Position numbers and translations under genes: made by a program. Source: Neckera pumila (taxonomy: Eukaryota; Streptophyta; Bryopsida; Hypnales; Neckeraceae). From it: DNA of 64,000 nt. The notes below the pieces were generated by a model. That model was not told where the DNA came from. It saw nothing but the letters and a program-made list of their open reading frames with translations, and did no database searches. Where the stretch lies: assembly GCA_963969595.1 (NCBI GenBank), contig OZ018408.1:558001-622000 (forward strand), in the 5' to 3' direction. How positions within the stretch are numbered: the first letter of the stretch is position 1; the number at the start of each line of letters is the position of its first letter. Below, one piece after another: positions 1-64,000 of this stretch.

Positions 1-1625
1 TGTCCCACAATTTTGCCATAAGGTACAACAAATTGGGATTTGGCTGCATTAATGGAAATGCCAAATTTTTCACATTGTTCAAAACACTTTTCTAAACATC
101 CCGTATGATTAGCTTTTGTGCTAAACACACAAAAGTCGTTTAAGAATATTTCGATGAACTTTCTGAGATACTCTTGAAAGGCTATGGTCATTAACCTTTG
201 AAAAGTAGCTGGAGCATTACACAGCCCAAAAGGCATAACTGTATGGGCAAAGATTCCCCAATCAGTTGTAAAGGCCGTTAACAACCTAAATATTTTTGCG
301 ATTTGGATCTGATTATAACCAGAGAATCCGTCTAGAAAGGAATAACATTTGTGTCCTGCAACACCGTCTAAAAGGATAACGGTAAATGATAAAGGAAAAT
401 GATCTTTCTTGGTGACACTATTTAATTTGCGGTAGTCTTGGCAAAATCTTAACTTGCCATTTTTCTTGGGTACTATCACAATGGGTGAGACCCATTCACT
501 GTAAGGTATGGGAAATATGAATCCGCAAGCTAACAGCTTGTCAATTTCTTCTTTTACCATTAATGAATACTTTGGATTCATTTGGTATTGTCTTTGTCTA
601 ACGGGTTTTGCGTTTTCTTCTAACACAATATTGTGTTGACAGATTTCAGGAGGGACTCCTTTAAGATCGGCATAGCTCCAAGCAAAAGCCTTTCTATGTC
701 TTTTGAAAAAGTTATGCCAATACTTAAACTCTACCTTCGTCATTTTAGAGTAGACTCTAATAGGTTTAGGGTCCTCTTTTGTTCCTAAATTCATTTGTTG
801 CAAAGGCGTTTTCAAAGATGCTATTTGCAAAGGTGTTGATTCTTTATGGGCAAATAAATTTGCTATTTCTTCAGTGTCTGACGGATTTCGAGGTTCGAGC
901 TCTGAACTTTCTTCAACACTCACGTTTAAGACTTCAAAGTTCTCCCATACTAAGATGGCATCATCCGAGTCATTGATATTATTCATGGGAGTAAAATATT
1001 CTTCCAACCCAACACATTTGTAAGGCAATTCCTTATTTACTTTTTGTGTTGGTTGTTCATCATCACTCTCTTCCTCCATGTCAGAAGAAAGTGCAGAGGT
1101 TTGATTAGAATCCTCCTCTTGGGTTTCTCCATGATAAGGAGTTGGATAAAGGGAAAAGACAATTTTGTTTTTGCCTTTTCCGATAGTCAAGGTTCCCTTA
1201 CCCCAGTCATCTTTTGCTTTGGCTGAAAACAGCCAAGGTCTGTCTAATAGGATAGGATAAGAAGATATAGAGTTCACCAATTTGAAAACTATATAATCGA
1301 TCTTATAATCAATCCCTCCTATAGTGGTGGTAATTTGATTCAACATTCCAAGAGGCTTGACTCTACTTTGGTCCGCCATTCTTAAAATGATAGGTGTTGG
1401 TGTCATAGTGGTTAATCCCAGTTCTTCCATGGTTTCGAAGTTCATGAGATTAACACTAGACCCACTATCGATTTGGACTCCGTGGATTAATGATCCATCG
1501 ATCATTACTTCTACTGTTGGGGCTCCGGAATCTACCAAAATCTCATGGATTTGGTTTGATTTAACCCTTTTTCTTATTAGAGAAGTACTAAGGTCACTCC
1601 TACACTTAGGCAAAATTGCCAAGAG
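1..1625 (-). pseudogene. pol: aspartic protease and reverse transcriptase (partial)
   Basis: The minus-strand frame is open from 1625 to the window edge. The protease active site reads VQIDSGSSVNLM, with D-S-G at 1461-1469. About 250 residues of linker lead to RT, with the motifs WVSPIVIVPKKNGKLRFCQD (palm entry, around 440-500) and MPFGLCNAPATFQRLM (around 195-245). The catalytic box, usually F/Y-x-D-D in gypsy RT, reads F-L-N-D-F: the first of the paired aspartates is Asn (codon 138-140). RNase H and integrase are outside the window. Together with the upstream stops, the Asn indicates a dead copy; activity of this RT would not be expected. Confidence 0.85.
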
Positions 1626-4334
1626 TTATTTCATAGAAATGAGGGGTTGTATTCTGTCTAAATTGTCTAACACATTGTAGGGTTGCATACCCATTTCTAA
1701 TTTCATTATACGTGTCGTTTTTTGTTTGGTTAAGTCATTTTCATGACTTTTGGGCTTATTCCTTTTAAAAGGAGGTTGATAGAAACTAGGAAAAGTCGAA
1801 GAGATTGTAGGTAATAACTTTTGTGGTAAAATTACTTTTTGAGGTTTGTTTTGGTTTTCTTGATTAAGAACTGGCTTAAGGGTCCTTTCTTGTCTTTCTT
1901 TTAATGTAATTTCTTTTTTTGGAAATGTTATAGGTTCAGATTCTGGTATTTGATTAACAATTTCTTTTTCTTTATCTTGTTCAAAAGATATTTCTTCTTT
2001 TGACCAATATGGTCGAACTAATTTCTTTTCTGAATAGTCTTGGGATTCATTATTTCTAACATCTTGTTTTGTTTTCATTCCCCTAGTAGTTATATAAACC
2101 TTTTCAGGCAATGGTTCATTCCTATGTAGAATGTGGGAAACATGATTTGAGGGTCTAGAGTTATCCTAGTCTTTAAATTGGACTTGATTTTTCTTGGGAT
2201 AATCTCTTTCAGAGGAAGGAAAGTTCCTAGGTGGGGCATTACAATCCTCTGGCAGATGTCCAGCTTGTCTGCATCTGCCACATTGAGGAACATATCCCTC
2301 TTTTTTTTCAGGGTTAGGGCATTCATTAGCATAATGCCCTGTTTCACGACATCAAAAACAAACTATTGATTTTGAGATTCTGGGAGATTCATATCTTGGT
2401 GGGTTTGGATTGGATGAGGGTCCATTCCAACCACGTGTGTTGTAATTATCATTCCAACAAGGTCTATTTTCGTTGGGTCTGTAGTTTTGTCCAGTGTTAG
2501 GACGTGTAAATGGTCTTTTGCTTGGATTACTAGGGTTAGACTTATTAACCCATGGTTTATTTGAATTGATTTGCATGGCTTGCTTTACAGCTTGCATGTC
2601 TTGTTTAATTGCCGCTAAGTTCCAACATTTGTTTGTAAAATGCTTTCCTCCGCAAAATGTACAATGAGGAATACTATCATTTTGAGTTTTATTGGAAATG
2701 GGAGTTGGGCATTCACTAGGTAAATGACCATGCCCTTGGCAATTGGTACACCAAACGTTGGTCCTTGTGTTTGTAGGTTTGTTTCTTTTGTGAGGGGCAT
2801 TAGTCACATGGGCTCTTAAATCCGCCATTTCCTCAATTAGTTTATCCAACTTATCCATGGTAGAATTTTTAATTTTTGGTTTTGATACATTTACAACATT
2901 TGGGCGTTGAATTTGTGTTGGATAAGTTTGAACTTGAGGAAGTGGGTAATTTATGGGCTGAGGATAGCTCATAGGTTGTGGGTATAACACGTTAGAGGGA
3001 TATAGGGTAGGATCAATGGTGGTCATTTGATCCTCACCTATTTTGGCTTCCTCATAGTGTTTGGCATATTGTAGGGCAGTGGCTAAATCCCTTGGATGCC
3101 TTTCTTTAATGGCAATTTTGAATTCTGGAGGATAAAGTCCGCCTACAAAAATACCAGTTAGGTAATTGTCTGGCATTCCATGATTATGCCAGCGCTGTAG
3201 GAGATATTCCATTCTCCCATAGTATGTATCTATCGATTCTCCTACTGCCATTTTTATGGTTCTAAGTCTTTCCTGTAAACTTTCTTGAAATGCTAACGGT
3301 CTAAATCAATTTAAGAAGGCATCTCTTAATGCATCCCAAGTAGCATATGGGGCATGAGTTTGAAACCATTCTTGTGCAATTCCTACCAATGTGGCAGGAA
3401 AAGTAGTTAGGTAATTCTCTTCTGGAATTTGGTTTGCAACGCAGACTATTTGGAATCTGCTTAGATGGTAGTCTGGGTCAGTACCTGCTCTTCCTTCATA
3501 TTGTGGAAGTGTTACTAAGTTTAAAGGTCGAGGTTGTGCCATTGTGGCTAAAGTTGTTTGTTGAATTCCTAGGTTTTCCGAATTCAAAGGTTGGTTTGAG
3601 TTCAACACATCGGTTAATATGTCACCAAGGATTTCGTTTTCCAATTCATCCACAAGTATTCTTATGGTACTATCTTGTGTAGTAGTACTATCTGGCGAAG
3701 TGTTTGACTATTCGTTTGGTTGAGGAGAATTTGGATTTGTAAAAGTTTGAGTATCTACTAGTTGACTAGTAGAATCTATACGATTTGGAGATATGGTATT
3801 TCGTGTTGAATTAGAAGAAGATCCTTCAACACTTTCTCGTACAGTTTTTAGAAATTGTTCTAATCGTCGTCTAACACTTAGGCTTTGTTGATTCCAATTT
3901 TCAATTAAATAATCATCAACTGTTTTTTTAGGTAAAGGTGTTTTAAATTCCAAAATTTTAGGATAAGAATACAGAAATTCCACTGGACTAGTAGTCACAG
4001 GGGTTTGTGTAGAGGCTTCACCTTGTTCAAAACATGTGACAGCATCCACATAGTTCTGTTCTAATGTTCCTTGTTCGTTTTGAGTTGTTATTTCAAATTC
4101 TTCTAAACCTGAAATAGAATTTTCTAGGTTTGTGTTTGCAACTAATCTTTGAAATTGTCCCAAAGGAGAATGTATAATGTTCTCAGGACTAGAAGGATGT
4201 GGTGATAATGGTGAAAATATTGGGTTAACATAAGTCGCTACTATTTTCCTACGTTCTCTACCCTGAGCTCGTTCTTCTCTTTGGATTCTTGGAAGGGGTC
4301 TTCTCAATTCTTCATTATTAATTGATCCAGACAT
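1626..4334 (-). pseudogene. gag polyprotein with four CCHC zinc knuckles, interrupted by stops
   Basis: One frame runs from the ATG at 4334 through a Ser/Thr/Pro-rich N-terminal region (about 200 residues), a capsid-like core (around 3650-3000; motif EWFQTHAPYATWDALRDAF) and a basic nucleocapsid-like tail. Four knuckles are visible: CTNCQGHGHLPSEC, CTFCGGKHFTNKC (one residue short in the first loop), a third read through a TGA (CRETGHYANEC), and CGRCRQAGHLPEDC. Most plant gypsy Gag proteins have one or two knuckles. The reading is broken only by stops, not indels. After the last knuckle a Lys/Glu/Pro-rich linker leads into protease. Confidence 0.8.
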
Positions 4335-4388
4335 CCAAAGATTCCATTACTTTTTATTCTAAAGGTTTAAGGCAAACACTACATTTGC

Positions 4389-4883
4389 CTATGGGCAAAT
4401 TAGTGCAAAAGAAGGAGTTAAACGATTCTTTTTTTTAGAACCTGTAAATTTTGGGATTAAAGGAGTATGTGCTAGATTTATTGGACCATAGGTGAAAATG
4501 TAGGTTTTGTGTTCTATTCTCTGTCCTGTCCAACCAGCATATGCTCTAGGAACTTTAGGATTTGTTAAATACTTTAATTTAACGTATTGGGCAAATAAGT
4601 ATTGCAAATGGAAAGGTAAATATAAATTCCCGTTTTTTACCAAAAATCCTTTAGTTGGATTTCCGTTATCCCAAATTTTGCTAAAAACTACCCTTTTTAT
4701 GTCTATCGGTAATTGCTCAATGAAATTTGTAAGTTCAGTATTTCCTATGTATTTCCCACAAAGAGAAAATCCTTGTCCAAAATAGGCGTTTTTGTAGTGT
4801 CTATACAATGCCCTAAATAGGCAAGGTCCAGAAAAATAATCTTCTATGATTTCTGGAACTTCCCATGGAAATAAATATCCCAT
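4389..4883 (-). CDS. Extra ORF upstream of gag, 164 aa, unknown function
   Basis: This is an uninterrupted ORF with ATG at 4883, lying 54 bp upstream of gag on the same strand. It begins MGYLFPWEVPEIIEDYFSG and contains a Tyr/Phe-rich middle and a basic tail. I see no zinc knuckle, no transmembrane segment and no family I recognise. Being intact while gag-pol carries stops is notable but may be chance given its length. By position it corresponds to the extra ORF found upstream of gag in Tat/Ogre-type elements, but I cannot show homology. Confidence 0.55.
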   Translation of the reverse strand: MGYLFPWEVPEIIEDYFSGPCLFRALYRHYKNAYFGQGFSLCGKYIGNTELTNFIEQLPIDIKRVVFSKIWDNGNPTKGFLVKNGNLYLPFHLQYLFAQYVKLKYLTNPKVPRAYAGWTGQRIEHKTYIFTYGPINLAHTPLIPKFTGSKKKNRLTPSFALICP

Positions 4884-4911
4884 TTTGATTCATTTAGAAA
4901 AAATTATTTAG

Positions 4912-5457
4912 TTAATAAAAATTAAAACTATCTCGATGAGCTTTGCTTTGGGAGGGATGAAAATAAATCAAGGTGTTCACAATTGTTCGTATACAAATTA
5001 ATTCTTCTAAAGTTATATCTAAATTTCTTAATCTAGGTAAACCTTTGATTGTATCAAAGAATTCTTGGTCAAAATATAAAGTAGGTTGGGGTGGAATTAT
5101 AACAGGGGTTTTAGGAGTTACAACCGTATGTTTTAAACAAATGGCTTCTGGGTTATCTAAGGCTTGTTTCTTGAAACAAGTCTTCTTAATATGGCTGATT
5201 TCTCCACAGAAATGGCAACATTGTACATTTCTAAGTTGTTTTAGTTTTTTGGTAGTGTATGTCCTACGTTTTCTAGAGTTAAAGTATTTGTAACTTATAG
5301 GTTTAGGTGAATTTGAAAAAGGTTTCCACCTTTTGTTATCTATAGGTCTACTGTACGGAATTACAGGGTTGGTTGGTTTTGGTATAGTTTCTTTTGGGAA
5401 CACGTTTGCTAAAACCTCAATTATTATATCCTTCATAAACTTCCCCTTTTCTCCCAT
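4912..5457 (-). CDS. Extra ORF upstream of gag with one CCHC knuckle, 181 aa
   Basis: The ORF starts with ATG at 5457 and ends 28 bp before the next ORF on the same strand. It has a basic N-terminal half (repeated Lys/Arg/Pro, about residues 40-85), then a canonical zinc knuckle CHFCGEISHIKKTC (spacing C-x2-C-x4-H-x4-C, near residue 85-100), then a hydrophobic C-terminal part with FDTIKGLPRLRNLDITLEEL. A single knuckle after a basic stretch suggests nucleic-acid binding (inference). It may be a second Gag-like protein or a split-off nucleocapsid module. Confidence 0.55.
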   Translation of the reverse strand: MGEKGKFMKDIIIEVLANVFPKETIPKPTNPVIPYSRPIDNKRWKPFSNSPKPISYKYFNSRKRRTYTTKKLKQLRNVQCCHFCGEISHIKKTCFKKQALDNPEAICLKHTVVTPKTPVIIPPQPTLYFDQEFFDTIKGLPRLRNLDITLEELICIRTIVNTLIYFHPSQSKAHRDSFNFY

Positions 5458-5537
5458 TTTGGGACTAACATATGTAAAATTTGTTCTAAGTAATATTTCT
5501 AGAATAATTTAGTCTAAATTTTAATTATTATAATACT

Positions 5538-5728
5538 TCACAGTAATTCATAAATTAGAGAGTTTGTGAATTGTAGGAATTCTAGAAGAACATACATGTA
5601 CTCCTTGGATTTAGGTAAGTATTTACGACAGGGAGTGCATATTCTATGTTTTTCGTTTATTCCTAGAATTTGTTCCTTCTCATTCTTTATGAAAGGGAAG
5701 ATTTTAAATTCTACTCTAACACTATTTA
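5538..5728 (-). other. Possible short leader ORF without ATG, next to the primer-binding site
   Basis: Downstream of the primer-binding site a minus-strand frame stays open for about 63 codons (RVEFKIFPFIKNEKEQ, then CTPCRKYLPKSKEY) and closes at 5538. There is no ATG, so it would need splicing or is a relic. Its composition resembles the following two ORFs, so it may be an earlier exon of the same transcript. Support is weak. Confidence 0.25.
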
Positions 5729-5748
5729 GACACCAATAGCCAAGGCTT

Positions 5749-5767
5749 ATCCCCAGCAGCGGCGCCA
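5749..5767 (-). promoter_or_regulatory. Primer-binding site, tRNA-Asp type
   Basis: On the minus strand the bases read TGGCGCCGCTGCTGGGGAT. This matches the complement of the 3' end of plant tRNA-Asp used by Athila elements, apart from about two mismatches (family knowledge, compared from memory). It sits 3 bases inside the LTR end at 5771, where the LTR terminates in the expected CA (TG on the plus strand), which fixes the inner LTR boundary. Confidence 0.75.
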
Positions 5768-5770
5768 AAA

Positions 5771-7500
5771 TGTGAGGTACTTTTTCACTAACTTTTATTT
5801 TTTGTCAAGTACCAGTAGTATAGGGGTTCGTCCGTGGATAAGCCAACGTAGTCTATCGTTAGTGCATCTAATGTCACTTTTAAAGTAGATTTAGGTCATG
5901 TGTAAATTAACTTAGTGAATCATACCTGGAAACTTTATTCTTATACTTCTATTCTTTTTCTTTCTTTCTTTATTCCCAAGTTCTCTCAATTTGGTGGACA
6001 GTCCATTACCACTAATGCAGACACAATGCTCTATATAGTATTCTAGGGTGGGCAACACATCTTTGGCAACACGTCAGGCTGGGCAACACGTCATATACAT
6101 AGATGCAACCTATGACCTAATCATATATATACAAGATAATACTTTTAAAGTATACAAATAATTCGTTAATTAACACCTTTTTATGTGTTGGACAACAGGG
6201 CCAGTAATTGCTCTTTATGAGCTTTTTGAATCTATGTGCAAAATGACTACACGTGGCAGTCTTAGTGGGCAACACGTCTAGTATGCAAAGTATGAAATGT
6301 TTAGGACAAAATACCAGGTTCTTGGTCTTTGAGCTTTTTCCTTCTTTGAGTTTTGGTCAACACGTCTTAGGACAACAAGTCCAAAACCACGGGTAAGATG
6401 TTCCTAAAACACGCACAAATATACATTCAAACCCTAATCCATACATACAAATTTGAAATCCAAAATTTTAGTTTAATTTATGAACTGTGGGGTCTATAAT
6501 CATTCACAGTCTCGTAATTTGTCCCAAACCAGGGTCACGGCCTAAGGGCCATTCAAAAAATTTAGACTTTTATTTTATTTTGTTTTAATCAAGGACAAAT
6601 TAGACTTAAGTCCGTGATTTCTGACCCTATGACCGTGCCAAAGGACCTAAGACCGTGGGCCAATCCTATGACCGGGGGTCTGAACCCAAGACCGTGGCTA
6701 ATAACTGGGCAACATGTCAATACCGTGATCTCAATAAGGCAACAGACCAGGGTATCGGCGTTTCAAACAATTGCTAGGACAATAGGTTTGAACAGGACCA
6801 AGGCAATCCCTAATTTCTTCGTGCGTTTTGTCGGACTTCGTCGCGCTTCGATTCCCTCCAAATTTCCCAAATTTTGCCGCGATCCACTCCGATCTCCTGT
6901 CGCGCCTATGGATTGGGATCAAATTCACTTCAATTTTGTTCAATTGATCTTTGATTTCCACCGCGGCTTTCTCACAGCGACTATCACACTATAAGGCCAA
7001 AGTCCAAAATTCCTCAATGCGATGTTTCCGCAGCTGCCTTAGCTTCAACTGGCTAACCGATTTGTCAAGCCTGGGTAAACTCACGCACCATTCGCAGGTA
7101 ACTAAATCTGATGCAATTTTGATGGTCTCTCTCTGGAGTCAACTATGGTCTTATCGTCTTCGCTGTGGCAATTGAAGCAAGATGCGCCGATTAACACTTC
7201 GATTAGGGGGTGATCGGAAAGCTTACCCTACAAATAGCCTAAGAACTTTTTTGCTTTGGGAGTCCAATTTGCTGTCCATGGTCGATCGAAAATCTTAGCG
7301 AATTCCATGTGTTCTTTCTCAGATTGCTCCCACAACCACCAATTTTTTATCCTGCACTTGGTCGCTCTGATCGGTCTCTGCTATGTTCCGTCGACTCTTT
7401 CCAATTTGGCTTCTGTTCTTTTGCCAACAGCACGCACTCTCAGAAAATTACCCGTCCGAATTTTGATTTTAGAATTGGACAGACTCACAAATCTAGAATT
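5771..7500 (-). repeat. LTR of the Athila/Tat-like element (outer edge uncertain)
   Basis: The inner edge is fixed by the primer-binding site. The stretch contains repeated short motifs: GGCAACACGTC or close variants around 6052-6090, 6247, 6357 and 6709, and GACCGTG-type repeats at about 6530-6725. GC content rises after 6.75 kb. A similar pair of GACCGTG motifs recurs at 13,908-13,945 inside the giant transposon, probably a fragment of the same LTR family. I could not find the second LTR because the 3' part of the element is missing, so the outer limit (7.0-7.57 kb) is a guess. Small ORFs here look like chance. Confidence 0.55.
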
Positions 7501-7570
7501 ACAGAAGAACGCAATCACAGAATTGCAAAATTAAAGAGGCACACACAAATCACACCCACACAGCACATAT

Positions 7571-8226
7571 GAATTTGCACAAAAAAAACTTTGAATTAAA
7601 ATGCAAAAGATTACATAGAAATGAGTGATTCCTCCTGAATGCACTGTGAGAAAGAGAGATTTTTTTTTTCTTGTATCTTTCTTAACGTCATGAAGAAGGC
7701 TCACGCCTCTTCCAATCATTTTTTTTTTTTTTTTTTTTCATCCAATTCCATGCCTCATTCATCCCTTCTAGCACCTTTTGGAATCTTTCATCCATCTACA
7801 CAGTTTTTCATCCATTTCATACTTCATCCATCCAAACTACCCCATTTACACTGTATAAAGTTTAAAAATTGCTTTTTGGATTACTTTTAGCTATTTTTTG
7901 CTTTTTAGTATTTTTAGCCTACTTTTGAACTATAATTTCTACTTTTTAGACTACTTTCTACATACTTTTCCAATAAAAATTAAAAAGTAACCTAAAAATC
8001 AAAATCTTTATTCTACACCCCTTCAACCATTTTATTTGTCTTTTGATTGGTGATTGCATAGATGGAGGGAAAACTACCTCTTGGAGTTGTTTTGCTAGTC
8101 CAAGAGAATAACTAAAAGTTAAGTTTGACCAATTTGCAACTCACAAAGTGCAACATGAAGATCATTTTGGGACAACAAATGAAGGCCAATAGGAAGATCA
8201 TTTTAGGACGGAGGGAGTATAATGAT
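7571..8226. other. AT-rich spacer with poly-T
   Basis: This stretch holds T-runs (7660-7670, 7720-7738), several CATCCAT-type words and otherwise anonymous AT-rich DNA. No convincing ORF or RNA gene is visible. Confidence 0.5.
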
Positions 8227-10468
8227 CTAAGGGTGGTGTATTTTCAAAATGGACCAAAACTACCAAGAACTTAAGCAATTTGTTTGCTCATTTTTCTTGA
8301 GATTAGATAGAATGTAACCATAGGATCTTGAAGTTCACATTGAGAGTGAGTGCCTCAAAAAATTTCAAATTATTTGATTGTATAGTTTAGTAGATATTTA
8401 AGTTTGATGTTTTATTTGGATCAATGAAAAGACAGGGTAGTACACTTTGAAGGAGCACCTTGGTGAGAATATTTTGAAATGATGCCAATCTTTTTATACT
8501 TGGTGAAAGACAAGAAAGTTGAAATATTCAACTAAAATTTCACAACAATTTGAGCATTGTAATTGGGTGGTTGATTTTTTTAGTCCATGTCCAAATTGAA
8601 TCCTCAGAAATAAGCTTTGAACTACACCGTACCACTCAATTTAAAAATATTCCATAAGGTGGAGTTTAACTTAGAATTTGACATGATGCAATCTGTTTTT
8701 TAGAAATAATTTTTTTTTAAAAGTCAAGATTTGAGAATAGGGGCTCAAAAAAGAGGGGTAGTGAAGCCAAAAAAATAAACTCTGAACTACATTGCACCAC
8801 TCAACTTAAAAAATATTCCACAAGATGGAGTTTCATTTGGAAATTTGACATATGTAGTCGATTTTTTAGAAATAAATTTTATTAAAAAACAATCAAGCTT
8901 TGAGAATGGGTGGTTCAAAAAATAAGCTCTAAACTATGATGCACCGCTCAATTTAAAAAAATTCCACAAGGAGGAATATAACGTGGAATTTGACATGACG
9001 CAATCTGTTTTCTCGGAACAATTTTCTAGGAACAAATTTGAAAACGGATGGCTCAAAAAGAGGGGTAATGAACAACAAATGATTGCTTAGGTCACCAGAG
9101 TTTAAAACTTGATTTTGACATTCAAGACCAAATCTTTTGCTTTCGAGCAAAACTAACAAATTGGAGCTTTTAAAGTGCAATTTCTATTCCATTTGAAAAT
9201 TTTGAATTTTTAAAAAAAATAAGCATTTTATTGACGTTTGAAGTTGGAAATCAATAATTACGTTTCTACATATGGAATGACACGGAAATTTTCTTTACAC
9301 TACAATATTCTACACTATGATTTACTCCTATTCTGAAAGTATTATTGAGTCAATCTTTTACCCATGATTTGTAGGGTGATTGCAAGAAACACTTGTACTA
9401 TTTGTTGTGTATTTTGTACTACAAGTCACCTTTAGTACTATTGGGGGCATGGAATATGAAGTTTGAATGGTCAATTGGATTTTAGATCTACTATTTTGAC
9501 AACTTCTGATGTTCATCATTGAACAGCAAGGGTGGATGGCAAAACTTAATTTGCTAAAAAAAATAATTCACATTTACAAATTGCCTCCAATATAACCCTC
9601 CATCAATACTATTGAGTGTTTTTGTATACCCTAAAATACTATTTCTTGCTGCAAGCTACAAATTATGCTAGAAAATGAGACTTCCACATTTCTATTTTTC
9701 AAAGTTAAAAATGAACTTAAATTTTTTAATTCAAAAGTGGCCATTGTTGTCAACTAAGAGCAAAGAAGGCAAATCAAAGCTAAAACTTAAAAAGCATTTT
9801 TAATTCAATATAAATTCAATCTGAATATAGCACACTTTAGGTCAATGTAAAATAGACTTGGCACATATTTTGGAAATTCCCCTCTTGAGAAGGTGTAATT
9901 CTATTTGAAGAACTAGCCTACCAAATTTGATGATGTAACTCTTTAAAAAAGGTACATAATAGTACTAAAAACCACCAAAATCGCATGTGTGACATATATT
10001 CAAAATTCAATCTCATCTATTGAACAAATTTGAAAAAATAGAAATAATTCAAGTACATTTTAAATTGTTATAAGAAGCTTACTTCTAAATTTCATGTTCA
10101 TTTAATCATTTTTGCAATATATAGGGCACAAACAACTTTTGCAATGAATGTGTGACGGAAAATAGGACAAGTGTTTTGTTCAATTGTCATGTATTGAATA
10201 TAAATTTTTTTTTTTTTTTTCAAAATTTTTTGGTATATGAAATTTTCAAACAATCATTTGAAAATTTTTATGTCAAATATGGGATATGTGATTTCATCTC
10301 TGAAAAATGAAACCAAACAAATTCACAAATAAATAGAAAAGAAATAGAAGATACAAAGTGACAAAGTGATAGACTTTCATGTTTGATCACATGGTCATAG
10401 GCTCTTTTAGGGGCTCAACTACCTTTTTGCTCCAACAACTTTATAACAAAACCTCAAAAAGGTGTCTA
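8227..10468. repeat. Dispersed host repeat, copy A (left flank of the giant transposon)
   Basis: The copy contains three tandem, diverged units starting near 8612, 8777 and 8924 (about 145-165 bp each, sharing CCACTCAA..., TTCCACAAG and a GGCTCAAAAA block). From about 9000 it is alignable by eye to 48,295-48,875, except for about 815 bp (9376-10,190) present only here. 8227-8500 also matches 12,012-12,280 inside the transposon. No coding potential is visible. Its right end, ...GGTGTCTA at 10,468, is the transposon insertion point. Confidence 0.7.
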
Positions 10469-10484
10469 CACTATAAGAAACCCC
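10469..10484 (+). repeat. Left terminal inverted repeat of the giant transposon
   Basis: The 16 bases CACTATAAGAAACCCC start directly after the CTA target duplication. The match to the right end stops after 16 bp. Confidence 0.85.
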
Positions 10485-10756
10485 TGGTTTTTTTTACGTT
10501 GGCATCAAACAAGTATGTTTTTTCAGAATACCAGCACAAATATGACATTGGATCCATGAGATGCAGAACTCAATTGGATGTTCCAAAAAACATGTAAATA
10601 TCATAGGCAAAACAAATTCATGTCATGTTTGACAGAAACGTTCTTAGAGATACCAAAAAAATATAGGCGCGCTTTGAACAACATCTAAGAAAATACAAAC
10701 ATGCCATGTTGGCAAAGGGTTTCAATTTTATTGCAAATAAGTTATTGAAATTTATT

Positions 10757-11915
10757 GTCTGTTGAGGTAAAACATTGACCATAAGTAAAAAACACAAAAA
10801 AAGGGTAGCTCCTTGGCATCCTTTTTCAAAAACCTTATATGGGTGGATGGAAAAGCTATTAATAATGCATTGTAGCATGTATACTATCCATAAATAAGTG
10901 TTTTCATGCTTCCAAGTACTTCAAAATAATATACATTTCATTGTTAAATTTTTGAAGATTCATTTTTTGACTGCGTTGTAAATGAAATTCTTTTTTTGTT
11001 GTAATTATCGTTTATATCTTTTCCCAAACAACAAGGAATATTGGAAACAAAACAATGATTTTGCACTCGCTTCCATTGTGTGCTGTACTTAATCTATTCT
11101 CCATTGAAGGCTTCAAAATAATTGGATTGCAAATAGATTAGAAGACATTGCAATCTTCATATTATAGCCATGTTCAATATTTCTAGCATAAATTCTTCTT
11201 TGCTTGTTTTGAAACAATTTTGCTATCATCTCAAAATTCTATGAGGCAATTCTTCTTCTATAAACTAAGATTTTGTCCAATTTCATTATTAAATTATTCT
11301 TGAGAATGTAGTAAAGTAATAGTATTGTAAAAGTAGGTATTCACCTTCTACTATGACATCAATGACATTTAAACTCAAAGTTCAAAAGGCACCACATTTT
11401 GGTGTTGTCAAAACTTCGAAGTGAAAAAACTTCTAAACTTCTCATTGTTTTAATTAGTATTTTTAAAATGATGTCTTCTTGAAGTGTAGGTTTAGCATCA
11501 AACATTTGATTTTGATGATGAATAATTATAGTTTTTCAATTCCATATTTAGTGCAAGGGTGTTCATTGCAAATCTTCATTTTCTATTATTGAAAACTCTT
11601 TGAAATTAGCGTGAAGTACAACACAATACATCTTAGAGGGAAAATCACAATATATATTTGTCTTCACAAGATGTTTAGTTCATATAAAGAAACTAAGGGT
11701 ATTTTTAGAAAATATATTTTCTTTTGGACCACCATTTTGGATTTGACATGGGACAAGAAGAATTATCAAGAGACTACAAATGAATTGCACACTTTAGAAA
11801 CGTCAGCAAAGTTTAACAGCATGTAAGTTTCTAGAAATTACTAATGGCTGAGGTAAAACATTGACCATATGTGAAAAACCTAAAAGAAGGGCACCCATAT
11901 GGCACGCTTTTAAAA
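10757..11915. repeat. Direct duplication near the left end of the transposon
   Basis: About 80 bp at 10,757-10,840 (containing GAGGTAAAACATTGACCATA) recur at 11,838-11,915 with a few changes. Between them there is only AT-rich non-coding DNA. CACTA elements often carry subterminal repeats; whether these serve that role is unknown. Confidence 0.5.
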
Positions 11916-12011
11916 GAAAGGAACATGATGTGGAATTTGAGTGACATGGCATCCAATGAGGATGAAGTGGCATGCCACATCAGCACACTTTGACAATGTC
12001 TAAGAATTAAC

Positions 12012-12745
12012 CCCTAATGATCCAAGGAGGGTATCTTTCAAAATAGGCCAAAACTATCAACATCTTGATCAAGTTTTTGCTCAAGTTTTCTTGAGATCAG
12101 ATAGAATGTAACCATAGGATCTTGAAGTTAACATTGAAATTGAACACTTCAAAAAATTTCAGATTATTTGACCACACGATTTAGGAGATGTTTAATTTTG
12201 AAGTTTTTCTTGGATCAATGGAAATATAGGACAGCATACTTTGAAGGAGCATATATTTGTAGGAATATTTTGAAATGATGAAAGTTTGTGCTCAATGAAA
12301 TACAAGAGAGTTGAAAATGTACATGAAAATTTTCATTACATTTTAAGAATTTCACAATTCATGTTCACGCTTGCAATGCATGGTGGTCATTGAAATTTGA
12401 GTAGTGTTTGCAAGAGAAAAAAGAATGGGATACTTGTCTTCTCCTTGAACTCTTTTTGAGAAAGATCTGTCTTTATGAGGTGGGCAAGAAGCACATTGGT
12501 TGGCTGACACTTTAGGCCAGGCATGTCCAAACCAAATATAAAAAAACAAGTTGTAAACTACACTACACCACTTAACTTGAAAAATTCCACAAGGCAGAGT
12601 TTAAGTTGGAAATTGATTTAATCACTACCATTAGATTTATATAGCAGTTTTTTTCCTACAAAAAACTTTTAATTTTCAAAAAACTCAATATTTGAAAACG
12701 GGCAGCTCAAAAAACGGGGGCAGCAACCAGAAAATGGTCACTAGG
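12012..12745. repeat. Internal copy of the flanking host repeat
   Basis: 12,012-12,280 aligns by eye with 8227-8500 (shared AGATAGAATGTAACCATAGG and GGATCTTGAAGTT). 12,550-12,745 resembles the tandem unit at 8612-9070. It is either a nested insertion or sequence captured by the transposon. No ORF is supported. Confidence 0.55.
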
Positions 12746-13046
12746 ATCATTAGGGTTAACATTGTTTTTGTAGACGTCAACTAAGACATCAATTGAGACA
12801 TCCTTTGAGACATCTAGATGCTTTTTGCAATGTCAACCAATATGGCAATTTAGACTTGTACATGTTTTTTGAGACAACATCATGTTCATTAAGATGTTCA
12901 TATTTGAAATTTTGCTTTTATTTCAATTTTCACATTTTATAAATCCCATATGCTTTGTCTTCTTTCCTACCACTCACTTGTATATATGGCTTGTCTTCTC
13001 CTATCAACATACTTACAATGAAATGGCTTACAACAAAGTTGCCAAT

Positions 13047-13269
13047 ACGATGTATCGTGTATGGAATATAATATATGGTATACAATGTATATATATGTAT
13101 ATGGTATATACTATAAGGTTTAGGGTGTACAATGTATAATGTATTATATATGATTTATAATGAAAAGTGTATGGTGTATAATTTATGGTATGTTCTGTAT
13201 GGTATACAATGTATTGTGTATGGTGCATTATATATGGTGTATTTTGTATGGTGTACTATGTATGGGGTA
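13047..13269. repeat. TGTATGG/TATAA-rich imperfect tandem repeat
   Basis: Variants of GTATGGTGTATAATGTAT recur over about 220 bp. Open frames on both strands here are artefacts of the repeat. Confidence 0.7.
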
Positions 13270-13860
13270 CATCCAATCTAACGTCTAAGTTGATGTTGTA
13301 AAATGTTTGAACATCTACGTTAACGTCTCAAAAAACATCTCAATAAACGTCTTGACATCTAAGTTGATGTCGTTAAAAATGGGGAATGATGAGATGTGAG
13401 CGTGGAGCGGCGAGTGGCGAGCGGGGAGCAGGGAGCGGGGATTGGTGAGTAGGAATAATAAAAAATTGAATGGGAAAAAAAAATGGAGAAAATGGATGAA
13501 AATTTGGTTGAAAGTTGATGGAAATGTGGGCAATTTTGTCTCATAAAAAATCTAGAAATTGGGCTGAAGATTGTAGATGGACAAAGTGGATGAAAGTCTG
13601 GGGGAAAATGGATGAAAATGATCGAAAGAAATGGATGAAAGTAGTTTAAAAATGGATGAATGGGATTTAGGATATGGATGGAAGTCGTTATAAATATGGA
13701 TGAAAGTTGCTCGCTGTAATGGATGAAAGTTGGTGGAAAAATGGATGAAAGATTGGATGAATGTGGCAAGCAGATTAGGGTGAATAACAATAAAAAAATG
13801 GATGAGAAGTGAGGGAGAGCATGGAAGAAACATTTAAAAAAAATCTATTCAATTGCAAAT
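13262..13860. repeat. Left arm of inverted minisatellite pair
   Basis: The arm contains, in order, a block with CGTCTAAGTTGATGT words, a G-rich block (13,390-13,447, repeats of GGAGCGGGGA type) and many AATGGATGAAAGT units. The same three blocks appear in opposite orientation at 31,300-31,740, so the pair forms a long-range inverted repeat inside the transposon ends. Confidence 0.7.
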
Positions 13861-15550
13861 GGATTAAGGGCCTTAGTTCAGACCCCTATTGCATTGTATT
13901 AACTTCTTCTATGACCGTGAAAGGGTCCTAAAACCGTGGATTTAGGCATTAGGACACATTTTCAATTTCACAATCATTTTGGTCCACTGCAATGTGTAAC
14001 TAGACAACATAAGATGAATGATGTTTTGGTGCTAGAAAAGTAGACTTCGGCCATGGAATAAAGAAATCACTCTACATCACCTTCATCTATAAGAGAGTGA
14101 GACAAGCAAACAGAATAGAACTGAATCAACACAGGGAAAACCACTGCAATTTGAAAGATTGATGGAGCATGCAATGTTGTTGGAGCTTGAAATAAATGTA
14201 CTGACAAATTTTGTTTTCAAACATGCTCTCTTTCTTCTGCTTCTGCATCAAAGTTTGGGTCAGCATTTAGAGCATTTCTGTTGAGTTCAGCGCTGCTACA
14301 CCTCCCTTCTTTGTGAAAGTGGCTTTCATAAAGCTTCTGCATGACCGTTGTGTGTAGCAGCGCAAGAATCATTATTCTCTGCATGATCATTATATTCCTA
14401 CTAGCTCACCATCATTATGCATTTCCTGCAGCAGACGACAAATTCATCCATGCCAACCAAAAAATTTATGAAATGCTTATTCAATCAACCACAATTTCAC
14501 AAGCATGTATTTTGAAGGTTGAGAAAGCAAGCAAGTTACAATTTTAGAAGTGTTCATCGAGGAACACGTCATTTGGCTGAAGAAGATGCATGATGAATGT
14601 CAGTAAGGTGTTGAGCGGGTTGGATAATGATAGTAGCTTTCATCACGGATAAAAACATTTGAGCAAGAATGACATTGAACATTGCAAATTTGAGCCAAAG
14701 AGACAATCCCTAATACAAAAGGAAAATGAATTCTTGTAATAGGATGTCCACTACTAGTATTCAAATTACTATAGCGCTATTGAACAATATGTCAGTGGAA
14801 GGACGCTCTATCTCTACTATGAGATATCTAAACTCTACAATACAAACATCGTGAGAACTACATGCACGTTGGGATTTTTAAGGGTGTTGAAGAAAGCCTT
14901 ATCCTCTTCAATTGGCAAAAATGCACAACATGTGCCACAAAGGGATAAGTGGATCATAGATCACCTTATCTTCTTGAATATCAATAAGGATAAGACACTT
15001 GCCATGCAATCCTAAGAATGAAACAATACCTGGCATCAAAGATAGCCTTCCCTACTTCAAAAGCCATTACTAGGTTATATGTGGTACTAGGATTGGATAA
15101 CCCATTTCCAATAACACCATCTTTGCCTAGGTGGTACAAAGTAGCACGTTGAAATCAGAATATATGAAATGAAGCTGATGTATAAGTGATACTACTGTCA
15201 TAAAGGTTGAAGATGATTCAAACACAAATTAAGGGACACCTTGCAAAACGTGACTCCGGAACTCATACCTCGGTACTCAAACATGGCTAGGAGGTCCCAT
15301 GCAAACATCAAAACAAAAATCACAGTTTGTTAGTCAATCACAGAGGTTTAAATTCAATAAACGAATTCCTAAATATTGACAGGATGGTGCAAAAAATAGC
15401 AGGCTAGAAGTCTTGCCCCATTTCTGAGACTGCATAATCCAATAAAAGAACAAGAACACCTCAAATTCAAATACAATAAAAAAGCATAGTCTTGGTAAGA
15501 AGATTCACAGAAAATATCAAAGTTCAGAACAACAGGGAAGGAGACATACA
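13861..15550. other. Non-coding stretch downstream of the MTase-like gene
   Basis: It includes a fragment resembling the Athila-like LTR (GACCGTG pair, 13,908-13,945). Around 15,030-15,090 the minus strand reads LVMAFEVGKAIFDA, which resembles the end of the methyltransferase-like gene (VLAFEADKAVFDA), so a degenerate partial duplicate may be present. A 68-aa ORF at 14,341-14,547 with a hydrophobic start has no other support. Confidence 0.35.
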
Positions 15551-16154
15551 CTACGCTGAGTTAGAGCTACCCTCAGTTTCTGACAATTCAGAATTTGTCT
15601 CGATGGCAAAATCATGCACGAATTCATGAACACGTGGATCTACCAAGTGGGCCCTTGAAGTTGGCCGAGGTTTTGCTGTGACAAAACAACGAGCAATCTC
15701 CTCCCCATATACGGGTAGTTCATACGGTTTTGAAGGGCTAGGAAAGAAACTTGGATTTGTAAAAAAAGGAAGATGTGTGGACGTCTTTACTTCCTAGGGA
15801 CGCCTACAAAACCATATAAACACATGTCAGATTTATTGATGTTTACATAAGGGATGGGGACAAATAAAAGGAGCTTAAGGAGAACCTTACTTATTGCATC
15901 GAGATGTTGGTATGATATGTTGCACCGGTATGTCCTTGTCTACAAGCTCTATAGCGGCACTAGACGTGCTTGCTGATTTAGGCTAATAAATGATAGTTGC
16001 GTGCAGCCTTGGAGCAATAACAGCGTCAAAAACAGCCTTGTCTGCTTCAAATGCAAGAACATGGCAACGTGTGGCCCGGCAAGCTTGAATGCTTGAACCT
16101 GTCATCAACCAAAATATGAATAATGATCCAACCAAAAAATAATGTTCATTGTGC

Positions 16155-16260
16155 AAGTCCATGAATGTAAAATGAGAGGAAAAAAAAATTACCTATAGTA
16201 GCTGTGTAGTCCATGAATGTAAAATGAGAGGAAAAAACAGAATTACTTGTAGCAGCTGTA
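16155..16260 (-). repeat. About 52-bp tandem duplication across a splice donor
   Basis: Two copies of a unit containing CCATGAATGTAAAATGAGAG lie head to tail. Each includes the end of the exon coding DCTAAT or its echo and a following donor-like GTAAT, so the exon/intron junction of the methyltransferase-like motif I is duplicated. Confidence 0.65.
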
Positions 16261-17939
16261 CAGTCCAGAATTACAAACCCCGGTTCAGAGCAGCCTTCAA
16301 TAAGCATCTGCATGAATTTGCGAGCCTTTTCCCGAGGTCCTTGCCACGATATGTTGCCGTTCATATTAACATCATCTTTGTTTGTAAAATTCTGAAGGAT
16401 GTTGTCCTGACCCACAATAACCCCCACGGCAAAGTGCAAGGGAACAAATTGGAATGGAAAATCCTTGTCAGTCTTCAATCCACATTCCTTCACCAAAATC
16501 GATATAGAGAACCTCATTGTCTGCAAAACACATAGTTAGAATCCAAAAAATTGTAAATAGCTTCTAAAGAGTAACATGAAAGATGCTAGAATGTTCCTTA
16601 CTGTCTTAGAAGGATCCGTAGGCGATGTCAAGTGCAGGTGATTCATGCACAAGTAAGTGTCAAGTATCCGGAATCGATAAGACTGGCAACATCCAAGAAT
16701 CTGGCTCCTGTAAGGAAGAGAAGGAGACGGGTACATGATGAGTAGGCCGCCATTATTGTGCAAGTATTCTTGCGCAAAATCAAAGACAAGCACTAAGAAG
16801 TCCAACTTGAACTCGTTCCATTTCGGAATGGGATTTGGTGGAGCTGAAATGGTGGGGATGTGGAGCCCTTCTGGAACATTGACAATAATCAAATCAACCA
16901 TGGCCTTAGTAATGAGCTTGCCGTTGAAGTAACGGTCCTTGTCACCTAAATGTTGTAGAAAAAAATTAAAAAAGAAATTGTTAGGAAAATAGATGTGAAG
17001 ATGAATATATGGGGGTTAATCTAATGAACTGGGACCAAGAAAAATATAAGTCAAATGATCACTACAATATAATGAATGTTGCGAATTAATTGACAAACCA
17101 TGGCTAAGAAGGCCACAACATTGGCGAAGGCCTTTTGATTACTTGGAAGATTGCCTAGCAACAAGTTTAGAATACACTCGTCAATGTCTGGAACTGGAGC
17201 CAGAATTTGAACAGTTGGTGTCAATCCATGCACAAGCCTCTTTTTAGTCAAGGAGAAGCCAGAGGAGGTGTCCTTAATGTCTGCTGGACTCGCGGCCGGT
17301 TCCTGAACTGAGGTCTCCGCCTTTCTCTTAGTACCCTTCTTCTTAGCCTTCTCTTGCTCTTTCACCTGCTTGGTAGCAACCTTCTTGATTTTTGTATCTT
17401 CGGTCTTCTTTTTTGCTTCCTCCCATTTTTCCTCCTTCTTCTTGTTAGTGGCTTCTCGCTTAGCTATGGCCTTGGCTCGGGCCTCCGGATCTAAACCTGC
17501 AAACTTGTCAAACTCTGGATCAACGTCTGTGGATTCCTTCAAGGACTTGAAGAGAGCCTCCTCTTCCGGTGGAGTCGTTCCGAAGTTGCACTCCAAGTAC
17601 CAAGGTCATGCTTGAAGATGTAGAGTGGTCCACTTCTGCAACTGAGTTGCAAAAAACATGCAGTCTAAGGAGGATGGAGACAACCATGTTGTGTGGAACA
17701 AAGGTAAATCCCCCTTCTCGATAGCCTTCTTTGTGTACAACTCCAACTTGAGATACCTATAAACAACAATGAGTTAGGACAATCTTTTTTTGCAATACAT
17801 TGATATTACAGAAATGAAGTTCATGCATACTTAATGTACATGGTATCAAAGAGGGTTAGAAGCATCTGCACTAAACAATCAATGATTCAAGAGTAATGAT
17901 TGACAATAAACTTTGAAACACTTAGCCACTCCACCTTGT

Positions 17940-18141
17940 GTCTCGGTACCAAGACACCACCCAAGAGAGGTCAATTCATGCATACATATAGGAGTGTGCC
18001 GTGTAGGTAGCTCTCAGAAATTTCTAATTCAAGACATTTACGTAGGCGAGGGGGATTTCATGAGGCAATGTCGCTCATATATGGATCCAAATAGGGAATC
18101 TCGGGGCCGAGACAACTCCCACATGGGAACAGGCCATGCAT
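17940..18141 (-). repeat. Two bipartite palindrome units in an intron, reverse orientation
   Basis: Palindromes GTCTCGGTACCAAGAC (17,940-17,955) and ATCTCGGGGCCGAGAC (18,098-18,113) are each followed by exactly 20 bp and then YCATGCAT (17,976-17,983 and 18,134-18,141). This is the mirror image of the units in 21-25 kb. Both lie in the intron between 18,242 and 17,763. Confidence 0.7.
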
Positions 18142-21077
18142 AACAAAAAGATAAATTTTACCTAATTGAAAGCATGAAATGAAATTTGGATATTGATACA
18201 TGGAATCTTATGAACAAGGAAGCATGTGCGCAAATTTTACCTGTAGATCAGGCGCTTTATGGCACCTGCCGCACCTCTGAAATCCTTAAATGGTTCCGAC
18301 TTCTTGAAGGCATCAGCTCTCTTGAACATGCCCAAATACGCCAGATCCCAAAGCTTCATTCTCCAATCTTCTAGGTATTTGGGTAGGATCTACGGCTCAA
18401 AGGGAACCGCCATGTTGATCGGGATATTGTTAGGGCAAATGACGGACTCAAACATCTCCATGGCCATTTCCTCCAGCTGCACAAAGAAGAATATGAGTCT
18501 CATAGATCAAGTGATTTTGAAATGATAATAGATTGCATCAAATGAAGGTAAACCATTATGAATGTTAGTGCGGAATCTATAACTGCTTACCCCTTTGTAC
18601 CAACATGCCTCAACGATGAATAGCAATAATCTATCCTCATTAACAGGTCGTGGTGGGAATTTTTGAGCCTCCCAAGTAGGACCAGAAGAATTCATCCACT
18701 TCAACCACTTGACCTTGTATACTAAACTTGCATTTGCAATGGAAATCATCTAGAGCTTTTCTAGAGTTAACTTCGGAACAGCAAAGAGACTCCAATGTCT
18801 TTCAATCTGCCATCAATTGTGTCACCATATTAGCTACCACATCTATATTGGAAACAAGAAGTAGCACATCTCTTGGTCTGCAGTCATACCTCTTTTATAA
18901 ACTCTAGACTATGCTTTGGGTCTGCAACAGCTACAATCTTCAAAAGTTTTTTGCGACAATTAGCAGTGGACTCCCTAATAGAGGACCTCATTGCCATCGC
19001 AACTCCTTCAGCTGTCACCTCATTGCTTGGAGTATCTTCCTTGTACTTATGGACAACCTCATCAATAGCAGCGGATATGTCTTGTTGAAAATGCCCTCAC
19101 ATCATTTTATATACCAAAATGGATTGGTGAGAAAGCAAGTCATGAAAAACATGAAATAAAAAGAAGGACAAGGTTACCAATAATACCTTGAATATAAATA
19201 AAGTGAAGACCGACAAAGGCATAGAGTACCATTTACTATAAGTACTCTGTTTGCATATAAGTATTTCTTCAAGGCTAAGGAGCTCCATAAACTTCTTGAG
19301 CTCCATGACCCCGTACTTTTGCACTCGGTATAGGGTATGCACAAGATTTGTCTTTACATGTGAGTTCTCTATTTGCTTATAGTTAGAATGTCACAACAAA
19401 GTTAGAACTCTTAACAAATGTATATTCATTTTAGTACTACAATACGTCTTCAAAAGAAGAGTGAATATAAAAATCTTACTTGTTGATGTTGTGCATTGCC
19501 TGCATGGTTGCCCCTATGCGGTTTCTGGTATCAAGGACGATGGAGTCCACGCAAATATGCCACTCCTTCTTTGTAGGATGAAGCCGCATGATGTGGTTCA
19601 TCCAAGCAAGACGTCTGTGATTTCCATCACAGACATAAAACTTGTAGTCCACAAGGTGCTTCAGGACAAGTTGCGATTTTAGTTGCACGTTGAATTGGTC
19701 ATTGACTAAATTCCATAGAGGTCCCCATTCCTCTTTCTCTGAATCCGAGAACACCACCATTTGGCCTCCTTCATTTGCTATCAAGACATAAAATACACGC
19801 GCTTCCTCCTCATAGCCGCAGCTGAACTGATTCTCAAGCAATGTCAAGTCACATGAAAGAGTGGGGCGAACCATTGGCATGGGCACTAACTGGTACAGAG
19901 GAATCCGCATCCGTGACAGGTCCAAGGTGGTTAACCTCAAACTTGAGATCATGGAGACTGTGTCCACTGTCTGCGAATGTCTGATGTCATCCTCTATGTA
20001 GCTCTAGGGAACACTGGGAATGTGAATCACTCCACCCTCATCCATGTCCGTCTCTGAAACAACATCTGGTTGTTCACCCTGATCTATAATCGTTGACATT
20101 GTGGACGCGTCTATGTTCTGCAGTATGAACAATATCAGAATGAGTTTGAATAAGATTCAGGAATAACATGAAAATTCAATGCATCTGAGATGAACGCAAT
20201 GTAGTGTATTGGGAAACTCTTATCCCAAAGGCAGGCCATCTTAGATAGCAATATCATTCCATCAGAAAAGAAATAACATAATATGCAATATCTCATAGTC
20301 CACAAATGCATGCCTCTGAGAGAGCACGGTAGTATCCACAACAGAAGATGAACACATCATCACCGGAATCAAATCTAGAAGTGACTTCTGCAATGTCTTG
20401 CTCACATGTGCAATACTTGGCAGATGATTGAGATACTGATAGAACTTGAACTCTTTCATCTAATCCTATTGAGGTGCAATTTGAATGTGGGAGGGAAAAG
20501 AATCCCTCTCTATACATATCGTCAATGGCTGAATCTAAGTCCTGGATTAAGCCGTCAAGGCTTACCCTAGGATTAGGTGCGAGAACATTGGGTGCAATAA
20601 TGGGTGGAACAGCTGACTGCGCTTGTACCAATGGAACCTGAGGATTGATTGAGTCCTTCGCCAACAACAACTGAGGATCAGTTGCATCCTGCACTAATGG
20701 CAGTTGAGGGTGCAAAGCATCTTGGGCCTCCAAGAGCTGAGAAACAATGGGAGGTCAGGGTTGACTGGCGCCACCTGGAAATCAATATTGCATATGAGAT
20801 GTTGGCATCCAATATATAAAATTGTATGCAATAATGGGATGGATATTACACTATAGGTTATAGGCATACAAAGAAATGGCTATATATGCTTGTTGCCTAA
20901 CTCAGTTAATTCTATCTCGGTCCAGAGACATCATCCTGATTTGCTAAACTAGATGACAACTCAACAAATGAATTAGGTCATCTCAAATGATAATTCGATT
21001 CAAAGCAAACACTTGTGAAATCCCCTAACTAAAATGATTCCAATAAAACTACAAACTGAATAAGAAATTTGGTCCTC

Positions 21078-24000
21078 ATGCATAGCCACAAACACAAGAG
21101 TAGATGTCTTGGTCCCAAGACATCTCTACTACGTGGCAATGTATGCATCTTCATGTTACTTTCATAACCCTAAATGATATCCTTGACTATCCAATGCTAG
21201 GACCTAACGGTCTGACTTCACTTCTGGGTCGAGATCTGCACGGGACTCTTCACGACTTGATGCATAGACTACGACCCAGGAACAAGAGTCTTGGTGCCGA
21301 GACATCTTCTTCATCTGGCAGACCTATAAACATTCTATGACTTCTATGACTCCATATACTAACAAGACATTTCAATTTCTACTTCATTTAGTAGTCAAGG
21401 ACATGGGGATTGAAAACATTACACAAAATGGAAGCTTTCAGAATGCAAGAAGTCTTGATAACATGTGCATAACCTGGGATCTCTAAACCATCTCTTGGGG
21501 CCGAACCATTAACCTATTCTACAAAGCCAAAGAAGAACCCACTGACTCTCAATCGAGGGGACATACTCAAAAATTGATTTTTCAAGACCTACAATTGCTG
21601 AACTCATCAAACAGCGATTGTTTTTTAGCATATTCACTTGAAATCTCCTATTGTTGATGACATATGACTTAAACCACTATACCGCATGCATACCCTTTGA
21701 ACAAATACTTTGTCTCGGGCCCGAGAGCTCTTCTTCTACTAACAGGCTATGCAAGAACAACATCCATCGCTTCTACCAAAACCGTCAGCTGGCATGATTT
21801 TGTCGTCATGAATTTGAGGAATCATGCATACATCAGGGACAAGAGAACTTTGTCTCAGCCTCGAGACAACTTCTCAAGGAAGTATCTCATGATACAAGAA
21901 GTGCTTGAAAATGGATATCCTACCATTATCCATTGCAAAATAATCAGATTCTTCTCCGTTTCTCAATACGTAGCAAATGACAAGAGTTTCACATGTCGAA
22001 TGTTCACTAGCAATTATTGAGATTTGTGCAATCAAATATCCAAAGGATAAGCCAACATCAAAGATTTCAATATAGTAAACCACCAAACATTGAATACCAA
22101 ATAACGAGACCTAAATTTTGTGACCATGGCATACCGTTCTGGTCAATTGAAGAGTGTGCCATATCATGTCTATGCATACCTCCTTTCTCTTATACCAGTG
22201 TCTCGGTACCGAGACCACATCTTACAGTAGCATTTGTTAACAACTTTTGAGACCTTAAACCTTGGACAAGGTCTACCTCAGGAATTTATTTGCACCAGAA
22301 TGAATTGAATTTCCTCATTTCATATTTGGTTAGTTAGAACCGGTTCCCGACTATATGATAACTACCCTAAGGAATCAAACAACCCAATTCAAATCTGCGC
22401 TAGCCAGTAGCCATCTGAGTTAGTTAATGTCAGTTATCCTGACAATCGAATCTCATTTGTATGTAGAAGAAGGATGACTCGTATGCATAATGAGAGCTAA
22501 CTACAAGTTAGTCTCAAGGCCGAGACTACATTTTCATCGCGAAGGCCTTGAACATTGGGCCCTTGAAATTTCATTCTATGTCCTAAATTGGGATCCTCCA
22601 TCCTAATTGTCGATCAAGAAGATTGACAACATTGAGAAGAGTTTGGTTTTTCTCAAACACTGCAATCACGGAGATACTACAACGGGAAGCAATGTCTGGC
22701 TAGACCTTAGTTCTGCTCTATTCAATTTGATGAAATGCTCAATGCTTCACAACCCATGAACGACAACTATTTTTGCAGACTCATCTGTCTCGGCCCCCAG
22801 GCTCATCTGCCTCGGCCCCCAGACTCATCTATCTTGGCTTTAAGACTTAGTCTCCGTTTAGCAGGTTTTCTTCCATGGAGAGAAAAATCCAAAATGTTCA
22901 GACTACAATACAAGAATCTTAAACATCCCGGAATTTTTAAAACCAAAGTGATCAACTTGAATTTTAGTCTATCAGCTTCAATTACCAATATCAATTAGCC
23001 CCGGTATGTTGCTTGAAAAGAGGAAAGGCAAACTTGCCCATCATAAACCAACATTCAGACAAGAATTGGCGTTTAGACAGGAACAATCATTCAGGCAGGA
23101 ATGTTGACTCATTGACTGACTGTGAAGAAATCAGAATTGGAATTTTGTATCTTGGTCCCAAGACCTTATTCTGATCGGACACGCCATGCACAGCCGACGA
23201 CCAAACATAATCATATCTAGTTGCAAGTATATAAATCTCTTCATTTTGGTGCACCAATACAGATTACTATCAGCCAATCACGATAAAAAAAATTATGCGC
23301 ATTTTAGTCTGTTCAAAGCCAAGCACATGTTCAGGAGATGTGCGACTCATCTTAAACTGATTAAATGAAGGAAATTTTGAACGGTTTGAACAACTTCAAT
23401 GAGAGACTTCCTTAGCCAAGCATATGTTCTAGAGATGTGCGACTCATCTTAAACTGATTAAATGAAGGAAATTTTGAACGGTTTGAACAACTTCAGTGAG
23501 AGACTTTCTTATTCTTGTCGTCAAAGATCACCCCTATCTGTCATGCAGTGCACTAGAATGACATTAACCTCGGATATTTGTAGTATCATAAGAGACTTTG
23601 AATCAAATGATACCGCAAGTTATAGTTCAGAATCAGGTAATCCTAATCTGAATTATTGGGACTGAGGATATAATACTAAGTTAGCATCTGCAAATCTGAA
23701 TATCAATAACTATAGTCGTCTCTAATTTGTGCATAACTACATTACAAGAATGGGATGTCTCAAGGCCGAGACAATATCGATCAGTATCCCTTTTGGTCCA
23801 ACAAGAACCTAATAGGGTTCATTATATTTGGAATTGGAAATAAAGAAGCTCATCAACTGCAGTTTTGGTCCCCAATATGGGTTCTCCAATCCCGTAATCT
23901 TGCGACTAAACAAAAATTCCGATCATAAAAATATGGTAAGCTCTTCGAGCATGCATACCTGCCGTCTCGGTGAAGGCAGTCTTGGGGCCGAGACAATATG

Positions 24001-24673
24001 CCAGACTCTCAATTCTTTACAGCAGGACACATATGCCAAAATAAAACACGGACTGCCTCTCAATTTTGCATCATGAAATCAAGCAGTTGACTCACAATTG
24101 TCTGTTTCTCCGGCCGCATGATGTGCAAAATTCTTGGAATTAATAGGATCACATTAATGTACTATGAAGAACCAAAGTAGCAAATTCGGTCGTATCGGTC
24201 CGGAGAGTTCTCTCGCTCATGTATCCTTAGAACATTGTCCATTAAAAAATCAAGTAACCTTGTGTGGTATTCATTATTCCTTTGGACGTTCGGATGAGTT
24301 CATAATCGTGAAGTTGCATGTGTCACCGGCCTTTAGTGCATACAACTAAACTTGTGAGTGCTGTCTTGCCCCTGAGGCAAGTCACCAGTCATACATGGCT
24401 TTGCACAAGTGTACTAAATTGCTTCATTACATTAATTTTATTCTATATATTGCCGCTAGCATATCTAAAAGCTGACTAAATTTTAACCCTGCCCAACTTT
24501 GAGGCCCTCAGGACACCATATTCTCATCCCGCAGACACCAAACAAAAATGAAAATCACTCTGCGACAATAGGTTTATTGTCAAAATATCACACAAATCTA
24601 CTCTCTTCCAACCTCCTTCTCCGACAGTTATGCATACCACCGCACCAAGTTGTTGTCGTCTCGGCCTTGAGAC
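21078..24673 (+). repeat. Array of spaced ATGCAT + 16-bp palindrome units
   Basis: Palindromes at 21,106, 21,288, 21,492 (degenerate), 21,712, 21,852, 22,200 (perfect GTCTCGGTACCGAGAC), 22,511, 22,787/22,809/22,831, 23,149, 23,757, 23,979 and 24,658. Nine or ten have an RTGCATAN box upstream with a 20-bp spacer (18 bp at 21,712, 19 bp at 21,492) although spacer sequences differ; 23,149 is paired in reverse with a 19-bp spacer. The array probably lies in intron 1 of the minus-strand gene. Outside the giant transposon I found no copy in the window. Function unknown; binding sites for an element-encoded protein are the simplest idea. Confidence 0.8.
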
Positions 24674-24679
24674 AACACT

Positions 24680-26680
24680 TCAGTCCAGGATGCCTCCCCC
24701 TTCCGAATCCAAGTCAAGACCAAAACTGGCTCCCGGACCAAAATGCCAAAGCACCAGCGATGACAACATCTCGTAACTCTCCAGCGTTTCTCCAGCATCA
24801 GGGCATGAGCCAAAGTTTAGATATGGAAAATTTTACAAAAAGTTATCCTGAAGCTCGAGAAAGAAACTGAGTACAAGCAAAGTCTGTATTTGATTTCTTA
24901 AGCTCGAGAGTTTAGTCTAGCGCATAACCACGAATTGCCCTTTATCGTTCTCATTAATTCTAGCGCAAATATAAAATATGCATTCGAAATCAATGGATAC
25001 AACAAGGGACAACGCTGGAATCCATAAACCATTTCACTGCTGGCAGTATATGCTTGTAACTGGACAAGCAACGATTGCGACAAGTATACAAGAAATGTTG
25101 TGATCCCTTAAATCGCAAATGGATTGGGTCGAGTCTGGTTCCAAGGACACCGTCGCGAATTGCCCACCCTTGAATATGGATAGAATACTAGAGAAAATCT
25201 GAGATACACTTCAACAGTTAATTTGCATCCCATGTGTTCTAAATCAAACCAACTGTCTTACGCGAAAGAGCCTCTGTCAAATCATCAGACAATGGAGAGA
25301 AACATTTGTCGTACCTCATTCATGGTGGTATCCTCCTCTTTGGTTGTTGCATCCCGTTCTCCGTCTCCCAGGTTTCTACGACACGGACGAAGGTTTCGCG
25401 ATATGTCAAAACCACTTGCTATACAAAGTCCTGAATTCCAAATCTCCCCCATCCAACAGCTGAGCATGCATCAAAATTCAAACGCAAGGATGCAAAAGAC
25501 GTATTGGCAAGGTTGGCGGCGCGCTAAGTTCGGTTCTGGCGGTGCTTGCTTAGGATTCTTTTGCGGCGTCTAAGTTGTACTCGGGTTAAGTATTAGAAGG
25601 GACAAAGTCGGGTTTTGTTAATCGGGTATGTGGTTTGGCCAAGTCGGAATTATACTGGTCCTGCCGGATATAGGGTCTGTTTCCGTTAAGCTGGTTCTCC
25701 GGATTCATTCACATGCCAGGTGCCAGGACCGGGTTTGCCAAGCCGGGCAGTGGTTGTTTGGTCCAGGGCGTGGTATCATCTTGTGTTGAGGAATTAGGTC
25801 CATTATACTGGGGCTTGAACAGAGAGGTTACCGGGTAGAGGAGTTGGTGTATAAAGGTTGGGTCAGATCGTTGTGTTCTAGGATTATTAGTTAGTTACCA
25901 TTATGTTATAATCTGATGCTATTTCATAAATTCTCACACCTAACAGACTATAGCCTTAATTTTGTAAGGAAGATAAATATAACAGGAACTGAATCCCAAT
26001 TAAATGTTGGAGATTGTTTTCAAATGTAACTTGTTTAGATGGACATATAATCACATCCTCAAGGAAACGGCGGCTGTTCATGCTGGCACGAATGAAGATA
26101 TTGGCCAGATTGTGAAGGTCATGCTCTCCTAGTTTAATGCTATAGCGTCAGTTTGCTATACTCGGTTTATTGACCACTGACAATGACGTCATCACATCTA
26201 GTAAACTTGAGGGCTTGCAGCTTGTAGAAGCATTTATACGTGTAATTCCGAATTTGAATCTGACCTGCATTTACTTCACCATCAATACAAGAGTGGTCAC
26301 TAAATGCTAACTTATCACACCTAGCCCTAAACCACTGAATAAACTGCATCTCTAGACTTCTCTAAATTTGAATGTATTCCTGTTTGATATGGTCTAAATC
26401 ACCATGTAGTTTATATGTTCTCCGGAAATGGCATTCATAATGTGCACGAAATGGGTTCCAGAGTCATTTCTATTTGGTCTTTTGACGATGTGACGTTCTG
26501 ATGTTCCAGAGATATATCTTGTAGCAGCATTTGTGTGATAGTGCTAATTTGTGAGATCTTTTTAGTCTAGCCTAGGCATGATGGAATTCCAGAACTTAAT
26601 AGTTGTCAGGGTAAATGGTGAGGGAGTATCGTTGATGTTCCAGATAGGTAAAGATGGATTGGCAAGTGTTCTTCTATTCA
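24680..26680. promoter_or_regulatory. Region between divergent genes, probable bidirectional promoter zone
   Basis: 25,324-26,681 separates the presumed first exon of the minus-strand gene from the first transposase ORF. 25,570-25,860 is G-rich with repeated CGGGT words, unlike the AT-rich surroundings. A degenerate palindrome (GTCTGGTTCCAAGGAC) is at 25,133-25,148. No convincing TATA box can be assigned by eye. The promoter role is inferred from gene orientation only. Confidence 0.3.
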
Positions 26681-28697
26681 ATTGAGTCTTCAATTTCAAT
26701 TTACATCAAACTCAATCCATATTGACGAAGATATATATGATAGCGACTCAGGGGTACTTACACATACTATAGGTCAGGTTTCTGCTTCTTCGGTTGGAGA
26801 GGACATTCTTTGGAACTTGAAGCCAGGCAAATATTGGGCTCATGGGCTCTCTAGATACAAGCATGAAGCTTCCATAGATATACCAACACCCCATTGGTCC
26901 TCTTCATCGTTGTTTAAGATGCCACCTTTGATTCATGTCAAGATAGAATCTAGTCCCCGGAATGTCACGATCCTCAGTTCTGACTCAGACATGAGTTCTC
27001 TTGAACCTCCCATGGATACTAAAACATCTTCAAAGGTGACAACATTTCCATCCCGTAGTAGTCTGAAGTCACTGGCAATGGAGATCCAAAATGACAATAT
27101 TGGATCTATAGCATCTATTATTCACTGCTTGAGAGGTTTACAGGACTCGAAGGGGTGTAGGAATATATATTGTCGAAAATTAACTATGACATGATTTGCA
27201 TTGAGAGAGTTTCTGACTTGCCTCCTACTTTTAATGGCGACCTCATATTTGAGTTATTGGCGCTAGAAAGTGGGTACTCTCCCTCCCATGCAAGGCAAAT
27301 GTTAGGTATGGATAAAAGATACAACGGCCATGTTTGGTCTAAAACTGTCACTACGAACATCACTAATTGTATGGGATTGTTGTTTTGTACTTCTGTCTGT
27401 GTAGGACATCTTAGATGCATGAACGGAAACTGCAAGTTCTTGAGCCGGGTACACCAAACCAAAAGTGTGAATGAATTGGAATGGGAAGGATTATGTCCCT
27501 CGGCGCTTGATGTGGGACATATGCACCCTCTCGGGTCAACATTGGTTTGCAAAATTTGCAAGGAACCTCCAAGTTGTATTGCGAGGTGTGCTATGAGAGT
27601 ATACTATGTCGTTGGCAATTTAAAGATGACCCGGGCATTTGTTCATTTGGGCACTCATGAGCATCTCATTAAGGAGGGAGAGCTAAGAGACATCAAGAAC
27701 CTTACTCGGTCTCTTATTGGGCAGCAAATGGAGAGGACACCGACCGCGACGAATTCACCTATTGTGTTGGAGGCTACAAAAGAGTTGCTACAAAAGAGTT
27801 CTCTTGCGTCCTAATGGGAGTTTGCCATAGACACTGGACTTTGCTGAGCTAGTACCGGTACTAGACAAGTGCAAGTACTTCAGCTCTCCAAGTATTTGAA
27901 ATGAGGTAACTTCTTTTAAGTACTTAAGGAGATATGGGGTCATCAATAGCATTACTAAGTTGAGGGGTTCTAGTACTTGGGCATTTGTTCAGAAGAGCAA
28001 ATTTCCCGGTCAAGGGACTAATGTTGATAAAGTATTTGTGTTCAAGATGTCTGAAGTAGTTCCGGGAAGTAGAGTGGACTTAGTAAAGCGCATGCAAAAG
28101 GGCGGTGACCTGGAAGATGCATGGATAATGTTTAATCATGTAAAACATGTTAAACAATGGACCACCATGGCATGCCATGTCTATGACTCTTCATACTGTC
28201 AAGTTATGACAATCGCTATTTGCGACATGCAATCAGAAGATTGTTTAGTCCAGATTCTGTTATGGAAAATTTGAATTATGTTCTGGAGAAATTTGAATTA
28301 TGTTCTTGAAAGACACGGTGTATCTAAGACTCAGTTCAAGGGATTCAAAGTTGACAGTGCTCAAGCAAACTGGAATGCTATAAGGATGATTTATGGATTG
28401 GGGGACATTGGCGTGCCAATGGACAACCGGAAAAAAACTTGCCTCTTCCATTGGACTCAATTGATGGAGAAACATACAAAGGCTGAAATTCGCAGTGATT
28501 TACAAGATCAACATCGACTCCTCTGTAAACAATACAAAAACGTTGTTTTGCCAGAGGAATCTGAAACACGTTACTTGGCTATCAAGGCTTGGTGGCTATC
28601 ATTGGGTTCTACAATGGAAGAAAGCTTGCATCAACTAGAGTTGTGGCTCTCATTTTGGAGTTTCTGATATCGGCAATGGGGCAGCTTCATGCATCTT

Positions 28698-29342
28698 GTA
28701 AGTGCCTTTTCCCAGTGACTAATTTAGTAGCATTCTTGCTTATAAATAACTACAACCACTCCGGAGGTTCTCTTGTAATCCTCTAATGCTGGTCACACTA
28801 ACTATGCTGTAATGTTTATAATGCTATGCACTAATCTCATAACAATTGATGCATGCAATGAAGGTCAATTCAGAGTCAAATGTGTACAGATGGATGCATG
28901 CAGAGTTATATGGTCCAATCTTCAAAATTGCGTTTTATTGGGCTCGTGTCTATTAGATCATTTGTTAAAAAATCCTTGCATGCGTAGCCCGCCAAAAGAG
29001 GCATCTCGGGGCCGAGACTCATCTCTCAGAGGCTTTCACTATAAACTTTATTTTATTTCCAATATGCGATCAGGATGTCATGAGGAACATCTTTTGTGAA
29101 GCTTATGCATAAAAAGAGGTCCTCCAATTGTCCTATCAGTGACTACTGGATAGCAATGAATGGCTTCGCCATAACCCTTTTCTTTAACTATCTATGTGAC
29201 TGTTGTGGAGTGCTCATTTGTAAGAGTTGATGTTCAGATAAGACACCATTAATTCACCAAATACTGCATGCATAGCACTTTCTAGTATCATATTTTCATG
29301 CTTCCCTTTAAGCATGAAGGTTCTTTCACATTCTTTTTGCAG
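28698..29342 (+). other. Intron of the transposase gene
   Basis: The donor CTT|GTAAGTG and acceptor TTCTTTTTGCAG|AAT join two conserved-looking coding stretches in phase 0. The intron contains one palindrome unit (29,003-29,018). Confidence 0.7.
28976..29018 (+). repeat. Bipartite palindrome unit in the transposase intron
   Basis: ATCTCGGGGCCGAGAC at 29,003-29,018 is preceded by TTGCATGC at 28,976-28,983 with a 19-bp spacer. It lies inside the intron 28,698-29,342, so this unit too is intronic. Confidence 0.65.
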
Positions 29343-31299
29343 AATCTCAACCAAATTGAGCTGGCAGAAATGCCTTCATGCAATCTGGTGGAGACGGTAC
29401 ACAACAAGTGGCTTCAGCAATCTGGTAATCATGGCAACAATTTGTACATAGCCACTGTTGACGACTTCGTAAGAGCTTTCATGAAAATGGTCAGGTACTA
29501 CCAGTATCTAAAAGGAAACGAACCCGGAACGAGACCTGGGAAGGAAGAGCTATTACTCCGAGTTGCTCAACGTTCTGTTGTGCAAACCAAAAATCCAAAG
29601 GTACTTACCCAAGCTATATCAAGCGTTGCAGGTGTTGAAGAATTTGTCAATAGGAAGCCTCATTTGGAAGGTGAGGAAGTATTTGGATCCCAGAAGCAAA
29701 AGGCAAACATGCCATTGGGATGCGAGCATGATTCTTATAGACTAAATAAGGTTAATTTTTCCTATCCATGCATCCAAAAAAGATCTGGCAGAGCCTCTTC
29801 AAGTGTTCTCCATTTAAACACAATTCCAGAAGACCTGTCACCTAGGAAAGAAGTAGATTTTTTGAAGGCGATGGAGACTAAAGAGAATTTAGGACAAGGG
29901 AGTACCCATTTATCTTCACATGTGACAGCAATTCAAGAAAGTGACTGTGACAAAATGGAGTGGCACATAGCAAGACTTCCAAAGGCATCTACAAAGGCTT
30001 GTTTTGCATTACAAGCAATATCAAAGAAGAAGTGCATTGCAAAGATTGTTCAGAACAACGTTGCCACAGCAGCACCCACATATACAGGTATGATGGTGAA
30101 TTACAAGAAGAGCCAGAATGATAGGATGCAATTCTTCTTTTGCAATGACGACATTGAAAGGTGCGTGAAGGGAACAAAACAAAAGTGGGTATTGTCCCGT
30201 CCACTTATTCCTTCCATTTGGCCAGTTAAAATGGGCACTGCTCTTTCAAAAGCAGAAATTTAGCTTTTGAAGGTGCATGATTCTGACTCCCACAACGTGA
30301 ATTGATTTCACCACACAGGCTATTTGGCGGAGAGGCAGAGATAGACTTAGTTTCTGCATATTATGTTCTCTCATTAGCAAACGAACATCCTACTATCTGA
30401 GTAGGGAAACTTATTTGCCAAAATCCGAAGGCCCCCACCACAAAACAAGCAAACAATTGTGCTTCTGCCATGACACTAAATGCTCGCATTCATCGAGTGA
30501 CCATAGTGCCTCACCTGGGTTTTGGTTGCATTGTCTGTTTGAATTCTAGAGTGGAGCCAAGGTCTCAGCAATATATGCTTACAATTTCATTGTTTCCAAA
30601 CTGCGCTTGCCTTTACTTCAAAGAAATGGCAACAAAAGCTTTAGGGAGGTGAGGACAATGGGCAAGTTGCAAGCATTTATGTATTGTTTTCACAGTCATT
30701 TGCAACCTGCAACCTACAGAAGACGTCTTCACTCATTCTCCAGGTTTTAGTTTTAATGAAGTGAACAAGTGCTTCTCAGCGGGATATTGAATAATCTAGA
30801 TTTGAACTAGAGGTTGGTTCTGTTGTGGATCACCTCTTCATGTGATCTACTTTATTCAAAATGAAGTAAAAGTGAGACTAAAAGGGCCACTACTACCATT
30901 TGAAATAAACCACTAAGATTTTCAGATACTTTGTCCTCTTACAAATTCTTTATACAGGCTTCTGCTATATTTGATATCCATTTTGGGACATGAGGTCTTT
31001 GAACTTTCAATTTCTTAATATTGTAGTCTAAAGTATTTCAATGCTTAACTGTATCCTTGAAACCCAGAAATGATTGTCTACGACCTAGATCCAATAATGC
31101 AATGTGAAAGCACAATCACCTTATATCCAAATGTATCAACAAAGTCACAATCAAAAGTACAATTTAAAGAAGGTGTTTTATGTCCCCTTCTTCCATGTCC
31201 ATTCTCTTATTTCCTTTAATATAAACGCATCATGTCAATTTTCCATTTATATTTCCCTCCACCGACATCCAAGGTTTGTCATCGACATTTTTTCTCTCG

Positions 31300-31740
31300 T
31301 TTTAATTTTTTTGTTTGCACCAACTTTCATCACCATTTATCATCCACTGTCATCACCATTTTTCATCCCCTTTCGTCTCCTTTCATCCACTCTCATCACC
31401 ATTTTAAAGCATTTATTCCATTCACTTTCATCCACAATTTCATCCATTTGTCCATCCACTTTCATCCACATTCATCCAATTTAGTCATCCACATTCACCC
31501 ATTTCATCCATCCACATTCTTTGACTTATCGACATTTATCCAAATATTCACTTGATTTTTTCAATTTTTTTTCCTAAAAATAATAAAATCTATGCTCCCC
31601 GCTCACTAATCCCCACTTGCTGCTCCAAGCTCACGTACTAGCAACGCTCCATTAAAAATAAGATTAATATTCTTGTAGACGTCTAAATTGACGTCACTAA
31701 AAACAATATTAATGTTCTTAAACAATATAACGTCATGTGC
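31300..31740. repeat. Right arm of inverted minisatellite pair
   Basis: CATCCACTTTCATC units (31,320-31,550), then a C-rich block (31,590-31,640), then GACGTCTAAATTGACGTC words mirror the left arm at 13.26-13.86 kb. Open frames rich in His/Phe/Ser here come from the repeat. Confidence 0.7.
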
Positions 31741-32002
31741 CACGTCATCTCTGGGTTGGGCGAAAAAATCCCATGTGGTGTTGCCCATCCACGTGGCGCT
31801 TACGTGGCTGCCCTATGGAGCACTTTTTCCAACTTTTTAGGCTACATTTTTGGAAACGTCACTCTAAAAATAAAGCATGTTTTTTCAAATTTAGGTGTGT
31901 TTTTGTTATGTCAATCTTGACGGAGTTTGTTAGACATCAAAGGTGGCATGCATGATGTCAGCAAAAAAGTACTATCATATTTTTAGCTTGTCCACAAAAA
32001 TG

Positions 32003-32018
32003 GGGGTTTCTTATAGTG
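32003..32018 (-). repeat. Right terminal inverted repeat of the giant transposon
   Basis: This is the exact inverse complement of the left 16-bp terminus, followed by the second CTA duplication and then GGACTA, as in the empty site at 48.87 kb. Confidence 0.85.
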
Positions 32019-32021
32019 CTA

Positions 32022-35000
32022 GGACTAGGAATGATTACCGCAACAACTTGCAAGTCCAATTAAATTCTCAAGTTAACAGCAGTACCCAAATACTTGCACT
32101 TAAGAGCCGCAAGATTTGTAGAGTAATGATAGGCAACACCCTCCACATTGTTTTGCAAAAAGAAATTTGCATTAAAAGGTCTAAAATTGCTGTGAACTGC
32201 ATGGTTGGTTGATATAAAAATGACATAATTTTCCATTTGGAGTGAGCTCAAGACATTGTGCTAATAGAATCTAACTAATTTTAGTTGCAAAAGCATCAAA
32301 GATGTTGCATGCAAAACATCAAAAACTATACAATCTAATATTAACAAGAATTACACTACTAAGTTGCGCTATGAGTGTTGCATGACCTTGACACATCCAA
32401 GTGATTACTTCAGTTGCTAAAGTAGATTCCAAGACTTCAGTCCATGCACCAACATGCAGGAGGTGTGGCACTATGACTGCAGTGAAAGCTGAGGCACTGC
32501 CATTTGAGCAAGTCTAGCAAGAGTTGCACAATGTCAACTGAGAACATTGATCAAGCAAACACGGATGTAGGGACATTGTGACAAGAAGTGAGGTTGCAGT
32601 TGCATGGCTGGAATAGCTTTGAAAGATGTAACTTATGTACTAGGTTGGAGGGCATGGAAGCAATAATACCTTAAGGTCAATGGCATCTATCATTTGTACA
32701 TCATGTAGAGACCCCTAAATTAACCCCGCAGTCCAGAAGGGCCACCATAAAATAAGGAAGATTTTTTACTTTAGTAAGCCAAAGAGGACATGATGAATGC
32801 AAGTGGATGTTGTAATACCATGAGGATGTTGGATCACTGGCACAATTCTCACCCTCACCTGGCATATTTCTTGCTTTGCTAGTTTGCCTGCCAAGAAACA
32901 GGGAACCTTGACACATTTAATTCATCGGCAAGTGAATTACTGTATTGGTGATTTGTCAAATATCACCAGATATTTACTATTAGATTTCATTGTATAGAAG
33001 TGAAAGTTGGGTGAATTTGGCTTGCCTCATTTTCTACAATTTTTCTATGTTTTTTGGACCACTTGTTGCCATAATAGATATTTCTTTAAAATGGCAATAT
33101 TCTTCCACCATTTTTCCATCTATTTTCTAGGACTAGTATAGACTTCAGACCACATGGTCTAAAATTTAGAACTGGTTTACATTTCTTACCATATCATGGT
33201 CTAAATCTACAACTGCAAAGTTTGTAGAATATTGCCATTCTAACAAAATATCCGTTCCATATAAAACTACTACCAAGTAAAACTCTTTACTTAATAATGT
33301 GCACAAGAAATATTGGATGAGTTTTTGCCTCATGAATGATAATATGGACAAAATTGGATGGATTATTTAAATGGCAAATAGATGAATGATTCTATCAATC
33401 CTCCCTTTTGTTGTCTCTTTTTCTTTTGCCTTCACAATAGGGGTAGTAACACCTTCACCAAGTAAATTTTTGTGAAGAATGAGAAGTTGGTGAGAGAAAA
33501 TAAGAGCCATTGGGGAATAGTTCTAGGTGAAGAAGGTGTACCACCTCCATTAGAAAAAGTTTGGGCTCTATAGAGGACCATTTGACTTTTGACAAATGTG
33601 CCAATACAATAAAGTAAAAAAATATTTTTTTCCTTAAATTTTTTTTATTAATATTTATTTAAATAAAAAAACATAATTTTTTAATCGAAAACTTGTCGAG
33701 ACACACAAGCTAATTTTCACTAGAAAGATTCTATGTGAGCTAGTTTTTGCTAATATTTTTTGCCACAACACATTTGCATGCAGGAAAATGGCCTCTTTAA
33801 GAGATGCAATTTTTCTCTATTGTTTTGTGTTATATGTAAGAATTCTATGAAGAATGGATTCACCTGTTACTAAAAATATACAAGCCAACTTGCAAAATTA
33901 TAGGTGTCACTCGTGGTTTGAAGTGCAAGGGCAAGTGATGTAGTGAAATTATTGAGCGGCTGGAGCACAAGGGAATGTAATTCTATGAAGAAACCTTCTT
34001 TATGCCTGTTGTTCACCTCCGGAAAAGAATAGTAAACATTAAGAAGATTTTGCAAAAGAAGAATATTCAACCACCAAGAGCCACTGGGAGCCACCTTGTG
34101 CCCATTCTTTGAAGAATGGGTGTGCAGTGAAGAAGGTGTGACTAAATTAAGTGTACCTATAACCAACCATGCCCAATATCCAACATGTAGGGGATGCTAT
34201 TTCCAACCAAGGCTAGAACTCAAACTTGGAATGTGTGTTTTTTGTCCTTTTTAAGGTAAGGACTAATAAGGTCATGACATATGTCCCTAAACTCCCAAAG
34301 TAGTGAGCAAGAAAGGAGTTCAGCTTTGATTGGAATTGAAAGATTTTAGACATTGGCTATTGGTGAAGAGTACTTTTTGGCTCCCAAAATCCACATTAAT
34401 TTCAATTTTAGGAATAAAGTTTTGAAAAATTTGCTATCCCCATATTTTCAATCTTCCTACGTGGAAAAATTTTCCACCACCTCATAGACATATGATCTAC
34501 TCCAAAATTGTTTAGCTCTTGAACGTAGGCTGGTGCCCATAGAATTCAACCCTTTTGGCACTGTATGACATTGTCTACTTTGAAAAAAACAAAGTGTTTA
34601 GTGGAGGTCAAACTACTCTAGAAGACCTCTCCTTTCACAACAAAATTACAAAGATGAATAATTGGACTTCTATCCTATACAGGAGATTCCCTGTCATTCA
34701 TTGACTACAAAATGTCCACTTTAGCATTTAAAGGTTAAGTGATTGGTTATTGGTACATTTACCTTACCCTTACAATAGTATTCTTTGAGCATCTCCGCAG
34801 GTTTTAACTTCGTGGCAACAAAAGCAGCAACAAATACTCATGACACCACGCTTATGCTTTCCAAGTCTTGCATCTTGTTGACTTCTTCCCAATTCTCTCA
34901 ATGAATAAGATTCAAATCTTTCTTCCCAATTTGTGCCGCATTGTTGTGCAGTGAATTAGAGGTTTGCGTTGGAAATTGGACCTCATCAATGGCAATGGGA

Positions 35001-35139
35001 GGCACAAGGACAACATCAAAGTGAAGGATGATTTTATATGCATCTCTAGTTGGAGTTTTAGTTGTGTTGGTGGTGAAACGATGGCAAATGTAGGAAGAGA
35101 GTTTTGCCATGGTACACCTTTATAGCATCTGTAGCTGTG
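32022..35139. other. Anonymous AT-rich DNA between the two large elements
   Basis: The first 15-20 bp continue the host repeat that received the giant transposon. The remainder shows no ORF with protein-like composition beyond chance, no tRNA or rRNA and no clear repeat ends. A very AT-rich patch lies at 33,605-33,680. The 5' LTR of the retroelement that follows should be near the right end of this stretch, but I could not identify it. Confidence 0.4.
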
Positions 35140-35757
35140 GATGTTGGCTCAAGCCTTTTCAGTGGTGGAAAAGTGTGATCGGGCTCTTTGTCAACACAAT
35201 GCTATAAACATGGTCTTATGGATGGTTGACACTTTGAAATCCAAAAAGCCTCCTTTGATTTGTGGGAGTTTGGTTGAGACTCAATCGGAGAAGAGTTAAA
35301 AGACTCTACAATATTGGGGTTGTGGATTATTTGGCCATACCAAATATGATCCCAATTGCCCAAAGAAAAAAAAGGACTAGTCTACGGAGAAGCCCAAACA
35401 AAAGATAGAAGTGGCCAAGTTGGAGGCAAAATCCAAAAAAAAGGAACAAAAGTATATTCATTGTGGTAGGCTCAACCATGATGTAGATCATTGCTTCGTT
35501 TTACATTCAAAAAAGAAACTTGCTTCAAAGAAGGAGAAAGCTCTAAAAGCCAAAATTGTAGATCTTGAGAAGCGGTTCAACACTATAGCTTCATTTGGCC
35601 AAGTTACTAAAGCCAAGTTGACTTCTCAAGCGAAAACTAGTGGTTCTGCTTTAGATTTGTATATGTTTGGTGCCACCAGAGAGATGGTGGAGTCGGCGGC
35701 TTCGACGTGTGCTCAAACTGCAGCCAAGTTGGTTGCACCGCCTTTGGATGTATCCAA
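35140..35757 (+). pseudogene. gag of the MTase-bearing gypsy element
   Basis: The frame reads VVEKCDRALCQHNAINMVLW, then a first knuckle relic around WGCGLFGHTKYDPNC (35,310-35,362; one Cys lost), a Lys-rich linker and a second relic IHCGRLNHDVDHC (first Cys lost), then a Lys/Ala coiled segment. It stops at the MITE inserted after 35,757. Confidence 0.6.
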
Positions 35758-35972
35758 CACTATAAGAAATCCGTGTTTCTTTGACAAGCCTGGATTTTTT
35801 GTGACGGATTTTCTTAGACATTTATATTGACATCTAGCTGTTTTTATGTTTTTATGATGTTACATTGGATATTATTTTTGACATAAAAATAACTAGATGT
35901 CAACTTCCATGTCCAAAAAAATCCATCACAAAAATTTGGACTTGTCAAAAAAAACGTAGGTTTCTTATAGTG
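35758..35972. mobile_element. Foldback CACTA MITE (215 bp) inside gag
   Basis: It begins CACTATAAGAAATCC and ends with the inverse complement TTTCTTATAGTG, flanked on both sides by CAA (35,755-35,757 and 35,973-35,975), the 3-bp duplication expected for CACTA elements. The whole left half pairs with the right half over about 90 bp. It shares its terminal 12 bp with the giant transposon and is probably moved by a related transposase. Confidence 0.85.
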
Positions 35973-36439
35973 CAAAGTTCAAAGATAGTGGGCGTGTTTG
36001 TCATAGTGGCTTGACAAACCATATTGGCCAAGTATTACAAATACTAGTATTTTCTTCTATAGAGATGTGGCTCCAGATTTTGCACCCATTTAAGTATTTC
36101 ATTTAGCTAGCAAGATGTTGGAGGGCAAAGTACCTGTGCCATCTCTTAAAGTGGTTCAAGCCATCACTAAGCTTTCTATGGAAGAAGATTTGGTTAAGTT
36201 GCAAGCTAAGCTTGCAATTGAAGCTATTGTAGTTTTTGAGGAGGGTGTTTTGCAACAAGCAGAGCCACTTTTTTATATCTTATACATCTTTGACTATGGG
36301 GGTGGCTTACTTGGTTGATGTTGCAGCTAGATCTGCTCGAGAATGTCGTAACTTAAGACCAAGTGTAATATGGCTAGTTAATGACAACAATGTCCTTGTT
36401 GTCAGCCGCATGAGTGGCAATACCACTTGTATTACACCA

Positions 36440-36660
36440 TAACAAGTGATGATGGACTCTAGTGTTTACCAGTTATGATTGGCAAGTAACTTGCCCAAGA
36501 ACTAGGTCTCATTGCAACGGACCTTGGGTCTTGTCCATTCAATATTGTTACTTTTGTTGGAGGTACAAAGCGTGCCACTAGTTATACTAAGCAACCACTA
36601 AAGCTAGTTTTTTGCATTGGCCTGGGACACTTTATTCACATTTGTAGCTATAATGTATAG
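36440..36660 (+). pseudogene. Protease-like region of the gypsy element
   Basis: Fragments such as QELGLIATDLGSCPFNIVTF and TKQPLKLVFCIGLG fit the body of a retropepsin. The D-S/T-G active site is not readable, presumably lost upstream in the frameshifted part. Confidence 0.4.
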
Positions 36661-37011
36661 TCACTAGTGCTACCAACTATGATATTTTTCTTGGTCAGCA
36701 AGCACTAGTCTTGATAATTGGACTAAAGAAGCATGGATAAGACCAAGATGGTCTACTGGTGATGGAAATAAGGAATTATGGCCTTTACAGTGACTGCAAT
36801 GATCAGGTCAGCAGAAGCCTTGTTTTGTTGCAATGCATTTGCATCAAATTTACTATGTGGACCAGTGCTTATAGAAGAAATTATGGCATTTATGTCTAGC
36901 TCTATGGCATTGCATAATTGATCTTCCTTTGAAGTCCCTCGCAAACATTGCAAGGACCCTATTCCTCCATGGAATACACGTGTTGAATTGTTTCAACAAT
37001 GCTAAGATATT

Positions 37012-38090
37012 GTGGCTTCATTGGATCCAATAGAGGAGTCATCAATCTCTTCTTCACATCTTTTTGTCCAACCTATTCATTGGCATCCACCAGCAGAGGG
37101 TATCACTCTTGTGGAGCTATTTGTAGGCATTGGTACCAGTTTGGCAAGTGCTTTAGAGGCTGGAATCAAGGTCAAGTGCTACATTAATGTGGAAAAGGAG
37201 ACTACACCCAATCAGGCAGCTTGTCATCATTTCCAGTGATTATTGGCTTTGTATCCAAAGCAATTATCTCATTATGCCATTCATGGTTGTTTAGATAAAC
37301 TTCCTCAAGATATAGCTCTTATTAGTGATGAAGATCTAAGGAGGTTGGGCCACATTGATTTATTCATTGCTAGTTGCCTTGCCAAGGTCACTCATGGACA
37401 AGAGTCGGTAGAGGTCTTGATGATCCACAATCTAGTCTACTTGTAGACTTGCTCCGGCTCATACAATGGTGGTATATCCACCAGTCTACTCCATTGGAAT
37501 ATATTTTCGAGACTGTGCCTCCATTAGGTGACCAAGGACAAAGGTTCTTGTAGAATGAGCACTACATTCATCAATTTCTAGGCCCTCCAACCTTCGTAGA
37601 TGCTGCAGCTTTGGGTTCTTATGCTCATTACCCACGTTGGATTTAATATTTGGACCAATCTAGCTACTTCTCATATGCTCACAACATCCCTTTCAAGAAT
37701 CACAAGGCCTATATGATGTAAGGTGGTTGATATCTTCAATGATTATCATGTTCCCTTAGATGTTTCTAAGGATGATGAATCTCCTTTAGCTTGTGTGAAC
37801 ATGCTGTGGGCACCTTGAGTTGCCTTCCCTACATTTGTGACATAGATAATTTCTTTTGCATTTTGAGCATGTAGACATGGCATGGTGTGGAATGTCTACA
37901 CTCAGACTCATTTTGAGCCTTTTGCTAATGGGAGAGAACGTGCAATGGGCTATTGTTGCTTACAATCTCATAGAGGGTCTACAATGCTTTTAGGCCAGGC
38001 TACGGATTTCAACACTTTGGTGTGCATTATTGGCCCATGTCTTGCTATTCAACATCATCACGGTGACCATTTGCTTACTCTGATGCCAAA
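37012..38090 (+). pseudogene. Cytosine-C5 DNA methyltransferase domain in pol
   Basis: C5-MTase motifs appear in order: motif I LVELFVGIGTSLASALEAG (from 37,108); motif IV LPCQGHS (PCQ at 37,377-37,385), reached after a one-base frameshift just upstream, then GRGLDDPQSSLL; motif VI ETVPPLG (37,509; canonical E-N-V with Asn replaced by Thr); motif VIII ALGSYAHYPRW (around 37,615); and motif IX/X-like RERAMGY ... LLGQATDFNTL (37,930-38,020). Several stops lie between. The arrangement protease-MTase-RT indicates a captured domain within the polyprotein. The DNMT subfamily cannot be settled by eye. This copy cannot be active. Confidence 0.75.
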
Positions 38091-38599
38091 AAGCAATGGT
38101 TAGGGACTTAGGAGGCAGTGGAGTCTAAACTCACTAAGGTTGAGGAGTCTAGGTCATTTTTCCTTTGAAGCGGCACATAGCAGAAGAGCTTTGGGCTCAA
38201 CATGTTTTTGCTTCTTTGGCTCAAGATTTTGGAAAAGTAGGTGCCCAAGAAATGTTCTCAAGGGTATTTTTACAGGATCCTTTCTTTTCTATAGACACCA
38301 CAAATTTGCATACAAACTATGGTGAAGAAGCCCTTTATTTTACCTCAAGCAAGGAGATTGAAGGCACAGAGGTTGTTCCTTCTACATACAAATGAGCAAT
38401 TACAAGCCATGCCGATGCAGTGGTGCTCCATTGGTTGAAATGGGAATTAAGGAGTTTGATTGTACTTAGGGCCAAATCTTACTGGTGCCAAAGTACGAAG
38501 GGCACGGGCTTTTATTTGCTTGTATTGTAATTGATTTGCCATTAGATTGGAAGAACTTGAGGGCTATAAAGTCAAACCTATGAAGATGATCATCTAATT

Positions 38600-39250
38600 T
38601 TTAGATGCCTTTATAGATTGAATGTTTCAAAGAGAGATGGTGTCCAAACTTGTTGTTGGGAGTTATTGGCCGTGGGTTTGATTGAGCTTTCTAATGGCAA
38701 ATATGCTTGTGATATGGTTATGCCTTCCAAGAAAGATGTATTTGGCAACTGGACGGAGAAGCACATGTGTAGAGATTACCACCTAGTTAACCATAAGACC
38801 AAGTCAGATTGGTATTCAATGCTAATGCCAAAGGAGATATTTGATGTAGTGGGATATTCTGGAGTTTTCAGTACTTTTGGATTTGCAATCTAGTTATCAC
38901 CAGTTGACATTGCTTGTAGGAGATTGGATATAGACAACATTTTGGAAAGCTGATTAAGATGGCAAGGAGCAACTCAATCACTAGAAATTTCTTCCATTTG
39001 GCCTCAAGAATGCACCAGTTGAATTTTAAAGGGTGATGGACCAGGTTTTGACTGGCCTATCATTTGCTAGATGTTACATTGATGATGTCATCATCTTTAG
39101 TAGCAACCCCCATGAGCATGTGAGGCATTTGCAGGCGATATTTGAACAACTACAACAGTAGGGATTGAGCTTACATCATGGCAGATGTAGGTTCTTCCAT
39201 TACCGGTTACCACATTTGGACCATATGATTGTACCAGGGGTCTTGGAGTG
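38600..39250 (+). pseudogene. Reverse transcriptase of the MTase-bearing gypsy element
   Basis: The finger/palm part reads LAVGLIELSNGKYACDMVMP and MCRDYHLVNHKTKSDWY (38,660-38,830). The catalytic box CYIDDVIIFS is intact with YIDD at 39,075-39,086, followed by HVRHLQAIFEQLQ and a GLSLHHGRCRFF thumb-side block. Frameshifts separate the two halves. Confidence 0.8.
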
Positions 39251-39259
39251 GAGCAAACA

Positions 39260-39890
39260 AAGGTAGATGCGCTATAAAAGATTCCAGCACCTTTCAGTGT
39301 GTTACGACCTCAAGTATTTTTTGGCTTAGCAAATTATTATCGTCGATTTGTCAAAAATTTAGCTTGATTGCCAAGCCACTCACAATTCTTATAGGAAAGG
39401 ACCAACCATGGACTTGGAGTTGTGAGCAACAGCAAGCTTTTGATACACTGAAGCAGAAGTTGAATTCAACTTCTATGCTTCAATGGCCAGATGCTACGAG
39501 ATCTTTTCAATTGCACACAGATTAGAGTGCAGTGGAGTTGGGAGCAGTCTTAACACAGAATAATGATGCACAATGAGAGTATGTCATTACATTTGCTTTA
39601 GGAGCAATAACAATGCGGAATCCAACTATTCATCTTATGAGGGAGAAGCTTTGGTTGCAGTTTGGGTCATTGCTCACTTCTGACCTTATTTGTACAATCA
39701 ATAGTTTACGGTGGTAAATCATCAACCTCTGAAGTGGCTTATGGAATCTGATAAGCTTAATGGCAAGCTTGCTAGATGGACGTTGTTGCTTCAAGAGTTC
39801 AAGAGTATGATTTTGAGGTTGTACATCAAACAAGCATGACCAATTTGGATGTCGATGGACTCTCTTATAATCCAAGCCCTTCAAAGGAGG
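39260..39890 (+). pseudogene. RT connection and RNase H of the gypsy element
   Basis: LANYYRRFVKNL (39,328 onward, in a shifted frame) is the typical post-RT block. RNase H follows with FQLHTD (39,508), AVELGAVLTQ, a degraded region, and EYDFEVVHQTSMTNLDVDGL (39,803-39,865). Confidence 0.7.
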
Positions 39891-40259
39891 ACTTGATTGG
39901 AGCTAGATGGCATGGGAAATGTGATAGAGAACCAGTTCTTGGATGGCATGCTGCAGAAAACCTCATTTTGATGTCAAGTTCTACATCTGTGATGCCCAAA
40001 CAAGGGTCAGATGAAGAATCTGACAAAATCAAACCCAAGTTGTTAACGATGTGTAGGAGGACCATGCAGTCTTACACAAGCTTCAACAAGGACATTTTCT
40101 ACATCCATCTCTATCTTGGAGCGAAATAGAGTTGGTTGTCGAGCAGCAAGATTCTGTTGGAAGAACAGTTTGATGTTTTGAATGTGGTCTGATGGAACTA
40201 GGCGCATAGTTCCAAGACTAGATCATAGGGCTTCTTTAGTGCAACAAGTACACAAGGTT

Positions 40260-41620
40260 TTTTGACATTTTGGCTTGTGTTGGACAAATTCTATATTACG
40301 CAGCCAATATTGGTGGATTGTTACGTACCAACAAGTCGTTTATGTTTCTTGGTGTGAGGTGTGTGATTGAGGTAGATCAAGTATTAACACCTTATTACCT
40401 CAACTTTGACCTTTATTTGGGCATCATGGGTTTGAGTTATTGTTGGGCTCTAGACTTTGCGAGGCCATTCATTGTCATTCCACATAGGGCTAAATATTTA
40501 TTGGTGATGGTGGAGCATTTTCGCAAGCAAATTGAACTTGTGGTTCTACCACAAAATTCTTCAGAATTGGCAGCTATAGCTTTTCTTGATCGTGTTTTGG
40601 TACATTTTGGAGCATCTACTAAAGTATTGATAGATTGAGTGTGGGAAGTTTAGTTCTTTCAAAGAATTATATACTAAAGCCCTAAAGATCACCGTACTAC
40701 TTCTAGAGATCACCATGAGGCAAATGGCTTGACTAAGCATTAGAAAAAAACAAAAAAAAAGCCCTCTAGAGTGTAGCTCTAGATTGACATGGCCAAGCTA
40801 TTTCAAGCTTGGCCTGCAATCCTGAAATGGCTACTAGTGAGCAGTGAGCTTGGTTGACTGCTTGCCAAAACAGTTAGTTGTCGTACTTTCTTTTTTTTTT
40901 TAAATATTTTTTTAAGATTAAAAAAATTATTATTATTATTATTAACTTTTTATTCGGAAAATTGACTTCTTGCTCCACTATCACAGCAGAAACTGTTGCG
41001 TGGAAATAGGGGAAATCATTATTTTTTTGCCCCGTAAAACTAAATTTCAAGGTCCTTCGAAGGGCTATGGAGCAACCCTCCAGAGGGCTCATTTTTTCTC
41101 TAGTGCGGGTTGTCCAAACAATCAAGCGTGGTTTACAGAAGTACAGATTGTTTTGTGGCAATTATTGCAATTAGAACTTGATGTTACGATGGATTGCTAT
41201 AAGCTATTGTTTTAGCAGGCAAGCATCCTTTACGTCTTATAGCCCTTACCAATTGTTATATGGATAGGAGCCAACTCTACCTAGTTCATTGCGGGAGAAA
41301 TTAGCTCCAATTATAAACTTGGATGACCCTAATATGTGGACTCAATGTCTACATGATTGACCAAAGTTCTTCCAAGGGGCCTATAGCTATGAAGAACTTA
41401 TCTATTGCTCAACATTGTGATACTTTATGGTATGCTTGCATTTGTAGTGGAGCTTACCGTCCGCAATTGAAGAGATTCTCTCAAGGAGTTTATGTCTATA
41501 TTCAACGTGAGGCGCTAACAATCCTTGATGTCAAGGCAGGGTGTACTATTCTTCATGTGAAGGATGTATTGCCTAGCCGTATTTTGTTGCTTGAAGGCAA
41601 AGATGGATGGGAATGTCAAG
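40260..41620 (+). pseudogene. Integrase with GPY/F-like tail, split by a MITE
   Basis: The catalytic core shows ALDFARPFIVIPHRAKYLLV (first Asp near 40,455), AFLDRVLVHFGASTKVLID (second Asp near 40,633) and HHEANGL before the MITE at 40,743. After it the reading resumes at VVQTIKRGLQKY (41,110). YQLLYG, EPTLPSSL and REKLAPI follow near 41,245-41,310, then AYRPQLKRFSQGVYVYIQRE (41,453 onward), typical of a GPY/F module. Confidence 0.75.
40743..41100. mobile_element. TA-flanked MITE inside integrase
   Basis: Integrase coding stops at 40,740 and resumes near 41,104. The ends are inverted copies (GARAAAAA...GCCCTCTRGAG, about 30 bp, imperfect), and TA dinucleotides flank the element at 40,741-40,742 and 41,101-41,102, suggesting a Tc1/mariner-type MITE. 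A related sequence occurs at about 62,690-62,925. Confidence 0.55.
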
Positions 41621-41689
41621 AGTACTCTAATAATTGTGCTCCGTGTCATCTTCCTATTGATGATTCTTTGCATCCAAAGCTGGTTGTTG

Positions 41690-41845
41690 TGCCAGTTGGC
41701 CTTCCATATTATATGTGTAGTGAGAAGGAAGGGGCAGCCATCATGTTATTGTATGACCAATGTCAACGTGGATGATAAATGGCATGCTTAACGCCACTCT
41801 TTTTATTCTTCCTTCTAGGGATTGGATTTGTCCTTGTTGCAAACA
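41690..41845 (+). pseudogene. PHD-finger-like module at the pol C-terminus
   Basis: After a Cys/His-containing linker (NCAPCHLPIDD) the frames give CSEKEGAAIMLLYDQCQRG, then in other frames WHA and RDWICPCC (41,818-41,841). Together these fit the Cys4-His-Cys3 layout of a PHD finger with two frameshifts and at least one lost Cys. Many plant gypsy elements end integrase with a chromodomain; a PHD-like reader in that position is unusual. The call rests on pattern only. Confidence 0.5.
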
Positions 41846-41850
41846 ATCTT

Positions 41851-44081
41851 CAACTCATGTCACATCTTCTGCCAAGAGCTGAGGACTTTTTCAGAGTTAG
41901 CATTCTATATTTGGTGATCATGTTGTCATTTGGATAACCCCTAAAGGACCAAGGTGATTTTCCTATCAAGAACCACTCAAAATTGTCATTTCTATTGCAA
42001 AGAGAAAAGAGCTTAAAAATTGTTTTTTCTTGCATACCCAACCGTAAGATCTTATACTTGACTAAGGTAGGAGGTTCTAAAATGGAGCGGGTTCTAAAAC
42101 CAATCAAGCTCTAGGGATACATTTTGCACTTTCCAATGTACAAGTGGTGTGCATTTGAGGAGGTAGTCGGTTTTAGAGCCCACAAAAATGCACTTTTCTG
42201 CAACTTTAGAAATTCATAACTAATTCTACAAAGCTTCAAAAAATATGAAACAACTTGGGTTAGATGCCAATTTCTCTTGCCTTTCAAGGAAAATTTACTG
42301 AAAAATATTTTAAGAAGTTTTACCTCCCCAAAATTCAGCTTTAGCTTTTAGATGAGCGATTTATGGACCTCTTATCTTAGTATATGAATATGTGGAAGAA
42401 ATTTCAGAAACTTTGACCATGTAGCTTGCAAGATATATGCATTTAAAGTGAAGAAAATAAGTTTTTTGCACCTAACTTGACTAGATTTTTTGGCTTTGAG
42501 TCTTTTTAGTTCAAACTTTTGGAACTATAGACTTTGATTTTCTACTTATTTATGTTAAGTAGTTGAGTCAAGAATCTTCCAAAAAAATTTAGGATAAAAA
42601 GCACTTAATTTTTACTCATTAAAAAATTGTTAAGTAGAGGTGGGTTCAAGATTGAAGAAAATAATAAATTGTTAGTAGCTTTTAGATGGAATTGAGTCAC
42701 AATAATTCCAACGGTAAGATTGTTCTTGCAAGAAAATCCAACCTTGTCTAACAATTTTTTTGAAAAAATTTTAAAATTGCATTGAAAAATGAATTCTACA
42801 AGTTACTTTTCTGAGAAGATGCTTAGATTGCACAAAAAAATAAGATTGTCCATAAATTCTCATTATTAGTCCAAATTGAGTGAAACAAAGCTTCACATAC
42901 ATGTAGACAAAAACATAATCTTTGAGAAAAAAATTTGAAAAAAGATTATTTTGGCTTTTTTGTGATTTTTTTTGTACTGCCCGCCAAATTCCAATTTTGT
43001 TTATTGTGCCATAACATTTGCTCCCGGGCATCAATTAAAATAAAAACTATATATTCACAAAGCTCTTGCAAAATTCTACAACCTCAAAAAATCCCAAAAA
43101 ATAATTCTAAAAATTGAAGCAGTAAGACCTGCCCGGACCCGAATTGTTCCCCGAGGGGACAAACAGTCCTTTAGGGATTAGAAGGTACTAGATATGGATT
43201 CACAATGTCCAATTATGATGGAATTGACTATAGAATTTGACTCCAAAAACTGTCAAAGGCGATTGAGGAAGGGACTCACATTGCACTTAGCCTACAATTC
43301 ATTAATTACTTCCTCACCGACTTGATTGGCCTATCTAAATACCACCACATTGACTTGAATGTATAGAATTGTTGCAGTAGTATCACCAAAGATCATCTCC
43401 AACTACGTATGTTTTTTGTTCCTAGTTGATTGGAGGGATTCCTTATCTGCTAGGGGGGGCATTTAATGGTGTTTTTGTTATGCATTCTTGCTTACTTTTG
43501 ATTTCATATTTAATGTTGGTTTATGTCACTCAATTTGTTGTGTGTTAAGATCTTTATTTACACAACAGCTGTCATGTGATATGACAGCATAAGTGACACC
43601 ATGTCAAGTGGATGTAATTTCATCTTGTTTAGGAACCTTAGGCTATTTTGAGACTTCACCTTAGGTGGCACTAGAAGTAGAAGTTAACTTTTACTTTATG
43701 TCAAATAATTATATAAATTAACGTTTATTTATATAAAATAATTATAGAAGTTAACTTTTACTTTAGTCTATTTTTCTCAATTAGGGTGGGATATTTAAAG
43801 CTTTAAGTTTCCCTTCATTTAGCATTCTTTGTCAAGTCAAGTCTTGTAGGTGTTTTAAGATATATATTGTATTGGAACTATTGTATTTACTATTAAGTAA
43901 AGTTTCACTTTGTGTTACATTTGCACTCTTAGATTCTCCCTTTGTGGAGTGAGAGATAGCTCACCTTATATGTACAGCTCTATAAGCTCTATAAGGCTAT
44001 AGCCGCGTTTGCATTGGGAAATTCGGAGGTTGGAATCCCAAATTGAATTCGAGGTGGAAAAGATTTCTTGTGAAAAACGTG
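41851..44081. other. AT-rich intergenic region with a possible LTR and purine tract
   Basis: No coding region is supported in 41.85-43.9 kb. At 43,453-43,460 a run of G (TAGGGGGGGCATT) resembles a polypurine tract and is followed by LTR-like sequence to about 43.97 kb, possibly the 3' LTR of the gypsy element or of another one. The last 100 bp carry a short GC-richer leader for the phosphatase gene. Confidence 0.35.
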
Positions 44082-44999
44082 ATGTTGGTATCTCGGCATT
44101 TGTTCTTGGGTATGGAGTGTGTAGATATGGAGTGCGGACCGAAGCCCCTGTTACCGGTTAGGGTTTTGAGCTCGGCAGGGGAAGGGAGTGCGCCCGTGCC
44201 GGCGCTGAGCGACGCGGAGCAAGCGGGTTGGGAGCAGCGGCAGAAAGAGGCTGTGGAGGTGAAGGCGCCTTCGGTTCCGTTCCAGTGGCGATGTACACTG
44301 AACTGGGACGCCATCACTAGCAACATTATTGTGGGTTCCTGCCCTCGCAGCCCTGAAGACATTGATTGCATAGTAGACGAGGCGGGCATTGACGCGGTCC
44401 TCAACCTCCAGACCGGCTCGTGCTTCGACGACCTCAAAATCCCGTACAACGCCATTCGCAAGCGGGCGGTGGAGCGCGGCATTCTCCTGGAGCGCATGGA
44501 GATTCGCGACTTTGACCACGCAGATCAATCGTTGATGCTTCCCGTGGTAGTTCGGTTGCTGAATTCTCTTCTGGCGAGGGGGATGAAGGTCTACGTGCAT
44601 TGCACTGCGGGAATCAACCGTTCAACACTCACGGCAGTCGGCCATTTGACGTTTGTGCAGGAAATGGATCTCGAAGAGGCTGTTGCGATGGTGAAATCCG
44701 CCAGGCCTGTGGCGCATCCATACATTGATTGTTGGATGGAAGCGCGACGGAGGTTGCTGGATGGACGGCGAAAGGAAGTCTTTCGAATTTTGGAAGAGAT
44801 TTACAACGCCCAGGTGGGGAAGAAGACCCCAGAGACCAAGCTTTCCAATTTGGTGGTTGCGGAGAAGCGTGTGATTTCGCAAACGTTTCAGAGGTACCTG
44901 GACACGGACCTCGCGATGCTGGACATGGAAACGGCTTGGTTGAAACGGAAGTTTGAGAGGGAGCTCAATAGTGGTGGAAGTGGTTCGGCCAGACACTGA
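44082..44999 (+). CDS. Dual-specificity phosphatase, SEX4/LSF2-like (probable phosphoglucan phosphatase)
   Basis: Single exon, 305 aa from the ATG at 44,082 (ATGs at 44,112 and 44,127 are also possible); GC-rich unlike its surroundings. The DSP domain spans about residues 65-225: FQWRCTLNWDAITSNIIVGS and a PEDID recognition-like start, the general-acid loop EIRDFDHAD (Asp 143), and the active site HCTAGINRS (Cys 174, Arg 180; C-x5-R complete). SEX4 and LSF2 remove phosphate from starch in plastids; the sequence before and around the domain resembles them. There is no carbohydrate-binding CBM48 tail, so it is closer to LSF2 in architecture; the C-terminal 80 residues are helical and charged. 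The Arg-containing N-terminus could be a short transit peptide, but this is weak. The usual G-R-A-P after Cys is N-R-S-T here, so glucan specificity is uncertain. Confidence 0.85.
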   Translation: MLVSRHLFLGMECVDMECGPKPLLPVRVLSSAGEGSAPVPALSDAEQAGWEQRQKEAVEVKAPSVPFQWRCTLNWDAITSNIIVGSCPRSPEDIDCIVDEAGIDAVLNLQTGSCFDDLKIPYNAIRKRAVERGILLERMEIRDFDHADQSLMLPVVVRLLNSLLARGMKVYVHCTAGINRSTLTAVGHLTFVQEMDLEEAVAMVKSARPVAHPYIDCWMEARRRLLDGRRKEVFRILEEIYNAQVGKKTPETKLSNLVVAEKRVISQTFQRYLDTDLAMLDMETAWLKRKFERELNSGGSGSARH

Positions 45000-45233
45000 C
45001 GTTGCCTTGGGACACATTCTATGCACATCAAAGGTGTGTAAGACCTTGTGCAATTACTTCAACGACTTTAGGTTTTAAGTGTGTGTTTTTGAAAGTCTAG
45101 CAAGTCTAGGATGAGGAGAAGAAACTTGGTTTTATCCTCTGTACTATCTTAATCTCGCAAATCGGAGATAGTTTCGGTTCAAAAGTCTGCAACCCAAAAA
45201 AGTTATTATGTATAGGGCAATGCCTGCAGAGGA

Positions 45234-45309
45234 GGGCATTGCGCCAAATAATTGGCCGACGAGGAGGGCAGAGCCCGGCGAGGAGGGCCAATTATTTGGC
45301 GCAATGCCC
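45234..45309. repeat. Perfect 24-bp inverted repeat 3' of the phosphatase gene
   Basis: Arms at 45,234-45,257 and 45,286-45,309 are exact inverse complements (starting GGGCATTGCGCC), separated by a 28-bp GC-rich loop with two GAGGAGGGC-like words. It lies 235 bp after the stop codon. The outer words GGGCAATGCC recur at 63,025-63,055, so it may be a small MITE; it could also form a strong hairpin in a 3' UTR. Confidence 0.75.
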
Positions 45310-45310
45310 G

Positions 45311-46865
45311 ACAATAAGGGTATTGCCTGACGTAAAGCACAAGCAAAATTCAATGAAAACCCGGATGATAAATTGGAGCCAGATGAAAAATCTGTAATCC
45401 TCGATTATGCGGGTTTGCGCACGTAATCGGGCATTATGGCGCAGAAACTTCCCCGCAGAATGAACGGGAGAAATCCTACGAGTGGTTTACGTCATTCACA
45501 CTTCCCTCTTGTCACAGAAAACGAAGTCAATTCAGACATGTTTAGTAGCTACAAAGCTAGAGCTTTCCATAGGAGTAGAAATCATGTCTTAGAAACTTTT
45601 GTTGCATATCATTATATTGTCCAAAGTAGAAGGAAATGGAAGTGGAATCCATCTCATTACCAACTTTGAAATCCACCAGCTTCTGTAAAAGGACATTCAC
45701 ATGTCAAAGATTTAGCAAAGGAAATCAAAATGTCCAAATGTATTTTTAGCAATTGGAACTCTTAAAGTTGATGTACGTGCCTTTTAATGTCATATACTAA
45801 AATTTCTCCTATATATTTTTTCTACATAGACAAGTGGGTGAATCTATAATTGAATATATAGACAAAAAGAACCATAATAAAAACTTTGACAAATCATAAG
45901 GTAAGTGAGCCCACTACAAGCAAAACTATAATAGTTGTGCATACTTTAGAACTAGAATGTACACCACCATTACAATTTTGCCTATAATAAGCTCACTTAC
46001 CTTAGTTAGTGAATGTCAAAGTTGAATATTTAAATGTACCTATCATTTCATTTATTCTAGTATAAGTGAATTTTTGAGCTTTACAAGGTTCAATCGTGTC
46101 AATTTATTAATGTGTGGCATGCTCTTTCAACTTTTTGAGAAAATTTCTAAAATATATTGCAGCATAATACTATAGCTACAAGGTTTTGAAACTCAATCTA
46201 TAATGATAGCTTTCAATCACAATACCAAATATTGTTGCATGTTTTCTCTATAAATGGAGTTGTTTGAAACTATTTCAACTAGAATATAAAGCCAAGATGT
46301 GCTATATTTAGACCATATGCGACCTAACCTAGAAATCAACTAATTTACATTGAATATATATGAGAACTGAATAGTTCATGATAGATAAATGTCAAAAATG
46401 TCTAAATTCTTTTGACTATGAATGCTCGGTGAATTAGAGCCTCAACAGTAGTAAGATGAATTAAAAATGTACAAAAAGAAATCACAAAAATAATCATCCA
46501 TTGATTAAATTGCATACACATAATTCCCAAGTAATTCAGAGTTCTTTAATACAATCCAGCAACGCATCCTTCACAAAGAAAGAAAATAAGAAGGAATTGG
46601 CATCACAAATAGCTTTAGATAGCCATTAATACTAATGTTGAATTATTGCTTGAGTTGAAATTCCTTAAAGCTTGCAATGAAAAAATGTAAGACTTAATCA
46701 AGCAAAAGCACAAGGCCACCAATTGAAAAGAATGTTATAAAAATTGGATTGAATTTTAGAGTAGAAATGTGTTTGAATGACATTATCCATTTATATGATG
46801 AGAAAAGCTAAGGAGATGTGAGCAACACAAGGGAGTGAGAAGACAAAGTGGCCGGGGAAGAGACA
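45311..46865. other. Anonymous AT-rich spacer
   Basis: No gene, RNA or clear repeat was found. A 77-aa ORF at 45,436-45,669 has no recognisable motif and is probably chance. Confidence 0.45.
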
Positions 46866-47090
46866 CACTATAAGAAATCTGTATTTTGGGGGATGTTTTC
46901 ACTATTTTTTAAAACGCATTTTTATGAACATTATAGTTGACAACCCATGTTTTCATGTCAACATTAATGTTCAATAAAACATTTTGATGTTTTATTGAAC
47001 ATTATTGTTGACATTAAAACATGGGTTGTCAACTGTAATGTCCACAAAATTGCGTGAAAACATCCTAAAAAACATGAGTTTCTTATAGTG
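46866..47090. mobile_element. Foldback CACTA MITE (225 bp)
   Basis: It starts CACTATAAGAAATC and ends GTTTCTTATAGTG; nearly the whole sequence folds on itself around a TTTG loop near 46,985, with arms of about 105 bp. The flanking triplets (ACA and ATA) match at two of three positions. It is the same family as 35,758-35,972 and shares terminal bases with the giant transposon. Confidence 0.8.
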
Positions 47091-48290
47091 ATAGAAAGGA
47101 AGAAAGGCTACCTTTCAAAAGAAAAGTAAGTGAAGAGACAAGCACTCGCTTACCAAGAATCTTTCTCGTTTTAACTATAGTCTAATTAAGTATTAACTTA
47201 GTGTTAAAGAAAAGTAATTTGTTCTTCTTTTCCACATGATTTAACTAGTTATGTTATCCAACTCCATAATGTAGAAGGTATTTATACTATGGATAGTTTG
47301 GTAAAAGATTCCAAAATTTGAAATTTAACGACTATTTCATTTTACTTAAATTAAAATTAAAAGATCGTTACAAATAAACAATTATCAAGCATTTATATAT
47401 AGCTTGGAAAATTCACTTGCATTATTAAATACAAATTCTTGAATTAAAAAATAGGGACCCTTTAATTTTATTCATGTAAATTAGAACTATTTATACTTTG
47501 TTTAATTTCATATCTCATGTATAAAATAAAATAGAAGACAGATTAATGACCAGTTTTATATGTCTTCTATTTTATAACTATGTTTTCACCGAAAACACTC
47601 AAAAATTGCTATTTTAGTACAAGTACCAAATTTTTGAAAAATAAACTTTTTTGACACATGTAACCATGGGATCTTATAGTAAACTAGTTTTAAAAGATGT
47701 GGAAAAAATTTCAGAATTTTCCACCATGCGGATTGGAAGATATTAACATTTGAATTGGCAAAAATCCTTGTTTTGTCCCTGCGAAAAATAGGGCAGCTGC
47801 ACTTCACAATCTCACATTTGTATTAAAAAATGTCCAAAATGGTGGTGCTTCTTTGAATTCTTTTTCCTAAGCAAGTTGGCTACATGCTTAAAAAATTTCA
47901 AATCATTTGGAACTGTACAACATATACAAAAAAAATAGTAAGCAGAAAGAAGTAGAGAATGATCCAAAATACTAAATTGTTAAGAATTTAATTATGGAAT
48001 TGTAAAATGTTAATCCCAATGGTTATAACAATGTAATAAACAACCTACATCCTATGATTTTTCTTTTTCAAAAAATATTAAAAATCCAATTAAACAAACA
48101 ACTTCAAAGTTTATTTCAAAGTAGAGAATCCATAACTGCCCGAAATCTAAAAACCCTCATAACTTTGACTCATTGGTCGAAATGGATTGATTCAAAGCTT
48201 TCCATGTATATTTAACTCTAGAAAACCAATTTCAAATTTTTATTTTTGAATTTGACATGATAAAGTTTATTTTCTAGGATTAATTTATAT
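47091..48290. other. Anonymous AT-rich spacer
   Basis: No coding evidence. 48,220-48,290 begins to resemble the host repeat that continues to 48,880. Confidence 0.4.
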
Positions 48291-48881
48291 TAAAAAAAAA
48301 AAAAGAGAGAATAGACGGCTCAAAAAAGAGAAATAGTGAACAAGAAAATGGTCGCTTAGATCACTAGAGTTAAAAACTTGATTTTGACATATAAGACCAA
48401 ATCTTTTGCTTTCAAGCAAAACTAACAAAAAGTGCAATTTCTATTCCATTTGGAAATTTTGGAAATTTTGGAAAAATAAGCATCTTATTGGAGTTGGAAG
48501 TTGGAAATCTATAACCATGTTTCCATATATGGAGTAACATGGAAATTTTCTTTACATCACAAGGTTCTACACTATGATTTATTTCTATTTTGAAAGTATT
48601 ATGGAGTAGATTTTTTACCCATGATTTGTATTTAATATGAATTTTCTTAATTTTTCTTCAAAAATTTATGGTAATTTGAAAATTTTATGCCAATATGAGA
48701 TATGTGATTTCATCTCTAAAAAATAAAACCAAACAAATTCATTGATGATGGAGAAGAAATGGAAGACACAAAGTGATGGACTTTCAAGTTTGATTACATA
48801 GTCATAGGCTCTTTTAGGGGTTCAACTACCCATTGGCTCCGACAATTCTGTAACAAAACCTCAAAAAGATGTCTAGGACTA
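48291..48881. repeat. Dispersed host repeat, copy B, with the empty transposon site
   Basis: This matches copy A at 9000-9375 plus 10,190-10,468 by eye, including GTCATAGGCTCTTTTAGGGG. At 48,871-48,881 it reads GTCTAGGACTA without interruption, exactly where copy A is split by the 21.5-kb transposon. Confidence 0.8.
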
Positions 48882-50697
48882 AAAATAATTAATTAATGCA
48901 TATAGGTAAATTGTGGAAATAAAAGATGTACCTAGTCATCTTGGAATCTCACAATAGGAGCTACTTTTTAATCCTAAATTAACAAGCCCATCATCATAAT
49001 TGTAAGCCCAAAAAATTATCCATAACCCCTAAATGACGAGCCATGACCACAGTATTTTAGTTTGAAATTTAATTCTTTTAGAAGTCACAATGTTTTAGGT
49101 TTTTTCAAAAAATGAAATTTATTATGATTTTCTAAAGAGTAAGTGGTAAATTCATATCAGATATTCATTTCATTTAAAAAATATGAATTTTTTACCATGC
49201 ATGGATTCTATAGTGTAGAACATCATCTTGTACACCACAATTCTATAACTATGTATAATTAGAAAGTTTATAGACCATGGTTATAGGTTTAGAGTTCAAA
49301 TTACAATAAAGTATTCAATTTTAGGAATATCTCAAACTAGACCTTATAAGCTTTATTTTGTTTGTTGGACTCAAACTCAAAAAAGATCAATTATATGGCT
49401 GAAATTCAAATCAAATGTAAAGAGATAGAATTCTCCAAAATACATTAAAAAGGCAAATTTTTGTGATTTGTTTTGTAGCATCAATTTTTTAGAAAGTCAA
49501 CAAATCTAGAATAAGGCAATTTCAAACATCATATTATCTCCCAAAAGCTAGCATTCAACCAACCCTCCAATAAGAATTGGATGAGAAATAATTTTTCCTC
49601 TTCTTTGTGGATTGTTCCAAAGCTATCTAAATACTACCAAATGGCAATAGTAGTAGGACTAGATTAACCATGTAACAATGCTAAAGACAAAAAGTATTTT
49701 ACCCGAGTGTTTTTCGAGGAAATTGTAGAAATGAAGAATGCACCTATTCATTGCAAAAATCTAATATTTTTTACTATTTACTTTGATTTGAAGGTGGCAT
49801 TCTTCAAGGCAATGTACGGGGAGTACTGGCATTTAATTACAAGTTAGCCAATTGGAATCAGGAATTGTCAAATTGATTTTAAAATCTTTGGAAAAAAACC
49901 AAGCATTTAAGAGAAAAATCATAGAATATTCTCTATTTTTTAAAGGTCTAGCTGAGAATATGCTTCAAACAACTAGTTGCTCCAAAAAAATGTAGGATTT
50001 TAGCCAGTTGTGCTAAAAAACTCCTCAAACTGTTCTTCAAGGATTAACCCCATAAAGACATTGAAAACTAGAATGATCCAATGGATGACAAAAAATCTAT
50101 ATATGCAAGACAAAAGTAAATATGTTAATCTTTGGAATTTTGTACAAAAACAAAAGGTTTTGCACAATAGTTTGACCTCCAATGAGTGCTTTTGGATTTT
50201 TTAAAGTAGATGTTTCAAATTGTACCGAAAAGGATGATTTCTACAATGACAACTTGTCCTTACAAGGTTAAAAGGACAAGTATTTGTAACATACGTTTCT
50301 ATAGGAATCTAGGAATCTTGAAAGTCATTCATTGGACACATTCCGTGCAATTCTATACATCAATGACGAATAATTTCGATTTGAAATTGTGTACAATAAG
50401 TAAGCAAAAAGATGCAAAAAGGTTCCTGCAAATTCTTGCAACTGCAGCAACAGGTATGGCGGGATGCCCAATAGTCTAGAGAATGCAAATAAATTCAAAT
50501 TCCAAGTCCTTGCCAAGTCTAAATCTTCTCAAGACGAGCAATTTACTGTACTGTACGAGAATCAGTGCATGAATCTATTGCAAGGACCACAAGACATTTT
50601 CCGCATAATCGCTAAAATGGATGACAAACAAAGAATGTTCTGTGAGTCTCCCAACTGAAACAGGAGTCTGGAAGTCTTCTCTCAACAGGACGTGTCC
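48882..50697. other. Anonymous AT-rich spacer downstream of AAPT
   Basis: No coding region is supported. The part near 50.0-50.69 kb probably includes the 3' UTR of the AAPT gene on the minus strand; no polyadenylation site can be fixed by eye. Confidence 0.4.
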
Positions 50698-53600
50698 TTA
50701 GGTACCTTTCCCGTCTTTTACTTTACCGATCCTGCAAACCAAGAAAGGAGAGGTCAATGAAGAGCACACATTGGTTTCAGGTACAAACTACTTGTATTCT
50801 AGTTTCTGATGAACAAAACCAATGGATATATTCAAGTGTGTGACTTCATAAAGCTGAAACAAAAGTTACAGAGACACACTTGGAGCCACCAGCCTTGGCT
50901 TGGTGCAACATTTCAGTGTTCCAAAAATAGCATCACAAAGGTTTTTTGATGTTAAATTTTTAGGCATTAGATTCCTATAGTCCTCATGTTCAATTAATGA
51001 CAGCATACCGCAAATGTCAGGGGTATGTTGGTGTCCTTTGGCATTAACTTGATAATATACTAGCAACTATTTAATTCAATTACCATAAATAGCTTTGATA
51101 ATCTATTAGGGAGCATTCTGAGATGAGGCGATAGGGTCTTTGAGAAACATAAACACTGACGAGGCAATGAATTCATTAAACTTACAAAACACGTTATAAC
51201 TAGGCAAGCGCTATCAAATCAGGACCAACAACTATACCTGAAGCAATGAATGCCAAGTGCTTGAGTTATCTCCTGAATAACACCGACGACAAAGTGGCCA
51301 TAGAGTGAAACTGCGAACAAAAACGTAAGTCTCGTGAAAAGAGGTCGTCACAGATGGAGAGAGTAGGACTTAATAAAACAGATGTCACAAGGCAAAACGC
51401 GTCAGCTCATAGCTTACACAAACAAATTAAGACCAACCACTGTAAGGCTTCAGAATATTTTGATGGTTTCATAAAGTGAAAACTATCAAAATTTTGAAGC
51501 CACAGACTATTCACAGAAAAGACAACATGACGATGTTATGCAACAAAGACGTAAATAGATCAACTCTTACGCGTGAAAGCACAGTATCCAACCAAGACCC
51601 AAGTCTCGTCCACAAGAGGTTTNNNNNNNNNNNNNNNNNNNNNNNNNNNNNNNNNNNNNNNNNNNNNNNNNNNNNNNNNNNNNNNNNNNNNNNNNNNNNN
51701 NNNNNNNNNNNNNNNNNNNNNNNNNNNNNNNNNNNNNNNNNNNNNNNNNNNNNNNNNNNNNNNNNNNNNNNNNNNNNNNNNNNNNNNNNNNNNNNNNNNN
51801 NNNNNNNNNNNNNNNNNNNNNNTTTATAACAGAAGGTTTGGAGTCATTTAATTACCTTCAGAAGCGAATCAGAAGGGGAGAACAGATAGCACCTACCAAT
51901 GACAGCAGTTTCATCACACTACCAAAAAGATCTCCAGTCTTTCGAGAACTCACAAGAAATTGCAATTTCAACATCAAAGAATCAACGTTCCAATCGAATA
52001 AAGGTACTTGCAAAGGAATGTGATGGAGCTCACCATAGCTAATGCTACCCTAAAGCTTGTACCTCTTCCCCTCACCGCCTTGTAAACGTTCCAACAACTA
52101 CGCCAAACAATGAAAATTGAATGAGTTAAAATGATCCAACAATCAGACGTATGTCGATAAAACCTAACTAAATACTCAAAAAATGAAAATGCATAAATGA
52201 AACAACTCACTTGAAAATCAGAGTGGGGATAGCAAGCAGAAGCCCGAACAGGGTGACAATCACCTTCATAATGGAAACATCTACACATTTCCGCACAAAA
52301 ACAACACTTCAAAAATCAATTGCATATATAAACAAACACTCATGTCGCCGTACGGTCTGAATGCCCACCATCGTAAAACTATTATCTTGAAGGGCCTAAG
52401 AGTCATACCTGGAATGAATGGGATCCTCCCAACAAGAGGAAAATTCTTAATGCTTCGTGTCGACCACATAGGACCTGTACAAACCAGAAAGAATCAAGTA
52501 CTCCCACTCAAAAAAACTCTTACTGCATTCCTAAATGAGAAGCATCTGTGTAGTAACCAAAAAGCAGTACTGTGCCAAGAAATAATGCATACAACAACCT
52601 GACCAGTTGCCTACAGGAACATGTCAAGAGAAAAAATACCAACAATTCCCGTAAAAATGTGTCCAACATAGAAGAGCATGAGCCCTTCAGTTGGGCCATT
52701 CAGTACTGGAAGGACGAGTGTGTCTGTGAAGAAGCTGCACAAAGGCCACAAGTTGACAATTGGTCACTTGGAGATTCTGATGAAAACTTAAAATGTACAA
52801 TGACCGTGGAAATACAGTGCGACTTTAAATGAGTGGCAATCCCAAGTATTCAACAATACGCCTTCAGAATGAAAGCAATAATGACTGAAGAACTTGCCTT
52901 TCCCAAGTTGCAAGGTAGAAATTGGTGGCAGCAATCATCCAGAATATGAATGTCCCTACCTTGCCAGTCATTAGAGTGGATGCGAAGCTCATGGATTCAA
53001 ACTGAAGAAAAGCAACACATCACAGTCAACTAATAATTATATCAAAAACTCGTACATTTAATCCAATCCCACACCAACAAAAAACACATTAAGCAAGTGA
53101 ATGCGAGAACCAGCTGACGTCTACCAATGACCTGAAAATGACCTCAGCAACCGATTTAACATCACAGAAGCAAGGTATCCTAGTGGTAGTGCATCTAATT
53201 AGGACCAGAAGAGAAGAAACCGAAAGTTTTACTAACCGTGACAGTGAGGGCATCACATCCTGCGAGCATCCACAAATAACGAATTATGTCAACAGTTTAC
53301 ACCACCGTTCCAATGTAGCGTTCTTGAGGCCTAGCGCGTCGGTTGATATTCAATCCCAATGCAAAATTCTATGACAGACAGGACGTGCTTAAACGTCACA
53401 TTAAATACATAAACTCTGTAAGTGAATGATGAAGACTATCTCCAATAAATTTACCACCAGATTGTAGGATTAGCAGAATGCCATACCATGATCAAAAAGC
53501 TCTCCAAGAGGACCGGAAGAGTTAGTTCGCCTAGCTTGCTTTCCATCAACAGCATCAAAAGTCTGTCGCGGGAATACATTTTAGAGTCCTCCAATCTTAA

Positions 53601-54544
53601 ACCACTTGCTAACAGCATCAAGTTTGTTTTGCAGTAATCGCTAGCATTCCTTTACAGAATTTCGAGATTTCAAATAGCAAATTATCCAAATCATGTATGG
53701 TTTTTAACCGGATCTCCATAAACGTGATCGCTGGGTTGAAGAATTTGACCTGGTAAAGGAAAAGCAGGATGCCGTGTGCAAAGTACACCCACCGAGGACC
53801 AGGAGAATCCAAGTGCGGTGTGTAGATCTGTCATCAAGCAAGTTTCTCAGGCCCGCCATCTTACTTCATGATTCTCATAAGCAAGTCGTAAACCACAAAC
53901 CTCATTCAAATTACACCTACAAATCCTTCAAGTCTCTTCTATACGACACGAAAATTCATCGAGGGTCAAGAGAGGTAAGGGCATACATAGCTCAAGAAAC
54001 ACGAAGAGGAGATGAACCCAAATCCAATCAAAGTAATCTGTCCCGTCCATATAGTAATAGCAAGCGCACAGTCAGAACGCTACATATCAAAAGATGGCAA
54101 GAGCATTCCTTCTGTGCATCTGTGCTCCATTGCTGTTTCAAATTGTAATCCAATTGTTGCATTACCCTAGTTATCCTAGCAAAACATTAAAAAAAAAAAA
54201 ACGTACCATGTTGGGACTGAAGAATTGCACACGAAGTCGAATCCAGAACCATCAGAACAACGATCAGGGTCAGAAAAGGTGGCCAGAGCAAACTGAAAAT
54301 CCAACCTCTAACCCAAACCACAGCCCAAAAACCGCTACAAACAGCCGAATCCAAAAAATGTCCAAAACTACTAAAAACCTGAACACTGATCTCCTCTCGA
54401 CACTTACGGCATCCACATTGGGAAGAAATTGACACAGAACCGCCAGAATGGTTGGAAGACCCATTTGGCCAGGTACGACTTATCGATTCCGCTGTACTTG
54501 TAGCGTTTCAGCGCTTCCACGCCATGCTTCCCAACATAGCCCAT
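50698..54544 (-). CDS. AAPT: Aminoalcoholphosphotransferase (choline/ethanolamine phosphotransferase)
   Basis: It transfers phosphocholine or phosphoethanolamine from CDP-alcohol to diacylglycerol at the ER, the last Kennedy-pathway step. Visible exons: 54,544-54,408; 54,216-54,207; 54,037-53,987; 53,827-53,750; 53,562-53,487; 53,259-53,237; 53,001-52,898; 52,734-52,640; 52,474-52,409; 52,280-52,211; 52,097-52,034; gap; ...51,571; 51,310-51,238; 50,731-50,698 (TAA). The first eleven sum to 258 codons in frame. It starts [20 protein letters not shown]. The CDP-alcohol motif DG-x2-AR-x8-G-x3-D-x3-D is complete across three exons ([19 protein letters not shown], then H-G-C-D). Several hydrophobic helices (e.g. 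[16 protein letters not shown]) and a C-terminus [15 protein letters not shown] fit the family. Coding sequence is missing in the N gap. The gene appears intact otherwise. Confidence 0.92.
51623..51822. other. Assembly gap (200 N)
   Basis: The gap lies inside AAPT between exons ending at 52,034 and 51,571. About 80-85 residues of the expected protein (several membrane helices) are not visible on either side, so the true gap is probably longer than 200 bp. Confidence 0.99.
52735..52897 (-). other. AAPT: GC-AG intron of AAPT
   Basis: The donor is AAAG|GCAAGT, not GT, and the acceptor is TTTGTGCAG. Joining at GC gives ATWE-S-FFTDTL, the exact length of the family sequence; using the nearby GT puts the next exon out of frame. 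Confidence 0.75.
54207..54216 (-). other. AAPT: 10-nt microexon of AAPT
   Basis: TCCCAACATG is bounded by acceptor TTCTTCAG and donor GTACGT. It completes the Pro codon left by exon 1 and adds Pro-Asn-Met, restoring the family sequence MWMPPNM-ITL; without it the frame is lost. The exons either side were placed independently. Confidence 0.85.
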
Positions 54545-55449
54545 GGCTGCACCTCGGTGTCAAGCTCCAACCTTCAAAACGACCCCAACAACAAACCCGA
54601 GAGTTCCGTCCAACACGTGAGAGATCCGGAGCTTCCAGGAAGAAAACACAATAACTGTAACACTTTGAGGCTCGGAGTCAAGAAGCACGCAACGACGCAA
54701 CCACGAACAGGAGCAAACTAATGCCTCACGATGCGGGGATTCCAGCAATATCTCACGATACCCACTTCAAATTTCACTCAAAACAGGCTCCAAACTGGCT
54801 AAAAACCTCGCATCTGGACACATCTTCAAACCCCCAAGTCCGCCGAACAACAGATCTAAAACCTCCGCCAGCACCTCCCCGAGCTGCCCAAGCGTCCTCT
54901 GAATACGCCCGAAGAGACAGACTCCGGGTTTAAAAAAAGCGAGCGAGCGCATAAGCTTACCTTGTGCTTGAGAAAGAGACAAAGTCCCACTGGCTTGCAG
55001 CCAACCTCCAAATTCTAGACCCAAGGGAGCGGGAGCAAGCGAGTCACAAGCGACAGGGGAGAGGAATTCTCAAAGCTTCAGTTCTTCACGAGGGAGACGA
55101 GGGGGTCAATGGGGAGTAATTAGGGCTGACGTGTCTGTGGGACCGGTTGACCTGGTCACCCGGGTGCCAGACGGCACCTGCCCAGTCGTCTTATTTTCAA
55201 GAAATGCTTACGTGGAAATTGGGTTCGTATACGTGGCAACTGTGGAGTGCACGGTTGGTATTCCTCTTTTGCAGGAGGGGGGGGGGGGTACTTTTTCTCC
55301 GTCCACCTGAACCGAACAGTGGGGCCCACAAGTTGAGTTCATCCACCGACCACTCCAAAAAACTGATTTCTAGGGAGCAACTGACTGTGGCAGTGTGGAC
55401 CAGGCCGGCATTGTTCTCTAGTTGAAAAGGATATTCTGTGAGGAACTAA
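54545..55449 (-). promoter_or_regulatory. AAPT 5' UTR, 5' UTR intron and promoter region
   Basis: A donor-like AAG|GTAAGC at about 54,957 and an acceptor GTGCAG two bases before the ATG (54,547-54,548) suggest a 5' UTR intron of about 410 bp. Sequence to 55.1 kb is GC-richer, as expected for a leader. A run of 12 G (55,277-55,288, plus strand) marks the upstream part. Confidence 0.4.
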
Positions 55450-56964
55450 GGGCCGGTTTATACTTGGGGCCGGATTGAAGGCAGGCCGGAACTATCCAAG
55501 TTTTAATCAATAGGATCACTCAAATTCTCCAAATTCAGCCCAAGGGCTTTATACTTGGGGCCGGATTGAACTACACTGAACTCATCCTATGTGTCATCTT
55601 AGGTGGCATGGTTTTGGCACCAAATCATCCGGCCTCAAGGGAGCAATTGGGACGAGGTTTTGGGTGGCCCAAACTCCCATCTTAGGTCGGATTGGGGCCG
55701 GATTGGGGCCGGATTGGACGCCTCCGTTGGATTGTACAAATCTCCACCGTCTACAAATGCAATGTTTTTTTTAAGTACATATATTGATTGTCAACTCAAA
55801 AAACTTCCTTCCATCTGTGCTGCACTGCCGTACTCTGTATATATTTTGGGAGCACTGGGTTGAGTCAAAGAACACCATGTTTATTTCTTGAATGCTCTGT
55901 AGAAAATGACTTTATTAATTTACATTAATTTTTTTGGTTTAGTAAAAACCTCGTTGTTTAATAATAACCTCAAAGGCTTTTGTAACTGTAAAAATCACTT
56001 TATAGCTTCAAAATATGCCTGTAACCATCAACTTGAATGTGTTGAATGTGATTCTAACCATTAACTTATTTTTTTTATTAAATATTAAAAATACATTAAA
56101 TGTTAATGAAAATAAGTATTGCCACTATTTAGTATGGTGAAATTAAAATAATAATTTCTCCATATTCGGATATCTTTCAATTTTTTATTATAATAAATAG
56201 TTTTAATATTGTAATATTCAAATAAAAAATTATATCACAAACTATTGTTTTGTATAATTGTTCTTAAAGTAAAATGGGATGTTTATTTGGTACATGCTTA
56301 ATAATAAATTTTTTATACATTTCTTGTTCTGTTTGTCTGAACATGAGATATTAATTCTGGTTCCATTTACTGATTTGTTCCATTTATATAGATGTTTATT
56401 GGATTAAGTACAATGTTTTTGTAGTAAAAATTATTTGATACATTCCTTGTGAGACACAAATCTATAAACAGAAGTCATTATTGAAGTTATGCCATAGACT
56501 TTGACATGTGAGATGATGTGTGAATTTACCAATTTTGATGACAAATTTTCTAAAAAATAATATAATAAAGAAAGATTACAATACAAGAAACAACATGTGC
56601 GGTAAAACTTGATTTAAATTTACCATTGAATTTGTTCAAGTTTTCATAATAAAAATTTCCATATTCAAATAAATAAAGAAAATTGAAAATACAGATTTAA
56701 AAAGAGATAAAACAAGAGATGCTTTCTCAAATTGTGTGTTTAGTTGTGTGGTTATTGTCAAACCCCTATAGTGACAAGACTAAAATTATTTAATTTAATT
56801 TTTTTTTTGACAGTAAATTATTTAAATCTCGAAATTTTGAAATCCTTATGAAAATAAATGACATCTATTCTAAGGCTTTTGTCAACTCTAGTTTCAACGT
56901 CAAGCAAAAGTAAAGGTCAAAAAGAAGTCAAAGGACTCCTTCTTTTTTTCCAAATAGAAAAATA

Positions 56965-57180
56965 AGAAGAGAAAGAGAAAGGTTTAAAAAATAAATAAAT
57001 AAATAAAATAAAATAAAACTTCTTTAAAAAGTAGAAGAAAAAGAGAAAGGTTTAAAAAATAAATAAATAAATAAATAAAATAAAACTTTTTTCTAAAGTA
57101 GAAGAGAAAGAGAAAGGTTTTAAAAAAATAAAAATAAATAAATAAATAAAACTTTTTTAAAAAGTAGAAAAGAAAGGAAA
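56965..57180. repeat. Three tandem ~70-bp AT/GA-rich units
   Basis: Three copies of a unit with AGAGAAAGGTTTAAAAAATA, then AAATA repeats and AAAACTTYTTT. The Phe/Tyr-rich ORF on the minus strand here is an artefact. Confidence 0.75.
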
Positions 57181-57196
57181 CGATATTTTTTGTTGA

Positions 57197-57300
57197 AAAA
57201 TGACTCTCGTGAGTCATATTATTGGATAATGTGGAATATGACCCTCATGAGTCATATTTTTTGTTGATTTAAAATATGACTTCTATGAGTCATATTTTTG
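57197..57300. repeat. Three palindromes of TGACTC...GAGTCA type
   Basis: Copies at about 57,199, 57,238 and 57,277 read ATGACTCTCGTGAGTCAT or close variants, spaced about 39 bp. The outer halves TGACTC/GAGTCA resemble bZIP (GCN4/AP-1-like) half-sites. Confidence 0.6.
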
Positions 57301-57709
57301 GATGATGTGGTAGTTTATATGGAATGTTATTAATAATTTTATGATTGAATGTAGTCATATTTTTAAAAGTATTGAGTCAAATGTTATAATCTCTAAATAG
57401 ATCGGTTTGAAGTTTTGAAATATGTACATTTCTATATTTTTGTAATTGAGTATTAAAAAATCCAAGAACATATGAATTGGACATTTGGCCCTAGAATCCC
57501 ACCCAAGGGCTTTACATTACTTGGGGCCGGATGGAAGAATTGGAAATCTAGCCCTAAAATCCGGCTCAAGGATTTTACATTATTTAGGGCCGGATGGAAG
57601 AATTGGGGCTAGATTGTAGGCCGGATTGTGGGTTGGATTGTAGGCCGGATTGAAGGCAAATCCGGCCGGCCTTCCATCCGACCCCAAGCCAAGTATGAAC
57701 CGGCCCTAA

Positions 57710-58527
57710 ATATAATTGCACCTTAAATGGCACATTTAATCAATTTCCACTATTATATTGAGAAAAAAAAATTGTGGGCCCTTTGGTAGTCAAAATGGGA
57801 TTCTAGATTCTCTTAGAATGCATTTTTTGGACACCGTGTGATCAAACTATAAATTTTCAAAGAGCTGAAAAAAGGTGTACCTAAAAGCAATCTTAGAGGC
57901 ATATGAATAGTGGGAGTTCATTTTAGGCAAGAATATCCATTGTGCAATTTTAGGAACCATGCAATTTTAGGTGTAGTTACCTTATCATGATGACAAGTAA
58001 TACAATTCAAAAGCAACATCTCACTACCCTGTCCCATAGGCAGGGTTCTGGCGTCCATCACCTTAGCCTTATTATTGACTCTCAATTCTTCAATTTCCAA
58101 CTCCCCTAGAACTCTAAAAATTACAGATAGATAGATAGATAGATAGACGGATAGACGGATAGACGGATAGATAGATAGATAGAAACTTTGGTCTTTGAAG
58201 AAGACCAGGGTGAATAAAGTGTATGTTTGTAATGACAATGAGCCAATGTCCACCGGATCAAGGCCCATTGATACAAAACTACTCTCTCTTTTTGAAAATA
58301 GACACTTTAGTACCAGTAACCAGATAAAAGTAATCAAGATTAAGGTTGTTGGGTGACTATGGATTATAAATGTAAAGTGTAGTTGTGGAAGGTCACCAAG
58401 TCATGAGTTCAGAGGTTGGTTGGAGAAGAGCTAAATATCATGACTATATGGTCCGGGTTCGATACACGTCAGGCCCGTTTGAGCAGTAATTTGATAAATA
58501 TAGCTTGGTGTTGCTAGTGAGTGATCA
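57710..58527. other. Spacer with GATA microsatellite
   Basis: A (GATA)n/(GACGGATA)n microsatellite occupies 58,135-58,183. No gene supported. Confidence 0.6.
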
Positions 58528-59043
58528 TTAGGCAGGAAAATTGTTCCAATCAATTGGCCCCATCCCCCTACTTGAGACAAGTGCTTGCACTTGGTTGTAA
58601 GACGAATAAATAGTGATCTTCATCACAACCCCTTCCCCTTTTTTGTTTTTGTTTTGTTGTGCTTTGTATATTTCATATTTTATTGGGAGTGGTTGGTTGT
58701 TTTCTATTTTTCTTTTATGTAGTATAATTGAACCAGCATATTGTATGGCAATGGTGTTGATGGCTTTAAACGTGTGTTTTAGAGCGGTTTCAGGTAGTTT
58801 GAATTTGGTTTGAAGGAGTTTCATTAACGGAGCATGTGTTGTTCCTCTAGCTTTTGCTGTAATGACAATTAGTGGATCTACTTTCCATCCTTGGGCAATA
58901 ATACTATTTATTAGTGGTTGGTATTTTTGGATTTTGTTATCTATTGTTATTTGCAAGAATCTGTCATTGGAGTATGTGAATTTGATGAATTGCATTAGAT
59001 GACATTTGAAGGCATTGGAGGGCCGTTTCAAGCCCATTCCCAA
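58528..59043 (-). pseudogene. Fragment resembling the C-terminal part of a LINE ORF2
   Basis: The 171-codon frame contains YQPLINSIIAQGWKVDPLIV, ITAKARGTTHAPLM and NTIAIQYAGSIILHKRKIEN, a pattern that reminds me of the region after RT in some non-LTR retrotransposon proteins (from memory, not verified). No RT box is present; upstream sequence is AT-rich and non-coding, so it is a 5'-truncated remnant if the call is right. Confidence 0.4.
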
Positions 59044-62000
59044 TGCTAGCCTGACTCTGCGAACGGCCAGTACGGGCTATTAGAATTTTATATTTTTTAA
59101 ATAAAAAATAAAAAACAAAAAAATTCCCAAATATCATTTTAAGCAAAAATTATTATTATTATTTTTTTTGGAAATGACGTGGCATGGTGTCGGCCACATC
59201 AGCCAGCTGCTTTTCTCCTGCATTCCCACAGTATGGGAATACAGGGGAACTTGCAGTCTCTTAGAGGCTTCAAATGTCATCTAATGTATTGTGAGATTAC
59301 TGTCTACATTATTTGGTGGATTGCTGTGATAGGGGAGTCCATTGACATAAAGGATATCTCGTTTAAATCTAGCATTGCAGTGACACTTTATCTTATGCAA
59401 AAGCAAGGTAGAAGCCATTAGGGGACTGTATTTTCTTGTAGGTTATTATTGAATGTTCCTACATTCATGAGAGTGTAGTTTCTAATTATTTTGGTAGATA
59501 GTAGTAACTTTCTCAGTTGAAATTACACACACATCGTAACAAACGTCTACTAATTTACAAGGCCAGCCTAATTACCCCAAGCCCGCACTCCAGTGGTCTC
59601 AACAGCGCTCTTCCCCCCGTTCAGTCACAACACACCAATCCAAAACACATTGTCAAATTGGAAACAAACCAAATCACTTCTGCTGCGCACAACTTCTTGC
59701 CCTGAAACGACCCTGACTCAGTACACTGAAAAATTGTGAAGTTTTTTGCCAGAAAAACTTTGAATGAAAAACAAATCTTGGATGAAATCGCCAGATTGTG
59801 GATGAAAACATAATTATAGACATTTAATATGTGCTACTGTGATATTTTCTATCCAATCTGTGGATGAATGCTGAAATTTTGAGCACCACTAAAATTTTTA
59901 TATCACCACTTTGACACTTCATAAAAAATGAAAAAAAAGCCTTGGTGCAAATAGCAAACTAAATGGCCTATGTGTGCTTGTACTATTGCCATAGTTAATA
60001 TAAAAGTAAAAGTAATTTTCTAATTTTTTTATTCATGAAACCTTTGAAATTCAATATCTTTCACACCATAGGTCTAAACGCCAATAAACAAAGCCTATGC
60101 ATCCCTCCTAACTGAGGGCATTCCAATGGTACCAAGCACGCAGTTGGAGGATGCATGGTCTAAGAGATCTCATCGTAACAAAACAAATAAACAAACAAAC
60201 AAATTGTCTTAAGGTATTGATCACCCATTGCCGACCACTTAAGCAATTTAGCCTATTTGCGGCATGGAGAAGGTTGAGGGTAAAATATTTCTATGTAGAA
60301 AAATAGGTTTCAGGAGGATTTTATAATTTTTTGCATTTTTCTTCAAAAACAAAATTACCATGAATTGTTTTGGTGAAGATTTTATTTGTCCGATTCTTGA
60401 TATGTAGGCAAACCTATTTCCAATCATAGGCTAGTTATAACAATCAATGTAAGTGATTGTAGTGGCTTTCAATATACACGTGATCATTGTATGCTTTTAA
60501 TGTATACCTCTTGGACATTTATGTTGCTCCCGTGGGTCTTGCTCTACGTGAGTTGTCAACCTACACCACAACCAATCGGAAATTAAGTGGCCTAAGCTGC
60601 AAAAATGGGATGTTGGTCGGAAATGGGTTTACTTATTTCTTTCTACAGACAAAGTGCTTGTTTTTTGAGCAAAATCACTTCTTGCTAAAATGCAATGCAA
60701 ATAAGTGTTGTAAATAGCTTTTATCACTCTAGTAAAGATTGTTTTCTGCATTGCCCAGAATAAATGTAAAAAAACCTTGCTGCAAGATCCTCACTATAGT
60801 TTAAGTCTGCAATAGGAACATCTCCAGTGGTCCAGCATTTTGGCTTCGTGGATGGTAGAATATTTGTCAAGGGAAAAATTGATGTAGTAGTAAAGGTAGC
60901 AATACCTTAAAGTGACAATGGAAGAGTTTTAAAAAGTAATCTACTATAGATTCCTACAATGGGTTATAATTCAATACAAAACAATACATTTGGAACCTTG
61001 AAGCAACAAAGAGTGTGATGCATGAATAGAAGCACCTTTGAATAGCCACTTCACTGATCTACTCAAATTCTAAGTTGGAGACTTGGCATTTTCACATGTA
61101 TATTTGGTTTGCTATGAGGCAAAACACAGGTGTTAAATTATATTCTTGTCGCCTTGAGGGTGCTACTACCTTAGAAGATCCATGTTAGTGTTCCTTCATG
61201 ACTAGTATTTCCGATCTTTCGCTTGGCAAAATTGCAAAGTTTAATTGTTGGGCTAAAAACAACTCCAACTATTTGACTTGTATATAGTGTTTTATTAGGC
61301 GGAGTCAAAGTACGTTCTTCAACAAGTTTAGAAACTTCATCAAGTTCAAAGATAATGTACACTTCTCAATGGTTGTTGAAAAAAAGTTCAAGAAGTTCTC
61401 CCAAACCACTAGCATGCTACAAGCTTGCCATGTTAAAATCTTTAACGACTTTGTTGAGAGGATGTTAAAGAAGAAACCAATTGTAAACCCCTATTGTGTG
61501 CAATTATCTAGGATGCAACCACAATGAGTACAAAAGCTTAGGGCATATCAAGTGGTTTGGTCTACAAACAATGGCAAACTATATATAAAATCATGCTAGG
61601 AGTATTGAGCAAACAAGAAATGCCACAATGGTGAGACGAATTACATAAATCAATAGAACAAACATGCCACGAGGCACTTGAGGATGCTATTGTCCATAAT
61701 TATATCCCCATAAAGCTAAAAAAGATTCTACCTTATGAGAAAGTTTCACCAAAAAATTCACCAAAAAAAATCTATCTTATGAGCTCAATTTTCTCCTATT
61801 GCCCCAACATTTTGCCCCTCGTTTGGACAATTGGGCTTTAGGGGTTAACCTTTGAAAAATAAACCCATGACCACTAATTACAAGCTTCACTATCCATTGC
61901 TCTATATGTTGCCATCACTATAAAAAATCTGAACCCTACAAAGGTTGTGAGACTTTCATTTTTGGCACCTTGCACTGCAAATACAGTAAAAATGAAAAAT

Positions 62001-63473
62001 ATTTATTTTTGGGACTGATAAGAAGTATTAAAATATTAAAAAGTAGTTAAGCTGACATGGCACTAGTAGTGCCACGTTAGATTTCTAAAGAAATAATTTA
62101 AAAAAATCCGTTATTTTTTCTATAATTGCACAACTGCCATCCAAAACTTGCGGACTTTTTGAGCCTTGAAATTTTTTCTAATGTTTGCAACTAGATATGA
62201 ATGGAAGTTTTGCATCTATTTTCTAGAAATGAAATCTATTATAAATTATAGAACTTTTGGAGTTTTTTGTTTTGTGGAAAAATGTCACTTGGTTCAGCAC
62301 TCATTTACAATACCTTGCAAAGTAGCAAAAGAACCACTTGAAGAATACAGAAACCTTGAATCCCTTAGAACTCGTTTTATTTTGTGCAATCTTTTCATAA
62401 CCATTTTCCAATCCACCTTAAGATGAGCTGGGAGGATCCTTGGCCTTCATTTGTTGAAGGGATTTGCTAGGGTCATATCTTGCTAACGATGCAATGAATA
62501 TTTTTGCTTTTTAACCCCCAAATGTCCAAAATTCTCATAGCCATTCAACTAAGTCATATTTGCATTCATTGCTATTTGACATTAGAGGAAATTTCAGCCC
62601 CTTGGAGGGTCGTTCAAAGTTGACATGCCATGCTATTTCATGCATAGCTTGTCAACTTCGAAAAGTGTTCTTGGTGAGCAATCAAAGACTATAATTGCTC
62701 ACCTAAACAGTCAGATTTTGCAAAAAAAACTAATTTCTTTTCTTTTTAAATTTTTATAATTTCTTTTTAAGATTAAAAAAATTTTAAAAACTTAAAAAAA
62801 TTTTAAAAAATTTATTCAGAATTCTAGATTCCTGCGCCACTGCAACAGGAAGTAGGGGGAATGAATTTTTTAGCCAAAATAAAGTAAATTTTAGGGTACC
62901 TCAGAAGACTGTGGAGCAGGTTTGCCTGCGTAATCAGGCATATACAGAGTTTCTATCTAACTGTGATTTCTCATCCAATTGTTTTCATCCAACTTCGACA
63001 TTTTTTGTTCATGGTTTAGGTTGGCCAATGCCCCTCCTTTTCAGGCATTGCCCTATATATAATTTCATATCCTCGATCTACCTTAACCCTGAAGCACTCC
63101 GACGTCTATATTTTGGACAATGAACAGATGCCTTCGAGGCACTGTTTCATCCAATTGAATTCTCATTCATCAAATATAATATTTGAATCTAGAAAAGACA
63201 ACCTTCCTTAATGACCAAATCCATGAAATTCCAATAAATGATGTTTCTGTACAAAGATATAAACAAAAAATGTGCAAAAATTCAGAAAAGGATTGAGACG
63301 TTTAGGGGTTAAAGTATAAATTGGAACGGGTGATGCCTTATAGGTGACGCTGACACCCTCACGAGCTAAAAGTTTGAATGAAATCTTCTCACAGGGTCCC
63401 TTGCTCGGCGAAAGAGTTGTCGAGTATATTTTCAGCTAGCTAGGCTAGTGCACTGATCTCCCGATCGAAACTC
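59044..63473. other. Anonymous AT-rich region with repeat fragments
   Basis: No ORF with protein-like features was found. 62,690-62,925 is related to the TA-flanked MITE at 40,743-41,100. 63,025-63,055 shares GGGCAATGCC-type words with the hairpin at 45.2 kb. CACTATAAAAAATC at about 61,916 resembles a CACTA end but has no partner. Confidence 0.45.
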
Positions 63474-63625
63474 ATGATAACCACAAACTTTCACGAGCAA
63501 GATCGAGATGTCGAATACAAACAGCTGATTGTAAATTTGATGGAAGAGATTGATGGCGTGAAGAGAAACACTGGGCTCCGGGCCTCCGGCAATGCCCAAT
63601 GCTCTGGTACTCCAATCCGACCCAG
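63474..63625 (+). CDS. Possible first coding exon of an unknown gene
   Basis: An ATG at 63,474 opens a hydrophilic frame ([18 protein letters not shown]) of about 50 codons in a GC-richer patch, ending at CCCAG|GTGAAAG, which could be a splice donor; without splicing it stops immediately. No domain is recognisable. The AT microsatellite would then lie in the first intron. Confidence 0.25.
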
Positions 63626-63718
63626 GTGAAAGTAGGCGGTTTGAATCGTTACAAAATCATATTTCAATTCTAAAGCATTCAGTTAGCTTTTTCCAGTTCG
63701 AAGTTTCGTTTTCTTCAG

Positions 63719-63883
<165 letters not shown>

Positions 63884-64000
63884 CATGCGCAAGTCTCTTG
63901 TTGTCAGAACTATCCTTTACGTACATTTTGAACTGAAACATATTGAACAGTGTTAATAAGTCCTATGCTTGACAAGGGGTATCGATCATTGAACGTCACG

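Follow-up and report, generated by a model that had tools for sequence, protein, structure and literature searches.

Why should a short motif inside a plant transposon keep a constant distance between its parts while the bases in between change freely? The question is raised by a 64-kb stretch of DNA from the moss Neckera pumila (hereafter, the window), in which a sequence-only reading had noticed a box and a 16-bp palindrome repeated at fixed spacing. We examined the motif in the window and in the whole genome, together with the element that carries it and its predicted proteins. The layout stayed constant while the surrounding sequence changed; thus, judging from the sequences, the motif very likely serves to dock a protein. 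This protein is most likely made by the transposon itself, for self-control or self-protection.

Layout of the motif

A unit consists of a TATGCATA box, 20-21 free bp, and then the palindrome GTCTCGGNNCCGAGAC, the distance from the box to the 16-bp palindrome being 32-33 bp centre to centre. Often the palindrome is followed, at equal distance, by a second, inverted box, and such a complete three-part site spans about 75-80 bp. Among the 153 sites of the main family, 37 have boxes on both sides, 85 on one side, and 31 on neither.

The window contains 17 palindromes (up to 3 mismatches) against 0.33 expected, all within positions 17940-29018 (Table 1). The fixed-spacing bipartite motif is real: TGCAT lies exactly 22 nt to the left of the palindrome (that is, '20 bp' after an 8-bp box) in 8 of the 17 units, where seven had been claimed, and 22 nt to the right in both 18-kb units, which had been described as reversed with the same spacing. 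Further boxes lie on the left at 20-21 nt (two) and on the right at 21 nt (three). Just one stray TGCAT was found within 100 nt of the 17 palindromes, at 86 nt. The spacers are unrelated, as had been noted; their mean identity between independent units is 0.28-0.34, near that of the outer flanks (0.26-0.27), and that of the palindrome is 0.77-0.78.

Table 1. Features of the window (positions in the window)
Feature	Position	Strand	Basis or remark
Outer CACTA-type element, bounded by CACTATAAGAAA, with 3-bp CTA duplication; hosts the nested element	10469..32018	.	
Left 10-bp target-site duplication, CGTTAAAAAT	13371..13380	+	Agrees with right flank at 9 of 10 bases
Motif-bearing Mutator-like element, 18,269 bp	13381..31649	.	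DNA similarity ends of other copies
m-gene, multi-exon (outermost recognised pieces): ParB-like exon and degenerate N6/N4 methylase-like region	15554..20754	-	tblastn conservation, fold, PF01555
Unit in m-gene intron, palindrome 17940-17955, box to right	17940..17983	-	
Unit in m-gene intron, palindrome 18098-18113, box to right	18098..18140	-	
ParB-like exon of m-gene, CDGNHRR motif	19476..20003	-	Homologue alignment; model of the homologous exon of L008
Array of 14 palindromes between two divergent genes	20914..24673	.	Palindrome scan
Palindrome 21106-21121 with a box on each side, complete and symmetric	21078..21148	.	
Box, spacer, palindrome 21288-21303	21260..21303	+	
Box on either side of palindrome 21712-21727	21687..21753	.	
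Box, spacer, palindrome 21852-21867	21824..21867	+	
Box, spacer, perfect palindrome 22200-22215	22172..22215	+	
Box, spacer, palindrome 22511-22526	22483..22526	+	
Palindrome 23149-23164, decayed (3 mismatches), with GTGCATG as box to right	23149..23190	-	
Box GTGCATA, spacer, palindrome 23757-23772	23729..23772	+	
Box, spacer, palindrome 23979-23994	23951..23994	+	
Box, spacer, palindrome 24658-24673	24630..24673	+	
p-gene (outermost recognised pieces): candidate Mutator/IS256-like transposase	26566..30649	+	tblastn; weak fold match
Unit in p-gene intron, palindrome 29003-29018	28977..29018	+	Other copies: box unrecognisable as TGCAT
Right 10-bp target-site duplication, CATTAAAAAT	31650..31659	+	

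Genome-wide distribution and subfamilies

The exact palindrome occurs 39 times in the whole genome, against once for the reversed control. All but one of these sites (L005) sit in copies of one element family, so that the suspected confinement holds for 38 of 39. The exact 14-bp core occurs 414 times against 3 for the control; part of these cores were placed in elements, and the confinement figure rests on the 39 exact palindromes. The pattern TGCAT-N12-32-core gave 161 matches against 0 for the control; hence an exact TGCAT stands 12-32 nt from no more than 161 of the 414 exact cores, and most cores have none. For 100 of the 161 matches the gap was read off, and it was 22 in 58 and 23 in 31. 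The spacing is conserved across copies, with 89 of these 100 matches at two adjacent distances. Tandem units of one array are not independent of each other. When 48 sequence-independent groups were considered, TGCAT stood 21-23 nt from the core in 31; random positions in the same test (up to 4 per group, 2000 trials) gave a mean of 1.2 and a maximum of 6. At two intronic groups, the box is mostly unrecognisable. None of 154 sites lies in recognised coding sequence, though coding matches cover 28% of the bases.

Diverged subfamilies retain the palindrome centre and the distance, and the box drifts in register. It reads GCAAC or GCAAG in L028, GCAAC in L043, GCAAG or GCATG in L016 and L020, and YCATA in L017, L022, L033, and L034. 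A generalised form of the unit pattern is GCAWV-N21-22-TCTCGGNNCCGAGA.

The half-sites vary as well. At their CpG, C is changed to T in 20% and G to A in 7%; this imbalance rejects CpG decay as the sole source of the variation, and tolerated variation in the half-sites is also likely. T precedes 50% of the half-sites, and their first base is G in 67%, which would suit captured sites of a host transcription factor complex of the B3 type (an RY box, CATGCA, with an auxin-response TGTCTC inverted repeat); TATGCATA and TGTCTC resemble B3-protein motifs. However, ARF proteins need a TGTC core, and this core is often broken here, with C as the first base in 18% of half-sites. In addition, box letters vary by element subfamily within one host, and the confinement to one element family also speaks against host sites. 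We therefore regard this origin as quite unlikely.

In L016 and L020, the entire unit including the spacer is, by eye, a near-perfect inverted repeat. This, together with the intronic position of some sites, might suggest an element acting at the RNA level, through transcribed hairpins giving small RNAs or through an effect on splicing. By contrast, inspection by eye of main-family spacers revealed no complementarity, and no RNA helix arises when box and palindrome keep a fixed distance across a free spacer. Moreover, 14 of the 17 palindromes in the window are upstream of the recognised coding pieces of both genes. We consider an RNA-level role very improbable.

Carrier element and position of the sites

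Because of its CACTATAAGAAA ends and CTA duplication, the motif-bearing element could be taken for a CACTA element. This identity was rejected, since the similarity of the copies ends inside: it stops at the base matching 31649 in five other copies and at that matching 13381 in four. These nine ends indicate that the CACTA element lies outside the motif-bearing one. The sequence-only reading placed the motif in a 'giant transposon'; the element that bears it extends over 13381-31649 and is nested within a CACTA-bounded element, 10469-32018. Two copies were checked on both sides for target-site duplications, and that of copy C2 is perfect over 10 bp (GCCCAAATCC). A 10-bp duplication falls within the 8-11 bp of the Mutator-like superfamily, to which the VANDAL elements also belong.

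The arrays are located mainly between the two divergent genes of the element, with a few sites in introns. The earlier view that all units seem to be intronic was partly wrong: no more than three of the 17 sites in the window (17940, 18098, and 29003) lie between exons of one gene. The remaining 14 are situated between the two genes, beyond the outermost recognised coding piece of each. In a held-out prediction, the array adjoined the m-gene 5' end in three of four flanks. No site was found in L027, and the adjacent L023, which may be interrupted, has no ParB exon. In the case of arrays L043 and L044, there was no gene match within the short stretches analysed.

Some arrays are tandem, with periods of about 120, 138, 170, 284, and 622 bp. 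Several are periodic at about 170 bp, as might be expected if the motif were a by-product of nucleosome phasing or of a satellite, without specific binding. Yet the period varies over about 120-622 bp while the geometry within the unit is fixed and the spacers are free, and such a by-product is most improbable.

Encoded proteins

The claim that the element encodes a ParB-like domain is borne out by structure prediction: the first 13 structural matches of the AlphaFold model were ParB, Noc, KorB, or PadC, pointing to a ParB N-domain fold. No DNA-binding domain was identified in the m-protein beyond this predicted fold. The methylase-like region matched PF01555 (E=0.0017) and NF010253 (E=0.0076) around motif I, both below the cut-off. 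The catalytic motif IV of N6/N4 DNA methylases is (D/N/S)PP(Y/F/W); at this place, 8 of the 10 copies aligning there have DVPEG, the window has NVPEG, and L008 has DVLEG, rather than DPPY.

For the p-gene, no Pfam transposase match was found. The model of the L010 homologue (pTM 0.46) weakly matched the ISCth4 transposase (E 3.9e-4, prob 1.00, TM 0.27, rmsd 15.7), the only Foldseek match with E<=0.001 for this exon model. Sequence searches of Pfam, NCBIfam, and PDB with both proteins gave nothing above a curated cut-off, cut-offs being unlisted for most members in some of the searches; single weak matches, among them DUF7841, DUF6728, KMP11, and DndB, were regarded as noise. A limited literature search found no paper on eukaryotic ParB transposons and none on moss giant CACTA or Mutator-like transposons.

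The transposase-like protein raises the possibility that the motifs are binding sites for assembly of a transposition complex, like the subterminal repeats of TnpA, and a multimeric complex would fit the fixed geometry. TnpA of CACTA (En/Spm) elements is an element protein that binds a repeated short subterminal motif. In contrast, the moss sites are central and intronic; in the window copy, the outermost 4.5 kb on the left and 2.6 kb on the right are free of sites (up to 3 mismatches). The carrier also differs in having 10-bp duplications, the CACTA ends belonging to the outer element. Transposition-complex assembly thus seems decidedly improbable.

Candidate function and comparison with known systems

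We favour, as the probable explanation, a cis-acting binding platform of the 18-kb Mutator-like family for an element-encoded regulator, like the VANC sites of Arabidopsis VANDAL. One protein or complex would touch the palindrome together with a box on one side or on both; about 3 helical turns separate these contacts, which would thus share one face of the DNA. That one complex contacts both sites, as already proposed, is supported at the sequence level by the constant distance with free spacer, the 31 of 48 groups, and the diverged subfamilies. The array may load many copies of the protein at the promoter region shared by the two genes, and the loaded array may control element expression or block host silencing of the element. 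The binding protein would be encoded by the element; the m-protein, a non-transposase with ParB-like and degenerate methylase-like parts, is the leading candidate, and the putative transposase is second.

VANC targets are reported to be short motifs concentrated in noncoding DNA, in tandem repeats that diverge rapidly and differ between related families (PMC5735166, PMC10398659). The likeness to the moss system lies in the element having a transposase gene (a candidate one in the moss) and further genes, and in a motif that is noncoding and often tandem (PMC5735166, PMC10398659). The moss site differs in being rigid, often symmetric, and three-part, the VANC motif being 9 bp long. Moreover, the second moss protein has a ParB-like and a methylase-like region, with no Pfam match to DUF1985/DUF287 in the m-gene pieces scanned. 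The moss element is 18 kb, and its likeness to VANDAL elements is one of sequence layout.

A more specific scheme, which we hold to be rather unlikely, is a parS-like system in a eukaryotic transposon. In this scheme, the ParB-type protein would act as a nucleotide-gated clamp at the symmetric three-part intergenic sites, spread along the transposon while carrying a catalytically altered methylase domain, and mark the whole element against host silencing. The moss system shares with ParB/parS and KorB-type systems the 16-bp palindromes in noncoding DNA and a predicted ParB-type N-domain; the carrier here is instead an integrated eukaryotic element. We know of no resemblance of the central palindrome to the bacterial parS consensus. 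The parS of plasmid P1 has A and B boxes, two kinds of box contacted by one ParB, but its sequences and spacing are unlike those of the moss motif, and shared descent is unsupported.

Conclusions

The finding bears on two open questions, namely the ways in which transposons evade silencing and the means by which a protein distinguishes its own element from the remaining genome. The sequence-specific precedent that we found in the literature is one Arabidopsis group. The present family places a ParB-type domain, by predicted fold, in a plant transposon. It is a diverse moss family, with several subfamilies in a single genome, in which the geometry is fixed and the box letters drift; co-evolution of the binding protein and its target would therefore be directly testable.

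Results

In the genome scan (339.5 Mb, 18 contigs, with reversed patterns as the control), the 16-bp palindrome GTCTCGGNNCCGAGAC occurred 39 times versus once for the control, its 14-bp core TCTCGGNNCCGAGA 414 times versus 3, and TGCAT-N12-32-core 161 times versus 0; thus, an exact TGCAT box accompanies at most 161 of the 414 exact cores. Among 100 TGCAT-core places transcribed from the genome-wide listing, the gap was 22 in 58 and 23 in 31, and the remaining 11 were scattered across seven further lengths. In the window, all 17 palindromes (up to 3 mismatches; 0.33 expected) lay within 17940-29018, and the exact bipartite pattern occurred six times versus 0 in shuffles. The distance from TGCAT to the palindrome was 22 nt in eight forward units and both reverse units at 18 kb, and 20-21 nt at five more places.

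The window plus twenty 10-kb stretches yielded 155 core sites (up to 2 mismatches) versus 9 for a reversed-half control, and these sites were sorted into 48 groups with unlike flanks. TGCAT lay 21-23 nt from the core in 31 groups; for random positions, of which up to four per group were taken though groups reach 30 sites, the mean was 1.2 and the maximum 6 (2000 trials). Between groups, identity was 0.28-0.34 in the spacer, confirming its unrelated bases, and 0.26-0.27 in the outer flank, versus 0.77-0.78 in the palindrome. Among 153 main-family sites (counting the lone site L005), the box was present on one side in 85, on both in 37, and on neither in 31; other two-base distance bins gave 0-3 sites. 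The unit consensus is TATGCATA, N20-21, GTCTCGGNNCCGAGAC. The dyad lies 32-33 bp from the box centre, a distance of about three helical turns, from which we infer that both parts may face the same side of the DNA.

Coding matches, 28% of the bases examined, hold none of 154 sites. Of the 17 window sites, all proposed to be intronic, three lie in introns (two in an intron of the m-gene, the gene with the ParB-like exon, and one in an intron of the p-gene, the transposase candidate); the other 14 fall in the interval bounded by the outermost coding piece recognised for each of these divergent genes. Each of the 20 stretches contained 1-14 sites (up to 3 mismatches), and some arrays are tandem, with periods of about 170 bp, 138 or 120-145 bp, 284 bp, or 622 bp. 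For four fetched stretches, we forecast beforehand that an array would adjoin the 5' end of the m-gene, outside the stretch itself; the flanks L025, L026, and L028 contained 8, 8, and 9 sites, and L027 none.

The surroundings of all 39 exact palindromes were inspected (the window, the 20 stretches, then smaller ones). Stretches with tblastn matches to the genes of the window element held 23, the window's own among them. For 13 more, the surrounding stretch showed either gene matches or DNA similarity to those stretches (L030, L033, L034, and L036 through DNA similarity only). L017 shares units with L022, and L040 adjoins an m-gene, seen once its neighbourhood was fetched; only L005 stands alone. 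Therefore, 38 of the 39 are in the element family, as the sequence-only reading expected, a placement that covers the exact palindromes and only part of the 414 cores. Four further core arrays were sampled. Two of them, L045 and L046, resemble L017/L022; for L043 (3.8 kb fetched) and L044 (1.8 kb fetched), the sequence examined gave no match.

Protein pieces of the diverged copies L022, L024, and L020 are 43-56%, 46-67%, and 55-73% identical to the window's; L016 has a single m piece (35%) and a single short p piece (79%). Part of the exact cores without exact TGCAT have drifted boxes instead. L028, adjoining the L024 m-gene, retains the palindrome with GCAAC/GCAAG precisely in the GCATA register; also in register are GCAAC (L043), GCAAG/GCATG (L016/L020), and YCATA (L017/L022/L033/L034). 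By eye, the whole L016/L020 unit is a near-perfect inverted repeat. Short CACTATAAAAAA / TTTCTTATAGTG end pairs adjoin diverged copies (L016:8082-8298, L020:8351-8548). In the L043:200-3600 subfamily, a second partial palindrome (e.g., CCCGGTGCCCGAGA) lies directly upstream of each main one.

Neither short CACTATAAGAAA-ended element is among the window palindrome matches (up to 3 mismatches).

Features located in the window
Feature	Position	Remarks
ORFs resembling retroelement gag, CCHC knuckles (by eye)	1626-5508	minus strand
CACTA-type element	10469-32018	contains the Mutator-like element as an insert, and measures about 3.3 kb when this is subtracted; CACTATAAGAAA ends and CTA duplication
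ATGGATGAAA-like short-unit repeats	13480-13850 and 31317-31510	inverted orientation, close to both element ends; also in L014
22-bp tandem copies (n = 3)	22776-22841	half-decayed palindromes without boxes
Short CACTATAAGAAA-ended element, 215 bp	35758-35972	CAA duplication
Host dual-specificity phosphatase gene	43995-44999	best named relative: moss Ceratodon purpureus
Short CACTATAAGAAA-ended element, 225 bp	46866-47090	

Discussion

The constant distance, free spacer, symmetry, arrays upstream of both genes, and subfamily box drift point to a co-evolving, element-encoded protein as the candidate binder of these sites. A ParB-like clamp is a speculative reading of the element protein (CTP-gated ParB spreading is the topic of PMC8299390, PMC7053999, PMC8367383, and PMC11790492). 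Membership among the VANC anti-silencing proteins of Arabidopsis VANDAL elements fails on protein, because DUF1985 and DUF287 are absent from the pieces scanned. In behaviour, VANC and its targets, described as noncoding, tandem, and divergent between families (PMC5735166; PMC10398659), are the closest known system: the sites here are likewise outside recognised coding sequence, tandem in some arrays, and different in box letters by subfamily.
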